A stretch of DNA of 64,000 nt from Bacteroidia bacterium (GTDB lineage: Bacteria; Bacteroidota; Bacteroidia; SpSt-205), in the NCBI GenBank assembly GCA_026003215.1, contig BPGV01000001.1, forward strand, positions 1,765,729 through 1,829,728, read 5' to 3'. The position numbers and the translations under genes are program-made. The notes below the pieces were generated by a model. That model searched no databases. It was not told the DNA's origin and saw nothing but the letters and a program-made list of their open reading frames with translations. The stretch's first letter is position 1. Each line of letters starts with the position of its first letter. Below, in pieces: positions 1 through 64,000 of this stretch.

Positions 1-3000
1 GTGCATGCCTGTCCGGGGGGAAGCTGTGCCACCTGGCCACGAGGGTGCATGTATGCCACGCTTTATTATCAGGCTCCCGGTGGGGTGCCACAAGTGCTTG
101 ACTCGTGTACATTGGGGGGGTTGGCGAATGCCCTTTATTGCAATCAGCCTATTTCGTGTAGGGGGGGGACAGCCTATTCGTATGATGTGGTAGGGGGGCG
201 GCCCTTTTTCTGGCTGTCACCGTGTCCAGCGCCAGGCCGATACTGGGGAATCCCCTACTGGATAGGAGTAGGAAATGTAGGTAGCGGTACAGTGGTAGAA
301 GTAGTGGATACGCGCGTGGCTTGGCAGGGCTCCCTGCCAGGGAGCGCGTGTGGCGGCGATACCGTACGCCTGTGTGCGGTCATAGGTGGGGTAAGCTATC
401 TTTCTACCTATACCTGGACGATAGGCGGGCAGAGTTTTACTTTGCCGGCGCCGGCTCCGCAAGGGGGAGACAGTGCTGTCGTATGTACTACTCTCACTAT
501 GCCTCCTACGGGCGATCTCACTGTGTCCCTTTCCCTTACGTATAACTCCACGCTCATTTGTCCGGGGTGTTGCACGGCCCCAGCCTTCCGAGATGGGAGC
601 ACCTGCAGCAGTTGCTTCTCTGTGAGTCATACTATTCGGCAAGCGACCAGGGTATGCACCCTTACGGCGGCTCCCGATAGCGTCTGCGTCGGAACGCAGC
701 CTGTGGTCTTTTCTCTGCAAGGAGGAAACTGCGCTTTCCCAGCGGACGTAGTGTATCTCTGGCAACCCGGTGATGGCCAGACTTACAGCACCGCTACGCC
801 TACCTTTTCTTATACTTATGGGGCGGCTGGCACCTATACAGCCCAAGTATGGGCGTGTCCACCGGGTACTACCACTCCTAATCCTTCTTGCTACTGCCAA
901 GCCAGCAGGACTGTGCGGGTTATTTCTCCTGTGTGTGCGCTTAGCGCTACGCCTGATACCGTCTGTGCAGGCCGGCAGCCCGTGACCTTTACCCTGCAGC
1001 TCAGTAGGTGTCCCGCCCCTACTGGCACCGTCTACTTCTGGCAGCCGGGGGATGGCCAGACCTACAATACGGGTACATCTGCTTCCTTTTCTTATACGTA
1101 TGGAATGGCGGGGACCTATACCGTGCAAGCATGGGCATGTCCGCCGGGTACTCCTGCTCCTAATGCTTCTTGTTACTGCCAAGCCAGCACGACCGTGCAC
1201 GTGGTGACGCCTCCCCAAGTGACCCTTCAAGGGGTCTCCTACATGTGCTGGGATACTACCCCGCGCCGCTTCGTCGTGAGTGGCTGGCAGCCAGGCGACC
1301 AGATTCTCTGGCAGCTCTTCTGTGGAGGGGGCAGCCCTACCTATACCCTAAACTACGACACCCTTACCGTACTTAACTGGGGGGGAAGCACATCTTGTAT
1401 CGTACAAGCTACCGTCCAGCGAGGGCCCTGTGTGGTCACCGTGCGTCGCACCGTCGCTAAAGGCACCCTCAACCTCGCTATCCAGGGAACCTCCCCCACT
1501 ACCTGCCGCCCAGGAGAATATTGGGTGATAGGGGTTCCCCCAGCTACCCAGGTTACTTGGATTGTGCCTGCTGGCGTATCCTACACCTTAGGCGGAACAA
1601 ACCCCGCTAATCCGCTCCTCCTGGTGCAAGGATGGGGCCCTTATACGGGTCAGGCGGTCCGTATATGCGCAGTGGTGACCGGCCTCTGGGGCTGTAGCGA
1701 TACCGTCTGCTTAGATATAGCCGCCTGCTGCGGAGATCCCGCTGCGCCTACTACCCTTATTAGACCTACCCGTGTAAGCAGCCTCCTCCAAAGCGACCCG
1801 CAGGCCTTCCAGTGCAAGACGTATTACGTAAATGACACCCTCTATGTGGATAAAGCCGTCACCTGGCTAAATGTGCAGATGTACTTCGGGCCGTATGGGC
1901 TGGTGTGGGTAGAGCCGGGCGTAGAGCTTACTATACGCACTGAGCGCGGGGGTTGCGATTGCGCCAGGGGCGGCCCTTACTGGAGCCGCTTAGAGCCCTG
2001 CCAGAAGCGCTGGCCCGGCATCTACGCGCAGGCGGGCTCCCGCGTGCGCATAGAAGGGGAGGTGAATGGCTCCCCGCAATGGTTCCCGGTGTGGGTCATC
2101 GGTGCAGATACCGGCGTGTGGGCGGAGGGCCGGGCTTACTGGCGCGTCTCTGGCGCTGTATTCAACCGCTGTGGCGTAGGGCTTTTCTGGAAGGCTCGCT
2201 CCGGGGAAGAGACCGTTCTTAGCGCCTGCATCCTCAAAAATGCTCTCTTTACGTGGGTAGATAGCGTCTGGGTACAGGGCAATCCCTCCTCCTGCTTCTA
2301 TGTAGATATGGGCACGCGGCGGCGGTGGAATCTCACTCGTCCGCCTATCAGCGTAGATCCCCTCACCAAGCGCGTGCAGGCTACCGTAGGCGTGTGGGTG
2401 CGCAGCGGCGATAGCCTTTCTATACAAGACGATCAAGTCATTTTCCGCGGCCTGCATTACGGGATTGTAGGAGAAGGCGCCACCATAGAAGCTATCAAAC
2501 CGCGGTATGAACGGCTGGATGGCGAAAGCTGCCTCATCGTGCGCAGCGACTCGCTCCGAGCGCAGCTCGGCGTGCGCCAGCTCTCCCTCCCCGGCAAAAC
2601 GCCCATCATAGAATGCCCGCAGCCCTTCGATTGTCCCCCCGGTACAGGCGTCTGCTCCCAGTGGATAGAAATGGATTTCCGCCGCTTCCTACGCATAAGG
2701 GAGAGCCAGTTTGATACCGTCTATGTAGGGGTTCAGGCAGTAGGGAGATATGGCTTAAGCTTCTCCTTGGCGGAGGTAGGGCAGAATACCTTTAGGCAAG
2801 GGAGTGTCGCTATCCTCCTCTCTGATATTGGGAATAGAGGGGTAAGCAACCGGTCCTTTTCTTTGTCGATTACTCAGAATGTTATTTCTCAGTATAGTCG
2901 GGGCATAGTCCTTATGCGTAGTGCTAATGTAGATGGCGCTATTGCAAATAACCAAATCCTTATTACGCCGCGCAGCTCCCTGGAGGGTATCTGGATAAGT

Positions 3001-4539
3001 GAGCGCTCCATATATCTCAAGCCGCTACCGACCCTCACTATCCAGGGCAATCTTCTCTCTGGGTACCGCACAGGTATTTTAGCCAGTGCCTCCGATGGCC
3101 CTATCTACATCAAGCAAAATCAAATCATCACGCCGGCCTTTGTGGGCGCCAGTGGTGTCGCCCTCCAGAAGCCTACCAGTCCCCTCCTCTATCAGCTCTG
3201 CCAGAATACCCTGATAGGGGCGAGCCTCCCCGCCCTCCCTATCTGCGATGTACGCAACCCCGCAGCTATCCGTAGCCTGGACTTTAACGCCATCCAGCTC
3301 CAAGTGTACTGCAATACCTCTCAGGGGTACCGCTGGGGCTACCACTTTAGAGACCGGGTCTCTGCTACCCCCCCCGTGGACTTCCGGCGGAATACCCTCA
3401 ATCACGAGCTGCACTTCTTTTATGAAGGGAATAGAGGAGTGTTGAAGATAGGCGACTCCACCGTCGCCTCGGGAAGCATCTATCTCCCGGCCGCGCCGAA
3501 GCCGACGGTATGGGTGGGAGGAGATATAATCTCTAAGATAGAAGTATTTGAGCAGCGTCCGGGCGTGAGCATTCAAGTACGAGATAGTAGCTGCAAGTTG
3601 GGAGCATATTCTTTTGTTGTGAGGCGGGCGCCGGCGCTGTGTGTGGGCGTGGCCCGAGGGCTGTGTGGCACGGTACCCCTCTTCCCGCCGGGGCCTCCTC
3701 GGCCTGATACCAGCCGCAGCGCGCGCCGAGCCTATGCCCGCTGGGCTACCTTCCGCGAGCTGGTCAAGACCCCCGACACCACCTGGCGGCAGGATAGCGC
3801 CACCTGGGCTTTCTTCCAGCAGGTGGAGGCTTCGCCGATGGGGCAGTTAGAGCTGGCCTACCATAGCTACCGCGCCGGCGACCCCACGGCCCTCTCCCTC
3901 AGCCAAGTCCTCCCCACCACCCAGCCCATGGAAGAGGCCTTCCAGACTGCGCTCGGCCTCATAGACAAAGCCGAGCGTACCTTCTTGGATGCTGCCGATG
4001 TGGCTACCCTCTGGCAGATAGCGTATGGCTGCCCCGACTCGGTCGGCCCCGCCGCCTACTTAGCGCAGGAGCTTCTGCGCTGGCTGGGCGCCGACACCGT
4101 CTTTTTACCCAGCCCGTGTAGCGCAAACGAAGCCTCTCGCCTCGCCCCCCCCGACTCCCAAGAAGTAGCAGAAGGCGAGCTGCGCGAGCCGCATAAACCC
4201 TACCTCTTTGAGCGGGTTCCCTACCGCCCCATAGAGGAGCGCCGTCCTACTACCCCTAACCCCTTAGATACCACGGGCCCAGGCCCCCGTCCCATGTACC
4301 TCCACCTCCTGCCTAACCCGGCCGAGCTCTCCGTAACCATTTACTATGGCGAGCTGCCGGAGGCAGAGGGTCTCTTGGAGATATATGATTCGCAGGGGCG
4401 ACGGGTCTTTTGGCGGGAGATTGAAGGCCGGGAGGGGTATCAGCGGCTCAATGTAGTGCATTGGAGCCGGGGCATTTACCAAGTGATTCTACGCAGTGGG
4501 CGAGCGGTACGCCGGGAGAATCTCTGGATATATCCATGA
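1..4539 (+). CDS. Large secreted protein (5' truncated by window edge): PKD-like repeats, beta-helix-like middle, T9SS type A sorting domain
   Basis: Open frame from window start; tandem PKD-like units (YLWQPGDGQTYS..FSYTYGAAGTYT / YFWQPGDGQTYN..FSYTYGMAGTYT); C-term LHLLPNPAELSVTIYYGELPEAEGLLEIYDSQGRRVFWREI..GIYQVILRSG. Confidence 0.8.
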   Translation: MHACPGGSCATWPRGCMYATLYYQAPGGVPQVLDSCTLGGLANALYCNQPISCRGGTAYSYDVVGGRPFFWLSPCPAPGRYWGIPYWIGVGNVGSGTVVEVVDTRVAWQGSLPGSACGGDTVRLCAVIGGVSYLSTYTWTIGGQSFTLPAPAPQGGDSAVVCTTLTMPPTGDLTVSLSLTYNSTLICPGCCTAPAFRDGSTCSSCFSVSHTIRQATRVCTLTAAPDSVCVGTQPVVFSLQGGNCAFPADVVYLWQPGDGQTYSTATPTFSYTYGAAGTYTAQVWACPPGTTTPNPSCYCQASRTVRVISPVCALSATPDTVCAGRQPVTFTLQLSRCPAPTGTVYFWQPGDGQTYNTGTSASFSYTYGMAGTYTVQAWACPPGTPAPNASCYCQASTTVHVVTPPQVTLQGVSYMCWDTTPRRFVVSGWQPGDQILWQLFCGGGSPTYTLNYDTLTVLNWGGSTSCIVQATVQRGPCVVTVRRTVAKGTLNLAIQGTSPTTCRPGEYWVIGVPPATQVTWIVPAGVSYTLGGTNPANPLLLVQGWGPYTGQAVRICAVVTGLWGCSDTVCLDIAACCGDPAAPTTLIRPTRVSSLLQSDPQAFQCKTYYVNDTLYVDKAVTWLNVQMYFGPYGLVWVEPGVELTIRTERGGCDCARGGPYWSRLEPCQKRWPGIYAQAGSRVRIEGEVNGSPQWFPVWVIGADTGVWAEGRAYWRVSGAVFNRCGVGLFWKARSGEETVLSACILKNALFTWVDSVWVQGNPSSCFYVDMGTRRRWNLTRPPISVDPLTKRVQATVGVWVRSGDSLSIQDDQVIFRGLHYGIVGEGATIEAIKPRYERLDGESCLIVRSDSLRAQLGVRQLSLPGKTPIIECPQPFDCPPGTGVCSQWIEMDFRRFLRIRESQFDTVYVGVQAVGRYGLSFSLAEVGQNTFRQGSVAILLSDIGNRGVSNRSFSLSITQNVISQYSRGIVLMRSANVDGAIANNQILITPRSSLEGIWISERSIYLKPLPTLTIQGNLLSGYRTGILASASDGPIYIKQNQIITPAFVGASGVALQKPTSPLLYQLCQNTLIGASLPALPICDVRNPAAIRSLDFNAIQLQVYCNTSQGYRWGYHFRDRVSATPPVDFRRNTLNHELHFFYEGNRGVLKIGDSTVASGSIYLPAAPKPTVWVGGDIISKIEVFEQRPGVSIQVRDSSCKLGAYSFVVRRAPALCVGVARGLCGTVPLFPPGPPRPDTSRSARRAYARWATFRELVKTPDTTWRQDSATWAFFQQVEASPMGQLELAYHSYRAGDPTALSLSQVLPTTQPMEEAFQTALGLIDKAERTFLDAADVATLWQIAYGCPDSVGPAAYLAQELLRWLGADTVFLPSPCSANEASRLAPPDSQEVAEGELREPHKPYLFERVPYRPIEERRPTTPNPLDTTGPGPRPMYLHLLPNPAELSVTIYYGELPEAEGLLEIYDSQGRRVFWREIEGREGYQRLNVVHWSRGIYQVILRSGRAVRRENLWIYP

Positions 4540-7500
4540 GGGGGCTAAGGGTTTGTTTGGGGAGGGGGGCTTTGGCCCTCCTCCTGCCCCTTTGGGGGCA
4601 GCGGGTGTATCCGCTGCATGGGGATTTGGTGGTGAATGGGGGTTTTGAGGACCAGATGGAGATAGTGGGGCGGTGTACGGTGGAGGTGCCGACGCATACG
4701 GGGGCGAGGGCGCGGCTTTTTTATCCGGCGTTTACGCCGCGCTATAGCTCTTTGGGGGTGGTGCCGTATATGTGGGATTATCGGTATTTTCCGTCGTATT
4801 TTGGGCGTGGGGTGTCGGAGGGTAGGCGAGACCTGCCGTATCGGCGGGTGCGCGGCCCTGACTCTTCTTTGCCGTATTTGCCGTTGCGGTATGCTTTTCC
4901 GCGGTGTCATGAGATTGGAGGTCAGCTTGGGGTGGTACCTCAGGAGGATAGCACGGCGTGGAATGCGCCGGATACGTTGTGGGTGAGTTCGTCGGCGGGG
5001 GGTGTAGAGCCGGGGTGGGGGGCGTGGGATACTTTGGCGGCGGAGCGGGTGGAGGGGTCTTTTTTGCTGCCGGTGCGGCACTGGTCTGGGCGAGGGCTCC
5101 AGTGGGGGGTGACTCGACGCACCCTCCAAGGGCTTTTGCACTTTGCGCCGTATTGGGTCAGCACCGTAGGGCATCCCCAGTTTTTCTTTTATCCCGAATA
5201 TCCCCAACCTATTTTGTCCAACTGGCGGTTCTGGAGATATGGGCATCTGACTTTGTTGTCCGATAGGAGCGGTTTTTCTACGTTTGTGCCAAGTTTATTT
5301 GATTCTATTTTCATACAACAAGATGTGCATTGCTGTAGAATAAATGTTGGGACGGTTTCGGTTCAGCGCCATGGATATGATTGGATAGATTATTATAAGT
5401 TTTCTACGATTATGCGTTTTGGGCAGTTGGGTTGGCGGTATGGGTATCCCGATCCACGGTGGAGCATGGATACGGTGGAGCGGTGGTGGGTGTTCTTGGT
5501 ACCGGCTGATTACTATCGGCGGAGCTGGCTGCGGGGCAAGTCGCATGTGCTGTATCGGTATTTTCACTTGAATCCCTTCAATGGGGTGTATATGTCGGTA
5601 TATGGGCTTTTGGGGGGGCGACGGCTTTTTCCGCATCTGGCGCGGTGGGGGGAGGCGCCGGAGGATAGGGAGGAAGTGCCGGAAGGAATATCTATGGGGT
5701 TTGAGATTTTTAAGGATACCTCCTACAAGTTGATGCCATGGACTTTTTCTACGCTATTTTATGCAGCATTCAATCGGTCGGTGTGGTATCCATCGGAAGA
5801 GGATGGCGGTTCTTTTTTGGTGAATAACCTTGTGCCTCCGGTGGATAACTATAGTTCATCATCAGTGGACGGTGTATTGGAGGCTTTTTGGCGGCGGGGT
5901 GAGCCGTGGGGATGGATGGATAGGCGGGGGGTGTGGCGGTATGGGGCGCCGTGGTATGTGCAGCGGGCTGGTACGTATGGGGTATTGTGGGAGATGGGGA
6001 ATGTGCTGTGGTTTCCGCCGGTGCGTGCGCTGGGGGGCATGCCGATGAATAGGCCGCTGTGGCATCATCGTCGGCTTGGGGCGGGTATAGGTGTGGTGAA
6101 GGCATCGCCGCAGTGGCATCGGCTGGGGATAGAAGCGGTGAAGGTGGGGGGTCCGTGTGGGGAGCTGGCTCCGTATCGTGGGGAGGGGTATATTACGATA
6201 AGCTATCCGGTGCGGTATTTTCATGGGTTTAGGGGTTCGGAGGGGTATCGGGCTTGGCTGCGTGGGGTGGACAGGCGGTATGGGATAGGGGAGGGTTTAG
6301 CGCGGGAGCTGTGGTATTATGGGGGATGGTTAGCGTACGATAGTGTAGAGCAGTATTATAGGGGTGTGCGTAGGTATGCGGATAGTGTGTGGAGGGCTGC
6401 GTGGGATAGTGCGGTATCGTGGGCCGGGGTTCGGTGTGGTTCGCCGGTGTTTTTGACGGATCCTTTTATGTGGGCGCTGTGGGAGGGGAATAGGGCGTGG
6501 GTAGAGGAGATGTATCGGGATTTTCGGTGGCCTGAGGTGGGGCGGGATAGTTTGCGGGGGGCGATGGTTCGTTGTTGTGGGGTTTTATGGAATGGGCGAG
6601 GGGAGGAAGGGGGGGTGAAGGAGTTTCGGTATGATAGTGGGTGGGGTTTGCGGGTGGCGTGGGTGTATGGACCGATGCAGAAGGTGCTACCTACGGGGCG
6701 GGGTTGTCCGGACACGGCGCGGTTGGTGGGGTGGGGATTAGATCCGGAGTGTAGTGAGTACACGTATTGTGTGGGGAGGTGTCCAGAGGCTGTGATAGGT
6801 CCGAGTGGCGGGGATAGTGCTGCGGTGGAGAATGAGGCGGTGCAGGTAGCGGGCTACTATCGGTGGGTAGGACGGAAGCAGATATACCACAACTATTTAG
6901 GGCTATTTCCTGATAGTATTTGGGGGGTACCGCGAGATTTGTTGTCTCCGTTTTATGTGTATAGGCCTATTTATGAGGTGGTATCTGGGCAGGTTATACG
7001 GCGAGTACCACCTCAGGAGCGGGAGTGGCTGGGCTATGCAACTCTAGGGTTTGTGCGTCCTGACCATTATTTTGGGGATTATTTTGATCGCCCTGCTGAT
7101 ACGGTTTCTCGGTTGCCTCTATCTTATCCAGAGAGAACCGTAAACTGGGCTCGTACGGCGACGGGTACGGATGTGTGGTGGCGGGGGTATCGTATAGGGG
7201 AGCGAGGGTGCTATGTGAGTTTGAATCATGGACCGGTGGAGAGCTGTTGTGGGGGTTGGGGGAATAAGGTGAATAGGGCGTATGCGGTGATGGGGTATTT
7301 GAAGGAGCCGTTAGAGGCGGGGAAGCGGTATCGGGTGCGGCTGGCGGTGGCAGTACCGCGTCGGAGTGTGTATGTGATACACAATGTGGGGGTGGTGGTG
7401 AGTACGGAGCCCTTTCCGAATGTGTATCCGTACTGTCGTGGGGGGTATGTAGCGGAGAATAGCATATCGTGGGAGAGTCCAGAGTATTTGAGCAAGGCGC

Positions 7501-8582
7501 GGTGGAGCTGGTGGGAGAATAGCACGGTGAGGCTGGATACGGCTATTGGGCGGTGGGTAGTGTTGGAGGGGACGTTGGTGGCGTTGGGTGGGGAGCGGTT
7601 TATTTATGTGGGATGGCTGGATAGTACGCGTTTAGATACGCAGTTTATAGGGTTTGATGAGGATAGGTACTGGCTGAATGGGGTGAGCACGTGTGGGGCG
7701 GGTTTAGTGTCGGATAGTTTGTGGGAGCGGTGGTATGGGGGTAGTAGGGTGAGTCGGGGTTTAGGGTATATGGAGTGGTGGGTGAATGGGGGGGATGGGG
7801 GTTTGCATGTGGATGAGGTTGGGTTATGGGATGATGAGGTGGGTAGTAGTGGGGAGGGGGAATGTGTAGTGTGGGATGGGGTATGTGGGGGGTTAGGGCG
7901 AGGGGAGGTGCGTATGCGTGGGGGAGTGCCTCCGTATGATTGTTTGTGGTATCGGGATGGGCGGCGGGTAGGGGAGGGATGTCGGCAGGAGGGGTTAGTG
8001 GGGGGGTGGTATCAGGTGGTGGTGGTAGATAGTGCGGGGCGTGAGTGGCGGGGGTGGGTGGAGGTACGGGTGTATGATACGCTTTGGGTGAGTGTAGATA
8101 CGGTATGGGATGTGGAGGATAGGCCTGGGGGCGCTGTGGTGCGTGTGGGGGGCGGTGCTCCTCCTTATGTGATAGAGTGGGTAGGGACTGGGCAGGTAGG
8201 GGATACGTTATGGGCGTGGGCGGAGGGGCGGTATGTAGCGGTGGTGCGGGATAGTGTAGGGTGTGAGAAGCGGGTGGAGGTGGAGGTGAGGGGGAGGAAT
8301 GCGGTATGGGTGCCGAGTGCATTTAGTCCGAATGGGGATGGGGTGAATGACGAGGTATGGCCGGTGGTGCGGTATGAAGGTCGTGTGAGGGATATGCGGT
8401 GGGTGGTGTATGATAGGTGGGGTAAGGTAGTGTATGAGGGGCGTGGGGTAGGGAGCCGCTGGGATGGTCGGTACAAGGGGGAGGCGGTACCGGAGGATGT
8501 GTATGTGGTGTATGTGTGGGTGTGGTTTGAGGGGCGGAATGCGCCTGTGGAGTACAAGGGCACGATAACGGTGGTACGATGA
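4536..8582 (+). CDS. Large secreted protein with gliding-motility-associated (T9SS type B / CHU_C-like) C-terminal domain
   Basis: ATGA overlap with upstream stop; C-term VPSAFSPNGDGVNDEVWPVV..WVVYDRWGKVVYEGRGVGSRWDGRYKGEAVPEDVYVVYVWV..KGTITVVR. Confidence 0.85.
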   Translation: MRGLRVCLGRGALALLLPLWGQRVYPLHGDLVVNGGFEDQMEIVGRCTVEVPTHTGARARLFYPAFTPRYSSLGVVPYMWDYRYFPSYFGRGVSEGRRDLPYRRVRGPDSSLPYLPLRYAFPRCHEIGGQLGVVPQEDSTAWNAPDTLWVSSSAGGVEPGWGAWDTLAAERVEGSFLLPVRHWSGRGLQWGVTRRTLQGLLHFAPYWVSTVGHPQFFFYPEYPQPILSNWRFWRYGHLTLLSDRSGFSTFVPSLFDSIFIQQDVHCCRINVGTVSVQRHGYDWIDYYKFSTIMRFGQLGWRYGYPDPRWSMDTVERWWVFLVPADYYRRSWLRGKSHVLYRYFHLNPFNGVYMSVYGLLGGRRLFPHLARWGEAPEDREEVPEGISMGFEIFKDTSYKLMPWTFSTLFYAAFNRSVWYPSEEDGGSFLVNNLVPPVDNYSSSSVDGVLEAFWRRGEPWGWMDRRGVWRYGAPWYVQRAGTYGVLWEMGNVLWFPPVRALGGMPMNRPLWHHRRLGAGIGVVKASPQWHRLGIEAVKVGGPCGELAPYRGEGYITISYPVRYFHGFRGSEGYRAWLRGVDRRYGIGEGLARELWYYGGWLAYDSVEQYYRGVRRYADSVWRAAWDSAVSWAGVRCGSPVFLTDPFMWALWEGNRAWVEEMYRDFRWPEVGRDSLRGAMVRCCGVLWNGRGEEGGVKEFRYDSGWGLRVAWVYGPMQKVLPTGRGCPDTARLVGWGLDPECSEYTYCVGRCPEAVIGPSGGDSAAVENEAVQVAGYYRWVGRKQIYHNYLGLFPDSIWGVPRDLLSPFYVYRPIYEVVSGQVIRRVPPQEREWLGYATLGFVRPDHYFGDYFDRPADTVSRLPLSYPERTVNWARTATGTDVWWRGYRIGERGCYVSLNHGPVESCCGGWGNKVNRAYAVMGYLKEPLEAGKRYRVRLAVAVPRRSVYVIHNVGVVVSTEPFPNVYPYCRGGYVAENSISWESPEYLSKARWSWWENSTVRLDTAIGRWVVLEGTLVALGGERFIYVGWLDSTRLDTQFIGFDEDRYWLNGVSTCGAGLVSDSLWERWYGGSRVSRGLGYMEWWVNGGDGGLHVDEVGLWDDEVGSSGEGECVVWDGVCGGLGRGEVRMRGGVPPYDCLWYRDGRRVGEGCRQEGLVGGWYQVVVVDSAGREWRGWVEVRVYDTLWVSVDTVWDVEDRPGGAVVRVGGGAPPYVIEWVGTGQVGDTLWAWAEGRYVAVVRDSVGCEKRVEVEVRGRNAVWVPSAFSPNGDGVNDEVWPVVRYEGRVRDMRWVVYDRWGKVVYEGRGVGSRWDGRYKGEAVPEDVYVVYVWVWFEGRNAPVEYKGTITVVR

Positions 8583-11519
8583 ATGAAGAAAAAACGTATT
8601 TTAGCCGAAACTTTCAAGCGTATGCGATACGATAGATGGCTTGCGGGAATAGCTCTCCTTTTGGGAGGGCTGGTATGGGGGCAAGTGACGCCTTGGCCCC
8701 TCAGTAAATGGCAGCTATACGCGGTACAGAATGGCCAGCCGACGGGCGCGCCTTTGCCGGAACGCAGCCTGGTGTATTTCCTCGACACCTTCGCGTCGGT
8801 AGTGGATACGATGGGCATGGCGGCAGCCGGCATCACGAGCTGGCGCTGGACGGTATTTCCCCTTTGGAATGCTATGGGTTTCAACCCTACTTTTTCCACG
8901 GCTGAAACTCTGATATTTACCCCCAGCATCCAGAGTGCGTATCCAAACCCTCCCCCCGTGGTAGTAGCGCTCCAGGTGACAGGTCCAGCAGGCGATACGG
9001 CCCAAAGCTATCGTCTCCTCCAGCTGCGGCGTAACTGGGGTGGAGTAGGGGATATCTATTTCTGGGCATGCCCTGGTGGTGAAGCCTATATCCCCATCAG
9101 CATGACTACGACCGATGTGGATTCCATCAAGGTATGGGTAGAGCGGGGCGGCGTGAGATACGACTCTATCACTGTGACGCATCCGACAGTATGGCGTTTC
9201 TCGGTGCCGGTGGTGACGGATACCTACGATGTGATAGGTATAAAATACTTGCGGGGACGCCCCTGGGCGCCTGAGGGTCCCTATCTTCAAGCCACTCTGT
9301 ATGTACAGCCAAGACATCCTTTTGTAGGGGGAGCGTGTGTGCTCCAGCCGATGGGGGCTTACTGCGTGGGCGATCCGGTAGAGCTGTATGTGGATTTGTA
9401 CGGGGAGCTACGGGCGCAGGTAGGGTGGGACTTTGACGGGAATGGCACCGTGGATGCTACGGGTCCCATAGGACGGACGACCTTCTCGGCGCCGGGGACT
9501 TATACGATACAAGCTTATGTGAGTTGGTTGCCGGGGTGTAGGGAGACCCTCCAGACGGGTGTCACCATAGAGCCGACCGCAGCCCTTACAGCTCCGGCTA
9601 TTTTGGGGCCGTCTACTTATGTGTTGGGCCAGCCCGTACAGCTGCGCTTAGGAGGAGTGCGGGGCACGGTATATGTGGATTGGCTGGATGACGGCCAGTG
9701 GGAGGGAATAGCTATCGGGGGGACGGGCTTCCAGCGCACTACGCCTTCTTATACGCTGAGTGCGCCTCCGCCGGCGGGGGGCTATCCGGTGCGAGTGCGC
9801 CAAGTGCTCTGTGGCAGTAGCCGCGAAGATGTGCTCTACTGGAGTCCTACACTCTCCTCTACGCTGACCCCTGATGGGGTTATCCTCTTGAAGAAGAGGC
9901 CCTTCTGTGTGGGAGACTCGGTGGTTTTGGCGGTACAACCTTCTGCTAACTTTTCCCCGGGCCAAGCTGGGTACTTGGTTGCCTGGAACTTTGGCGGGGG
10001 CTGGACAGCGCCTTCAGTCACTGCGGCAGAGACGGTCTTCACGTGGAACGGCCAGCCCCTTGCGGTGCGCGCTCAGCTCTACCACCCCAGTGGGGGCAAT
10101 CGGATTATTGGTCCGCTTTCGGTAACGGCTTTGGCACGGTGGGGAGGTATCAATCGCTTCACCGATATTGATTTTGCTCCTGGGGGATGTACTGCGGACT
10201 GGTGTCCTACCTATTGGGTATGGGGGGATGTCTTGTGTGGGGGTAGGAATGTGCGGATTAGCTTGACGACGCAGCCCCAAGGGCGCTCGTGGCGGTGGCG
10301 CCTCCTCCTGCCTACCGATACGTTGAGCTGGCCGGCTGACTCTGTACCTTCTACCTATACATATACCTTGCCCATGACGCCCGGGGTATATACCATAGAA
10401 AGCCAGTTAGAGACGCCGTGTGGGCTATGGCAGGAAGTGTGGGCCTTCCGAGTGGAAAATACCGGTACGGGACGGCCCGGCGCAGTAATGTACACCCAGA
10501 CAACTTGCAACTATTGGTATACCACCTCCCCTGAAGTCAAATTGGTGGTTTGTGCTCGGGAGCAAGTGTATGTATACGACTATGACGCGAGAGAGTACGG
10601 TGGCGGCGGGATAGAAGAGCTGCGGATAGTCTATGCCAATGGCCAGCCGGTAGAAACGGCACCCACGGGCGGAGGTATTTCTTTTGTGGCTCCAGCCCAG
10701 CCCGGCTCCTATACGGTGTACCTCCTTTGGCGCTCCTGCGGCGGACGAGAAGATACCTTGACCTACCGCTTAGAAGTGAAGGAAAGCCAAGCCCCTTACT
10801 TTACAGCGCCACGAATGGCGTGTGTAGGACAGCCCGTGACCTTCCACCGGGAAGGACCGACCCCCCTCCAAGGTCATCCCGCTTGGCTCCAGTGGGACTT
10901 CGGCGATGGTACGCTCCTCTCGGATACCGCCACTGTCCTTACGCATACCTATAGCCAGCCGGGGTATTATACCGTCAAGCTGGATGGAGTAAATCCTGCC
11001 TGCGGACGAAGGAGCTTTTCGCGACAGATACATGTGGCGAGCAGCGTGCCCACGCCGACGATACTCTCTGCCTCCTTAGTAAATGGGGTGCTCACTTTTG
11101 CAGGCGAGGCCCCAGGAGCGGATAGCGTGGTCTGGCACTTTGGCGATGGGAATATTGCGGTAGGCGTGCTCGCAGGCACGCACACCTATGCAGGGAATGG
11201 CCCCTATACCGTCCATCTCTATGCCTACAATGGTTGCGGGGTGGATACGGCGCAAGTGGTGGTCACCACCTTAGCCCAGCAGACACCGGCAGGGTGGCGC
11301 CTGTATCCCAATCCCGCTACCCAAGAGCTTTATGTAGAAGCCCCAGCAGGGAGCTTTGGCGAGGTGGCCTTTTACACCGTCACAGGTCAGCTCATACGGC
11401 GCTATTTGCTTGCGCAGGGGGCAGCCACGCTCGCCGTGGGCGATCTGCCACGGGGCTTGTATATCGTACAGCTCCGCTCGGCGCAAGGGCTCTCCTATGC
11501 GCGGGTAGTCTTGGAGTAA
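8583..11519 (+). CDS. Secreted PKD-domain protein with T9SS type A sorting domain
   Basis: PKD motifs (VGWDFDGNGTVDATG, LQWDFGDGTLLSDTATVLTHTYSQPGYYTVKL, VVWHFGDGNIAVG); C-term LYPNPATQELYVEAPAGSFGEVAFYTVTGQLIRRY..GLYIVQLRSAQGLSYARVVLE. Confidence 0.85.
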   Translation: MKKKRILAETFKRMRYDRWLAGIALLLGGLVWGQVTPWPLSKWQLYAVQNGQPTGAPLPERSLVYFLDTFASVVDTMGMAAAGITSWRWTVFPLWNAMGFNPTFSTAETLIFTPSIQSAYPNPPPVVVALQVTGPAGDTAQSYRLLQLRRNWGGVGDIYFWACPGGEAYIPISMTTTDVDSIKVWVERGGVRYDSITVTHPTVWRFSVPVVTDTYDVIGIKYLRGRPWAPEGPYLQATLYVQPRHPFVGGACVLQPMGAYCVGDPVELYVDLYGELRAQVGWDFDGNGTVDATGPIGRTTFSAPGTYTIQAYVSWLPGCRETLQTGVTIEPTAALTAPAILGPSTYVLGQPVQLRLGGVRGTVYVDWLDDGQWEGIAIGGTGFQRTTPSYTLSAPPPAGGYPVRVRQVLCGSSREDVLYWSPTLSSTLTPDGVILLKKRPFCVGDSVVLAVQPSANFSPGQAGYLVAWNFGGGWTAPSVTAAETVFTWNGQPLAVRAQLYHPSGGNRIIGPLSVTALARWGGINRFTDIDFAPGGCTADWCPTYWVWGDVLCGGRNVRISLTTQPQGRSWRWRLLLPTDTLSWPADSVPSTYTYTLPMTPGVYTIESQLETPCGLWQEVWAFRVENTGTGRPGAVMYTQTTCNYWYTTSPEVKLVVCAREQVYVYDYDAREYGGGGIEELRIVYANGQPVETAPTGGGISFVAPAQPGSYTVYLLWRSCGGREDTLTYRLEVKESQAPYFTAPRMACVGQPVTFHREGPTPLQGHPAWLQWDFGDGTLLSDTATVLTHTYSQPGYYTVKLDGVNPACGRRSFSRQIHVASSVPTPTILSASLVNGVLTFAGEAPGADSVVWHFGDGNIAVGVLAGTHTYAGNGPYTVHLYAYNGCGVDTAQVVVTTLAQQTPAGWRLYPNPATQELYVEAPAGSFGEVAFYTVTGQLIRRYLLAQGAATLAVGDLPRGLYIVQLRSAQGLSYARVVLE

Positions 11520-11526
11520 GAAAGGT

Positions 11527-11567
11527 GGGGTCGGCTGGGGAGTTTCTTTTCTACTCCAGCCGACCCC
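11527..11567. terminator. Long inverted repeat between convergent genes; arm 2 lies in the ung 3' end
   Basis: ggggtcggctgg (11527-11538) is the exact reverse complement of ccagccgacccc (11556-11567). Confidence 0.5.
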
Positions 11568-12231
11568 AGTCTATGGGTTCTATGCCGTGCTGGATGAGAA
11601 ACGCGTTGGCCTGCGAGAAGTGCCTACACCCGAAAAAGCCCTTATCCGCCGAATAGGGGGAGGGGTGCGCTGCTTCTAAAATCAAGTGGCGTGTGCTGTC
11701 TATGAGGGGCTTTTTGCTGCGGGCATAGCTGCCCCATAAAAGAAAAACCACATGCGGACGCACTTGAGACACTATCTGGATGACCCGGTCGGTAAAAAGC
11801 TCCCAGCCTTTGTTTTGGTGAGAAGCCGGCCGGTGGGCCTCTACCGTGAGAATAGCATTGAGCAGCAAAACCCCTTGCTTGGCCCACCCAGTAAGGTCCC
11901 CGTGGGGGGGCGGCGGAAAGCCCAAATCTGACTGGATTTCTTTGAAGATATTTTGCAGCGAGGGCGGGGGCGGTACGCCCTTGGGTACAGAGAAGCATAA
12001 CCCATGGGCTTGGCCGGGGCCGTGATAGGGGTCTTGCCCTAAAAGTACCACCTTGACCTTATCTACGGGGCACAAGTCAAAAGCCCGAAATATCATCGGC
12101 CCCGGCGGATATAGGGTTTTCCCTTTACGCACTTCATCTTTGATAAAGGCAATCAAAGCTTCAAAGTAAGGCTTGTGGAACTCTTCTTCTAAGAGGGCTT
12201 TCCAGGAGGGTTCTATGCGCACTTCGGCCAC
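11551..12231 (-). CDS. ung: Uracil-DNA glycosylase (GTG start)
   Basis: Family 1 UDG motifs [18 protein letters not shown] and [21 protein letters not shown]. Confidence 0.95.
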
Positions 12232-12236
12232 TGGGA

Positions 12237-12244
12237 CAAAGATA
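12237..12244 (-). promoter_or_regulatory. TAnnTTTG -7-like element, 5 nt upstream of ung GTG
   Basis: + strand CAAAGATA = minus TATCTTTG. Confidence 0.6.
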
Positions 12245-12255
12245 ACGGGAGGTCG

Positions 12256-12263
12256 TACCTTTG
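12256..12263 (+). promoter_or_regulatory. TAnnTTTG -7-like element, 4 nt upstream of thiolase ATG
   Basis: TACCTTTG gctc ATG. Confidence 0.6.
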
Positions 12264-12267
12264 GCTC

Positions 12268-13455
12268 ATGGAAGGGGTATATTTGGTTGGGGGGCTGCGC
12301 AGTCCTTTTGGTCGGTATGGCGGGAAGCTGGCCTTAGTACGTCCTGACGACCTCTTGGCGCATGTACTGCAGGCGGTAGTAGGCCAGTATCCGCAAATCC
12401 CCTTAGCCGCCTACGATGAGGTGATTGTAGGCTGTGCCAATCAGGCGGGAGAAGATAACCGCAACGTGGCGCGGATGGCCGTGCTTTTAGCGGGCCTGCC
12501 GGTAGAGGTGCCCGCGGTGACGGTGAATCGCCTTTGTGCTTCTGGGCTGGAGGCGGTGCTCCAAGGCGCCCGGGCCATCGCCACCGGCGAAGCGGACCTC
12601 GTTCTGGCCGGCGGCGTCGAATCCATGAGCCGAGCCCCGTTTGTCCTACCCAAAGCCGAGACTCCTTTTTCCCGCAAGGCCGAAATCTACGATACCACCA
12701 TAGGCTGGCGTTTTATCAATCCACGTTTGGCTGAAAAATACCCGCCGTACAGTATGGGGGAGACCGCGGAAAATGTCGCAGAAAAGTACCACATTACGCG
12801 GGAGGCCCAGGATGCCTATGCGCTGCGCTCCCAGCAGAGGTACGCCCAAGCCAAAGCGAAGGGATTCTTTGCGGGGGAGCTGGTGGCTGTGCCCTTGCCG
12901 GATGGGACCCTATTTACCGAGGATGAACACCCCCGACCCGACACCACCTTGGAAAAGCTCAGCCAGCTGAGGCCGGCCTTCCGTAAGGGAGGCACCGTCA
13001 CCGCCGGGAACGCTTCAGGTATCAACGATGGGGCCGCTATGCTGCTTTTAGCCAGCGAAAAGGCGCTCCGTACTTATCAGCTTACGCCGCTGGCTCGTAT
13101 CGTGGGGGGGGCTACGGCGGGCGTAGACCCCGCTTACATGGGTATAGGACCTGTGCCGGCTACGCAAAAGCTCCTGCGTCGGCTTGGCTTGGCCCTTTCC
13201 GCGATTGACCTCATAGAGCTAAATGAAGCCTTCGCTGCGCAGGTGCTGGCCTGCATGCAGCTGTTAGAGATAGACGAGGCCCGACTGAATGTACATGGCG
13301 GAGCTATCGCCATAGGGCATCCGCTCGGAGCGAGTGGGGCACGCTTGGCGCTCACCTTGGCCCGCAGCCTCCATACCTACCAAAAACGACTCGGTTTGGC
13401 TACCCTCTGTGTGGGCGTTGGCCAAGGGGTAAGCCTCCTCTTAGAGCGGGTCTAA
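12268..13455 (+). CDS. Acetyl-CoA acetyltransferase (thiolase)
   Basis: [66 protein letters not shown]. Confidence 0.93.
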
Positions 13456-13477
13456 TCCCTTTGTCCGGGATTTTGCG

Positions 13478-13485
13478 TATCTTTG
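13478..13485 (+). promoter_or_regulatory. TAnnTTTG element upstream of rpsU
   Basis: TATCTTTG ctgccc ATG. Confidence 0.6.
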
Positions 13486-13491
13486 CTGCCC

Positions 13492-13689
13492 ATGATAGTC
13501 ATAGAGCCACAAGAGGGAGAAAACTTAGAGAAGATGCTTCGGCGCTACAAGCGGAAGTTTGACCGCTTGGGTATAGCGCGTGAGGTGCGGGAACGCATGT
13601 ACTACATACCGAAGTCTGTCAAGCGGCGCGAACAGATAAAGCGGGCGGCGTATCGCCAGCGCATGCAGCAGCTCCAACAGGGGCTGTAA
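13492..13689 (+). CDS. rpsU: 30S ribosomal protein bS21
   Basis: MIVIEPQEGENLEKMLRRYKRKFDRLGIAREVRERMYYIPKSVKRREQIKRAAYRQ. Confidence 0.92.
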   Translation: MIVIEPQEGENLEKMLRRYKRKFDRLGIAREVRERMYYIPKSVKRREQIKRAAYRQRMQQLQQGL

Positions 13690-13692
13690 CAG

Positions 13693-14664
13693 GTGCTCTT
13701 AGCCATAGAAACCTCCTGCGACGACACTGCTGCCTGCATTTATGATGGGCAGCGGGTGCTCTCTCATGTGGTGTATCGTCAGGAAGTGCATGCGGCGTAT
13801 GGGGGGGTTATTCCCGAGTGGGCCTCCCGAGAACATGAAGTGCGACTACCACTTGCAGTACAGGAAGCCTTGCGGGGGGCGGGCCTCACGTGGGCTGACT
13901 TACATGCGGTAGCTGCGGCGCAGGGGCCAGGGTTATTAGGGTCGCTCTTGGTGGGTTCTACCTTTGCGCGGGCGTTGGCTGCGGCTCAAGGCCGTCCCTT
14001 TATCGGAGTGCATCATTTAGAGGCTCATGTGGCTTCGTTGGAGCTGGGAGAGAAGCCCGTGGTTTATCCGCTCCTGGTGCTCGTGGCTACAGGGGGACAT
14101 ACGCACCTCTTTCGGGTGGTTCATCCCTTAGCGATGGAAGCGATAGGGCGCACCCAAGACGATGCCGTAGGCGAAGCCTTTGATAAAGTCGCCGCATCGC
14201 TGGGCCTGCCTTATCCGGGCGGCCCCCAGATTGAGGCTTTGGCGGCCCAAGGTAATCCCGGGGCCTTTCGTTTTCCCCAGCCCCGCACCGAGCAGCCATG
14301 GGATTTTAGCTTTAGTGGGCTTAAAACCGCTTTTTTGTATGCGCGGCGAGACCATCCCGAAATCCCCTTAGCCGACTTGTGTGCGAGTTGGCAGAAGGCC
14401 GTTTTTTCTTACCTCGTGGATAAGCTCCTGGGAGCGGCGCAGACTTATCGTATCCCTCGGGTGGGGTTAGTGGGAGGCGTAGCGGCTAATGAGTACTTGC
14501 GTTCGCTGCTATTGGCGCAGGCAGCAGAAAGAGGGATAGAAGTGTATTTAGCCCCGCTGGCATACTGTATGGATAATGCGGCGATGATAGCGGTGGCGGG
14601 GTGGCACCGCTACCTGAATGGCCTTTACACGCCGCTCACGGCGGTGCCTTTTGCGAGGGGGTAG
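13693..14664 (+). CDS. tsaD: tRNA N6-adenosine threonylcarbamoyltransferase TsaD (GTG start)
   Basis: AIETSCDDTAACIYDG, GGVIPEWASREHE, GVHHLEAHVASL, VATGGHTHLF, GLVGGVAANEYLR. Confidence 0.95.
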   Translation: MLLAIETSCDDTAACIYDGQRVLSHVVYRQEVHAAYGGVIPEWASREHEVRLPLAVQEALRGAGLTWADLHAVAAAQGPGLLGSLLVGSTFARALAAAQGRPFIGVHHLEAHVASLELGEKPVVYPLLVLVATGGHTHLFRVVHPLAMEAIGRTQDDAVGEAFDKVAASLGLPYPGGPQIEALAAQGNPGAFRFPQPRTEQPWDFSFSGLKTAFLYARRDHPEIPLADLCASWQKAVFSYLVDKLLGAAQTYRIPRVGLVGGVAANEYLRSLLLAQAAERGIEVYLAPLAYCMDNAAMIAVAGWHRYLNGLYTPLTAVPFARG

Positions 14665-15107
14665 TACCATACTTCGTGGGGGCCTACGCCGGGGATGTCT
14701 ATGATGCCGGCGGCTTCCCAGCGGAGGAAGCCTTGCTTGGCATAGAAGGGTACCGCTTCTACTCGGGCATAACACCACACGAGGGTGATACCCTGCCGCG
14801 CTAAGAAAGACAAGGCTTTTTGGAGGAGAGTACGTCCTATGCCGGCTTGGCGCTGGTAGGCCGGATGGGTAGCCATGCCCCGCAGACGATATACGGAGGG
14901 CCCTTCGCCCAGCGGGGGGTAGGGCTCCTGAAAGAAAGAAGCCACCCCTACTACCTCGCCCGAGGGGGTATAGGCCGCGAAATGATAGGTACGCTTATCG
15001 GTGTCGCCCTCAAAGCGGGCCGCTTCTCGGGGCCAGCCGGGCCGCAATACCGCCCACCGCAGCGGTAAAACCGTCTCTGCGCTCACTATCAGCACTGAGG
15101 GGGACAT
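14625..15107 (-). CDS. GNAT-family N-acetyltransferase
   Basis: RLRGMATHPAYQRQAGIGRTLLQKALSFLARQGITLVWCYARVEAVPFYAKQGF; start taken at MSPSVL. Confidence 0.8.
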   Translation of the reverse strand: MSPSVLIVSAETVLPLRWAVLRPGWPREAARFEGDTDKRTYHFAAYTPSGEVVGVASFFQEPYPPLGEGPSVYRLRGMATHPAYQRQAGIGRTLLQKALSFLARQGITLVWCYARVEAVPFYAKQGFLRWEAAGIIDIPGVGPHEVWYYPLAKGTAVSGV

Positions 15108-15120
15108 TCCCCGCTGAGGG

Positions 15121-15657
15121 CTAACGAGGATACGAGAGCAGCGCAACTATGGGGGCCCCAAAAGGCTCCAAAGCTTGGCGTCCCCCCAGCTCCTCCAATA
15201 CAATAAGGAACGCAAAGCCTACCACTTGCGCCCCAAGGTTCTGTACCAGCTTAGCGGTGGCCGCAGCCGTGCCCCCCGTAGCCAAAAGGTCATCGTGAAT
15301 GAGCACTCTATCCCCCGGCTGAATGGCATCTTTGGCCATTTCTATCGTGGCGGAGCCGTATTCCAGTTCGTAGGAGAGGCTGGCGGCTACTTCGGGGAGC
15401 TTCCCTTTTTTGCGGACGATAGCGAAGCCCGCCCCTAACTGCTGCGCGATCATCGGCCCAAGCAAAAAGCCTCGGCTTTCAATCCCCACGACTTTATTCA
15501 CGTCGCGCACCCGGAAGTGCCGAGAAAGCTCCTCCACGCACCGCTCCACCAAGCGAGGCCGTAAAAATAGGGGCGTAATGTCCTTGAACAAGACTCCGGG
15601 CTGGGGAAAATCGGGAATCTCTCGGATAGCCTCACGGAGCTCCTTTTCTAAAAGCAT
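15121..15657 (-). CDS. apt: Adenine phosphoribosyltransferase
   Basis: IPDFPQPGVLFKDITPLF, ESRGFLLGPMIAQQLG, VLIHDDLLATGGTAAATAKL; ATG at 15657 preceded by minus-strand TAACTTTG. Confidence 0.93.
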   Translation of the reverse strand: MLLEKELREAIREIPDFPQPGVLFKDITPLFLRPRLVERCVEELSRHFRVRDVNKVVGIESRGFLLGPMIAQQLGAGFAIVRKKGKLPEVAASLSYELEYGSATIEMAKDAIQPGDRVLIHDDLLATGGTAAATAKLVQNLGAQVVGFAFLIVLEELGGRQALEPFGAPIVALLSYPR

Positions 15658-15665
15658 GCGCAAAG

Positions 15666-16640
15666 TTAGTCGCCTGTGAGGTATGGGCTGAGTTTCGGCA
15701 GTAAGGTGTCGGGAAGCCAAGTATGCCATACGTCGGTAGGGATAGGCCGGTCGCCCCAAAGGGTACGTTGGCGCACGAGCTGGCGGGCCAGCTTCCAAGA
15801 AATATAGGGATGAGCTGCCAGCTCTTCTACCGAGGCGTAACGCAGCGAAAGCGGCCCCCTTGCGGGTGGCCCTACTTCAAGGTAAGGGAGGGCCTTTTCC
15901 AAGTTTTCCGGCCGAAGCCCCCACACTTCCCTGAGCTGCGACGGGGAGACGAAATATCGCAACTTTTCCCGATACTTTACAATCTGTTCCCCCGTCTTGG
16001 GGCCGATACCGGGGAGTTTTTCCAGCTCTTCTGCAGAAGCTTGGTTGATATTGAGGATATTAGGCTTAGGTCTTGGACTTTTGGGCGGACGGGATGCTTG
16101 AGGGGGCGCGAGGAGGCCATACCGGCGCAGGCGATATCGTTCTATGGGGAGGAGGGTGTAGAGAGAGTCCAGCTCTTCCCAGCGGGTGAAACCGCCCCGC
16201 TTGTACCTATAGCGGATGAAAGTACGGGCGGCTTTGGGGCGGCATAGGCCCTTTTCCACCAGCGTGACGCTGTCTATGGCGTTGAGATTTAGGAGAAGTA
16301 AGCTCTCGGGCGATGTAGGATAGCTCACCGTGAGGAAGGGGCCAGCGACTTGCCATGCCGCTGAGTCTAAGGTCACTTCCACTTCTTCAATCTCCCGGAA
16401 GCCGCCCAGCTCTCGGCGCACCGCCAAGAGCCGATGAACCCTCCCCGCAGAAAAACCCGGCACGCTGAGGAGCGTGAGGCTATCAGCGCTATTTACCTCT
16501 ATGGGTGGGGGAGAGGAGAGGCTAAGTCCAGCAGAACGAGGAGCCAGAAAGGTGCCTACTATCCCTATCACGGGCAAGGTTCCCCAGCCTACCCACCCCC
16601 AGACCGAAGGCCACCACCGCCCGCGCAGAGAAGAACGCAT
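15666..16640 (-). CDS. ComEA-like helix-hairpin-helix protein with several HhH repeats and N-terminal TM
   Basis: LNINQASAEELEKLPGIGPKTGEQIVKYREKLRYF plus other VNSADSLTLLSVPGF / LNLNAIDSVTL units. Confidence 0.8.
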   Translation of the reverse strand: MRSSLRGRWWPSVWGWVGWGTLPVIGIVGTFLAPRSAGLSLSSPPPIEVNSADSLTLLSVPGFSAGRVHRLLAVRRELGGFREIEEVEVTLDSAAWQVAGPFLTVSYPTSPESLLLLNLNAIDSVTLVEKGLCRPKAARTFIRYRYKRGGFTRWEELDSLYTLLPIERYRLRRYGLLAPPQASRPPKSPRPKPNILNINQASAEELEKLPGIGPKTGEQIVKYREKLRYFVSPSQLREVWGLRPENLEKALPYLEVGPPARGPLSLRYASVEELAAHPYISWKLARQLVRQRTLWGDRPIPTDVWHTWLPDTLLPKLSPYLTGD

Positions 16641-16678
16641 ACCCCAAGATAAGAAAAGAGCCAGTAGCGTATTATGTT

Positions 16679-16686
16679 TAGCTTTG
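16679..16686 (+). promoter_or_regulatory. TAnnTTTG element upstream of gcvP
   Basis: TAGCTTTG cgcc ATG. Confidence 0.55.
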
Positions 16687-16690
16687 CGCC

Positions 16691-19552
16691 ATGTTTCCTT
16701 TTGTGCGGCGGCATGTACCCCACCGCCCCGAAGAGCTGACCCACATGCTCAAAACCGTGGGAGTCTCCTCCTTAGAGGAGTTGTGTGACAGGATAGTACC
16801 TGAGTCCATCCGTGTGCGGGAACCCTTACGCCTGTCCCCACCCGCCACCGAAGCCGAAATCTTAGAAGAAATGCGGCAGCTGGCCCAACAAAATGCCCGT
16901 TGGCGCACCTACATCGGGATGGGGTATTATGGCACCCATACGCCGCCGGTTATTCAGCGGCTGGTGTTGGAAAATCCCGCCTGGTATACAGCCTATACCC
17001 CTTACCAGCCGGAGATTGCGCAGGGACGGCTGGAGCTTCTGATGCTTTTTCAAACGATGGTTTCAGACCTGACCGGCCTACCTATGGCGAATGCCTCACT
17101 CTTAGATGAAGCTACGGCGGCTGCCGAAGCGCTTTTCATGTTTTATAACTTCTCTGGGGGGAAGGGCAAGCGCTTTTTTGTGGATGCGCTCCTTCATCCG
17201 CAGGTGATAGGGGTGGTGGCTACGCGGGCAGAAGCGCTCGGTATTTCCTTGGAGGTAGGCGTACCGGAGGAGGCGGATTGGACGGGCTTTTTTGGAGCTA
17301 TTCTTGCGTATCCGACGACGGATGGGTGGATACGGCCGCACTTACCTGCCCTTATTGCGCAGGCGAAAGCCGCCGGGGTGCAGGTAGCGGTGGCTACAGA
17401 CCTCCTGATGCTTACGCTGGTGGAGGCGCCGGGGCGGTTGGGCGCTGATGTGGCTTTGGGTTCTACCCAGCGCTTCGGTGTGCCGATGGGGTATGGGGGG
17501 CCGCACGCAGCTTTCTTTGCCGCTACTGAAACCTACAAGCGCCACTTGCCGGGGCGTCTCGTAGGCCTTACGGTAGATGCCGAAGGGCGCCCTGCTTATA
17601 GACTGGCCCTCCAAACGCGTGAGCAGCACATCAAACGCGAGCGCGCCACCAGTAATATCTGCACAGCCCAAGTGCTCTTAGCCCACATGGCTACCCTCTA
17701 CGCTATCTATCACGGCCCCGAAGGCCTCAAGGCTATTGCCCAAGCTATTCATGACAAAACCGCTCGTTTAGCCCAGACCCTCCAAGCTGCAGGCATAGAG
17801 CTGGCTTACTCTACTTTCTTTGATACGCTGCGTTTGCGCTTCACGCCTGCAGAGGCCCAAAAAGTACGCGAGCAGGCTACGACTCACCGTATCAACCTCC
17901 GCTATTATGAAGGAGGCGATGTCGGACTGAGCCTGGATGAAACGGTCCGAGAAGAAGACCTCCAAGCGTTAGCGGTGGTCTTAGGGGCAGCTAAGGGGCG
18001 TGCCCTTTCCCTTTCTGAGGTGGCGCAGCCCTGCTATCCGGCTGGGCTTGCTCGTCAGACCCCTTTCCTTACGCATCCTACTTTCCGAAGTTATCAAGGG
18101 GAGCAGCAGCTCACGCGCTTCCTTCATCGGCTGGTAAGCCGAGATATATCGCTCGTGCATTCTATGATTCCCTTGGGTTCTTGCACGATGAAGCTCAATC
18201 CCGTAGCGGCCCTGATGCCTATTAGCTGGCCCGAGCTGAACCAGCTCCATCCCTTCTTGCCCAAGGAGCAGGCTGCAGGGTATCAGGAGATGCTGCGGCG
18301 CTTGGAGAGTTACCTATGTGAGATTACGGGGTTTGCGGCGGTGAGCTTCCAACCCAACTCCGGCGCGCAGGGCGAATACACCGGCCTGTTGGTTATCCGT
18401 CGGTACCACCAGGCCCGCGGAGAAGGGCACCGCGATGTGGTATTGGTGCCTTCTTCTGCGCATGGAACCAACCCCGCCAGCGCTGTCCTGGCCGGGTACA
18501 AGGTCGTGGTCATAAGTGCCGATGAACAAGGCAATATCAGTTTGGCGGACTTAGACGCTAAACTGGCTCAATATGGACCCCGTGTGGCTGCTATCATGAT
18601 TACCTACCCCTCTACGCACGGGGTGTATGAGCGGCGTGTGCGTGACATTTGCGACAAGGTGCACGCAGTGGGCGGACAGGTGTATATGGATGGTGCCAAC
18701 CTCAATGCCCAAGTCGGCCTCACCAAGCCGGCCTATATCGGGGCGGATGTCTGCCACCTGAACCTCCATAAGACTTTTGCGATACCGCATGGGGGAGGGG
18801 GGCCTGGGATGGGGCCTATTGCGGTGGCGGCGCATTTGGTGCCGTACTTACCCACGCATCCGGTCGTCTCTACGGGTGGGCCAGAGGGAATCGGTCCTGT
18901 AGCGGCTGCCCCTTACGGGAGCGCGCTCATCCTCTGGATCTCCTACGCTTACATACGGATGATGGGCGCCGAAGGACTCACCTACGCTACCCAAGTGGCC
19001 CTCCTGAACGCTAACTACCTCAAGGCTCGGCTGGCGGCTTCCTATCCTATCCTCTATACAGGCGAAGGAGGATGGGTGGCCCATGAGTTTATCGTGGACC
19101 TGCGCAGCTTCAAGGTCAAGTACGGCATAGAAGTGGAGGACATCGCCAAGCGGCTCATGGACTTTGGGTTTCATGCGCCTACGGTGTCTTTCCCGGTGCC
19201 GGGTACCCTCATGATAGAACCCACCGAGAGCGAAGACTTAGAGGAGCTGGAGCGCTTCATCCAAGCGCTGGAAATCATCCGTGCGGAGATTGCCGAGGTA
19301 GAGGCGGGACAGGTGCCCGTAGAAGAGAGTGTCCTTCGGCGGGCACCCCACACCCAAGAAGTGCTGCTTAAAGAAAACTGGGACCGCCCCTACTCCCGAG
19401 AAAAAGCCGCTTTCCCGGCGCCGTGGCTGAGAGCGTATAAGTTTTGGCCGCCCGTGGCGCGGGTAGACCATGCCTATGGCGACCGGAACCTCGTCTGCGT
19501 GTGCCCCCCTACCGAAGCCTACGCCGAAGAAACACAGCCTTCTTTTAGCTGA
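16691..19552 (+). CDS. gcvP: Glycine dehydrogenase (decarboxylating), full-length P protein
   Basis: YIGMGYYGTHTPPVIQRLVLENPAWYTAYTPYQPEIAQGRLE; HLNLHKTFAIPHGGGGPGMGPI; SMIPLGSCTMKLN. Confidence 0.97.
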   Translation: MFPFVRRHVPHRPEELTHMLKTVGVSSLEELCDRIVPESIRVREPLRLSPPATEAEILEEMRQLAQQNARWRTYIGMGYYGTHTPPVIQRLVLENPAWYTAYTPYQPEIAQGRLELLMLFQTMVSDLTGLPMANASLLDEATAAAEALFMFYNFSGGKGKRFFVDALLHPQVIGVVATRAEALGISLEVGVPEEADWTGFFGAILAYPTTDGWIRPHLPALIAQAKAAGVQVAVATDLLMLTLVEAPGRLGADVALGSTQRFGVPMGYGGPHAAFFAATETYKRHLPGRLVGLTVDAEGRPAYRLALQTREQHIKRERATSNICTAQVLLAHMATLYAIYHGPEGLKAIAQAIHDKTARLAQTLQAAGIELAYSTFFDTLRLRFTPAEAQKVREQATTHRINLRYYEGGDVGLSLDETVREEDLQALAVVLGAAKGRALSLSEVAQPCYPAGLARQTPFLTHPTFRSYQGEQQLTRFLHRLVSRDISLVHSMIPLGSCTMKLNPVAALMPISWPELNQLHPFLPKEQAAGYQEMLRRLESYLCEITGFAAVSFQPNSGAQGEYTGLLVIRRYHQARGEGHRDVVLVPSSAHGTNPASAVLAGYKVVVISADEQGNISLADLDAKLAQYGPRVAAIMITYPSTHGVYERRVRDICDKVHAVGGQVYMDGANLNAQVGLTKPAYIGADVCHLNLHKTFAIPHGGGGPGMGPIAVAAHLVPYLPTHPVVSTGGPEGIGPVAAAPYGSALILWISYAYIRMMGAEGLTYATQVALLNANYLKARLAASYPILYTGEGGWVAHEFIVDLRSFKVKYGIEVEDIAKRLMDFGFHAPTVSFPVPGTLMIEPTESEDLEELERFIQALEIIRAEIAEVEAGQVPVEESVLRRAPHTQEVLLKENWDRPYSREKAAFPAPWLRAYKFWPPVARVDHAYGDRNLVCVCPPTEAYAEETQPSFS

Positions 19553-19564
19553 GCGGCTTACCTG

Positions 19565-19572
19565 TACCTTTG
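19565..19572 (+). promoter_or_regulatory. TAnnTTTG element upstream of gcvH
   Basis: TACCTTTG cgcgggt ATG. Confidence 0.6.
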
Positions 19573-19579
19573 CGCGGGT

Positions 19580-19960
19580 ATGCACTTTCCAGAGGACTTA
19601 TACTACACCAAAGAGCATGAATGGCTGCGTCTCACCAGCGAAAACGAAGGCTTGGTAGGTATCACCGACTTTGCGCAGTCGCAACTGGGCGATATCGTGT
19701 ATGTGGATATTCCGACGGTGGGGCACACCTTGGAAGCGGGTGCTGTCTTCGGCACCGTAGAAGCCGTCAAAACCGTGTCTGACCTATACCTACCCGTCAC
19801 CGCTACGATACTGGAAAAAAACCCCCTCTTGGAGACCCAGCCGGAAAAAATCAATCAGTCGCCCTACGAAGAGGGGTGGATGATTCGCGTGCGTATAGAG
19901 AAGCCCGAAGAGCTGAAAAACCTCCTGCGCGCAGAAGCCTATCAGGCGCTGATAGGGTGA
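19580..19960 (+). CDS. gcvH: Glycine cleavage system H protein
   Basis: YYTKEHEWLRL, GDIVYVDIPTVGHTLEAGAVFGTVEAVKTVSDLYLPVTATI. Confidence 0.96.
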   Translation: MHFPEDLYYTKEHEWLRLTSENEGLVGITDFAQSQLGDIVYVDIPTVGHTLEAGAVFGTVEAVKTVSDLYLPVTATILEKNPLLETQPEKINQSPYEEGWMIRVRIEKPEELKNLLRAEAYQALIG

Positions 19961-19986
19961 GCGCACAGCCGCTTGTGTAAGCTTGG

Positions 19987-22900
19987 ATGAATAAAAAGGG
20001 CATCAGCGGCGAAATAGAGCGCTATCTGGAGGAGATAGCTAAGCTCACTCAGCGGGGGGATGCTCGGGAGGAGAGTTACTATGACCTCCTCAAAAAACTC
20101 ATAGAGGCGTTCGCTCGGGCCCAGGGTAAAACCATTGAGGTTACGGTACTGCCTAAGCCCACAGATGCGGGAAATCCTGACTTTCGGGTATGGGACGGCC
20201 GACATCAGGTGATTGGCTACATAGAGGCTAAGGCCCCTCACCAAAACCTTGACCGCATAGCGGACTCGCCTCAGCTCCGGCGGTATCGCGCGACTTTTCC
20301 TAATCTCATCCTTACGAACTTTTACGAGTTTCGGTTGTATCGGGAAGGGCAAGCGCTAAGGGGGGCTATGCTGGCGCGTTCGTTTATCCCGCAGCAGCTA
20401 AAAACCCAACCGCCTGCCGAGCAAATGCAGGCGCTGGAGCAGCTCTTCGAGACTTTCTTTTCTTTCGTTCTCCCGCATTACCTGACTCCGCAAGCCCTTT
20501 CGAGAGAACTTGCGCGGCGCACGCGTTTCCTGCGCGACGAAGTCATTCGGCCGGAACTGGCCGAGCAGATCAAGCACGGGCAGGGTGACCTCTATGGCTT
20601 TTACGATGCCTTCCGCAAGTACCTAATCGCTAACCTCTCCCTCGAGCAGTTTGCCGACCTCTACGCCCAGACCCTCACGTATGGGCTATTTGCTGCCCGT
20701 ACCCGTACCCCAGGCTCTTTTAGTCGGCGCGAGGCCTTTGACCTTATCCCCCCCACTATCGGCATCCTACGCGACGTTTTCCAGTTCATCTCGCTTGGCA
20801 AACCCTCTCGCCAGATGGAGGTCATTGTGGACGAGATTGCCGCTGTCCTGAATGCCGCTGAAGTCCAAGCCATCCTCGAGCAGTACTACAAACAAGGCAA
20901 GGGCGATGACCCCATCCTGCACTTTTACGAGACCTTCTTGGCCGAATACGACCCTGAAACGCGTGAGCGACGCGGCGTCTATTATACACCGCAGCCGGTG
21001 GTGCGCTATATCGTGCGCGCCGTCCATGAATTGCTCAAAACCCGCTTTGGGCTCGCCGATGGACTGGCCGATCCTTCTGTGACGCTATTAGACCCGGCCG
21101 CCGGCACGCTTACCTTCCCGGCTGAGGCCATCCGTGTGGCTTTTGCAGAATTCACCGCCAAATATGGCACGGGTGGAAAGGAAAACTTCCTGCGCCGGCA
21201 CATCCTGCCCCACTTTTACGCCTTTGAACTGCTAATGGCCCCCTATGCTATCGGTCACATGAAGATAGGCTTCCTGCTTGAAGCGCTCGGCGTGCCGCTC
21301 CAAGAGGGGGAACGCTTCCAATCCTACCTGACCAACGCACTGGAAATGGAAGATTTACAACAAATCCAAATCCCCGGCTTGGCTTCGCTTTCCGAAGAAA
21401 GCCACCAGGCCGCCCGCGTCAAGAAGGAGGAGCCAATCCTGGTCATCCTGGGCAACCCCCCCTATTCCGGCATTTCGGCCAATCAGAACGACTGGACGGA
21501 GCAACTCCTGAAGACCGACCTGGATGGCGCCCAGAGTTACTACACGGTGGATGGTCAGCCGCTCGGCGAGAAAAATCCCAAGTGGCTGCAGGACGACTAC
21601 GTCAAGTTCCTACGGTTTGCGCAGTGGAAGGTTCACAAGGCGGGTCGCGGTATCGTCGCTATGATTACCAACCACGGCTACCTGGATAACCCTACCTTCC
21701 GCGGCATGCGCCAGAGCCTGCTCAGGACCTTTGACGAAATCTACATCCTTGACCTGCACGGCAATAGTCTGAAGCGGGAAACCGCCCCCGACGGCCGCCC
21801 AGATGAGAACGTCTTTGACATTCGCCAGGGAGTAGCCATTGCCTTCTTCATCCGCCACGGCTACCCTGAAAAGCGCGGCGTCTATCACGCCGACCTCTAC
21901 GGCCGACGCGAAGAGAAATACGACTGGCTGGAAACCCACGACCTGACCACCACTGGTTACCAGCCTATCCAGCCAACCTCGCCCTATTACCTCTTCGTGC
22001 CGCGTAGCACCCCCAACCTGCAGACTTACCTCTCCTGGCTGCGCATCAACGAGATTTTCCCCGTCAACAGCGTGGGCATCGTCACCGCAAGGGATAAACT
22101 CACTATTCACTGGACATCCAATGAAGCCTGGACGACGGTTCTCAACTTTAGTCGCATGGATGAAGAGCTGGCTCGGCAGGCGTACCAGTTGGGCAAGGAT
22201 GCGCGCGACTGGAAAGTCTCGCTGGCGCAACAGGACCTGCGGCACAACGGCGGTCCTCACCGAGAGAAGATTGTACCGATCCTGTATCGCCCCTTTGATA
22301 TTCGCTACACCTATTATACGGGTCGCTCACGCGGTTTCCACTGCATGCCCCGCCCCGAAGTCATGTCCCACATGCTGGCGGGGAAGAATATGGCATTGGT
22401 AACTACGCGCCAGGTCAAAGCAAGCCAAACCTGGCAACACTGCTTCGTAGCCAGTCAAATCACGGAGTCTTGTGTGATTTCCAATCAAACCAGCGAAATC
22501 GGTTATGTGTTTCCCCTCTATCGCTACCCCTCCGATATGTTACATACCGACAAACAGCCTAACTTGGCCAAGGAGGTGCTGCCCAAGCTGGCCGAGGTCT
22601 ATGGCTTCCCCCCCACGCCAGAGGAGGTACTGGCCTATATTTACGCTGTCTTTTATAGCCCCACCTACCGCCAGCGATACGCCCAGGAGCTACGTACGGA
22701 CTTTCCCCGCGTGCCCTTTACGGCGGATCCCGAGGTCTTCCGTCAAATGGCGACGCTGGGGCAGCGCTTGATAGACCTGCACCTGCTACGCAGCCCGGAG
22801 CTGGATCTGCCGCAGGTCAAATACCAGGGCAGCGGGGAGGACCGTATCCGCATTGTGCGGTACGAGGCCGGTCAGAAGCGCGTCTATATCAACGCCGACA

Positions 22901-23127
22901 AGTATTTTGAGGGCATCACGCCGGAGATGTGGGCATACCAGATTGGCGGCTATCAGGTGCTGGAAAAATACCTGAAAGACCGCAAGGGACGCTCCCTGGA
23001 TGACCCGGTGCACTATATCCGCATTGCCACCGCCATTGCCCACACCATAACCCTCCAGGCGGAGATAGACCAGCTTTATCCTATGGTAGAGGCTGAGCTC
23101 CTGCTATGGAAGACAAAACAGAGTTAG
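19987..23127 (+). CDS. Single-chain restriction-modification protein: PD-(D/E)xK-like N-terminus, N6-adenine methyltransferase core, target-recognition-like C-terminus
   Basis: NPDFRVWDGRHQVIGYIEAKAP (D..ExK pattern); RRGVYYTPQPVVRYIVRAVHELL; LLDPAAGTLTFPAEAI (motif I-like); VILGNPPYSG (motif IV). Confidence 0.85.
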   Translation: MNKKGISGEIERYLEEIAKLTQRGDAREESYYDLLKKLIEAFARAQGKTIEVTVLPKPTDAGNPDFRVWDGRHQVIGYIEAKAPHQNLDRIADSPQLRRYRATFPNLILTNFYEFRLYREGQALRGAMLARSFIPQQLKTQPPAEQMQALEQLFETFFSFVLPHYLTPQALSRELARRTRFLRDEVIRPELAEQIKHGQGDLYGFYDAFRKYLIANLSLEQFADLYAQTLTYGLFAARTRTPGSFSRREAFDLIPPTIGILRDVFQFISLGKPSRQMEVIVDEIAAVLNAAEVQAILEQYYKQGKGDDPILHFYETFLAEYDPETRERRGVYYTPQPVVRYIVRAVHELLKTRFGLADGLADPSVTLLDPAAGTLTFPAEAIRVAFAEFTAKYGTGGKENFLRRHILPHFYAFELLMAPYAIGHMKIGFLLEALGVPLQEGERFQSYLTNALEMEDLQQIQIPGLASLSEESHQAARVKKEEPILVILGNPPYSGISANQNDWTEQLLKTDLDGAQSYYTVDGQPLGEKNPKWLQDDYVKFLRFAQWKVHKAGRGIVAMITNHGYLDNPTFRGMRQSLLRTFDEIYILDLHGNSLKRETAPDGRPDENVFDIRQGVAIAFFIRHGYPEKRGVYHADLYGRREEKYDWLETHDLTTTGYQPIQPTSPYYLFVPRSTPNLQTYLSWLRINEIFPVNSVGIVTARDKLTIHWTSNEAWTTVLNFSRMDEELARQAYQLGKDARDWKVSLAQQDLRHNGGPHREKIVPILYRPFDIRYTYYTGRSRGFHCMPRPEVMSHMLAGKNMALVTTRQVKASQTWQHCFVASQITESCVISNQTSEIGYVFPLYRYPSDMLHTDKQPNLAKEVLPKLAEVYGFPPTPEEVLAYIYAVFYSPTYRQRYAQELRTDFPRVPFTADPEVFRQMATLGQRLIDLHLLRSPELDLPQVKYQGSGEDRIRIVRYEAGQKRVYINADKYFEGITPEMWAYQIGGYQVLEKYLKDRKGRSLDDPVHYIRIATAIAHTITLQAEIDQLYPMVEAELLLWKTKQS

Positions 23128-23131
23128 GGAT

Positions 23132-23944
23132 ATGCGAGCGGTGATTGTCGGGCCGGGGGTGATGGGAGAGACGCTGGCGGGCGCCTTCCGTCAGGTCTAT
23201 CCCCAAGAAGGCTTGGTGTTTCTCGGGCCGCCCTCGGAACGGAGACGACTTTTGGCAGAGCGTTTCGGTGCCGTGGAGGCTACCGCCCCTGCCGACATCG
23301 GCGAAGCGGTAGACTGGCTCTTCCTCACCCTCAAACCCCAAAAAGCCTTGCACGTACTGCCGACATTGCGCCCGCTCCTCAAGCCGGAGTCGGTGGTGCT
23401 TTCGGTCATGGCGGGGGTGACCTTGGCGCATGTACGAGCAGCGCTGGGGCATCCGCGGCTGGTACGCACCATGCCGAATACCCCCGGCCGCATAGGCGCA
23501 GGCATCACCGTATGGACCGCCGATAGCCTCTCGGAGGAAGAGCACATCACCGTAAAAAGCTTTTTGGCTGCGTTAGGCGAAGAGATTTATGTGGAGGAGG
23601 AGAGCTATATAGACATGGCTACGGCCCTGTCGGGTACAGGGCCGGCATATGTGTTTCTCTTTATGGAGGCGCTTATGGATGCGGGGGTGCATATGGGCCT
23701 CCCGCGTCATATCGCCGAAAGGCTCGTAGAGGCGACCCTACGAGGGGCCGTGGCTTACTACAAGCATACGGGGAAGAACCCCGCCGCCCTGCGGCACGAA
23801 GTAACCTCTCCCGGTGGCACCACAGCCGAAGCCATCTACCGCTTGGAAAAAGCGGGCTTTCGGCCGGCGCTCTCTCGGGCCGTCTGGGCAGCCTATCAGC
23901 GTTCGCTCTCGTTGCGACCGCCGCTGCCCGCCCAAGAAGGGTAA
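23132..23944 (+). CDS. proC: Pyrroline-5-carboxylate reductase
   Basis: VVLSVMAGVTLAHVRAAL, VRTMPNTPGRIGAGITVW, ATALSGTGPAYVFLFMEAL, EVTSPGGTTAEAIYRLE. Confidence 0.94.
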   Translation: MRAVIVGPGVMGETLAGAFRQVYPQEGLVFLGPPSERRRLLAERFGAVEATAPADIGEAVDWLFLTLKPQKALHVLPTLRPLLKPESVVLSVMAGVTLAHVRAALGHPRLVRTMPNTPGRIGAGITVWTADSLSEEEHITVKSFLAALGEEIYVEEESYIDMATALSGTGPAYVFLFMEALMDAGVHMGLPRHIAERLVEATLRGAVAYYKHTGKNPAALRHEVTSPGGTTAEAIYRLEKAGFRPALSRAVWAAYQRSLSLRPPLPAQEG

Positions 23945-23948
23945 GGGG

Positions 23949-24710
23949 TTACTTTTTGTGCTGGTAGAAAAGCTGCTCCCAGGCTTTTTCGCGTTCGGCG
24001 GCTTCGGTGATGTAGGGGGTAAAGTACGCGATATTGAGCACGAGCCAGTTGAGCACATTGGCCGGGAAATAAGTGGGCCGCACAAAATCTACAAAAAGCA
24101 CGACGCGCAGGCCATTGGTATTATTATGCACCTCGTGGTCAAAGCAGTCATCAAAGATGATAACTTTACCTTCTTCCCAGTGGAGTTTTTGGTCGTGGAC
24201 GCGTATCCAACAGTTTTCTTTGGGTTCGGGCACAATCAGGCCGAGGTGTAGGCGCAAGACCCCATTATACGGGCCGCGGTGGGGCGGGATGTACTTGCCG
24301 GGCTCTAAAATAGAGAAGAAAGCGGTTTTGATGCCGGGGATGCGGCGCAAAAGGCGGGTAGTTTCGGGGCAGGCTTTGGTATTGGCTTCGCTCCAACGCC
24401 CATAGCCACAAAACATGAAGGTTTTCCAGTTTTTGTCTTGGGTAATCGTTTGTACCTCTGGGGTGATCTCATGGAAGGCGGGCAGCTCGTCTTTGCGTTC
24501 TAAGACTTTTTCCAGTTCGGCGCGGATGACTTGCCAGTGGTCTTCCAGTTCTTTGGCCCAAGGGAAGAGTCGTGTGTCGTAGACGGGGGGATTGCCATGC
24601 ACAGAGAATCGCACATTCACCTCTTCTACGAAATCTACAAAACCTTGTACAAGCTTCTCGCGCAGGGTCTTCGGTTGTTTTAGGACCCCTTTATACACGC
24701 GGCTTGCCAT
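23949..24710 (-). CDS. Aspartyl/asparaginyl beta-hydroxylase-family dioxygenase
   Basis: GIKTAFFSILEPGKYIPPHRGPYNGVLRLHLGLIVP..EEGKVIIFDDCFDHEVHNNTNGLRVVLFVDFVRP; start placed at MASRVYKG. Confidence 0.85.
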   Translation of the reverse strand: MASRVYKGVLKQPKTLREKLVQGFVDFVEEVNVRFSVHGNPPVYDTRLFPWAKELEDHWQVIRAELEKVLERKDELPAFHEITPEVQTITQDKNWKTFMFCGYGRWSEANTKACPETTRLLRRIPGIKTAFFSILEPGKYIPPHRGPYNGVLRLHLGLIVPEPKENCWIRVHDQKLHWEEGKVIIFDDCFDHEVHNNTNGLRVVLFVDFVRPTYFPANVLNWLVLNIAYFTPYITEAAEREKAWEQLFYQHKK

Positions 24711-24715
24711 GGAGG

Positions 24716-24723
24716 CAAAGGTA
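24716..24723 (-). promoter_or_regulatory. TAnnTTTG element upstream of beta-hydroxylase gene
   Basis: + strand CAAAGGTA = minus TACCTTTG, 5 nt from ATG at 24710. Confidence 0.6.
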
Positions 24724-24752
24724 CAGCATAAGATAGAATGAAAGTAAAGTTT

Positions 24753-24760
24753 TACCTTTG
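24753..24760 (+). promoter_or_regulatory. TAnnTTTG element upstream of phoD-like gene
   Basis: TACCTTTG aggc ATG. Confidence 0.6.
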
Positions 24761-24764
24761 AGGC

Positions 24765-26645
24765 ATGCATAAACTCCTCCTGCTGGGGCTTGCGTTTGTG
24801 GTATGGGCGCAGACGACTACCCATCCCAATCGGGCGTATGTGCGTTTAAGCCAAGCTCCTTTTCTGCATGGGGTGGCGTCAGGGGATCCTTGGACCGATA
24901 GGGTTATTCTCTGGACGCGGGTGACCCCTCCGCAAAACTGGACGGGTCCCATTAGTGTCACCTGGGAGGTGGCGGATGACCCGCAGTTTTCGCAGATAGT
25001 GGCTTCGGGGAGCACGACCACAGACGCCGACAGAGACTACACGGTCAAGGTAGATGCCACGGGTTTACAGCCCGGCCGATGGTACTACTATCGGTTTCAT
25101 GCGCTAAACGCTACTTCGCCGACGGGGCGCACGCGTACTATGCCCACAGGGAACGTCCAGCGCCTCCGTATCGCCGTGGTTTCCTGTGCCGACTACCAAA
25201 ATGGCTTCTACAATGCCTATGAAAATATCACGCTGCGCAATGATGTGGATTTTGTGGTGCATTTAGGGGATTACATCTACGAGTATGGTCCCCAGCAAAA
25301 TAGCGTGCGGCAAGCAGACCCCCCCAAAGAAACGGTAACTTTGGAGGATTACCGCATACGCTATTCGCATTATCGGCTGGACTCGATGCTCCAGTGGCTC
25401 CACCAAAACTATCCCATGATAGCGGTGTGGGATGATCATGAGCTGGCCAACGATGCTTGGACGGGTGGGGCCCAGAACCATGATCCTAACAGCGAGGGCC
25501 CTTTTTCTGCACGGAAAGCTGCAATGCTCCGCGCCTATCATGAATGGATGCCTTTCCGAATGCCTGACCCCACCGACTCCCTACGTATATGGCGCAGCTT
25601 TCAGTGGGGCAATCTGGCAGACCTTATCTTTTTAGATACGCGCCACTACGGGCGGGACCAGCAAGTCACAGCTATCAGCTTTCAGCCGGGGGTGCCAGCC
25701 AATGACCCCACGATGAACGACCCCAATAGACGCCTCTTAGGGGTAGTTCAGTTCAGCTGGCTCACTAATCAACTCAAGGCTTCCACAGCTACCTGGCGAT
25801 TGATTGGGCAGCAGGTGATGGTGGCCCCGCTGACAGTCACCGTTTTCGGGACTACCTACGTGGTAAATCCTGACCAGTGGGATGGGTACCCCGCAGAACG
25901 CCGTCGCCTGATGGATACCCTTATCCAAAATAATATCGGGAATGTCGCTGTCCTCACGGGAGACATTCATACGTCGTGGGGCAATGATCTCCCCTTCGGC
26001 CCGGGGACCTATAATAACTCAACAGGGGCTGGCTCCACAGCGGTGGAGTTTGTTTCGCCCAGTATCACCTCCGCTAATGCCTCTTTCTTAGGGAACTTTG
26101 CCAGTCCAAGCTTTGTCCAGTCGCAAAATCCGCATGTGCGCTATGTAGACCTCACCAAGCATGGCTATGTGCTCATAGATGTGAAGCCCGATACCGTGCA
26201 AGGGGACTGGTATTATGTAAATACGATTACGCAGCCGCAAGCTGGGGAGAGCTGGGGGGATGGTTGGTATGCAAAAAGCGGAGAGCGGTTTTTGCGCAAG
26301 GCTACAAGGCCTACTTCGGCCCCGGCAGGGTATAATCCTCCGCTTATTCAACGGGGGGCTGTTACGGTGGTCTCGGCTGCGACCCGCCCTGTGCTGGTAG
26401 GGGTGTATCCTAATCCGGCTGAGGAATGGGTGACCCTGCAGCTATACACGACACAGGCCCAGCGCCTCCAACTTATCCTGTATAATGCAGAAGGGCAGCG
26501 GGTGGCCTCGTACGATATCCAGACGCCTTCGGCGGGGACGCATTACTACCAAGTGCCCTTAGAGGGGCTGGCGCGCGGCGTATTCTTGCTGGAGCTTCGC
26601 ACCGCTGCGGGCGGCAGCCATACGTATCGCCTCCTTAAGCGGTAG
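24765..26645 (+). CDS. PhoD-like alkaline phosphatase with T9SS type A sorting domain
   Basis: FLHGVASGDPWTDRVILWTRVTP, VVHLGDYIYEYG, IAVWDDHELANDAW, LTGDIHTSWGNDLP; C-term VYPNPAEEWVTLQLY..GVFLLELRTAAG. Confidence 0.93.
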   Translation: MHKLLLLGLAFVVWAQTTTHPNRAYVRLSQAPFLHGVASGDPWTDRVILWTRVTPPQNWTGPISVTWEVADDPQFSQIVASGSTTTDADRDYTVKVDATGLQPGRWYYYRFHALNATSPTGRTRTMPTGNVQRLRIAVVSCADYQNGFYNAYENITLRNDVDFVVHLGDYIYEYGPQQNSVRQADPPKETVTLEDYRIRYSHYRLDSMLQWLHQNYPMIAVWDDHELANDAWTGGAQNHDPNSEGPFSARKAAMLRAYHEWMPFRMPDPTDSLRIWRSFQWGNLADLIFLDTRHYGRDQQVTAISFQPGVPANDPTMNDPNRRLLGVVQFSWLTNQLKASTATWRLIGQQVMVAPLTVTVFGTTYVVNPDQWDGYPAERRRLMDTLIQNNIGNVAVLTGDIHTSWGNDLPFGPGTYNNSTGAGSTAVEFVSPSITSANASFLGNFASPSFVQSQNPHVRYVDLTKHGYVLIDVKPDTVQGDWYYVNTITQPQAGESWGDGWYAKSGERFLRKATRPTSAPAGYNPPLIQRGAVTVVSAATRPVLVGVYPNPAEEWVTLQLYTTQAQRLQLILYNAEGQRVASYDIQTPSAGTHYYQVPLEGLARGVFLLELRTAAGGSHTYRLLKR

Positions 26646-26650
26646 CGTTC

Positions 26651-26658
26651 TATCTTTG
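26651..26658 (+). promoter_or_regulatory. TAnnTTTG element upstream of DUF697-like gene
   Basis: TATCTTTG ttcc ATG. Confidence 0.6.
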
Positions 26659-26662
26659 TTCC

Positions 26663-27229
26663 ATGGCGGGGCAGGACAAAGAAGCCGAAAAGCTCATTAG
26701 AGAACACATGATTGTGGCGATGGGGGCTGGGCTCTTGCCGGTGCCTTTTGCCGACTGGGGCTTGACTACTGCCGTCCAGCTGAATCTGGTGCGGAAGCTG
26801 GCCAGCTTGTACGAGGTGCCTTTTTTCTCGGGCATGGCGAAGGGTCTTATCGCGGCGCTCGTAGGGGGCACTACGGTACGAGGCGCCGCTACCCTGGTGA
26901 AGGTTATCCCGGGGATTGGGTGGATGATAGGGGGCCTTACGGCTTCCGTCGCTGCGGCCGCTACTACCTACGCGGTAGGGCGAGTTTTTCAAAGCCACTT
27001 CGCAGCAGGGGGCACCCTCCGAGATTTTGATGTAGAAGCGGCCAAGAAAGCCTATCAGCGCGCCTTCCGCGAAGGACAAACCCTCTCCGAAGCGCTTCAC
27101 AAAAATCCCCCTCCTGCCGCCCAAGACCCCTACGAGCAACTTAAGAAGCTCCACGAGCTCCATCAAGCAGGCATCCTCACCGCTGAAGAGTACGAAGCCC
27201 AGAAAAAGAAACTCTTAGAGCGGCTGTGA
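26663..27229 (+). CDS. DUF697-like (EcsC/YcjF-type) membrane protein with C-terminal SHOCT-like motif
   Basis: MIVAMGAGLLPVPFADWGLTTAVQLNLVRKLASLYEVPF..LIAALVGG; C-term DPYEQLKKLHELHQAGILTAEEYEAQKKKLLERL. Confidence 0.75.
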   Translation: MAGQDKEAEKLIREHMIVAMGAGLLPVPFADWGLTTAVQLNLVRKLASLYEVPFFSGMAKGLIAALVGGTTVRGAATLVKVIPGIGWMIGGLTASVAAAATTYAVGRVFQSHFAAGGTLRDFDVEAAKKAYQRAFREGQTLSEALHKNPPPAAQDPYEQLKKLHELHQAGILTAEEYEAQKKKLLERL

Positions 27230-28467
27230 GCGTGCGGCTTGGATTTTTCGCTCCCCCTCGTCCGTCCCTCCAACCGGTAGGGGCGCTCCCTGTGTATTGG
27301 CTTCGGGCGACCGAACCCTTAGCCCATTTCATAGCGGTGTGGGAGGCCCCAGCTTTACCCAATTTCCCCGCTGGCACGCGAGCCCTTCTATTGCGTCTCT
27401 TAGCCGCGGAAAATGCTCGTTATCCTGCGGGGGGCTTAGCGCAACGGCTCAAACGGCTGGGCTGGACCTTTGAGTGGCACAGCTCCTTGGATAGTATATG
27501 GCTTTCGGCCAGTGGGCTGGTAGAGAACCTGCCCGCCGCGCTGGAGCTTCTACACTTGATGGTAGAGGCGCCGCTCTTGCGCGGTCCGGATGTGGTCAAG
27601 CACCGTTCTCGGCTCATAGAGAGCCACATACGTGCGTGGGCGAATCCGGCTTACCGGGCCGACTCCTATGTAGCCCAGGGGTTGTGGGGAGATACCTATG
27701 CGGTAATGGAGGGCGCCTCGCCTGAGGCACTTCAAAAGGTGGGCGAAGCTGAACTCTGGGCTTACCACGAGGGTTTTCTTTGGCGGGGGCTGCGTGCGGT
27801 GGTGCTGGTAGCCCCTACCTTGCCTAAGTCGCTAACTCCTTGGCAGATATGGGTCCGTCCCCTGAGGTATGCGCTACGGCTCCCTTTGGAAAAAGAGCCT
27901 ACTATTCAGGTGGAGGAAACACCCGAGGCCCAGCAGGCTTCCTTACGCTGGGCGTATCCTTGGCGGCGTGCTCTCTCCCCTTCGGATGTGTGGTATGCCT
28001 TAGGGGTGCTGCGGCTGGGCGGGTATTTTGGTTCGCAGCTCATGCGCACCATCCGAGAGGAGGCCGGCCTGACGTATGGAATTTATGCGCGGGCAGAGGA
28101 GACGCAAGCGGGAAGCTACCTGGTCATTCGCACAGAAGTGGCCCGAAGCCGTGCGGCTGAAGCTGTCGCCCGTATCCAGGAAGAGGTGCAGCGCTGGGCT
28201 ACGCAGCCTTTCCCCACCATGGAAATCTGGGAGGAAGCCCGAAACTACCTTTTAGTGCAACGCACCCCAGAGACGCTGCGGGAATGGGCTTCTTGGATAG
28301 CGGGCGCGCTTATGCGCCATCGCCCCATAGAACTGTATTATGCCCAGATGGAAACGCTGGCTCAGGCCACGTGGCCGCATATCCCGTCCCTCCTCCTACC
28401 GGACGAACCCTTCCTGCAAGTGGGGGTAGGCGTGGAGAAGGGTATTTTTGCCGGCGCATGCGTCTAA
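27226..28467 (+). CDS. M16-family peptidase-like protein lacking the HxxEH zinc motif (GTG start)
   Basis: LGGYFGSQLMRTIREEAGLTYGIYARAEETQAGSYLVI (M16 C-terminal signature); no HxxEH in N-terminal half. Confidence 0.8.
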   Translation: MSVRLGFFAPPRPSLQPVGALPVYWLRATEPLAHFIAVWEAPALPNFPAGTRALLLRLLAAENARYPAGGLAQRLKRLGWTFEWHSSLDSIWLSASGLVENLPAALELLHLMVEAPLLRGPDVVKHRSRLIESHIRAWANPAYRADSYVAQGLWGDTYAVMEGASPEALQKVGEAELWAYHEGFLWRGLRAVVLVAPTLPKSLTPWQIWVRPLRYALRLPLEKEPTIQVEETPEAQQASLRWAYPWRRALSPSDVWYALGVLRLGGYFGSQLMRTIREEAGLTYGIYARAEETQAGSYLVIRTEVARSRAAEAVARIQEEVQRWATQPFPTMEIWEEARNYLLVQRTPETLREWASWIAGALMRHRPIELYYAQMETLAQATWPHIPSLLLPDEPFLQVGVGVEKGIFAGACV

Positions 28468-29108
28468 GGGCCGGCATTGTGGTTTTCCCCGGCAGTAACT
28501 GCGATAGGGACTTATACTATGCGTTAGAGCGGGCGGGGTTTGTGCCGCGCTTTCTCTGGCATGGCGAATCCCAGCTACCGCCCTTGGAAGCCGTGTTTTT
28601 GCCGGGGGGCTTTTCGTATGGCGATTACTTACGGGCGGGGGCTATTGCGCGATTTGCGCCTATCATGTCGGCGGTGGAGGCTTTTTGGCGGAAGGGAGGC
28701 TTCGTAATGGGGATATGTAATGGGTTCCAGATTCTTACGGAGGCGGGCTGGCTGCCCGGCGCTTTGCGCAAAAACAGCGGCGGGCGTTTCCTCTGCACCA
28801 CCGTCACCATAGAACTCAGAGGGGTTAGCCCTTTGAGCGACTACATAGGGGGGCGGGCGTATCGTTTGCCTATTGCCCACGGCGAAGGGCGCTATGAACC
28901 AGCGGGTAGCTTACCCCCGGGCCGCCTGCACTATGTGCCTGCACCAGCCCCCAATGGAAGTTTTGCGGCTATTGCCGGCCTCATCAACGCCGAAGGGACC
29001 GTCTTAGGCCTGATGCCCCATCCTGAGCGGGCGTGTGACCCCTACCAAGGCCACTTAGATGGGTTGGACTTTCTGCGGGGGATAGCCCGCTACTTAGCCG
29101 CCCGCTAA
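28458..29108 (+). CDS. purQ: Phosphoribosylformylglycinamidine synthase subunit PurQ
   Basis: AGIVVFPGSNCDRDLYYAL, VFLPGGFSYGDYLRAGAIARFAPIM, GICNGFQILTEAG, GLMPHPERACDP. Confidence 0.95.
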   Translation: MRLRAGIVVFPGSNCDRDLYYALERAGFVPRFLWHGESQLPPLEAVFLPGGFSYGDYLRAGAIARFAPIMSAVEAFWRKGGFVMGICNGFQILTEAGWLPGALRKNSGGRFLCTTVTIELRGVSPLSDYIGGRAYRLPIAHGEGRYEPAGSLPPGRLHYVPAPAPNGSFAAIAGLINAEGTVLGLMPHPERACDPYQGHLDGLDFLRGIARYLAAR

Positions 29109-29109
29109 G

Positions 29110-30522
29110 GTGCTTACCCGCTCTCTCCTTATAGTCCTTGCCATAGGCTTAGGCGTAGGCAGCTTCGCTGTACAAGAACCGTTGGCTCGGGCAGCCACCC
29201 AGATTACTGCGGTGGTGGCATTTTATACCTTTTTTTATGCCCCTGCCCGTGGCTTATTGTATGCTTTTGGGTATGGGTTAGCAGTGACGGGAGTGTTTCT
29301 CTTTGTAAGCGGCAAGAGCTGGTTAGAAATATTTGCAGGTTGGGAGCTGGTGAGCGTGGGCGCATGGGCCCTGATTGTGGGGGCACGCGGAGTAAGCCGG
29401 CGTAGCTTAGAGGCAGCCTTTATCGCCTTTATTGTCAATCGGGTAGGGGATGTGTTTTGGCTTATGGCGGCTTCGGGGGCCGAGGCTTTCCCTGAAGGCT
29501 TCTGGATAGCGGGGTTGGTGAAAGCGGGGATTTTTCCTTTTACCTTCTGGCTGGTGCAGGCTATGTATGCGCCTGCGCCCGTGTCGGCGCTTTTGCATTC
29601 TGCCCTGCTGGTGGCCTTAGGGGTATATGGGCCGCTGCGCTATCCTGAGTGGCGAGTGGGCTTTGATGCAGGGGCGCAAAAAGCAGCTGAGCTACTCGCT
29701 GTGTGTGCAGGGATAGGGGCGGTAGGGAGCCGTTCCCCGAAGGTAGCCTTGGCCTGGACGACGGCGGCCCACTTAGCGGGAGTAGTGGCTCTGTGGCCTC
29801 AACCGGAGCAAGCCCAGCAGGCCCTCTTACACCACAGCTACCTCAAGGCCGCGCTTTTTCTCCTCCTGGGATGGGTGCAAAGGCAGGGTTATCTCACCCT
29901 TTGGGAAGCTGGCCTGGCAGCGGTTCTCGCTGGGCTCCTTGTTGCTGGCGCGCACACCGGCTCCCCTCTATTGGCTATTGCTGAGGGACTCAACGCTCTC
30001 GCCTTAGGACGGCTATGGGGACGCTTTTCCCTTCGTCGCAAAGGTGCAGCAGCTGACCCATATAGGGGGCTAAGTGCGCCGTTGTTTTTAGCTGTGTTCT
30101 GCTTGGCAGAAGGATACTTGCGCTTTTCTGTGCCCGAAGCTTTTATTTTTCTACCGCTCGGTATAGTGGGGGTCTGGCTCGCCAAAGTGCAGCTGTATTG
30201 GCGGTTAGATAGGCCTTTTCTCCTCTTGACCCAAGATACCTTGCATGCCTGGCTCACTTGGGTCCGCTATTGGGCAGGTATGGAAGTCTTTTTAGGGCGG
30301 GTATTCGTTCGGGTGGCCCAGCGGTGGATACGGCTTGCGTACCTTAGCGGCTTGACAGAGGTAGCTATGACGCATAGAGGCTGGCGGGCTATGGCTCGTC
30401 GGGCGCGCGGGGCCTTGGCGGTCTTCACCGCCCCGAATGAACCCCTTACCTATGCGCAAGCCCTACGTTGGGGCTTCCTTCTCACGCTCATGACAGCGAT
30501 TGTATGGCGGTTTTTGCGCTAA
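29110..30522 (+). CDS. NuoL-like proton-translocating antiporter subunit, unusually short (470 aa)
   Basis: FAGWELVSVGAWALIV, GLVKAGIFPFTFWLVQAMYAPAPVSALLHSALLVALGVY, LLHHSYLKAALFLLLGWV. Confidence 0.8.
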   Translation: MLTRSLLIVLAIGLGVGSFAVQEPLARAATQITAVVAFYTFFYAPARGLLYAFGYGLAVTGVFLFVSGKSWLEIFAGWELVSVGAWALIVGARGVSRRSLEAAFIAFIVNRVGDVFWLMAASGAEAFPEGFWIAGLVKAGIFPFTFWLVQAMYAPAPVSALLHSALLVALGVYGPLRYPEWRVGFDAGAQKAAELLAVCAGIGAVGSRSPKVALAWTTAAHLAGVVALWPQPEQAQQALLHHSYLKAALFLLLGWVQRQGYLTLWEAGLAAVLAGLLVAGAHTGSPLLAIAEGLNALALGRLWGRFSLRRKGAAADPYRGLSAPLFLAVFCLAEGYLRFSVPEAFIFLPLGIVGVWLAKVQLYWRLDRPFLLLTQDTLHAWLTWVRYWAGMEVFLGRVFVRVAQRWIRLAYLSGLTEVAMTHRGWRAMARRARGALAVFTAPNEPLTYAQALRWGFLLTLMTAIVWRFLR

Positions 30523-31895
30523 ATCTCCTTTGGTTGGGGCCCCTGGCTATAGGCTTTTTGTCGCTCTTCTTAGGGCGGCGTGCCTTGTGGGGGCTGGTGG
30601 TGGGTAGTGGCTTTGGACACCTCCTCCTGTGGGGCTATCTCTACCTTACCTACCATGCCCAAGGACCGGTACAGGTGTTGCCGTGGTTCAGCTTAGGGGG
30701 GAAGCCGCTCTTCTATGCCATAGGGCTGAGCCCGCAGAACGCCTGGCTGGTATTTCTCGCTATTTTTTTGGGGCATGCTGCCTTATTTTATGCGGTGGCG
30801 CAGATAGCTCGGCCCAGAGCGTTTAGCTTTTTGGTATTTCTCGTGATGGCTTTTTCGCAGGGGGTGTTTCTGGCGCGGGATGTGGTGCTGTTTTTTGTGT
30901 TTTACGAGGCTTCGCTGGTGCCGGCGTTTTTGCTTATTTATGGGTGGGGGGGACGACAGCGGCGAGCCGCGGCGGTCAAGTTTGCCCTCTTTACGCTGGG
31001 AGGGTCGGTGGTGCTGCTGATTGGGCTACTGTGGGGGCTCATGGGACGCGCTTCGGGTTTGTGGGAGGAATGGCGGGGTATGGCCCTCCCGATGGGGGCC
31101 TGGTGGCTGATGACGATAGGTCTGGCTGTCAAGCTGCCCCTTATCCCGCTACATAACTGGCTGGGCGAAGCCCATGTAGAAGCCGACACCCCAGTCTCTA
31201 TACTTTTAGCGGGGCTCCTCCTCAAGCTGGGCGGGTATGCGCTCCTGAGCTGGGTCTGGATCAATGGACCTTCTGGACTTTTGGTGGGTTGGGGGGGACT
31301 CTCCTTAGTATATGCGGCGGCTGTGGCTACCGCCCAAAAGGACCTCAAAAAGCTCATTGCTTTTACTTCTATTGGGCACATGGCTTTGGTCGCCATAGGG
31401 GCAGGTGCGGGCAGCTCCACCGCCTTGCAGGGCGCTTATCACCAGCTTTTTACCCATGGCTTGGTAAGCGCAGCTCTTTTTGCCTGGGTGGGCTACATAG
31501 AAAAAGCCACAGGGAGCCGGCACATCGGTTACTTGCGTGGGGTACTCAAAGGAGTAGGCTTTCAGCAACTCTTGCCTGTGGTGTTGTTTTTTGCGGCGAT
31601 AGGCGTGCCGGGTACGGCCCTTTTTGTGTCAGAGGTGCTTGTCGTATTAGGCACAGGGGCCGGCATAGGATGGACATGGGCATGGGTGCCGGCGTTGAGC
31701 TTACCGCTCACAGGCATATACTTTTTGCGGGCTTATCGGGAGCTGGCTCAGCCTACTCCTGAACAGGTGCCGCTACCCGAAGCCCACCTCTTTGCGCCGC
31801 AGCTTGCCGTGATAGGGGTACTGCTTCTGGGGATTTTGCTTGCAGGGATTTTCCCTCGGCCCTGGCTAACCGTGCTTTCCTATGTGGGGCCTTGA
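30504..31895 (+). CDS. nuoM: NADH-quinone oxidoreductase subunit M
   Basis: FFVFYEASLVPAFLLIYGWGG, AVKLPLIPLHNWLGEAHVEADTPVSILLAGLLLKLGGYALL, LKKLIAFTSIGHMALVAIG; start placed at MAVFAL. Confidence 0.9.
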   Translation: MAVFALNLLWLGPLAIGFLSLFLGRRALWGLVVGSGFGHLLLWGYLYLTYHAQGPVQVLPWFSLGGKPLFYAIGLSPQNAWLVFLAIFLGHAALFYAVAQIARPRAFSFLVFLVMAFSQGVFLARDVVLFFVFYEASLVPAFLLIYGWGGRQRRAAAVKFALFTLGGSVVLLIGLLWGLMGRASGLWEEWRGMALPMGAWWLMTIGLAVKLPLIPLHNWLGEAHVEADTPVSILLAGLLLKLGGYALLSWVWINGPSGLLVGWGGLSLVYAAAVATAQKDLKKLIAFTSIGHMALVAIGAGAGSSTALQGAYHQLFTHGLVSAALFAWVGYIEKATGSRHIGYLRGVLKGVGFQQLLPVVLFFAAIGVPGTALFVSEVLVVLGTGAGIGWTWAWVPALSLPLTGIYFLRAYRELAQPTPEQVPLPEAHLFAPQLAVIGVLLLGILLAGIFPRPWLTVLSYVGP

Positions 31896-33099
31896 GCGGC
31901 TCTGGCCCGAACTGGGACTGATAGCGGCCGCCTTAGCGTATAGGTATCGCTTCCTAAGCAGCTTAGCCTTGGCCTTGTATGCGGGGGGTATTCTTTGGCA
32001 GGAGCAAGCCGAAACCCTTCTCCTGCGCTTTTCCCCCGAAGCAACGCTTTTTTGGGCCGTAGCCGTAGCCCTTACCCTCATCGCCCGGATGATAACGCCC
32101 CCTTCCTTAGGTGGGGCCTGGGCGTTAGTGCTCTTGCTGGGCTCCTACGGACTTCTTTTGCGCAGTACCCACCTGCTTTTTAGCTGGGCTTGCTTGGAGA
32201 GTGCCGCACTCAGTGGGTATTTTTTCGTGGTAGCGATGGGGCGGGAACCCCTGCAGTGGAGTGCAGCTATTCGGTACTTCACTTGGAGTGTTTTAGGATC
32301 GGCGCTTATTCTCATGGGTATAGCGGTTCGGCTGGTCCAGCACCTTCCCCTCTCGTATCCCATAGAGTCGGGGGGATTTTTGGCCGATGGTTGTCTCTTT
32401 TGGGGGTGGGCTATAAAGGTAGGTCTGATTCCGTGGCATTTTTGGCTTTTGGGGGTGTATCGGGCGCTGCCCACAGTCTGGGCAGCGTGGTACGCGGCTA
32501 TACCCAAAGGGGCCTTACTGCTTAATCTCCTGAGCCTCCTCCCCACAGAAGGCAAGGGCCCTCTGCCGTTTATTTTTCTCGTCTTGGGGATGGTGAGCTT
32601 AGGCGCCGGCTATGCCCGCGCCTGGTCAGCGCCTACCCCGATAGAGAAACTCTTCTGGGGCAGCTTCTCCCAAGCAGGCTACATGGTATTGGTTCTTGCG
32701 CCGGGGGCTCAAGCCGCAGGCTGGAACTTTTGGCTGGTCTATGCCGGGGCCAGCTTTCTGGCATTTTTGTATGCTGCACACCCTTGGCGCGGACGCATAG
32801 GAGATGCTGTCGGCCTCCTCTTACTGGCTAATCTGGCCGGCCTTCCTCCAGTATTAGGCTTCTGGGTGAAGCTGGCTCTTTTTGTAGAAGCTTTCATACG
32901 CTTTGAGGGGCTCTTGCGTATTTTTCTTATAGGAGTGGGGCTTGTAGCTACCATAGCGGGGTTTGCGATATATGGACGGGTGGCGTGGGCACTGTGGCAA
33001 GGGCCTTCGGCAGCGGTCTCGTGGGGAAGAAAGGTTTTATATGGGGTAGGGGCAGGAAGCCTTTTGGTGCTGGGGATTGTGGGGCTACGCTGGAGCTAA
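31882..33099 (+). CDS. nuoN: NADH-quinone oxidoreductase subunit N-like protein
   Basis: Follows nuoM; WACLESAALSGYFFVVA..AAIRYFTWSVLGSALILMGIA, WAIKVGLIPWHFWLLGVYRALPTVWAAWYAAIPKGALLLNLL, LANLAGLPPVLGFWVKLALF. Confidence 0.82.
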   Translation: MWGLERLWPELGLIAAALAYRYRFLSSLALALYAGGILWQEQAETLLLRFSPEATLFWAVAVALTLIARMITPPSLGGAWALVLLLGSYGLLLRSTHLLFSWACLESAALSGYFFVVAMGREPLQWSAAIRYFTWSVLGSALILMGIAVRLVQHLPLSYPIESGGFLADGCLFWGWAIKVGLIPWHFWLLGVYRALPTVWAAWYAAIPKGALLLNLLSLLPTEGKGPLPFIFLVLGMVSLGAGYARAWSAPTPIEKLFWGSFSQAGYMVLVLAPGAQAAGWNFWLVYAGASFLAFLYAAHPWRGRIGDAVGLLLLANLAGLPPVLGFWVKLALFVEAFIRFEGLLRIFLIGVGLVATIAGFAIYGRVAWALWQGPSAAVSWGRKVLYGVGAGSLLVLGIVGLRWS

Positions 33100-34236
33100 C
33101 GCCGAGAGGGCTACCCGCAGGTAGTCTAAGGCGAGGTCTATATCGGCTTCGGTAGTGGGTAAGCCGAGAGAGAAGCGGAGCGTAGCTTTAGCTTCGGCGG
33201 GGGAGAGCCCCATGGCTAAGAGCACATGGGAGGGTTCGGGTTTGGCGGAGGTGCAGGCAGAGCCGGTAGCTACCCCCAGGTACGGCGCCCGCGCCATAAT
33301 ATCGCTGGCTTTCAATCCAGGGAAGGTCACACTAAGGGTATTGGGGAGACGGGGAGCAGAAGCGCCATTGACACGAGCTGAAGGGTACAAAGCCTGGATG
33401 CCTTGCCAGAGTTTTTCGCGCAGGGAGAGGAGCCGCTCGGTGGCAGCAGGCAGTTCGGTGAGGGTAGCTTGGAGGGCAGCGGCCATCCCTACAATAAGGG
33501 GTACGGCCAAGGTGCCGCTGCGCAGGCCGCGTTCGTGTCCGCCGCCATATAGCAGGGGGCGAAGCACTACCCGCGGGTTCTTGCGTCGTATAAAGAGGGC
33601 GCCAATCCCCTTCGGCCCATAAAACTTATGGGCGGAGAGCACCGCTATATCCACATCTAAGTCAGGCAGGGAGACAGGTATTTTCCCGATAGCTTGGGTG
33701 GTGTCGCACAGGAAGAAAGCCCCGGCTTCGTGGGTGAGGCGGGCCAGCTCGTGGATGCGCTGCACTACGCCCGTCTCATTATTGGCGAGCATGATGGCCA
33801 CCAGGAGGGTGGAGGGGCGCAGGTGTTTTCGGAGGGTGTCGGGTTCTGCGAGGCCCTCGGGGGTAACGGGGAGGAGTTCTACGGTCCAGCCTTGCTGTTG
33901 GAGGGCTTGTGCGGGGTCTAATACGGCTTTGTGCTCTGTGGCGGCGAGGAGAAGGTGGTTTTTGCCGCTTTCCCGGTAAGCAGCAGCGACGCCTTGGAGG
34001 GCGAGGTTGAGGGCTTCGGTGGCGCCGCTGGTAAATATCCATTCTTGCGGGGAGGTGCCCAGGTGGGTGGCGAGGGTGGTACGGGCCGCTTCCACAGCGT
34101 CTTGGGCTTCTTTGCCAAAGAGGTGGGGGCTGGCGGCATTCCCAAACCGCTCGCTGAAGTACGGCAGCATCGCCTCCAAGGCTTCTTTGCGTACAGGCGT
34201 CGTGGCGTTGTAATCTAAATACACGGGGAGCCCCAT
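33085..34236 (-). CDS. Cysteine desulfurase (NifS/IscS-type)
   Basis: VYLDYNATTPVRKEALEAM, SAHKFYGPKGIGALFIRR, YGGGHERGLRSGTLAVPLIVG, GVATGSACTSAKPEPSHVL. Confidence 0.94.
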   Translation of the reverse strand: MGLPVYLDYNATTPVRKEALEAMLPYFSERFGNAASPHLFGKEAQDAVEAARTTLATHLGTSPQEWIFTSGATEALNLALQGVAAAYRESGKNHLLLAATEHKAVLDPAQALQQQGWTVELLPVTPEGLAEPDTLRKHLRPSTLLVAIMLANNETGVVQRIHELARLTHEAGAFFLCDTTQAIGKIPVSLPDLDVDIAVLSAHKFYGPKGIGALFIRRKNPRVVLRPLLYGGGHERGLRSGTLAVPLIVGMAAALQATLTELPAATERLLSLREKLWQGIQALYPSARVNGASAPRLPNTLSVTFPGLKASDIMARAPYLGVATGSACTSAKPEPSHVLLAMGLSPAEAKATLRFSLGLPTTEADIDLALDYLRVALSALAPA

Positions 34237-34239
34237 ACC

Positions 34240-34788
34240 TTAGGTTTTGACGGTGCGGGCCAGTAGAGATTCTACCAGTTCTTCTAAGGGTTTGAAGGCG
34301 ATAGCTATTAGTGCTTTGAGACCTATAGAGATGAAGTTGGCCCAGCGGCTGGTCGCAGTAGAAGCGGTTTGTTCTATGTAGTACTCAATCAGCTCTGTCA
34401 GGATGAAGATAGCTATGGTGCTCAGGCCGAGGACGGTGAGGGCTTTACGGCGGCGTTGGCTGGCTTGCAGCGCATCCAAGGTCTCTTGGAGCTCGCGGTT
34501 TTTTTCTTGGAGCTGCTGGTTGTAGCGCGCGATCTCTTCGTTTTTGCGGGCGAGTTCTTCGTTAGCGGTTTTGAGTTTGGTTTGGAGGCGGTCGCCCATG
34601 CGGGTCAGGAGGCGCGCTGTAGCCAAAAGTTCTTCATAATGCCGCTGGATCTCTTGCAATCGGGCCCGCTCCGGGCTATCGGTAGGGAGGGAGTCTATCC
34701 ACTGGCTCAGTTTTTGGGCGCCTTCGGCTTCCCTGTCAAAGCTAACGCTGGGTTGAACAATCGTGGTGGTGTCACGCTTGGTCTTCAT
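34240..34788 (-). CDS. Coiled-coil protein with C-terminal TM segments; third gene of the siaB-siaC module
   Basis: Heptad-rich ANEELARKNEEIARYNQQLQEKNRELQETLDALQASQRRRK then two hydrophobic segments; overlaps siaC-like stop. Confidence 0.65.
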   Translation of the reverse strand: MKTKRDTTTIVQPSVSFDREAEGAQKLSQWIDSLPTDSPERARLQEIQRHYEELLATARLLTRMGDRLQTKLKTANEELARKNEEIARYNQQLQEKNRELQETLDALQASQRRRKALTVLGLSTIAIFILTELIEYYIEQTASTATSRWANFISIGLKALIAIAFKPLEELVESLLARTVKT

Positions 34789-35188
34789 GGAGGGGAACCA
34801 GCTCAAAAGGCACCTTCACCGCCGCCTGGTAATCTAACCCCGCATCTTCCATCTCCGTATCCTCCGCTAAATAGAGCCACCGTATTTGGACGGGTTGTCC
34901 TTTCTCTTGGAGCGCTTCAAAGTAGCGGAAAAGATCCAGCAGCACTTTAGCCGTGCTCGTATTGAAGTATTCTAAATGTACCTCTAAGGTAAGCGATTCG
35001 CTCGTAGGAACATGGTTTTGTACGAAGCGACTTAGCCATTCTAAGACCGGCCCATAAAACTTTACGGAGTTTTCGGGATAAGAGTTGCCTCTAAGATAAA
35101 ACTGCCGATTACCCGGATCAAAGACAATCTCCGGCGTAGTGAAGGTGGGTTCAATAACCAGCTTTTCAGAAGTCGTCAAATCACTCAT
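34772..35188 (-). CDS. SiaC-family (DUF1987) regulatory phosphoprotein
   Basis: IEPTFTTPEIVFDPGNRQFYLRGNSYPENSVKFYGPVLEWL..LEVHLEYFNTSTAKVLLDLFRYFE. Confidence 0.85.
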   Translation of the reverse strand: MSDLTTSEKLVIEPTFTTPEIVFDPGNRQFYLRGNSYPENSVKFYGPVLEWLSRFVQNHVPTSESLTLEVHLEYFNTSTAKVLLDLFRYFEALQEKGQPVQIRWLYLAEDTEMEDAGLDYQAAVKVPFELVPLHEDQA

Positions 35189-35699
35189 GGCTTTTCGTCA
35201 AGAAGGTGGCTTTTACCGTAAACCAACTATACTCTCCTTCTACGGGCGTGAGTTCATATTCAAAGCGGTCGGCCTTGTAAATGACTTGTAGAAGGCCGAG
35301 ATTAGCGCCGCCGCTGTCTGAATAGGAACCGCTTACGAGCGTTTGGTGGTGCAGGGCTTCCAACTCTTCACGGCTCATCTGGGTCAAGTTTTGTAGGTAA
35401 GAGTGGAGGAAGAGTTCTTGGCTATAATAGACGGCGTTTCGGGTGATGAGGACGATACCTTCATCGGTTCGGCTGAGGGTGATGAGGGGCACCATTTGGT
35501 CGTGGCGGGCGGCGTAATGGATAATGTTCTGAGCCAATTCAATCAAGCAAGAAATAATCTTACGTCGGAGAGGAGGGCGTACGCCTTCCTGCGCTAAGAG
35601 CTTGTCTAAATGTTGGACGATAGGGGGGAGGACTTCCATGTCTAAGGGTCCTTCGTGGCGGAAAAGGAGCCTATGTTCATAGGATACGGTCATGGGCAC
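35181..35699 (-). CDS. SiaB-family protein kinase-like protein (probable GTG start)
   Basis: KIISCLIELAQNIIHYAARHD..LITRNAVYYSQELFLHSYLQNLTQMSREELEALHHQTLVSGSYSDSGGANLGLLQVIYKA. Confidence 0.8.
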   Translation of the reverse strand: MPMTVSYEHRLLFRHEGPLDMEVLPPIVQHLDKLLAQEGVRPPLRRKIISCLIELAQNIIHYAARHDQMVPLITLSRTDEGIVLITRNAVYYSQELFLHSYLQNLTQMSREELEALHHQTLVSGSYSDSGGANLGLLQVIYKADRFEYELTPVEGEYSWFTVKATFLTKSHE

Positions 35700-35705
35700 C
35701 TTTCA

Positions 35706-35713
35706 CAAAGGTA
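35706..35713 (-). promoter_or_regulatory. TAnnTTTG element upstream of siaB-like gene
   Basis: + strand CAAAGGTA = minus TACCTTTG, 6 nt from GTG at 35699. Confidence 0.55.
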
Positions 35714-35730
35714 AATAAAAGTTGGGCATT

Positions 35731-37284
35731 TCACGGAATAAGGGCCAAGCCATAGCCAGCCAGAGCTATCTCGCGCACAGCTTGGAGGGTAAAAGTCGGG
35801 AGGGCGAGGACATATACTTTGCCGGGAGAACCCGCCAGGCCTTCCACATAGTGGTGCGGGGGATCGCTCCCCGCTAAGTTTTCAAAAGATACCCATAACT
35901 GCTGGCGAATAGGGTCTATCCCAATGCCCCGGGGCAAATGTCCCGTATTGTATATGTGCGTCAGTAAGCGAAGGTTTTGGACATCAATCACGGCTATGGC
36001 GCCCAGTTTATCGCCTTGCAGCGCAGGGGCACTGGCTTTGAGGCACAGCACAAAGAGAAGGTTATTGGCATAGGTCATAAGCTTAGGGGCCGTCGCTGTG
36101 GGAATGACCGCTATCAGGCTATCATCGGCTTGCCGAAATACGCGCACTTCATTAGCTGCGTCGCAGCTCACGAAGTAATACTGCCCTGTAGGTTCGCCTA
36201 TAATCTGATACGGCCCCCAGCGCGTGTCGGGCTGCGGCAAAAGCCCCGGCGCCAGCGGTATCTGCGTAAAGTCTATAAACCGCTGTCTATCCGGCGAAAG
36301 CTCCACACGCGTGATATAGTTGCCGGTATTAGCGGTGACATACGCATACCGAAAATCCGGGGTCACCCACAAACCATGCGGCCGTAAGATAACCTGGCCT
36401 GTGGGGTCGTTCAGCTGGTCTAAGATGCGGAGATTTTCGGCGTCTATGAGGGTGAGTTTGACGGGGGAAGTGGTAGTGAAATGGGTAATCACGGCGTATC
36501 GTCCATCGGGGCTCAGTTCTATGTGGGCGGGGTCAGGGGCTACGGCTAAGCGGCCTACTTTTTCGTAGGTGTCGGTGCGGTACTTTTCAATAGCCGCCCC
36601 ACCGATAAGGGTCACGTACAAATAGCGCTTATCGGGGGAGATTTGGATGTAGTGGGGGCTTTCTATGGCGCCGGGCGAGACGCCCACAGGTATGTAGCGC
36701 ATGATGTGGTAGGTATCTAAATCCAGTACGGCGATGAGGTCGCTTCCTGCGGCGCAGACGAAGGCTTTGCGGTGCGGGGTGGTAAGCCGGTCTGCCCACG
36801 GCACTTGCCCTTCCTTATTAGGGGCGCCTTGGGCTATCCACGTGCGCAGTACTTCTATGTCCTCGGCGGTAAGGAGGTTGCTGCTGTCAGGGACGGGCGG
36901 CGGCATGATAGGCGCAGCGGTAGGGCCTAAGTGCGGGAAGCGATTTACTTGCCAAAGCAGGTGCGACCAGTCAGGACTGCCGGGCACGACCATGCCTACT
37001 TCGCCGCGATAGCCGTAGAGGAGGCTGTCCCACCGGGTAAGGTTTACTCGGGTGCCTATCCAGCTAACCTCGGCAGGAGAGGGGCCTCCGTGGTCGTGTT
37101 CTGCTTCCGACGAAAGAAAAGCAGAACCGTTATGGCAGCCGGCACAGCGCCGCACCAAAATCCGCGCCACCGGCTCCGGAAACGCACTGGCCTCAGCCAG
37201 AGGCGGCTCTTTAGCTGAGCGACAGGCTCCCAGAAGGAGTGCCCATAGCCCCGCAAGCCAAAAGGAGAGACGAGGCCGTTTCAT
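35731..37284 (-). CDS. Lipoprotein with c-type heme motif (CAGCH) fused to YVTN-type beta-propeller
   Basis: LLGACRS lipobox; ARILVRRCAGCHNGSAF; repeated blades ISPDKRYLYVTLIGG, LSPDGRYAVITHF; ATG 37284 preceded by minus TACATTTG. Confidence 0.8.
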   Translation of the reverse strand: MKRPRLSFWLAGLWALLLGACRSAKEPPLAEASAFPEPVARILVRRCAGCHNGSAFLSSEAEHDHGGPSPAEVSWIGTRVNLTRWDSLLYGYRGEVGMVVPGSPDWSHLLWQVNRFPHLGPTAAPIMPPPVPDSSNLLTAEDIEVLRTWIAQGAPNKEGQVPWADRLTTPHRKAFVCAAGSDLIAVLDLDTYHIMRYIPVGVSPGAIESPHYIQISPDKRYLYVTLIGGAAIEKYRTDTYEKVGRLAVAPDPAHIELSPDGRYAVITHFTTTSPVKLTLIDAENLRILDQLNDPTGQVILRPHGLWVTPDFRYAYVTANTGNYITRVELSPDRQRFIDFTQIPLAPGLLPQPDTRWGPYQIIGEPTGQYYFVSCDAANEVRVFRQADDSLIAVIPTATAPKLMTYANNLLFVLCLKASAPALQGDKLGAIAVIDVQNLRLLTHIYNTGHLPRGIGIDPIRQQLWVSFENLAGSDPPHHYVEGLAGSPGKVYVLALPTFTLQAVREIALAGYGLALIP

Positions 37285-37339
37285 GTTCCCAAATGTAAGA
37301 ACCTTGGAATAAAAAGGGGAGCTATATTGTTTCCTACTC

Positions 37340-37825
37340 ATGCGTCCTTTTTGGATGGCCCTCTTAGGGCTTAGTGCAGCGCAGGTAAAAGTAGGCGACC
37401 CTGCGCCGGCCTTACAGGCCCCCGACGAACAAGGACAAGTCGTAGCCTTAGAAAAACTACGTGGCCAATGGGTGGTACTGTTTTTCTATCCGCACGATGA
37501 TACCCCCGGCTGTACACGCCAGGCTAAAGAGTTTTCTCGACTTTTGCCGGAGTTTCGTAAAGCAGGTGCGCAGGTGTATGGCATAAGTACCCAAAGTGCA
37601 GAAAGTCACCAAGCCTTCAAGAAAAAGCATGCGCTCACTGTGCCCCTCCTCGTAGATCCAGAAGGCAAGTGGGCCGCGGCTTTTGGGGTTAAACGCTTTG
37701 CAGGCATGTGTAGCCGGGATGTGGTGGTGATTAGCCCGGAAGGAAAAGTCGCGCTTTTCCGCCAAGGCGTCTCCCCAGATACCAGCGCCGAAGAGGTGCT
37801 CCGGTGGCTTAAGGCCCAAAAATAA
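37340..37825 (+). CDS. Peroxiredoxin (Bcp/AhpC-TSA type)
   Basis: KVGDPAPALQAPDEQGQVVALEKLRGQWVVLFFYPHDDTPGCTRQAKEFSRLLPEF. Confidence 0.93.
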   Translation: MRPFWMALLGLSAAQVKVGDPAPALQAPDEQGQVVALEKLRGQWVVLFFYPHDDTPGCTRQAKEFSRLLPEFRKAGAQVYGISTQSAESHQAFKKKHALTVPLLVDPEGKWAAAFGVKRFAGMCSRDVVVISPEGKVALFRQGVSPDTSAEEVLRWLKAQK

Positions 37826-37857
37826 CCCCCTTCCTCCTGATACAGGAACGAAGGGGG
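37826..37857 (-). terminator. Hairpin terminator for the minus-strand lipoprotein gene
   Basis: ccccctTC/GAaggggg outer stem with inner tcctg/cagga stem; followed on minus strand by TTATTTTT. Confidence 0.7.
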
Positions 37858-37882
37858 GAGAATACCGTGTGACAGAAAGGGT

Positions 37883-38524
37883 TTAGGGCGTAGGGGTTAC
37901 CCGGCCATAGCTGCGTATGGGTAGTACGCGGATAGAAAAAGTGGCCTCTACGGTATCAGGATGTGTATTGGTACCTATGCCTGGCACATTATTGTAGGAG
38001 GGGCGAATGTATAGGAGGCGTCCTGTCACAGAGTCACCGGCATACACCACGTTAGAGATGTTCTGGGTGGTGCCTGGAAAGACATTAGGGACAGACGGCA
38101 GCTGCTGAATAGTATAGGTAGGCGCAGGTTGCTGAGAGATATCCGCAGCTACCCCATCTATGGTCACATTCGAGACACTTTGATTAGAAGCGTTGTAGCG
38201 GAAAGTTAGGCTAATATTGCCTAAACCCAAGCTGTCTTCTCGAGTGAAGGAAAACTCCCGCGTGTTAGTGTCTATGGCCTGGACGGTGCCGGAGGTGCCA
38301 TAGTAATAAGTATAGCGGAAGGGAATAGTGAAGGCGTTGCCGTTATTGTCTTTGCCGCGGGCGGTGCCTTGGATGGAGCCTTGCTGCGGGCGTACCAAAT
38401 CTTGTCCGGCAGGCCCTTGAGGCCCGGCAGGGCCTTGGGGGCCTTCTTTGCCTCGGCAGCCTTCTATCAGTAGGCCTATGCCTGCTCCCAGAAGAAGTAG
38501 AAGGATTATGCGTGGGTTTTGCAT
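37883..38524 (-). CDS. Lipoprotein with short collagen-like Gly-X-Y stretch
   Basis: LLIEGC lipobox; GKEGPQGPAGPQGPAGQD. Confidence 0.7.
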   Translation of the reverse strand: MQNPRIILLLLLGAGIGLLIEGCRGKEGPQGPAGPQGPAGQDLVRPQQGSIQGTARGKDNNGNAFTIPFRYTYYYGTSGTVQAIDTNTREFSFTREDSLGLGNISLTFRYNASNQSVSNVTIDGVAADISQQPAPTYTIQQLPSVPNVFPGTTQNISNVVYAGDSVTGRLLYIRPSYNNVPGIGTNTHPDTVEATFSIRVLPIRSYGRVTPTP

Positions 38525-38531
38525 ATCTCCG

Positions 38532-38539
38532 CAAAGGTA
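38532..38539 (-). promoter_or_regulatory. TAnnTTTG element upstream of lipoprotein gene
   Basis: + strand CAAAGGTA, 7 nt from ATG at 38524. Confidence 0.6.
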
Positions 38540-38560
38540 GAGTTTTTACGCTGACATGGA

Positions 38561-41152
38561 TTATTGTTGGGTGAGGGTGGCGGCAAGCTGGTGGAGGACT
38601 TCTACGGAGAAGCGGTCGGAAGGAAGTTTCCCTACGGCTAAGCGGGCATTTCCGCCGCCCTTAGCCCCCAGCTGCCGCGCCAAAGCTTGAAAAAGGGTGT
38701 TTGCGCCTTCTGGGGCAGCTATACCGATATATGTCCCATCAGCGTTGTGCGCCGCTAAAAGGAAAGTTACTTGGGGCTCTAAGTGCTGTAAGGCTTGTAA
38801 CAGTTCTCGGAGGGAGGCTCCTGCCGGTAAGCTCACCTCGGCAGTGAGGCGGGTTTTTTTCTCTGAGAGCAGGCCGGATCCCTTCCAGTTTTCCAAAAGC
38901 AGGCGCGCATAGGATTCATACCATTGCCGAAGGAGCTTTTGACTTTCCTCCCCTTCCTGTAAAAGTTTCTCTAAGGCCTTTATGGGTTGTGGGGGATTTT
39001 TTAGGAGAGCTTGTAGATTTTCCAGTTGGCTCAGCTGTTTTTGTACCCATTCTAAGAAAGCCTGAGCTACGACAGCTTCTATACGGCGCACGCCCGCAGC
39101 ACTCGCCGACTCGCTGAGTATCTTGAAGAAGCGTAGCTCCAGCGTATTGGCGGCATGGGTACCCCCACACAGTTCGCGGGAAAACTTCCCGCCAAACTCA
39201 ATCATGCGCACGCGGTCGCCGTACTTTTCGCCAAAGAAAGCCAACGCGCCCTTTTTGAGGGCTTCTTCGTAGGGTAGGTCTCGGTACTCGCGCCGGGGAA
39301 GCGCTGCGGCGATTTTGCTGTTGACGAGGTCTTCAATGTCTTTGAGTTCTTCGGGGGAGAGCTTGGTGGGGTGGGTGAAGTCAAACCGCAGTCGGTCAGG
39401 GGCTACGAGAGAGCCGCTTTGGCGCACATGCGGGCCAAGGATGTGACGTAGCGCCGCATGGAGGAGATGCGTAGCCGTATGGTGCCGGGAAGCGCCTTCG
39501 CGACGCGCTACATCTATGACGGCGTGCCATTCGCCCTCGGGGTCTCGGGGCAGCTCAGGCAGCACATGGACAATCGTATCTTGCTCCCGATACACGTGGA
39601 TGACGGGTAACGCTTGGCGGCCGCGGCGCAGCTCGCCTGTATCGCTTACTTGGCCTCCTCCCTCGGGATAAAAAGGCGTCACATCCAGCACTACCTGGTA
39701 GAAGGTGCCTTTGGCTTCCTTGACCTCACGCATGCGGAGGATACGGCAGCGCGTCTCGTAGGTGTCGTACCCCACGAAGTGCGAATGTTCGCCTTCCTCC
39801 AGCTCCAGCCAGTCGCCATAGCTGCGCTGGGTAGCTTGACGGCTGCGGGCTTTCTGAGCGGCCAATGCGACTTCAAAGCCGGCGGTATCTACCGATAGGC
39901 CCCGTTCTCGGGCGATGAGCTGGGTAAGGTCTAAGGGGAAGCCATAGGTGTCGTAGAGTTCAAAGGCGATTTCGCCGGGGATGTTTTGGTGGGGGTGCTG
40001 GCTAAGGTAAGCTTCCAAGCGGGCCAATCCCCGGCCGAGCGTGTGGAGGAAGCTTTCCTCCTCGCCTTGGATGACTTTCATGAGGCTTTCGGCTTGCTGG
40101 GCTACTTCGGGAAAGGTATCCGCGTAAATCTCCCCTAATACGGGGACCAGCTGGTGGAGGAAGGGTTTTTCTTGGCCGAGGTACTGGTAGGCATAGCGTA
40201 CGGCGCGCCGCAGCAGGCGCCGCAGGATATAGCCTGCGCCCGTATTACTGGGTAGCTGCCCATCGGCGATTGCGAAGGTGATGGCTCGGCTGTGGTCACA
40301 TGCCACGCGAATAGCTACATCGGTGAGGCCACCTTTTCCGTAGCTGTGCTCTGTGATCCTTTCTACTTCGGTGCGTAGCCTTTGGAAAATATCTATGTCG
40401 TAGGTAGAAGTTTTGCCTTGGAGGACCATAGCGAGCCTTTCTAACCCCATGCCTGTATCTACGCTTTTGAGGGGGAGGGTTTCTAAGGAGCCGTCGCTGC
40501 GGCGGTTGTATTGGATAAAGACGAGGTTCCAGAGTTCTATCACGAGGGGGTTGCCGGTGTTGAGGAGGGGCGCAGCGGAGTCGGGGGTTTCGGGGCGCAG
40601 GTCTATGTGGATTTCGGTACAAGGGCCGCAGGGACCCGTTTCCCCCATTTCCCAAAAGTTATCCTTGCGGCCAAAGAATCGTATGCGTTCCGCAGGCAGG
40701 TACCGGAGCCATATTTCGTAGGCCTCTTGGTCTCGAGGCAGGCCCCATTCCTCATCGCCGCCAAATACGGTGGCATAGAGTCGCTCTGGGGGGAGACCGT
40801 ACGCCCGCGTAAGGAGTTCCCAGGCCCAGCTAATAGCTTCTTCCTTAAAGTAATCCCCAAAAGACCAGTTACCGAGCATTTCAAAGAAGGTGTGGTGGTA
40901 GGTATCATGTCCGACTTCTTCTAAATCGTTGTGCTTGCCGGAGACGCGCAAGCACTTTTGGGTATCGGCTACTCGGGGTGCTGGCGGTTCCTTAAAGCCC
41001 ATAAATATATCCTTGAAGGGGTTCATGCCTGCATTGACGAAAAAGAGGGTGGGATCGTTTTTATTCACGAGGGGCGCTGAGGGGACAATCAGGTGCCCTC
41101 TTTGGGCGAAAAAGTCCAAGAAAGCCTGCCGAATACGCTGCGTAGGCCACAT
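38561..41152 (-). CDS. alaS: Alanyl-tRNA synthetase
   Basis: IRQAFLDFFAQRGHLIVPSAPLV, FFVNAGMNPFKDIF, RHHTATHLLHAALR, FSRELCGGTHAANT. Confidence 0.97.
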   Translation of the reverse strand: MWPTQRIRQAFLDFFAQRGHLIVPSAPLVNKNDPTLFFVNAGMNPFKDIFMGFKEPPAPRVADTQKCLRVSGKHNDLEEVGHDTYHHTFFEMLGNWSFGDYFKEEAISWAWELLTRAYGLPPERLYATVFGGDEEWGLPRDQEAYEIWLRYLPAERIRFFGRKDNFWEMGETGPCGPCTEIHIDLRPETPDSAAPLLNTGNPLVIELWNLVFIQYNRRSDGSLETLPLKSVDTGMGLERLAMVLQGKTSTYDIDIFQRLRTEVERITEHSYGKGGLTDVAIRVACDHSRAITFAIADGQLPSNTGAGYILRRLLRRAVRYAYQYLGQEKPFLHQLVPVLGEIYADTFPEVAQQAESLMKVIQGEEESFLHTLGRGLARLEAYLSQHPHQNIPGEIAFELYDTYGFPLDLTQLIARERGLSVDTAGFEVALAAQKARSRQATQRSYGDWLELEEGEHSHFVGYDTYETRCRILRMREVKEAKGTFYQVVLDVTPFYPEGGGQVSDTGELRRGRQALPVIHVYREQDTIVHVLPELPRDPEGEWHAVIDVARREGASRHHTATHLLHAALRHILGPHVRQSGSLVAPDRLRFDFTHPTKLSPEELKDIEDLVNSKIAAALPRREYRDLPYEEALKKGALAFFGEKYGDRVRMIEFGGKFSRELCGGTHAANTLELRFFKILSESASAAGVRRIEAVVAQAFLEWVQKQLSQLENLQALLKNPPQPIKALEKLLQEGEESQKLLRQWYESYARLLLENWKGSGLLSEKKTRLTAEVSLPAGASLRELLQALQHLEPQVTFLLAAHNADGTYIGIAAPEGANTLFQALARQLGAKGGGNARLAVGKLPSDRFSVEVLHQLAATLTQQ

Positions 41153-41156
41153 AGGG

Positions 41157-41164
41157 CAAAGATA
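41157..41164 (-). promoter_or_regulatory. TAnnTTTG element upstream of alaS
   Basis: + strand CAAAGATA = minus TATCTTTG, 4 nt from ATG at 41152. Confidence 0.6.
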
Positions 41165-41199
41165 GGGAAAGGCTTAGCTGAGTTTGGGATTTTTTCTCC

Positions 41200-41207
41200 T
41201 ATATTTG
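41200..41207 (+). promoter_or_regulatory. TAnnTTTG element upstream of PorE-like gene
   Basis: TATATTTG cgctggc ATG. Confidence 0.6.
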
Positions 41208-41214
41208 CGCTGGC

Positions 41215-43224
41215 ATGCTACGGCACCTTACTTTCTTTTTAGGGGCGACACTCCTCTGGGCCCAGTCCGGCAAAATAAAAAAACTTTTAGCCGAAGCAGA
41301 TAAAGAGTATTATACCTTCCGTAATCCAGAGAAAGCTGCAGAGCTATACAAGCAAGTTTTGAGCTTGGACCCGAATAACCAATATGCGGCGTATCGCCTG
41401 GCTCGCTGCTACTGGTATACCAACAATACCGAGCAGGCCGTGGAGGCTTACCAAAAGGCCATAGCTATCAACCGAGAGGCGAATGATACGATTTACTTGG
41501 ACTTAGGCTTGGCGCAGAAGAAGTTAGGGCGGTATCCGGAGGCTATTCAGTCGTTTCAGGAGTTTCTGGCGCGGCATAAGGCGCAGGATATTTTGCGCAA
41601 GCAAGCCGAAATAGAGCTGGAAGGGTGCCGGTTAGCGCAAGAGCTTTTGGCGCAGCAGCCCGATTATGAACTCAGAGCCCTGGCCGCGGTTAACTCCCAA
41701 GCCAGTGAGTACGCCCCAGCCCTTTTTGTGGTGAAAGGAGATACTTTCTTAATATTTACCAGCCATCGTACAGGGGGCCAAAGTACGGCGCGTTTCCCCG
41801 AGTATGGAGAACCTACCTATTCGGATTTGTGGGTCGTTCAGCTCAAAAGTGATACTACCCTTCTCGGCCGAGTGACGGGCAAGGTCCAAAACCTCGGTAA
41901 GCGTGTCAATACCCCAGCTAATGACGGTAGCGCTGTCATCTCTCCGGATGGGCTGACGATGTATTACAGTATCTGCGGCGAGGGCAAGTATCGAAAGGTC
42001 TGGGGCTGTGCGATTTATCAAAGCACCTTTGACCCCCAAAAGAAAGAATGGGGGCCTTTTGAAAAAATAGAGGCCCTCGCTGGCAAACGCGAGGTCGTAG
42101 TCAACTCTCGGGGCAAAAAGAAACTCGTTCCTACCTACGACGCGCAACCTACCCTCTCGCCCGATGGGAATCTCATGTACTTTGTCTCAGACCGAGATGG
42201 GGGTATGGGGGGCACCGACATCTGGTACGCCCAAAAGGTAGGGAAAGAATGGAGTGCCCCTGTACATGCGGGTAAAATCATCAATACGCCTTTCAACGAG
42301 ATATATCCGCATGTAGGCAAGGATGGAAAGACGCTTTATTTTGCTTCGGATGGGCATCCGGGGTTAGGCGGGTACGATATCTTCCGGGCGGAAGGGCGCC
42401 TCGCTACTTGGCAGCAGCCCGTCAATCTGGGCTCGCCTATCAACTCCTCGTATGATGACTTCTCCCTCATCTGGGTGAAGCAGGACACTTTGGGCCTCTT
42501 AGCCTCCAACCGACCGGGGGGGAAAGGCCGCGACGATATCTACACGGTCAAGCGTATCTTCCGTCCGAAGATTGAACTGGCGGTGCATGGTACGGTCCGC
42601 GATGCCTCTACCAAGCTACCCATCCCCTTTGCTACCGTGACCTTGTATGAAGTACAGGGCGATAAGCTCGTTCCTTTGGATACCTTCAATACAGACCAGA
42701 GCGCTTCTTATAAGTTTACCCTCACGCCTGGCAAAGAGTATCGCTTGATTGGAAACGCCCCTGAGTACTTAGCTAACGAAGTCGCCGTCTCTACGAAAGA
42801 TGCTACCAAGTCTATGGATTTAGAGGCGGACATTGATATTTATTTAGACCGCATAGAGATTGCGCGGCCGATTGTGCTGCAAAATATTTACTTTGACTTT
42901 GATAAGTACGACATTCGGCCAGATGCTGCAGCCGAACTGGATAGGTTGGTTACCCTTCTCCAACAAAATCCCACTTTGCGTATCCTAATCGGTGCGCATA
43001 CTGATACCAACGGGAGCGAAGCGTACAATATCAAGCTCTCCAATAACCGCGCCAAATCTGTCGTGGAGTACCTTACGCAGAAGGGCATCAATCCGAAGCG
43101 GCTCACCTGGATGGGATATGGGGAGTCGCAGCCGCTGATTTATCCGGAGCTGTCGGATGCGGATGAGCAAGCCAATCGACGGGCTGAGTTTCGTATCTTA
43201 GGGTTAGATTTTGCGGAGAAGTAG
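41215..43224 (+). CDS. PorE-like envelope protein: TPR, WD40-like (PD40) propeller, carboxypeptidase-regulatory-like domain, OmpA C-terminal domain
   Basis: TPR (PEKAAELYKQVLSLDPNNQYAAYRLARCYW); propeller (LSPDGNLMYFVSDRDGGMGGTDIWYA); VHGTVRDASTKLPIPFATVTLYE; OmpA (NIYFDFDKYDIRPDAAAELDRL..GAHTDTNGSEAYNIKLSNNRAKSV). Confidence 0.88.
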   Translation: MLRHLTFFLGATLLWAQSGKIKKLLAEADKEYYTFRNPEKAAELYKQVLSLDPNNQYAAYRLARCYWYTNNTEQAVEAYQKAIAINREANDTIYLDLGLAQKKLGRYPEAIQSFQEFLARHKAQDILRKQAEIELEGCRLAQELLAQQPDYELRALAAVNSQASEYAPALFVVKGDTFLIFTSHRTGGQSTARFPEYGEPTYSDLWVVQLKSDTTLLGRVTGKVQNLGKRVNTPANDGSAVISPDGLTMYYSICGEGKYRKVWGCAIYQSTFDPQKKEWGPFEKIEALAGKREVVVNSRGKKKLVPTYDAQPTLSPDGNLMYFVSDRDGGMGGTDIWYAQKVGKEWSAPVHAGKIINTPFNEIYPHVGKDGKTLYFASDGHPGLGGYDIFRAEGRLATWQQPVNLGSPINSSYDDFSLIWVKQDTLGLLASNRPGGKGRDDIYTVKRIFRPKIELAVHGTVRDASTKLPIPFATVTLYEVQGDKLVPLDTFNTDQSASYKFTLTPGKEYRLIGNAPEYLANEVAVSTKDATKSMDLEADIDIYLDRIEIARPIVLQNIYFDFDKYDIRPDAAAELDRLVTLLQQNPTLRILIGAHTDTNGSEAYNIKLSNNRAKSVVEYLTQKGINPKRLTWMGYGESQPLIYPELSDADEQANRRAEFRILGLDFAEK

Positions 43225-43532
43225 GTGGGGGGTGGGGGCGCCTGCGCCGGCAAGTAAGCTTGCCGGAGGAAAGTCCGGGCGCGTGGGAGCAGGCTGCCTC
43301 CCGCAAGGGAGGGCTGCTGACCCGCAAGGGCAGCAGACGGATAGGGCCACAGAAAACATACCGCCCCTTCGGGGGTAAGGGTGAAAAGGGACGGTAAGAG
43401 CGTCCCCTCGGGTAACCCCCAGCCCGCGCAAGGCCAAGCAGCTGGCAATGACCGCTCCCAGAGCCGGCGGGTAGGCCGCTCAGAGAAATGCAGGCGTAGA
43501 CACAGAACCCGGCTTACTACCCACACCCCACC
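43225..43532 (+). ncRNA. rnpB: RNase P RNA component
   Basis: Conserved GAGGAAAGTCCGGGC near 5' end, ACAGAAAACATACCGCC, GGTAAGGGTGAAAAGG, 3' ACAGAACCCGGCTTA; terminal complementary arms ggtgggg.. / ..ccacacccca. Confidence 0.92.
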
Positions 43533-43537
43533 TTTTG

Positions 43538-43545
43538 TATATTTG
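43538..43545 (+). promoter_or_regulatory. TAnnTTTG element upstream of acyl-CoA synthetase gene
   Basis: TATATTTG ccgc ATG. Confidence 0.6.
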
Positions 43546-43549
43546 CCGC

Positions 43550-45361
43550 ATGGAGATACGCCGATTACACGACATCCTGGCAGAGCAGCTGCAGAACCCC
43601 CGTCCTGACGCCATCGCCGGCAAACAAAAAGGCCAGTGGCGCACCTATAGCACCCAAGAAGTAGCTCAGCTTGCCGATACCGTCAGCCGCGCCTTCCTCA
43701 AACTCGGCCTCAAAAAAGGCGACCGCATCGCCCTCGTCGCCAATAACCGCCCCGAATGGAACTTCATAGATTTAGGCGCCATACAAATCGGCCTCATCGT
43801 CGTGCCCATGTATGCCAATTCTATCGCCAAAGATTACGAATACATCCTCCAGCACTCGGAGAGCCGCATCCTCTTTTGTGCTGGGGGGGATATCTGGCAA
43901 AAAGTAAAATCTATCCTGCCGCAATGCCCCTCGTTGGAAAAAGTATATGTGTTTGACCCCGAGGCGGATCTGACTTCTTGGGAGGAGTTTCTCAAGCTGG
44001 GGAAAGAAGATACGACCGACCTTACCCCGTATAAAGCAGCTGTACAGTCGGACGATTGGGCGACTTTTCTCTATACCTCGGGGACCACGGGTACACCTAA
44101 GGGCGTTATTCTCACCCACCACAATATCGTGTCTAATGTGCTTACGGTGCGTTCGCTCAACCTGATACCTCGTAGTCCCGAAGGAGAGCGATTGCGGGCC
44201 CTGAGCTTTCTGCCGCTCAACCACAGCTTTGAGCGCATGGTGTTTTATACCTACTTAGCGATGGGGATAGGGGTATATTATGCGGAGTCGCTGGATACTA
44301 TTGGAGAAAATCTCAAAGAAGTAAAGCCCCATGTCTTTACATCGGTGCCACGCCTCTTGGAGAAGGTCTATGAGCGTATTATGGCGACGGCACGCACCTT
44401 GACTGGGGTCAAGCGCACGCTCTTTTTCTGGGCCTTGGGTCTGGTAGAAAACTACGAACCTGAGCGTGCAGCCGCTTATCCCTTAGGCTATCGCTTGCAA
44501 CTGAGTCTGGCGCGCGCGCTGGTTTTTAAGAAGTGGAAGGAAGCCCTCGGCGGTAATGTAGAACTCATCGTGACTGGGGCCGCGGCTCTGCCGCGCCACT
44601 TGGCCCGGATATTCTGGGGGGCCGGCATCCCTATCATGGAAGGCTATGGCCTCACAGAAACTTCACCCGTAATCGCTGTCAATACTTTTGATGCCTTCCG
44701 TGTAGGTTCTGTGGGCAGGCCTATCCCCGGTGTGGAGGTACGTATAGAACCCTTAGAAGGCTACACCGAAGGGGAAGGCGAAATCGTGATCCGTGGTCCC
44801 AATGTTATGGTGGGCTACTACAAAAATCCCGAAGCTACCGCCGAAGTCCTCAAAGACGGCTGGTTTTATACCGGCGATGTAGGTAAGCTGGATAAGGACG
44901 GTTTCCTATATATCACCGACCGCAAAAAAGAACTCTTCAAGACCGCAGGGGGGAAATACATTGCGCCGCAGCCTATTGAGTCGGCGCTCAAAAGCTCCAT
45001 GTATATTGAGCAGGCCATGGTGGTAGGGGAGTTTCGGAAGTTTCCTGCGGCGCTGATTGTGCCTTCTTTCCCCGCCGTAGAAAAATGGGCTGCCGAAAAA
45101 GGCCTTTCCTTTAGCAGTCGCGAAGAGCTGGTGCATCATCCCGAAGTCATCGCCCTTATCCAAGCTGAAGTAGATCGGATAAACCAGCAGTTTTCGCAGT
45201 TTGAACGCGTGAAAAAGTTTATTCTGCTCCCCAAAGAATGGACCATCGAAGGGGGCGAGCTCACACCGACCCTCAAGCTTAAGCGCCGGGTGATTTTGCA
45301 GCAGTACCAAGAGGCAATAGATGCCCTCTACGCCGAAGCCGAAGCCCAACCGGCCAAGTGA
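43550..45361 (+). CDS. Long-chain acyl-CoA synthetase (AMP-binding)
   Basis: ATFLYTSGTTGTPKGVILTHHNIVSN, GYGLTETSPVIAVN, GWFYTGDVGKLDKDGFLYITDRKKELFKTAGGKYIAPQPIE. Confidence 0.94.
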   Translation: MEIRRLHDILAEQLQNPRPDAIAGKQKGQWRTYSTQEVAQLADTVSRAFLKLGLKKGDRIALVANNRPEWNFIDLGAIQIGLIVVPMYANSIAKDYEYILQHSESRILFCAGGDIWQKVKSILPQCPSLEKVYVFDPEADLTSWEEFLKLGKEDTTDLTPYKAAVQSDDWATFLYTSGTTGTPKGVILTHHNIVSNVLTVRSLNLIPRSPEGERLRALSFLPLNHSFERMVFYTYLAMGIGVYYAESLDTIGENLKEVKPHVFTSVPRLLEKVYERIMATARTLTGVKRTLFFWALGLVENYEPERAAAYPLGYRLQLSLARALVFKKWKEALGGNVELIVTGAAALPRHLARIFWGAGIPIMEGYGLTETSPVIAVNTFDAFRVGSVGRPIPGVEVRIEPLEGYTEGEGEIVIRGPNVMVGYYKNPEATAEVLKDGWFYTGDVGKLDKDGFLYITDRKKELFKTAGGKYIAPQPIESALKSSMYIEQAMVVGEFRKFPAALIVPSFPAVEKWAAEKGLSFSSREELVHHPEVIALIQAEVDRINQQFSQFERVKKFILLPKEWTIEGGELTPTLKLKRRVILQQYQEAIDALYAEAEAQPAK

Positions 45362-45527
45362 ATGGCAACGCTATCTCGCTTTTAGCACAGAGATAGTGGC
45401 TATCTTGGGATTGTGGCTCGGTTTAGGATATGGAATCGGGAAATGGTTGGAGGGGCACCCCTATGGGGTGTTGGTAGGAGGGATACTGGCCGTGGTGCAT
45501 ATCTTCTGGCGAATCCTTAAGCTGTGA
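45321..45527 (+). CDS. AtpZ/AtpI-like small membrane protein
   Basis: FSTEIVAILGLWLGLGYGIGKWLEGHPYGVLVGGILAVVHIFWRILK, immediately upstream of atpB cluster. Confidence 0.7.
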   Translation: MPSTPKPKPNRPSEWQRYLAFSTEIVAILGLWLGLGYGIGKWLEGHPYGVLVGGILAVVHIFWRILKL

Positions 45528-45868
45528 GTATGAAAGGGTATGCGGTACTCTTGGCTTTGACCGTGATAGGGGTGGTGGGGGTCTATGGGGTCGTGCCTCC
45601 GCCGGCTAAAATAGCGGGTGTATGGACGTGGGCTGGCTGTGGAGGCGTGGCGCTCCTGGCGCACTTTCTCGGGCGTACGGCTACTGGCAGCGCAGCAGTA
45701 CTCTTGCCGTCGTTTGTCCGGCTTATTCTATGGCCGGTGTGGATAGGGGGGATGGCTTGGTACTTTTCTCCGTCTCTGCGGCTCTTTTTGCCAGTGGTGC
45801 TTGTAGCGATAGGCACCTTCCTGATAGCCGAAGTGAGTCTCTCTCTTCGTAACTTGCGCCGCCGATGA
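45524..45868 (+). CDS. Small membrane protein between AtpZ-like gene and atpB
   Basis: Overlapping start/stop with neighbours; several hydrophobic segments. Confidence 0.6.
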   Translation: MSMKGYAVLLALTVIGVVGVYGVVPPPAKIAGVWTWAGCGGVALLAHFLGRTATGSAAVLLPSFVRLILWPVWIGGMAWYFSPSLRLFLPVVLVAIGTFLIAEVSLSLRNLRRR

Positions 45869-46896
45869 AGAAGTACCTCATAGCGTTTTTTGCGGCTTTT
45901 TCCGTAGCCCAGGCAGGCGGGGGAGAAGGCCCCGCAGACTTTATCCTGGAGCACGTCAAAGACAGCTACGACTGGCATATCGTGGATATCCCGTGGGGCA
46001 AAAATCCCGATGGTACCACACACTATATCCCCATTAGCATTCCCTTGCCGCGGATCATTTATCATCCCACACGGGGTTTATCCGTATTTTTTGTGCATGG
46101 GCACACGCGTGAGGAAATTCAAAAATCCTTGGAGGAGAGAGGCTTCACCCTTACGCATCAAGGGAAGATAGCCGCTATAGATTGCCAGCCTATTTGGGAT
46201 TTTTCCCTCACGAAGACAGCTTTTCAGTTTTTGCTCGTAGGTCTTCTGCTTCTGGGCATAGGACGCGCTGCGGCTAAGGCGTATGCTCAGGCTGGGGTGG
46301 CGCCGCCTCGGGGCATCGCTCGGTGGCTTGAGCCGGCGATTCTCTTTATCCGCGACGAAGTGGCTCGTCCCAGCCTCCACCACCACGCCGAACGTTTCCT
46401 CCCCTATCTCCTCAGCGTGTTTTTCTTCATCTGGCTGAGTAACCTTTTTGGGTTGACCCCCTTCAACTCTAACATCATGGGTAACATCACGCTTACCTTC
46501 CTCTTGGCGCTCCTCACTTTTATCCTTGTACAGGTCAATGGCACCAAAAGCTACTGGGAGCATATTTTTTGGTACCCGGGCGTGCCTGTGTGGCTTAAGG
46601 TGTTTATGATGCCCATAGAGGTTATAGGGATGTTCTCTAAGCCTTTTGCGCTTATGATGCGTCTTTTTGCCAATATTTTGGCAGGGCACCTAATGACACT
46701 CTCGGTAATCGGTCTTATTTTTATTTTGTCGGCTTTGCTCAAATCCATAGGGGTAGGCTATGGGGTGGCCATTTTTTCGGTGCTATTGGGTCTTTTTGTG
46801 ATAGCGCTTGAGACCTTAGTAGCTGCTTTGCAGGCGTATATCTTCACGATGCTGACGGCGGTATTTTTGGGGATGGCGTTGGAAGAGTCTCACTGA
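45865..46896 (+). CDS. atpB: F0F1 ATP synthase subunit a
   Basis: FFFIWLSNLFGLTPFNSNIMGNITLTFLLALLTFILVQ, MPIEVIGMFSKPFALMMRLFANILAGHLMTLSVIGLIF. Confidence 0.95.
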   Translation: MKKYLIAFFAAFSVAQAGGGEGPADFILEHVKDSYDWHIVDIPWGKNPDGTTHYIPISIPLPRIIYHPTRGLSVFFVHGHTREEIQKSLEERGFTLTHQGKIAAIDCQPIWDFSLTKTAFQFLLVGLLLLGIGRAAAKAYAQAGVAPPRGIARWLEPAILFIRDEVARPSLHHHAERFLPYLLSVFFFIWLSNLFGLTPFNSNIMGNITLTFLLALLTFILVQVNGTKSYWEHIFWYPGVPVWLKVFMMPIEVIGMFSKPFALMMRLFANILAGHLMTLSVIGLIFILSALLKSIGVGYGVAIFSVLLGLFVIALETLVAALQAYIFTMLTAVFLGMALEESH

Positions 46897-46903
46897 AAGT
46901 TGC

Positions 46904-46911
46904 TACCTTTG
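46904..46911 (+). promoter_or_regulatory. TAnnTTTG element upstream of atpE
   Basis: TACCTTTG cggccgat ATG. Confidence 0.55.
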
Positions 46912-46919
46912 CGGCCGAT

Positions 46920-47159
46920 ATGTGGTTAGAGACAGCGAGTACGATTCAGTATTTAGGCGCTGCGATTGGAGCAGGCCTTGCCGCGATTGGCGCCGGAATA
47001 GGCATTGGTACGTTAGCCTCTGCTGCCCTGCAAGGGATAGCGCGTCAACCTTCTGCTGCCGGTGACATCCGTAACAACATGATCCTCACAGCAGCACTCA
47101 TAGAAGGGGTCGCGTTGATTGCCGAAGTGGTGGCCATCTTGGTTATCTTCCTCAAGTAA
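46920..47159 (+). CDS. atpE: F0F1 ATP synthase subunit c
   Basis: GAAIGAGLAAIGAGIGIGTLASAALQGIARQPSAAGDIRNNMILTAALIEGVALIAEVVAILVIFLK. Confidence 0.95.
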   Translation: MWLETASTIQYLGAAIGAGLAAIGAGIGIGTLASAALQGIARQPSAAGDIRNNMILTAALIEGVALIAEVVAILVIFLK

Positions 47160-47183
47160 GTCAGGCGTATTTACCGTATCTTG

Positions 47184-47214
47184 CGCCGCTCACTCCGGTG
47201 AGCGGCGTATTTTT
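47184..47214 (+). terminator. Rho-independent terminator after atpE
   Basis: cgccgctcac-tccg-gtgagcggcg perfect 10-bp stem (47184-47193/47198-47207), 4-nt loop, then tattttt. Confidence 0.85.
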
Positions 47215-47215
47215 G
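47208..47215 (+). promoter_or_regulatory. TAnnTTTG element upstream of mlaD-like gene, overlapping terminator T-tract
   Basis: TATTTTTG tgtcaccc ATG. Confidence 0.5.
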
Positions 47216-47223
47216 TGTCACCC

Positions 47224-48168
47224 ATGAGACTGCGCCTTTCCCGAGAGGCTCAAATCGGCCTTATTACCGCGGTAGCCGCTATTTTTCTCTTTTTTGGCCT
47301 CAACTACCTAAAAGGGCATTCGGTTTTTCAGCGGTATACCACCTATTATGCGGTCTTTCAAAACGCAGATAATCTCTCTACCAGTGATAAAGTCCTCTAT
47401 CGGGGCTACAAAGTCGGTCAAGTCCAAGACCTACGCTTTAATCCTCGCACGGGCGAAGTGCTGATTGAGTTTGAGGTGCTGCGCGAGATACCCCTACCCA
47501 TAGATAGCCGGGCCACCATCACCAACTTAGACCTTTTGGGCACGAAGGGGCTGTGGCTGGTGCCCGGCAGCGCAGAACGGCTCGCCCAAGAAGGGGATAC
47601 CCTGCGAGACAGCCTCGCCACAGGCACCTTTGATAAGGTACTCCAAGAGATACGCCCGCTGCGAGACCGATTAGACACCCTTTTAGCCCAGCTCAACCAA
47701 ACGGCCACCCACTTAAATAGCCTCTTAGCTAAAGAAAGTGGTGCTGTACCCCAAACCATAGGTGCCCTCCGCACCCTTGCCGATAAAACCTCTGCGGAGC
47801 TTACCCCTACGGCGGCCCAGCTTCGGCAGACGCTTGGCGCGCTCGACCGCACGCTGACGGAGCTGCGTCCCCGCCTCACAGCCACCCTCTCTCACTTAGA
47901 GAAAGGCACCGACTCCCTCAGCCAGCGCTTGCCGCCCCTCCTCGCCCGCTTAGACTCTACCGCGGGTGAGCTGCAAACGCTCCTCCGAACCTTCAATCAA
48001 GGGCACGGTACCGCCGGCCTCCTCCTGCGGGATAGCAGCTTGTATAAAGATTTAGACCGGAGCGTCATCAGCCTGCGCAAACTCTTAGACGAACTGCGCC
48101 TGCATCCCGAACGGTTTGTGCACTTTTCGATCTTTGGCCGAAAGAATAAGCCGCCCGCCGATGAATGA
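47224..48168 (+). CDS. MlaD/MCE-family protein
   Basis: REAQIGLITAVAAIFLFFGLNYLKGHSVFQRYTTYYAVFQNADNLSTSDKVLYRGYKVGQVQDLRF. Confidence 0.9.
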   Translation: MRLRLSREAQIGLITAVAAIFLFFGLNYLKGHSVFQRYTTYYAVFQNADNLSTSDKVLYRGYKVGQVQDLRFNPRTGEVLIEFEVLREIPLPIDSRATITNLDLLGTKGLWLVPGSAERLAQEGDTLRDSLATGTFDKVLQEIRPLRDRLDTLLAQLNQTATHLNSLLAKESGAVPQTIGALRTLADKTSAELTPTAAQLRQTLGALDRTLTELRPRLTATLSHLEKGTDSLSQRLPPLLARLDSTAGELQTLLRTFNQGHGTAGLLLRDSSLYKDLDRSVISLRKLLDELRLHPERFVHFSIFGRKNKPPADE

Positions 48169-49309
48169 AAAAGACTGGTACCGCTCCTTAGGCGTTTCTG
48201 CCCATAAAGCCTTCCTCAGGGGCGTACCCGCTGAGCAAAGCGGGTATTTCGCGGCGGTGGGGTCTGATATAGCCGGAGACCCAGCGTATCGTTTCGCTTT
48301 GCATGCCGATGGCGTGGGCACCAAGGGGATTCTGGCTTACCTCTGGTGGAGAGAAACCGGCGATGCTACGGTCTGGGAAGCCCTCGCCCAAGACGCCCTC
48401 GTCATGAATACCGATGATTTAGCTTGTAGTGGCATAACGGATGGGTTTGCCTTTTCCACCACTATCACCCGTAATCCCTTTCATATCCCCGATGAAGTGG
48501 TCTTGCAGCTAATCGAAGGGGTATATGCTTTTGCGGAGCGCTTGCGCAGCTGGGGCATCCGAGCGGAAGTAGCGGGGGGAGAGACGGCTGACATGCCGGA
48601 TGTGGTGCGCACCATAGGGGTAGAAGCCGTAGCGGCCGCCCGTGTGCCCGCCGATGAACTTATTCCCCTGCGGCGGCCGGACAGAGAGGTCTGGATTGTG
48701 GGGCTGGCCAGCGCCGGCCAAGCCCCCTACGAAACCGAATACAACAGCGGGGTAGGCTGTAACGGCATCACGGCCCTCCGACATCTTCTACTCTCCCCAG
48801 AATATGCCCAGCGCTATCCGGAGACCGTAGCCCCTGAACTAACGCAACCCTACCAAGGCCTCTACTCCCTCCATAGTCGCGTGGAAGGGTACCCCTTAGG
48901 CTGGCTATTGACTCGTCCTACGCGCACGTACCTACCCGTGCTGCGGGCTATTTATGCCAGGTATCGTTCCCATATTTACGCAGTGGTGCATTGTACCGGC
49001 GGCGGGCAGCGAAAAGCTCTCAAATACCTGCCCCATACCTTCATACGGAAAGACAACTTTTTCCCGCTCCCGCCGGTATTTGCGCTGATGGCGGGGCGGC
49101 GCCCCTGGAAAGACCTCTTCGAGACGCTCAATATGGGGCATCGCATGGAGCTCTACCTGGCGCCTGAAGTCGCCGACGAGGTTATAGCGCTGGCTCAGGC
49201 GCAGGGCGTCCCAGCCCAGGTAATAGGCATAGCTCGGCCCCACGAGGGTCCCACCTGTATAGAGGTGTCTTTTCAAGGGGAGCGCTGGACTTGGCAGGAG
49301 GTGGTCTAA
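48161..49309 (+). CDS. purM: Phosphoribosylformylglycinamidine cyclo-ligase (AIR synthetase)
   Basis: [77 protein letters not shown]. Confidence 0.88.
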
Positions 49310-49315
49310 AACCCC

Positions 49316-49323
49316 TATCTTTG
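49316..49323 (+). promoter_or_regulatory. TAnnTTTG element upstream of bTHX gene
   Basis: TATCTTTG ccgcc ATG. Confidence 0.6.
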
Positions 49324-49328
49324 CCGCC

Positions 49329-49460
49329 ATGGGAAAAGGCGATAGGCGAAGCCGCCGAGGAAAAATCTGGAGAGGCACCCACGGGAAATATCGTCCGCGC
49401 AAGGCAAAGAACAAGCATCCGCTTCCGGGTACCCAAGCCGCTGCTCCGCAGCAAGCATGA
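49329..49460 (+). CDS. 30S ribosomal protein bTHX (Thx family), 43 aa; absent from supplied ORF track
   Basis: Own translation [43 protein letters not shown]; stop overlaps trpS ATG. Confidence 0.88.
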
Positions 49461-50449
49461 GCCGGGTCCTCACCGGCATCCAGAGCTCCGGAAAGCCGCA
49501 CTTAGGGAACCTGCTGGGCGCTATCTTGCCCGCCATCGAGCTGGCTAACGCACAAAGTGCGCCGGCTTTTCTTTTTATAGCGGACTTGCATGCCCTCACC
49601 ACTATCCGAGACCCCGCCCAGCTCCAAGAAAACACCTACGCCGTAGCAGCTACGTGGCTGGCTTGCGGATTAGACCCCGAGCGGCATGTATTTTTCCGCC
49701 AATCGGATGTCCCCGAAGTCACTGAGCTAACGTGGTATTTAGGCTGCCTGGCCCCGTATCCCATGCTGGCCAATGCCCACTCCTTTAAAGAAAAAGCCGA
49801 ACGCCTCGCCGAAGTCTCCGCCGGGCTTTTTACCTACCCCGTCCTCATGGCAGCCGATATTCTTTTGTATCAAGCTGACTTGGTGCCGGTAGGAAAGGAC
49901 CAAAAGCAGCACCTGGAGATGACGCGGGATTTAGCGGGGGCCTTCAATCGCACGTATGGAGAGACCTTCAAGCTGCCCGAGCCCGTCTTCCGAGAGGAAG
50001 TGATGGTGCTGCCGGGCATAGATGGCCGTAAGATGAGCAAAAGCTACGGAAACACCTTAGATGTGCTGGGCGATTTGGAGACCTTACATAAACGGGTGAA
50101 GCGCATCGTTACGGATCCTACCCCGGTAGAGGCTCCCAAAGATCCCCAAAAGTGTATTGTATTTCAGCTGTATTCGGTGGTGGCGCCGCCGGAAGCGGTG
50201 GAAGAGATGCGCCAGCGGTACTTAGCTGGGGGATATGGCTACGGCCAAGCCAAAGAAGCCCTCTTTGAAGCCCTCAAGACGCGCTTTGCGGCGCAGCGGG
50301 AGGCCTACCTGCACTGGTCCCAAGACCGAGTAGCGTTAGAAAAGGTGCTACAGCAGGGAGCAGCGAAGGCCCGTGCCGAAGCCCAAAAGACCCTCTCCGA
50401 GGTACGCCGAAAAGTGGGGGTTCGGCCGGTGGCTGTGTCTTTTTCCTAA
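49457..50449 (+). CDS. trpS: Tryptophanyl-tRNA synthetase
   Basis: [64 protein letters not shown]. Confidence 0.96.
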
Positions 50450-50451
50450 GG

Positions 50452-50751
50452 ATGCCTATCTGGCGCTGGGTACAAATGCCTATTCAGGCGGAGCACGCGG
50501 CCCAAGCCGAAGCGGCTCTCCTAACGCAGGCCCCACATACCCGGGCCTTTCCCGGCTGCCTTGCGCTTCGCTTGTACCGAGAAGAAAGCCCAGAAGGCCC
50601 CACCTTCTACTCCCTAAGCGCCTGGGAAAGCCCGGAAGCCCTGGAGAAGTACCGCAATAGTGCCCTTTTTCGGGCTTTTTGGGCCAAACTCAAGCCGCTT
50701 TTCCGCGAAGCGGCCCAAGCCCATACCCTCGCCGAGATAGGCTGCTTCTGA
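50452..50751 (+). CDS. Antibiotic-biosynthesis-monooxygenase-like (ABM, dimeric alpha/beta barrel) small protein
   Basis: FPGCLALRLYREESPEGPTFYSLSAWESPEALEKYRNSALFRAFWAKLKPLF. Confidence 0.7.
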   Translation: MPIWRWVQMPIQAEHAAQAEAALLTQAPHTRAFPGCLALRLYREESPEGPTFYSLSAWESPEALEKYRNSALFRAFWAKLKPLFREAAQAHTLAEIGCF

Positions 50752-50756
50752 GACCT

Positions 50757-50764
50757 TATCTTTG
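50757..50764 (+). promoter_or_regulatory. TAnnTTTG element upstream of ffh
   Basis: TATCTTTG ccgagt ATG. Confidence 0.6.
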
Positions 50765-50770
50765 CCGAGT

Positions 50771-52108
50771 ATGTTTGAGGCGATAGCCGAACGCCTGACT
50801 CAGACCTTTCGGAGCTTGGCGGGTAAGGCCCGTATCACCGAGGCCAATATCGCTGACGCCGTCAAAGAAGTCCGACGCGCCCTCCTGGAAGCCGACGTCA
50901 GCTACAAAATCGCCAAAGACTTCACCGAAAAGGTCAAAGAACAGGCCTTAGGCCAAGAAGTCATCAAGTCTATCACCCCAGCCCAGCTCTTTGTCAAGAT
51001 ACTCTATGATGAACTGGTAAAACTTTTAGGAGAGAAGCAAGAGCCCCTTCGTTTTGCGCCTGTACCCCCCACGGTGTATATGATTGTAGGGCTCAATGGG
51101 GCGGGGAAAACCACTTTTTCGGCCAAGTTGGCCCTTTATCTAAAAAAACAAGGACGGGCTCCTTTCTTAGTAGCGGCAGATATTTATCGGCCGGCGGCGA
51201 TGGAGCAGCTCGCCGTTTTAGCTGAAAAAATAGAGGTTCCTTATTATCGGGAGGAAGGGGCTACGGATGCGGTAGCCCTGGTACAACGGGGCTTAGCGGC
51301 CGCTAAACAGCAGGCCCGTGAAGTGGTCATCATAGACACCGCCGGCCGCCAAACCCCCGATACCGACCTGATGGCAGAGCTGCACCGCATGGAAGCCGCC
51401 CTCAAACCTACCGAGGTGCTCTTGGTCTTGGACGCTATGACCGGACAGGATGCCGTTACCACCGCCACAGCCTTCCAACAAGCCGTGTCGGTCTCGGGCT
51501 TCATCCTCTCTAAGATGGATGGGGATGCTCGGGGAGGGGCCGCGCTTTCCCTACGAGCTGCCACCGGCCTCCCTATCAAGTTTATCGGCACTGGCGAAAA
51601 ACCCGAGGACTTAGACCCCTTTTATCCCGACCGTATCGCCAGCCGCATTTTAGGCATGGGCGATATTGTCTCCTTTGTCGAACGCGCACAAGCCCAATAC
51701 GACGCCGAAAAAGCCAAAAAACTCCAAGAAAAGCTCCAAAAAAATAAGTTTGACTTAGAAGACATGCTGGACCAGCTGCGCACCCTCCGCAAAATGGGCA
51801 ATATCAAAGACCTTTTAGCGATGATACCGGGCTTCTCCCAGATGAAGGACTTGGAGATTGACGAAAAGACCTTCAAGCACATAGAGGCGATTATACTCTC
51901 TATGACGCCGGAGGAGCGGCGCAATCCCGCTATCATCAACGGCTCGCGGCGCCGCCGTATTGCGGCGGGCAGTGGTACTTCTATCCAGCAGGTGAATCAG
52001 CTCCTGCGGGAGTTTGAGCAGATGCGTAAGCTCCTGCGCAGTGTAAATAAGCTTCAAGCGCAGGGGCGAGACCCGCGCCAAGCCCACCCGCTATTTCGGC
52101 GCAAATGA
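50771..52108 (+). CDS. ffh: Signal recognition particle protein Ffh
   Basis: MIVGLNGAGKTTFSAKLALYL, VIIDTAGRQTPDTDLMAEL, LSKMDGDARGGAALSLRAATGLPIKFIGTGEKPEDLDPF. Confidence 0.97.
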   Translation: MFEAIAERLTQTFRSLAGKARITEANIADAVKEVRRALLEADVSYKIAKDFTEKVKEQALGQEVIKSITPAQLFVKILYDELVKLLGEKQEPLRFAPVPPTVYMIVGLNGAGKTTFSAKLALYLKKQGRAPFLVAADIYRPAAMEQLAVLAEKIEVPYYREEGATDAVALVQRGLAAAKQQAREVVIIDTAGRQTPDTDLMAELHRMEAALKPTEVLLVLDAMTGQDAVTTATAFQQAVSVSGFILSKMDGDARGGAALSLRAATGLPIKFIGTGEKPEDLDPFYPDRIASRILGMGDIVSFVERAQAQYDAEKAKKLQEKLQKNKFDLEDMLDQLRTLRKMGNIKDLLAMIPGFSQMKDLEIDEKTFKHIEAIILSMTPEERRNPAIINGSRRRRIAAGSGTSIQQVNQLLREFEQMRKLLRSVNKLQAQGRDPRQAHPLFRRK

Positions 52109-53553
52109 GCCGGCCTATCCGTAAGCTCCTCGTGGCTAACCGAGGAGAGATAGCGTGTCGTATCCAACGCACGGCCCAGCGCCTGGGCATACGCACCGTG
52201 GCCGTCTATAGCGAAGCCGACCGCTATGCTCCCCACGTAGAGATGGCTGATGAGCGGTACTTCTTAGGAGGGAATGTCCCAGCCGAGAGCTACCTCAACA
52301 TCCCGAAACTCATCCAAGCAGCGCAAGCTACGGGCGCAGACGCTATCCATCCCGGGTATGGCTTCCTCTCAGAAAACCCGGCCTTTGCTCGGGCGGTGCG
52401 TGAGGCCGGACGGATTTTTGTGGGCCCTTCGCCCGAGGCCATGGAGAAGCTGGGCAATAAAGTCACCGCTAAGACCTTAGCGCGAGAAGTAGGAGTGCCG
52501 TTGGTGCCGGGGACAGCCCATGCCGTCCAAGATGGCGAAGCCCTCCAAGCTGCCCGACAGATAGGCTTCCCGCTCCTCATCAAGGCGGCAGCTGGCGGCG
52601 GCGGAAAAGGCATGCGCAAGGTCCTCCACGAAGCCGACTTCTTAGAAGCGCTCGCTCGCGCCCGCAGCGAAGCCCAAGCCGCCTTCGGTGACCCCAGCGT
52701 CTTCCTCGAAAAGTATATAGAAAAGCCCCGCCATGTGGAAATGCAGGTTTTCGCTGACTTGCATGGGAATGCCGTGTATCTTTTTGAGCGAGAGTGTTCT
52801 ATCCAGCGTCGCCACCAAAAAGTGATAGAAGAAGCCCCGGCGCCCCATCTCAGCGAAAAGACGCGCCAGGCCATGGGAGAGGCTGCCCTCCGCCTCGTGC
52901 GGGCAGCAGGCTATACCCAAGCTGGCACCGTGGAGTTTATCGTGGATGGAGAGGAAAACTTCTACTTCTTAGAGGTTAATACCCGGCTGCAGGTGGAGCA
53001 TCCGGTTACGGAGAGCATTACGGGACTGGATTTGGTGGAGTGGCAGCTGCGCGTGGCGCAAGGGGAGCCCTTGCCCCTGCCCCAAGAAGGCATCATTCGG
53101 CAAGGTCATGCCATAGAAGCCCGCGTGTATGCCGAAGACCCGCGGGCCGGCTTCTTGCCCAGCACGGGCCTCCTCAAAGTATATAGGCCCCCTAACCTCC
53201 CCGGCGTGCGGGTAGATAACGGCTACGAAGAGGGTCAGTCCGTGCCCCTCTTTTATGACCCGCTCCTGGCCAAAGTCATCGCTTGGGGACCCGACCGCCA
53301 AAGCGCCATTGAACGGCTGGATGCCGCCTTGGCGGAGTTTGCCATAGTCGGGGTGGAGACCACCATAGACTTTATTCGGTTTGTCCTCAAACATCCCACT
53401 TTCCGGGCAGGACAGACCCACACACACTTTGTAGAAGAGCACTTCCGCCCCGAACTCTTAGATGCGGAACCCCTCACCCCCGAGGAAGAAACCGCTATCC
53501 ATGCCCTCATAACCTGGATAGCCCACAGCTGGTACGGCAAAGAAGTGCTGTGA
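52105..53553 (+). CDS. accC: Acetyl-CoA carboxylase biotin carboxylase subunit
   Basis: KLLVANRGEIACRIQRTAQRLGIRTVAVYSEAD, HPGYGFLSENPAFARAV, FLEVNTRLQVEHPVTESITGLDLVEWQLRVAQGEPLP. Confidence 0.95.
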   Translation: MSRPIRKLLVANRGEIACRIQRTAQRLGIRTVAVYSEADRYAPHVEMADERYFLGGNVPAESYLNIPKLIQAAQATGADAIHPGYGFLSENPAFARAVREAGRIFVGPSPEAMEKLGNKVTAKTLAREVGVPLVPGTAHAVQDGEALQAARQIGFPLLIKAAAGGGGKGMRKVLHEADFLEALARARSEAQAAFGDPSVFLEKYIEKPRHVEMQVFADLHGNAVYLFERECSIQRRHQKVIEEAPAPHLSEKTRQAMGEAALRLVRAAGYTQAGTVEFIVDGEENFYFLEVNTRLQVEHPVTESITGLDLVEWQLRVAQGEPLPLPQEGIIRQGHAIEARVYAEDPRAGFLPSTGLLKVYRPPNLPGVRVDNGYEEGQSVPLFYDPLLAKVIAWGPDRQSAIERLDAALAEFAIVGVETTIDFIRFVLKHPTFRAGQTHTHFVEEHFRPELLDAEPLTPEEETAIHALITWIAHSWYGKEVL

Positions 53554-53572
53554 AGATTTTGTTTCTTTGATT

Positions 53573-54109
53573 ATGCTCATCTACACGGAAATCACCCCCA
53601 ATCCCCATAGCTTGAAGTTTGTGGTGCCGCCGGAGACGCCCCTGTTGGATAGGGGCACGTGGGAGCTTACGGCGCCGACTCCCTATGACCCGCCGCTGGT
53701 ACAAGCGCTCTGGGCTATTCCTGGGGTGCAAGCCCTCTTTTTTACGCGGGGCTTCCTCACCGTCACGCGCACAGAAAACACCGCCTGGCAAGAGCTTATC
53801 CCCAAAGTCAAAGAAGTTTTGCGTACGTACTTACCGGCTGGCCCCCTGACTAACCCCAACGCTCCCACTACCTCTACCGCCGAAGGCGTGGAAAAGCAAA
53901 TCCAGCAAATCATTGAGGAGTACATCCGGCCGGGGATAGCGATGGATGGCGGGGATGTAGAATATGTAGGGTTTGCGGATGGAGTGGTGCGACTGCGTCT
54001 GCAAGGGAGCTGTTCGGGCTGCCCTTCCAGTCTGTTTACCCTCAAAGCGGGGATTGAAGCGCTCCTTACCCGCATGGTGCCCGAAGTCAAAGCCGTGGAA
54101 GCCGAGTGA
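53573..54109 (+). CDS. NifU/Nfu-type Fe-S scaffold protein
   Basis: EITPNPHSLKFVV (Nfu N); IEEYIRPGIAMDGGDVEYVGFADGVVRLRLQGSCSGCPSSLFTLKAGIEALL (CxxC). Confidence 0.92.
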   Translation: MLIYTEITPNPHSLKFVVPPETPLLDRGTWELTAPTPYDPPLVQALWAIPGVQALFFTRGFLTVTRTENTAWQELIPKVKEVLRTYLPAGPLTNPNAPTTSTAEGVEKQIQQIIEEYIRPGIAMDGGDVEYVGFADGVVRLRLQGSCSGCPSSLFTLKAGIEALLTRMVPEVKAVEAE

Positions 54110-55446
54110 GCTTAGCTTTTGTAGGGGAGCTCCTTCTGAGCGGGGCAGGGGCCAGCGTAGATACGCGTACACTTCGGCCAGGGGAGGTGTTTTTTGCGCT
54201 GCCGGGCCGCAGCCGGCATGGGGCCGAGTTTGCTGAAGAGGCCTGGCAAAAAGGCGCCTCCGCTATCGTGCTTCCCCAAGGCTATCCATCGCCCTCGGGT
54301 ATCCCCTCCGAGCACATAGCGTTTCACCCCGACCCGCTGCGCTGGCTCGGAGAAATCGCCGCCGAATATCGCCGTCGCTTTTCCTTGCCTGTCGTGGCCG
54401 TAGGTGGATCCAACGGCAAAACCACCACTAAGGCCCTTATCGGCCACCTCTTGGGAAGCATCGCCCCGACTTTAGGCAGCCCCAAAAGCTGGAATAACGC
54501 CATCGGCCTGCCCCTCACCCTCCTGCGGCTTAAGCCTTCCCATGCCTATGCTGTGGTGGAGATAGGCGATAATGCCCCCGGCGAAGTGCGCCTCCTTGCC
54601 CAGATTGCCGACCCTACCCTCGCCGTGATTACCAACATAGGCGAGGACCACCTGGCAGGCTACGGCTCCCTCCAAAAAAACCTGGACACCAAGTGGGAAC
54701 TCGCCGAGTACCTGGTTCAGAAACAGAGCGGCCAGCTCCTCCTCAATAGCGAAGATGCCCTCCTGTGCAGTAAGCCCCTGCCGGAGGGGATAGCCGTAGC
54801 TTATTTTGGCAATGGTCCTGGGAGCTTGGCGGAGGGCACTTGGACGCCCTTAGGGTGGGACTGCTCGCGGGTGACAGGGTATGTAGCGGGAACTCCTTTT
54901 TCCGTAGAAGTGCCCTTGTGGGGCAGCTATAACCGCCTGAATGTCCTGGCCGCGTTGGCCGTAGTACATCTTTTGGGAGTGCCCTGGGATAAGGCAATGG
55001 AAGGGCTTCGGTCTTTTCAGCCGGAGGCGTACCGTTCCGAGGTGCGTTGGGCCCCCAGCGGCCAAATCCAAATAGTAGAAGCCTACAATGCCAACCCATC
55101 TTCCCTGCGGGTGAGCTTGTCGGCGCTATGGGAGACCTTGCCAGCAGGCCAAAAAGCCGCCCTTGTACTGGGGCAAATGGAAGAACTCGGCGAGTATGCC
55201 CTCCCAGCCCACAAAGCTGCCATAGAAGCTTTACGCCCGGAGGCCTCCCGCATAGCGGGTGTGGCGTTCGTAGGGCCGCTCTGGGAAGCGGCTTCTCCGC
55301 CCGGGTTACCTTTTCCACACGCCTTCTATCCCTCTGTAGAAGCCCTCAAAGCCTCCTTGCCCGCATGGCTGGGGCAAGCCCCCGTGCTCTACCTTAAGGG
55401 TTCTCGGGCGCAAGCGCTGGAAACCCTCCTTCCCAGCCTCGCCTGA
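54106..55446 (+). CDS. murF: UDP-N-acetylmuramoyl-tripeptide--D-alanyl-D-alanine ligase
   Basis: VDTRTLRPGEVFFALPG, VAVGGSNGKTTTKALIGHLL, SPKSWNNAIGLPLTLL, VEIGDNAPGEVRLLAQIADPTLAVITNIGEDHL. Confidence 0.94.
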   Translation: MSLAFVGELLLSGAGASVDTRTLRPGEVFFALPGRSRHGAEFAEEAWQKGASAIVLPQGYPSPSGIPSEHIAFHPDPLRWLGEIAAEYRRRFSLPVVAVGGSNGKTTTKALIGHLLGSIAPTLGSPKSWNNAIGLPLTLLRLKPSHAYAVVEIGDNAPGEVRLLAQIADPTLAVITNIGEDHLAGYGSLQKNLDTKWELAEYLVQKQSGQLLLNSEDALLCSKPLPEGIAVAYFGNGPGSLAEGTWTPLGWDCSRVTGYVAGTPFSVEVPLWGSYNRLNVLAALAVVHLLGVPWDKAMEGLRSFQPEAYRSEVRWAPSGQIQIVEAYNANPSSLRVSLSALWETLPAGQKAALVLGQMEELGEYALPAHKAAIEALRPEASRIAGVAFVGPLWEAASPPGLPFPHAFYPSVEALKASLPAWLGQAPVLYLKGSRAQALETLLPSLA

Positions 55447-55451
55447 GACTT

Positions 55452-56228
55452 TTGCCGTACTTTTGGCTTGTGGAGGCTTTTTCGCGGCTGCGGGCTATCG
55501 TGGCTGAACTGCGCCAAAAATGCCCTTGGGACCGCGCCCAAACTTTTGACAGTTTGGCGCCCCTCACCTGGGAAGAAGTAGCCGAACTCTTAGAGGCGAT
55601 TGAACGCCGAGACCCCGCCGACATTACCGAAGAACTCGGCGATGTGCTCCTGCATGTCTTCTTTTATGCCCAGCTGGCCGAAGAAGCCGGCCTGACCCAC
55701 ATCCAAGAAGTGGCAGAACGCCTCATCCAGAAGCTCATAGCCCGCCATCCCCATGTATATGGCGAGGCGCAGGCTGGCGATGCCAAGGCCGTGATTGCCC
55801 GCTGGGAAAACCTCAAAAAAGCAGAAAAGCAGCGTAGCGCCCTTGCCGGCGTGCCCGAACGCTTACCCCCTCTTCTCCAAGCCTATCGCCTCCAAGAAAA
55901 AGCTGCTGCCTTGGGCTTTGACTGGGCAGACCCCGCCGCTCTCCTCCCTAAATTCCACGAAGAGATCGCCGAACTGGAAGAAGCTATCAGCCGTGAGGAT
56001 TATGCCGCTGCCGCGGCGGAGCTGGGCGATGTGCTCTTCGTGCTGGTGAATCTGGCTCGCCACCTGGGCCTCCATCCCGAAAAAGCCCTTCAAGCCACCA
56101 ATACCAAGTTTCGGCAGCGCTTCACTTGGATGGAGGCACAGCTTGCCGCACAAAACAAAGACCCACGCACATGTTCCTCCGACGAGCTGGAGTCGTACTG
56201 GCAAGCCTCCAAGGCTTACTATCCGTAA
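55452..56228 (+). CDS. mazG: Nucleoside triphosphate pyrophosphohydrolase MazG (TTG start; GTG at 55470 also possible)
   Basis: LRQKCPWDRAQTFDSLAPLTWEEVAELLEAIERRDPADITEELGDVLLHVFFYAQLAEE; EEIAELEEAISREDYAAAAAELGDVLFVLVNLARHL. Confidence 0.93.
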   Translation: MPYFWLVEAFSRLRAIVAELRQKCPWDRAQTFDSLAPLTWEEVAELLEAIERRDPADITEELGDVLLHVFFYAQLAEEAGLTHIQEVAERLIQKLIARHPHVYGEAQAGDAKAVIARWENLKKAEKQRSALAGVPERLPPLLQAYRLQEKAAALGFDWADPAALLPKFHEEIAELEEAISREDYAAAAAELGDVLFVLVNLARHLGLHPEKALQATNTKFRQRFTWMEAQLAAQNKDPRTCSSDELESYWQASKAYYP

Positions 56229-57217
56229 AGGGTCAAGCCTGGGATACTACCTTGGCTTTGCCCGGCTGCGAAGGTTTGGCCACCGACGGAGGCTACCTCT
56301 GGGCGTTTTCTTACGACCGCCGCGCCGCAATAGAAGATACCGCTATAACGGGGCACCTCTACCGCCTAAGCGCAGGGGAAGAAACCCCTTTCATCCGAGA
56401 AGTGACTCCTGACGGACGCTGGCATCCTTTTGGCTTAGCGTATCGGGCGCCATACGTGTGGTTCCTCAACGGCCCCAAGGCTCGCCCCACTCAGGTATGG
56501 CGTTTTACGTGGGACGGGGAAAAGCTCTCCGAGCCCAGGGTATGGCAGGACCGACGGTTTGTCTCCCTCCAAGCGATATGTCCCACGGGTCCTGAGCGCT
56601 TTTTTGTGGCTAATGACCGAAGCCACCGCGCCCGCTGGCACCTTGTAGCGGGTTTCTTTCTGCGCAGGGTGCACAGTACGGTATTTCTCTGCGAAGGCGA
56701 CTCCTGCTGGCCCGTTGCGGGACGCATCCCGTATGCCAGTGGGCTGGCCTATAGCGCCTCTCAGCAGCGCCTCCTGGTGTCGGTGGCTTTCCGGAAAGCC
56801 CTCTGGGTATATGAAGAGACGGAAGCAGCGCCGAACCTGCGGTATGTGCGCCGCGTTCGCCTACCGGGCTATCCCGACAATATCACAGCGCTAAACGATA
56901 CCCTCTTTTGGGTAGTATGTCATCGGCGCCTTACTGCCTGGGCCAGAAGCTTGGCTTTCGGTGGGAAGCGCAGCCGCTGGCTTATCGTGGCGGTGCAGGC
57001 CCAGCCCGATGGAAACTTCCGCGTACAGACGCTTTACGCAGCGCCTAAAGGATACGCCACAGCCAGTATAGCCCTGCCTATTGGCCCCTATGTGTATGTA
57101 GGCAGCCTCTTTGAACCCTATCTCTTGCGCTTCAAGGCAGCGGAAGCCATCCCACCACACGCCCTGCCGCCCAATACAAGCGCTGCTCCCGCACCCACAC
57201 CGCCTGCGGCGCGGTAG
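56171..57217 (+). CDS. Secreted propeller protein resembling the paraoxonase/arylesterase (SMP-30-like) family
   Basis: Signal-like N-term MFLRRAGVVLASLQGLLSVKGQA; FVANDRSH (cf. xTND), IPYASGLAYSASQQRLLVSVAFRKALWVYEE (cf. ANGI..lYVA..vyE), LPGYPDNITALND (cf. DNIs). Confidence 0.5.
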   Translation: MFLRRAGVVLASLQGLLSVKGQAWDTTLALPGCEGLATDGGYLWAFSYDRRAAIEDTAITGHLYRLSAGEETPFIREVTPDGRWHPFGLAYRAPYVWFLNGPKARPTQVWRFTWDGEKLSEPRVWQDRRFVSLQAICPTGPERFFVANDRSHRARWHLVAGFFLRRVHSTVFLCEGDSCWPVAGRIPYASGLAYSASQQRLLVSVAFRKALWVYEETEAAPNLRYVRRVRLPGYPDNITALNDTLFWVVCHRRLTAWARSLAFGGKRSRWLIVAVQAQPDGNFRVQTLYAAPKGYATASIALPIGPYVYVGSLFEPYLLRFKAAEAIPPHALPPNTSAAPAPTPPAAR

Positions 57218-57932
57218 GGAAACGCAGCGGTAGCTCTTGCCCTTCCCTGCTGTACCACCACCCCACCGTATCCCGATAAAACACTGTTCCTGCGGCAAAC
57301 CCTGCTCCCCGGTCCATTCCCTCAGGAAAAGCCACTCCCTTCAAAAAATTGCCCCAGCTATCATACACCAAAATCTGCCGCTGCACCGTGTCGGTGATGA
57401 ACAGCTGGTCAGCTTCGGCATATAGGGCCGCTCCGCCGATTATCCGCCCCGGCCCAAATAGCTTCCCCCCAAAGCGTAGAAGCACCCGACCAAAAAAGTC
57501 TATTTTCACCACCTCCTGCGTCTCCCGCAGAAAAAGATATAACTCGCCGCCGCTCCCCACAGTCAGGAGCACCGGGTATCCCTGCGCTACCTCTGGCGGA
57601 AGCTGGCTATACAAAAGCTGCTGCAACCGCTGAAGGTTGGTTCCTAAGAGGGTTATCTTCTGCCCGCCAGCGTCTAATACATAAAGCTGCTGATTGCCTA
57701 TGGGGGCTATGCTGGTCACCGATAAAAAGCCTTCTTCGCCTGGGGCGCCGCCTATCCGCGTGAGGGAGTCGTAACGCGGCGCCCATACCTTGTACAAGGC
57801 GCGCTCGGGTTCCGACCACACGTACATGTGGTGTAACGCATCTACGGCAAAAAGGCTTACTGGAGCCGGTAGCGTTACCTGGCCTTGGGCCCAGAGGAGG
57901 CCGCTGCTTAGCCATACGCGCAGCCTGTACAT
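57132..57932 (-). CDS. Secreted beta-propeller-like protein
   Basis: Repeating blade pattern (LYVLDAGGQKITLLG, LYLFLRETQEVVKIDFFGRVLLRFGG, LFITDTVQRQILVYDSWGNFLKGV); start placed at MYRLRVWLSSGLLWAQ. Confidence 0.65.
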   Translation of the reverse strand: MYRLRVWLSSGLLWAQGQVTLPAPVSLFAVDALHHMYVWSEPERALYKVWAPRYDSLTRIGGAPGEEGFLSVTSIAPIGNQQLYVLDAGGQKITLLGTNLQRLQQLLYSQLPPEVAQGYPVLLTVGSGGELYLFLRETQEVVKIDFFGRVLLRFGGKLFGPGRIIGGAALYAEADQLFITDTVQRQILVYDSWGNFLKGVAFPEGMDRGAGFAAGTVFYRDTVGWWYSREGQELPLRFPTAPQAVWVREQRLYWAAGRVVGWLPLP

Positions 57933-57934
57933 GG

Positions 57935-58699
57935 TCAGGGAGCAGAAAGTCCTATGCCTACCCAACTGCCCGTGCTGGGCTGGTACCGATACCCAAAGTC
58001 CAGCCCTACTTTTTTGTAGGCTAACGTAAAGCCCGCCCCCACTAAGAGGGTGGGAAGGCCTACGCCCCCCCGCAGGGTGAGGATAGGATGCGGCCGATAC
58101 AAAAAGCCTGTGCGCACTTGGAGGGGAAAGACTCCTTCGCGTAGGAGTTCGGTGCGTACCTCGGCGGAGGGATGGGGGGCATACGCCACGCCAATACCAT
58201 AGTGCATGCGCCCCGGCAGGAACCCCCATCCTTGCGCTAAGAGATTATACCCATACCCGCCTATGCGCAGCGCTGGGCTTATCCGAGCCGCAAAGCCCAC
58301 ATCCGGCGTAAAACGTTGCACCCGCCCATACTCCGAGAAAAAAGTACTAAGCCACCGCCCCCGCACCGCCAAGGTGACCTGCCCCCGCAAAAACCGTAGC
58401 GCATACCCGCCTCCTACCTCCCACTGACTAAGCTTGTCAAACTGCCACTGCTGAAGGAGTAAGCTCACCATCTGAAGCGAGTCCCAGGAATAGCTTCCCC
58501 CGGCTAAGCGAAAGGATAGCTCCGGCGCAGGCCCATACAAGGCTGTTCCTACTTGGGCGCACCAACGCTGGTAGGGAAAGGCACTCACAGGATTAGCCGA
58601 GAGGGGCTCGCCTTGCAAGGGGGCTTGGAGCTCGCCTCCGCCGATGACCCTCGGCGCGAAGTACTGCCCCCATACAAGCCCTAAGAGACTAACCCACAC
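57935..58699 (-). CDS. Predicted outer-membrane beta-barrel protein
   Basis: Short signal MWVSLLGLVWGQ; alternating amphipathic strands (WEVGGGYALRFLRGQVTLAVRGRWLSTFF, HYGIGVAYAPHPSAEVRTELLREGVFPLQVRTGFLYRP, VGLDFGYRYQPSTGSWVGIGLS). Confidence 0.55.
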   Translation of the reverse strand: MWVSLLGLVWGQYFAPRVIGGGELQAPLQGEPLSANPVSAFPYQRWCAQVGTALYGPAPELSFRLAGGSYSWDSLQMVSLLLQQWQFDKLSQWEVGGGYALRFLRGQVTLAVRGRWLSTFFSEYGRVQRFTPDVGFAARISPALRIGGYGYNLLAQGWGFLPGRMHYGIGVAYAPHPSAEVRTELLREGVFPLQVRTGFLYRPHPILTLRGGVGLPTLLVGAGFTLAYKKVGLDFGYRYQPSTGSWVGIGLSAP

Positions 58700-58702
58700 G
58701 CC

Positions 58703-59050
58703 CTAAGATACGCCTTTCCGCCAAAAACCCGCTATGCCTACTACCAGCCAGCTGAGGAGGAGGAGTATGCCACCGGCAGGCGCCACCGCCGTAGCGCCCC
58801 CCCATCCCGCTAAGTACTTGAGGTATATGCTCCCCGTAAATAACAGGGTGCCCATCGTAAAGCCTACCCCTGCCAGCGTATGCAGGAAATACTGCGGCTG
58901 AAGGCTCAGATACAGCAGCGGCGCCGTGTGGAAGAGGGCCATATACGCAGCTTGCCCCAAAGCCGGCTGCGGCACCGCATGCGCATACAATGTAGCCCCT
59001 ATTATTCCCCCTACTCCCATCAATCCAGCTACCCCTTGCATCCAACGCAT
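58703..59050 (-). CDS. DUF423-family membrane protein
   Basis: GVGGIIGATLYAHAV..YMALFHTAPLLYLS..GVGFTMGTLLFTGSIYLKYLAG..APAGGILLLLSWLVVGIAGF. Confidence 0.82.
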   Translation of the reverse strand: MRWMQGVAGLMGVGGIIGATLYAHAVPQPALGQAAYMALFHTAPLLYLSLQPQYFLHTLAGVGFTMGTLLFTGSIYLKYLAGWGGATAVAPAGGILLLLSWLVVGIAGFWRKGVS

Positions 59051-59053
59051 ACC

Positions 59054-59061
59054 CAAAGGTA
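59054..59061 (-). promoter_or_regulatory. TAnnTTTG element upstream of DUF423 gene
   Basis: + strand CAAAGGTA, 3 nt from ATG at 59050. Confidence 0.55.
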
Positions 59062-59070
59062 GGCACTAAA

Positions 59071-59133
59071 ACCCTTCAGACGCCTAATCCTACCCCTCAG
59101 GCGGCTGCTTGTACCTCTCAGGCGCTTTTGGTT
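59071..59133. repeat. Three imperfect direct repeats with exact 21-bp period
   Basis: ACCCTTCAGACG (59071), ACCCCTCAGGCG (59092), ACCTCTCAGGCG (59113). Confidence 0.6.
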
Positions 59134-59153
59134 AAACAAATGGACGGTTTGCG

Positions 59154-59161
59154 TACTTTTG
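59154..59161 (+). promoter_or_regulatory. TAnnTTTG element
   Basis: TACTTTTG tatt ATG. Confidence 0.55.
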
Positions 59162-59165
59162 TATT

Positions 59166-59564
59166 ATGCGGGCCGTCCTCCTCTCTGCGACGGCTCTCTG
59201 CTGGGGCTTAGCGCAGACACTCTCCTCTGCGCTCTATAAGTACTACTCGGAGAGCGACATCGCCGAGGTACACGAAAAGACCCCCCTCAAGTGGGAAGGC
59301 CTCAAATATGAGTTTTCTGAGAGCTATGAGGTTATTCCCCCGCCGGGGGCTCCCCCCGAAGAGGTACAGGCTTTCTTGCAGCAGGTAGATCCCCGCTTAT
59401 TTGAAAGACACGCCACAGAGGACAGAGAATACACCGTAGGCGCTTACCGCGTAAGGCTCAAAAGCATAGAACGTTGTCGGGCTGAGCTTTGTGCGCGCTT
59501 CCCTGAGACATGCACCAGGCCTACGCCGTCTAACGCAACCCTCAAAAAAGCTAAAGGGCTATGA
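59166..59564 (+). CDS. Small secreted protein of unknown function
   Basis: Signal-like MRAVLLSATALCWGLAQT; own TAnnTTTG; ATGA overlap with next gene. Confidence 0.65.
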   Translation: MRAVLLSATALCWGLAQTLSSALYKYYSESDIAEVHEKTPLKWEGLKYEFSESYEVIPPPGAPPEEVQAFLQQVDPRLFERHATEDREYTVGAYRVRLKSIERCRAELCARFPETCTRPTPSNATLKKAKGL

Positions 59565-61111
59565 AAAAGCACTTAGGATGGGCGCTCGCCCTACTCGTAT
59601 ATGCGCAGAACTATAACCACCCCACTACAGGCCAGCAAAACACCTACTCAGGGGGGTGCCAAGTGCATACCTGCACGGGCAACTACTACGATAATGGCGG
59701 GCCAACGGGGAACTACGCCAATGATGTAGATCTTATATATTGGACCTTTTGCCCCAATGCAGATAACCTGTGTCTGAGGGCGCAGTTTACAAGCTTTGAT
59801 GTGGAGTCAGGTGGACCTGGACTATTTGGATGTGGGAATATATTTACACCCCCTCTCGGATGTTATGATCTCCTTCTGGTTTTGAACGGCCCTGCACAGA
59901 ATAGTCCACTTATATGGGGTGGATGCGGCACTACCGGTCCAGGCACGGTTACTTCTTCGAATGCGAGTGGGTGCTTGACGTTTCGTTTTTGCTCGGATGG
60001 GAGTGTGAGGCGTCCTGGCTGGGCGGCTACGCTTAGCTGTGTGCCCTGCAGCCGCCCCGCCGCAGGCAACTCCGACTGTAGCGGAGCAGTTTGCATAGCT
60101 ACCAATATATCGGATATAAGCAATGGCCCCGGCAACTCCAGCCAATGCGGCGGATGCATCACCAACGAAAACTATACCAACTTTTATATCTTTCAGCCGT
60201 CCGCCTCAGGTACGCTTACCCTGAGTGTGTGCCCCACTAATGGTACGGATGACTACGATATCGCTATATGGGGGCCTTTCACAAACAATAGCGCCATGCT
60301 CTCCGCTTGTAATAGCGGCTCCTTAGGGACGCCTGTGCGCTGTAGCTATGCGATGTATCCACAGAGTGGGGGTTGCGGCGCTACCAATCCCTGTACCCGG
60401 CTCGCCACTGGAGGTGGCTGTAGCGATGTTAGCGAAGATGTGTGCGGGAATGGGTGCTTGGCGCCCCTGAGTGTCACTGCAGGCTCTACCTATCTCCTGA
60501 TGATTAACGGCTGGACGGCTGGAGCCCAGGGGTACAACCTGAGCTGGGGTGGGGTCCCGCTCACCTGTACGCCGCTCAGTCAGCCGGTGGTGGCTTTCCG
60601 GGCTGAGGCGCGTCCGGCCGAGGGCGTCTTCCTCCGCTGGAACTATGACCCTAATCGCCTCGGCCCCGATGAAAGGCTCAGTGGCTGGGCCATAGACCGC
60701 TCCGGCGACGGCGGCCAAACCTGGCAAACCCTCGCCCAGCTCCCCTTGGAGATTACCACTTACTTGGACCGGCAGCCCTTCGTAGGAGAAAACCTCTACC
60801 GTCTGCGCTTCGGCTACGAAGACGGCCGCACCAGCACCTACCTTACCACCCAGCGCGTAGAATGGGCCCCCGCTGAAGGGCGCGCCTTCTCTGCCTGGTA
60901 CGACCCTGCCCAAGAAAGTATCCATATCCAGCTCTTTGACCAAGGAGTGGGCGGCGAGGTGCGCCTCTATACCATAGACGGCCGCCTCCTCCATGTGCTC
61001 CCGCTGGAACCCTCCCCCTTCCTGAGCGCGGTGGGCTTCCCTATCCCCCAACCGGGGACCTACATCGTCACCTACGGCGGCCACAGTATCACCGTCCCTG
61101 TGGTCCGCTAA
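59561..61111 (+). CDS. Cys-rich secreted protein with CUB-like N-terminal region and T9SS-like C-terminus
   Basis: CTGNYYDNGGPTGNYANDVDLIYWTFCP..AQFTSFDVESG..CYDLLLVLNGP; C-term HIQLFDQGVGGEVRLYTIDGRLLHVLPL..GTYIVTYGG. Confidence 0.75.
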   Translation: MKKHLGWALALLVYAQNYNHPTTGQQNTYSGGCQVHTCTGNYYDNGGPTGNYANDVDLIYWTFCPNADNLCLRAQFTSFDVESGGPGLFGCGNIFTPPLGCYDLLLVLNGPAQNSPLIWGGCGTTGPGTVTSSNASGCLTFRFCSDGSVRRPGWAATLSCVPCSRPAAGNSDCSGAVCIATNISDISNGPGNSSQCGGCITNENYTNFYIFQPSASGTLTLSVCPTNGTDDYDIAIWGPFTNNSAMLSACNSGSLGTPVRCSYAMYPQSGGCGATNPCTRLATGGGCSDVSEDVCGNGCLAPLSVTAGSTYLLMINGWTAGAQGYNLSWGGVPLTCTPLSQPVVAFRAEARPAEGVFLRWNYDPNRLGPDERLSGWAIDRSGDGGQTWQTLAQLPLEITTYLDRQPFVGENLYRLRFGYEDGRTSTYLTTQRVEWAPAEGRAFSAWYDPAQESIHIQLFDQGVGGEVRLYTIDGRLLHVLPLEPSPFLSAVGFPIPQPGTYIVTYGGHSITVPVVR

Positions 61112-61137
61112 TCCCGCTTCTTATACGCTGCGCGCAC

Positions 61138-61170
61138 GGGCCTGCGGCGTCCCCGCAGGCCCAGTTTCTT
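61138..61170 (+). terminator. Hairpin terminator after the Cys-rich secreted protein gene
   Basis: gggcctgcgg (61138-61147) / ccgcaggccc (61153-61162) perfect 10-bp stem, then agtttctt. Confidence 0.6.
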
Positions 61171-61212
61171 GCTGGAACTTCTGGACTACCATTTTTTGTT
61201 TTCCTTGGTGCT

Positions 61213-61629
61213 ATGCGTAACAAAGTTGCAATAGTTATCCTCCTCTGGTGGGGAGGGGTAGCCTGCGGGCAGATCTCGCCACAGCCCGCCTCTGAGAAAG
61301 TCACTGTTCAACAGCAGGAACCGCTTACTATCGCCCCAGCTCAAGCGTATAAAAACTGGAAAGCGCATCCGGACCAGTATGTCGTTTTAGATGTGCGCAC
61401 GCCGAGCGAGTACCAAAGTGGTCATGTCAAAGGCGCCCGAAATGTGGATTATTACGCGGACTTTGAGAAAGCCATACAAAACCTTCCGAAAGACAAGGTG
61501 TATTATCTCCACTGTGCTTCGGGGCGCCGCAGCGCCGCTGCTACCGAAATCCTGCGCAAGCACGGCTTCAAAGCCTACAATATGGGTGGCTTTGGGGCCG
61601 TGGTGCAAGCCGGCTTCCCTACCGAATAA
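61213..61629 (+). CDS. Rhodanese-like lipoprotein
   Basis: LLWWGGVAC lipobox; VVLDVRTPSEYQSGHVKGARNVDYY..VYYLHCASGRRSAAATEIL. Confidence 0.9.
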   Translation: MRNKVAIVILLWWGGVACGQISPQPASEKVTVQQQEPLTIAPAQAYKNWKAHPDQYVVLDVRTPSEYQSGHVKGARNVDYYADFEKAIQNLPKDKVYYLHCASGRRSAAATEILRKHGFKAYNMGGFGAVVQAGFPTE

Positions 61630-61649
61630 CCCTTAAACTTGTATAGCCT

Positions 61650-61961
61650 ATGCGTATCAGTGCCAGTGAAGCACGCGAAAAGTATCTGCGTGCACCGGAC
61701 AAGTATGTCCTCTTAGATGTGCGTACGCCTGCAGAGTATCGTCAAGTGCGTATCAAAGGTTCTCAGAATGCCGACTTTTACAATGGCTTTGACCGTCAGG
61801 CAGCGCACTTGGACAAAGACAAGACCTACCTGGTATTTTGTGCCTCAGGGGGGCGTAGCCAAGCCGCGGTGGGGTTCCTCCGCAGTAAAGGCTTGGAGGC
61901 GTATAATGTAGGGGGGATAGGAGACCTCATCCAAGCCGGCTTTGAATATGAACGCGGCTAA
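61650..61961 (+). CDS. Cytoplasmic single-domain rhodanese
   Basis: VLLDVRTPAEYRQVRIKGSQNADFYNGF..YLVFCASGGRSQAAVGFL. Confidence 0.9.
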   Translation: MRISASEAREKYLRAPDKYVLLDVRTPAEYRQVRIKGSQNADFYNGFDRQAAHLDKDKTYLVFCASGGRSQAAVGFLRSKGLEAYNVGGIGDLIQAGFEYERG

Positions 61962-61973
61962 ACTCCTAAGCTT

Positions 61974-63339
61974 ATGATAGTCAAGCAGTTTTTTGACGAG
62001 CCGTTGGCGCAATACGGCTATGCTATCATTAGCGATGGCGAAATGGCCGTGATAGACCCGGCTCGGGACGAGCGCCCCTACTTAGAGCTGGCTGAGGCTA
62101 CCGGTGCCCGGATCGTGGCTTCCCTCCTCACCCATCCCCATGCGGACTTTGTGAGTAGCTACTGGGCCATTGCGCAGAAGACCGGCGCCAAAGTCTATGC
62201 CAGCGAACTCATAGGTCTGCTGGTGCCTTACGTGGGCCTCAAAGACGGCGACGAAATCCCCATCGGCAGGGCCAAACTCAAAGCTTACCTCACCCCTGGG
62301 CATTCCCCCGACAGCATGACGTATGTGCTCTATGATGAAGAAGGCCGAGAATATGCGGCTTTCACAGGGGACTGGCTTTTCATCGGGGATGTAGGCCGAG
62401 CAGACCTGCGCGCCAAAGCCGGGTAACGTCCAAAAGCAGCGGGAAGACCAAGCCCGCGACATGTACCATAGCCTCCGCCGCATGTTTGCTCGCCTGAAAG
62501 ACTCTACCCTGGTCTATCCCGCCCATGGCGCCGGTACCCTCTGCGGTAAAGCCCTCAAGCAGTTCAACGCCAGCACTATAGGCGTGGAGCGCCTGGATAA
62601 CTGGGCTGTACTCTTGGCTCACACCGCCGACGAGCAAACTTTTATTGAGGCGCTTGTGACGGGGCAGCCCCATATCCCCAAGTACTTCCCCAATAGCGTA
62701 GAGGTCAATCGCCGAGGCCCTACGGGCTACGAAGAGGCCCTCAAAACTGTCCAAAAACTCGGACCATTTACGGCGCAGGCTGCGCAGGTTCTGGACCGGC
62801 AAGCCACCGTCGTAGATGCTCGGCCCGCATACCTTTTCCGCAAAGGCCACCGCAAAGGCGCCATAAACATCCCCTTAGGAAAGAGCTTCAACACTTGGTT
62901 GGGGTCTCTTATCGCCCCCGACGAACCCTACTACCTTATTGTGAGTTCAGCGCCGGCGTATGAGACGGCGATTGACCAGGTGCTGGCTATCGGCTACGAA
63001 GCCAACCTCAAAGGGGTATTCGTAGGTGTGGAATATGCCGAGGAAACCGGCCCAGAACCCTTCCCAGATGTAGAGGTGCTGCGCCATGACGGCCGCGCCT
63101 ACACCGTCGTAGATGTACGTGACCCCGACGAAGTAGGGGCGAACCCTCTGGTACCTCATGCGCTTCCTATCCGACTGGCAGAGCTGCGCGAGCGCATCGG
63201 TGAGGTGCCCCAGGGCAAGCCCATCGCCGTGCACTGTGCTGGCGGCTACCGTTCCGCTATCGGGAGTAGTATCCTCTTAGCCTCGGGCCGACAGCCCGTC
63301 TACGATGTAGGGGAAGCCATCACCCGCCTCCTCAACTAA
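61974..63339 (+). pseudogene. MBL-fold metallohydrolase with C-terminal rhodanese domains, interrupted by one frameshift at about 62424 (pseudogene, sequencing error or programmed frameshift)
   Basis: Frame 1 61974-62426 (LLTHPHADFVSSYWAIAQKTGAKVYASE..YLTPGHSPDSMTYVLYDEEGREYAAFTGDWLFIGDVGRADLRAKAG*); next frame to 63339 (NVQKQREDQARDMYHSLRRMFARLKDSTLVYPAHGAGTLCGK..rhodanese HCAGGYRSAIGSSIL). Confidence 0.8.
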
Positions 63340-64000
63340 CCCGAGAGCACCGGTTGAAGTGGGGCGGTCAGCTTAAGCTGGCCGCCCTTTCTTTTTTCCG
63401 GAGGCCATACCGTCCGCATCCATAACCGCAGAGATCCCCAGAAGCCCCACTTCCGCCACACATACCGTAGCGTGCTCGGGAGAGAGGCCCAAAAATACCG
63501 GCTCACCTCCACCGCGAAGCTCGGCTCCATGTAGCAGTTGATGACACACCCCTCGCAAAAACTAAATCGCCCCTCTAACTGGCGCAAATGCGCTACAGCT
63601 GGGCTGTGGTACAGTTCCGCCAAAGGCCGATCTATGGGGAAGCTGTACCCCTGCTCATGCGCATGATAGCAAGGGAGCAGCAAGCGGTTATCTGGGGAGA
63701 TGACGATAGTCGCTGAGGCGGCCCGACATACGGGGGCATAGGGGGAGTTGCCTCCCTCGGCACGCAGACGTAAAAAGGCTTCGTTTAGGTATACATCGGG
63801 GCGTCGTCCCCACCGGCGCAGCGCTCGCACCGCTTCTGCGGGTAGGTGATTAGCGCCTACGCTATTGTAGGCAAAAACCGGATTGAGTATTAGGATGAGC
63901 TTGTGCGGCCGCACAAACTGTTCATATACGCCCTCAATATCCTGCCAGTTTTCTGGGGTCACCGTGAAAAGAATATCCGGTTTCTCGCCGAGCTGAGTAG
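63336..64000 (-). CDS. C-terminal part of a radical SAM/SPASM-like protein (5' end beyond window)
   Basis: Frame stays open to the window edge (..TQLGEKPDILFTVTPENWQDIEGVYEQFV); Cys-rich tail APVCRAASATIVISPDNRLLLPCYHAHEQ..FSFCEGCVINCY. Confidence 0.7.
   Translation of the reverse strand, partial: TQLGEKPDILFTVTPENWQDIEGVYEQFVRPHKLILILNPVFAYNSVGANHLPAEAVRALRRWGRRPDVYLNEAFLRLRAEGGNSPYAPVCRAASATIVISPDNRLLLPCYHAHEQGYSFPIDRPLAELYHSPAVAHLRQLEGRFSFCEGCVINCYMEPSFAVEVSRYFWASLPSTLRYVWRKWGFWGSLRLWMRTVWPPEKRKGGQLKLTAPLQPVLSG
63362..63397 (+). terminator. Rho-independent terminator of the sulfurtransferase cluster
   Basis: gggcggtcagctt/aagctggccgccc stem followed by tttctttttt. Confidence 0.8.

Follow-up and report, generated by a model that had tools for sequence, protein, structure and literature searches.

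The sign of an extreme composition skew in a putative T9SS type B cargo gene follows the replication strand

How does one gene of an operon come to be almost devoid of C at its third codon positions while the genes on either side of it have an ordinary, balanced composition? This question is raised by a locus in the window, by which we mean the whole 64,000-nucleotide stretch analysed here (1.766-1.830 Mb of a single-contig genome of 2.27 Mb), in which genes were called as the longest non-overlapping open reading frames and not taken from an annotation. The gene at issue, which we call gene B (4536..8582, plus strand), encodes a putative exported protein of 1348 amino acids that ends in a T9SS type B signal; the coding strand is rich in G, and its third positions are nearly C-free. 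The N-terminus of the protein is hydrophobic (LGRGALALLLPLWGQ, read from the sequence without a predictor) and its C-terminus (residues 1259-1344, positions 8310..8567, plus strand) matches the CHU_C / TIGR04131 type B sorting domain above both curated cut-offs (Pfam E = 1.2e-12; NCBIfam TIGR04131 E = 2.3e-11). On the strength of this domain, which it shares with T9SS type B cargo, the gene B product is a putative member of that class, and the T9SS part of its original label, T9SS adhesin, is correct. It departs from such cargo in that domain and structure searches returned no other recognised family domain and no relative of solved structure, and in that its composition is unlike that of most other CHU_C genes of the same genome.

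Gene B is flanked on the plus strand by gene A (1..4539, entering from upstream of the window), which encodes a PKD-domain T9SS cargo, and by gene C (8583..11519), which encodes a PKD-domain T9SS cargo of type A. The stop codon of gene A overlaps the gene B start as ATGA and gene C begins immediately past the gene B stop, a spacing which suggests that A-B-C is a tight, co-transcribed operon. The fourfold-site skews of genes A and C are -0.20 and +0.07, respectively, in agreement with the original description of the flanking T9SS genes as more balanced, and that of gene A is insensitive to replication strand. Elsewhere in the window we observed a Type ISP restriction-modification-like gene (19987-23127), with matches to the Type_ISP_C specificity domain and an N6 methylase, as well as three adjoining plus-strand genes (29110-33099) whose coding strands favour T over A (AT skew of about -0.3) with 36-40% T at second codon positions and which probably encode membrane proteins.

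The strong G-rich, C-poor shift first noticed in gene B is borne out by skew values, third-position counts and simulation. Over the whole gene, third positions are 0.54 G, 0.06 C (6.5%), 0.10 A and 0.30 T, whereas G and C make up 0.41 and 0.20 of first positions and 0.33 and 0.17 of second positions, so the depletion of C is strongest at third positions. GC skew in 1-kb intervals reaches 0.71, a measure on which none of 40 sequences simulated from the window with a first-order Markov model exceeded 0.23, and the local counts given originally (2 C in 7741-7860 and 34 G in 7741-7800) are exact. Gene B also contains a 92-nt run free of C (7807..7898, plus strand), whereas no such run exceeded 46 nt in the 40 simulations; across both strands of the genome (2,268,343 bp), all C-free runs of at least 64 nt are located within this one. 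In per-gene statistics, which come from a sample of stretches amounting to slightly less than half of the genome, gene B has the lowest third-position C content (C3) among 510 genes of at least 200 amino acids, and its fourfold skew of +0.85 exceeds that of the other 304 leading-strand genes sampled by 4.4 SD.

The limits of the shift coincide with those of the gene, as had been proposed, at one end only. The 3' change point at 8542 (interval 8532-8594) forms a sharp edge at the stop codon at 8582, but the 5' change point at 4345 (4324-4366) falls within gene A, approximately 190 nt ahead of the gene B ATG, and the end of gene A (4345..4535, plus strand) is already G-rich and C-poor. The skew is uneven along gene B, with milder patches on the plus strand at 5103..5402 (C3 of 0.10-0.30) and 6807..7100 (third-position G, or G3, of 0.30-0.47). 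At the protein level, gains of G, V and E and losses of P, T, L, A and H track the skew. Of the residues whose abundance had been attributed to composition, G and V thus conform; the richness in W and Y is common to the homologue in a congener (5.2% W and 5.0% Y) and is therefore a trait of the family.

To which replication strand does gene B belong? The GC skew of the genome switches sign near 0.25 and 1.45 Mb, and these switches, together with the co-orientation of ribosomal genes, place the terminus near 0.25 Mb and the origin near 1.45 Mb. Plus-strand genes from 1.45 Mb via the contig end to 0.25 Mb, gene B included, are thus leading-strand genes, and the S10/spc ribosomal cluster on the minus strand at 0.77 Mb is co-directional under this assignment. 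The dnaA gene (G000:C1:1135131-1135613, 1.135 Mb) is some 0.3 Mb away from the origin indicated by skew and does not mark a switch, so the origin is placed by skew and by the direction of the ribosomal genes; a 16S search gave no match in either the source genome or the congener. Typical fourfold skews average +0.02 for leading genes and -0.31 for lagging genes. Towards the end of the window (47119-63998), plus-strand genes exhibit lagging-type skew (-0.08 to -0.37) although the replichore makes them leading, while the minus-strand genes at 57132-58229 and 63336-63998 exhibit leading-type skew, and this region looks like a fairly recent local inversion. A recent inversion of the A-B-C operon itself was considered and rejected, since genes out to approximately 46 kb look normally leading or neutral.

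A first scan of named genomes using gene B alone yielded no match. Among 30 relatives, gene B is present in just one congener, Bacteroidia bacterium KatS3mg026 (contig BPGW01000002.1), and it occurs in 2 of the 11 genomes of the genus. KatS3mg026 possesses the entire A-B-C operon in identical order plus a second copy of gene C (L063:2473-5377), which is split across two frames, suggesting a frameshift or an assembly error. There the operon is encoded on the minus strand, and the plus strand of the contigs is rich in G and carries the ribosomal genes; contig skew and ribosomal gene orientation thus assign gene B to the lagging strand. In that genome the coding strand of gene B is rich in C (C3 of 0.56, G3 of 0.19): its C3 exceeds that of every other gene among the first 217 sampled, and its skew ranks third-lowest of 485. 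At 243 conserved fourfold sites, gene B here has G at 170 (70%) and C at 13 (5%), while its KatS3mg026 counterpart has C at 160 (66%) and G at 36 (15%), the commonest pairing being G here with C there (109 sites). Twofold sites go from T here to C there and from G to A, and the two classes of site together amount to a preference for G, else T, in one genome and for C, else A, in the other, near to a strand complement. First and second codon positions are also directional (208 C to G vs 33). In terms of DNA, the change in gene B comes close to complementarity, and it extends to amino-acid usage. Genes A and C show weak trends in the same direction, and all three genes have similar divergence between the two genomes. 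Across 139 reciprocal best hits, the difference in fourfold skew is largest in gene B (1.46) and amounts to 1.39 in TPR-CHAT genes; the strand effect is typically about 0.33, and same-strand pairs differ by only about -0.1. As a separate observation, several congener assemblies contain long poly-G/poly-T stretches (contigs of G003, G005 and G010), which are likely sequencing or assembly artefacts.

The original prediction also turned on whether many other genes of the genome look alike. They do not, but gene B is the extreme of a small class and not a singular case: of the 305 leading genes in the sample, 8 stand apart with skews of +0.5 to +0.9 and a gap from the main body. This group consists mostly of long genes for exported proteins, comprising gene B, an SprB-repeat/CHU_C gene, a beta-helix T9SS gene and TPR-CHAT genes. 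TPR-CHAT copies beyond this group, at 0.156 and 2.206 Mb, conform to the pattern, and extreme lagging genes reach -0.69 in the opposite direction. We also note a C-depleted cluster of secreted-protein genes (L024:6773-19499) encoding a CAP-domain protein, an SprB/CHU_C protein, a 2199-aa SprB protein and a beta-helix T9SS protein.

Skew in these families reverses with the strand. Six leading TPR-CHAT copies here range from +0.24 to +0.66 and two lagging copies in KatS3mg026 have skews of -0.60 and -0.72, with the preference between A and T reversed as well. In other congeners, TPR-CHAT copies that are apparently leading tend to exceed lagging copies in G; there the amplitude is smaller and the strand less certain. 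Six TPR-CHAT copies with putative signal peptides occupy five scattered loci (L132, L133, L134, L135 and L035), all leading, and five copies are mutually about 70-83% identical. A DUF7948-SBBP propeller gene runs the other way, at -0.42 on the lagging strand here and +0.55 on the leading strand in KatS3mg026, and SprB/CHU_C genes occupy the leading strand and are rich in G in both genomes (+0.88 and +0.45), which breaks the confounding of species with strand. Among the 485 genes sampled in KatS3mg026, the three lowest skews belong to two TPR-CHAT genes and gene B, and the propeller and SprB genes are among the highest; that identical families are extreme in both genomes indicates that strand sets the sign. 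At every extreme locus the sign of the skew agrees with the local replication strand. In gene B and in three unrelated families, it is thus the replication strand and not the coding strand that the sign follows.

The reading we prefer, with a probability of roughly 55%, is that an ordinary replication-strand mutation pressure, which makes the leading strand G/T-rich, comes through about fourfold more strongly in a small number of long genes for exported proteins. Under this reading, mutation asymmetry between the replication strands would set the sign; in long, lineage-restricted exported proteins, synonymous choice and much amino-acid choice may be weakly constrained, such that the sequence would come to lie near its mutational endpoint, and selection would damp the bias in ordinary genes while weakly constrained genes would record it. 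Chen and Chen (2007; PMC2031905) termed such an influence 'replication-associated pressure' and split asymmetry into replication and coding-direction components. Gene B shares with the asymmetry they describe a G/T excess on the leading strand (and a C/A-rich coding strand when lagging), a sign that flips with strand, a maximum at third positions and amino acids that follow suit. Replication-associated asymmetry is usually modest and chromosome-wide, however, whereas the replication component of gene B, with its two strands taken from two genomes, is 0.73 against 0.16 in ordinary genes here, and its operon partners are unaffected. The corresponding coding-direction components are +0.12 and -0.15, and a near-zero value such as that of gene B would be expected if codon preference were absent. 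Weak constraint fits this value, the amino-acid shift, and the long, exported and lineage-restricted character of the genes.

Several observations nonetheless argue against weak constraint in its simple form. Genes A and C share the operon, age, strand history and divergence of gene B and barely respond, and intergenic DNA, which should also lie near the mutational endpoint, is nearly balanced: its skew over the 9.4 kb sampled is +0.07 for the leading strand and +0.02 where the flanking genes converge. Better conserved segments of gene B are the more skewed ones (rho = 0.43 for G3, p = 0.018), and TPR-CHAT paralogues have a dN/dS of about 0.2, indicating that these proteins are not unconstrained. 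Across the 139 orthologue pairs, the correlation of identity with strand-adjusted skew is only weak (rho = -0.17, p = 0.046), and on these three grounds relaxed protein constraint is rejected as the sole cause. A smooth gradient of constraint does not predict the gap that sets off the eight extreme leading genes. Because the skew of its neighbours and of intergenic DNA on that strand is only weak, we describe gene B as driven by strand asymmetry and not as an ordinary instance of it, and the leap from a bias present everywhere to an approximately fourfold response in these genes is uncertain.

A more tentative alternative, which we consider possible but clearly less probable, is that a gene-specific process such as a locally different mutation spectrum or a self-reinforcing G-rich context amplifies the strand-set sign beyond what weak constraint allows. 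Certain genes may then gain asymmetry several-fold past that of the chromosome and their operon partners, with the direction given by the fork. The gap, the insensitivity of genes A and C, the near balance of intergenic DNA and the stronger skew of conserved gene B segments would all suit such an amplifier, as would a bleed of the skew 35-190 nt upstream at gene B and two TPR-CHAT copies. Yet the 3' boundary lies within tens of bases of the stop in gene B and several TPR-CHAT genes, which is odd for a process acting on DNA, synonymous divergence of gene B is no higher than that of genes A and C once composition is considered, and no such agent was found.

Selection for weakly structured mRNA, one of the causes originally put forward, is improbable. 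Since G without C and C without G would be equal solutions to this problem, with the chromosomal bias picking between them, it would account for both a gene-bounded amplitude and a reversible sign; gene B mRNA is indeed somewhat less structured than its neighbours (-31.4 vs -37.4 and -38.7 kcal/mol per 120 nt), and weak structure is also seen in the mRNA of lagging TPR-CHAT copies. However, minimum free energies lend it no support against codon-shuffled controls, relative to which the native sequences are not less structured (z = +1.4 for gene B and -3.0, that is, more structured, for TPR-CHAT). Moreover, the G-rich leading TPR-CHAT mRNA is at -39.0, like that of ordinary, balanced neighbour genes, and the excess of T over A in G-rich versions adds G-U pairing. 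Codon-shuffled expectations likewise led us to reject selection for G-runs (35 runs of five or more G in gene B vs 37.6 expected) and for G-quadruplexes (11 motifs vs 8.1 expected, SD 2.0).

Transcription-associated deamination of the non-template strand, also proposed originally, is very unlikely. In a heavily transcribed gene B it would agree with the depletion of C and the raised T of the coding strand here, but it predicts loss of C from the coding strand wherever the gene sits and is contradicted by the C-rich coding strand of the KatS3mg026 homologue on the other replication strand. In addition, the increase in G exceeds that in T, and the putatively co-transcribed genes A and C are balanced. 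The skew of leading-strand ribosomal genes is only mild, which speaks against deamination and also led us to reject high expression or codon adaptation as the explanation. The foreign origin that had been suggested, in the form of a recent horizontal transfer out of a compositionally different donor, is just as improbable: the restriction of gene B to two genomes of the genus favours it, but A-B-C is syntenic in the congener, its three genes have diverged to a similar extent, and the sign of the skew is concordant with the local replication strand at all extreme loci.

In the use of GC skew to read out gene inversion (PMC6220195), a difference in fork orientation between related genomes appears as opposite skew, as it does for gene B; here, by contrast, extreme skew has been re-established in one gene of an operon and hardly in its neighbours, which means that skew reports strand history non-uniformly. 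In our literature search, no publication describing such gene-specific extremes among T9SS genes came up, and this speaks weakly for novelty. The A-B-C operon of these two congeners constitutes a natural experiment in which the same genes in the same order lie on opposite strands and respond to a degree ranging from about zero (gene A) to near maximal (gene B). Strand bias is therefore read out very unevenly by different genes, which bears on the inference of inversion history and orientation from gene GC skew and on the recognition of foreign genes by composition, and the sensitivity of a gene to replication-strand mutation becomes a testable question.
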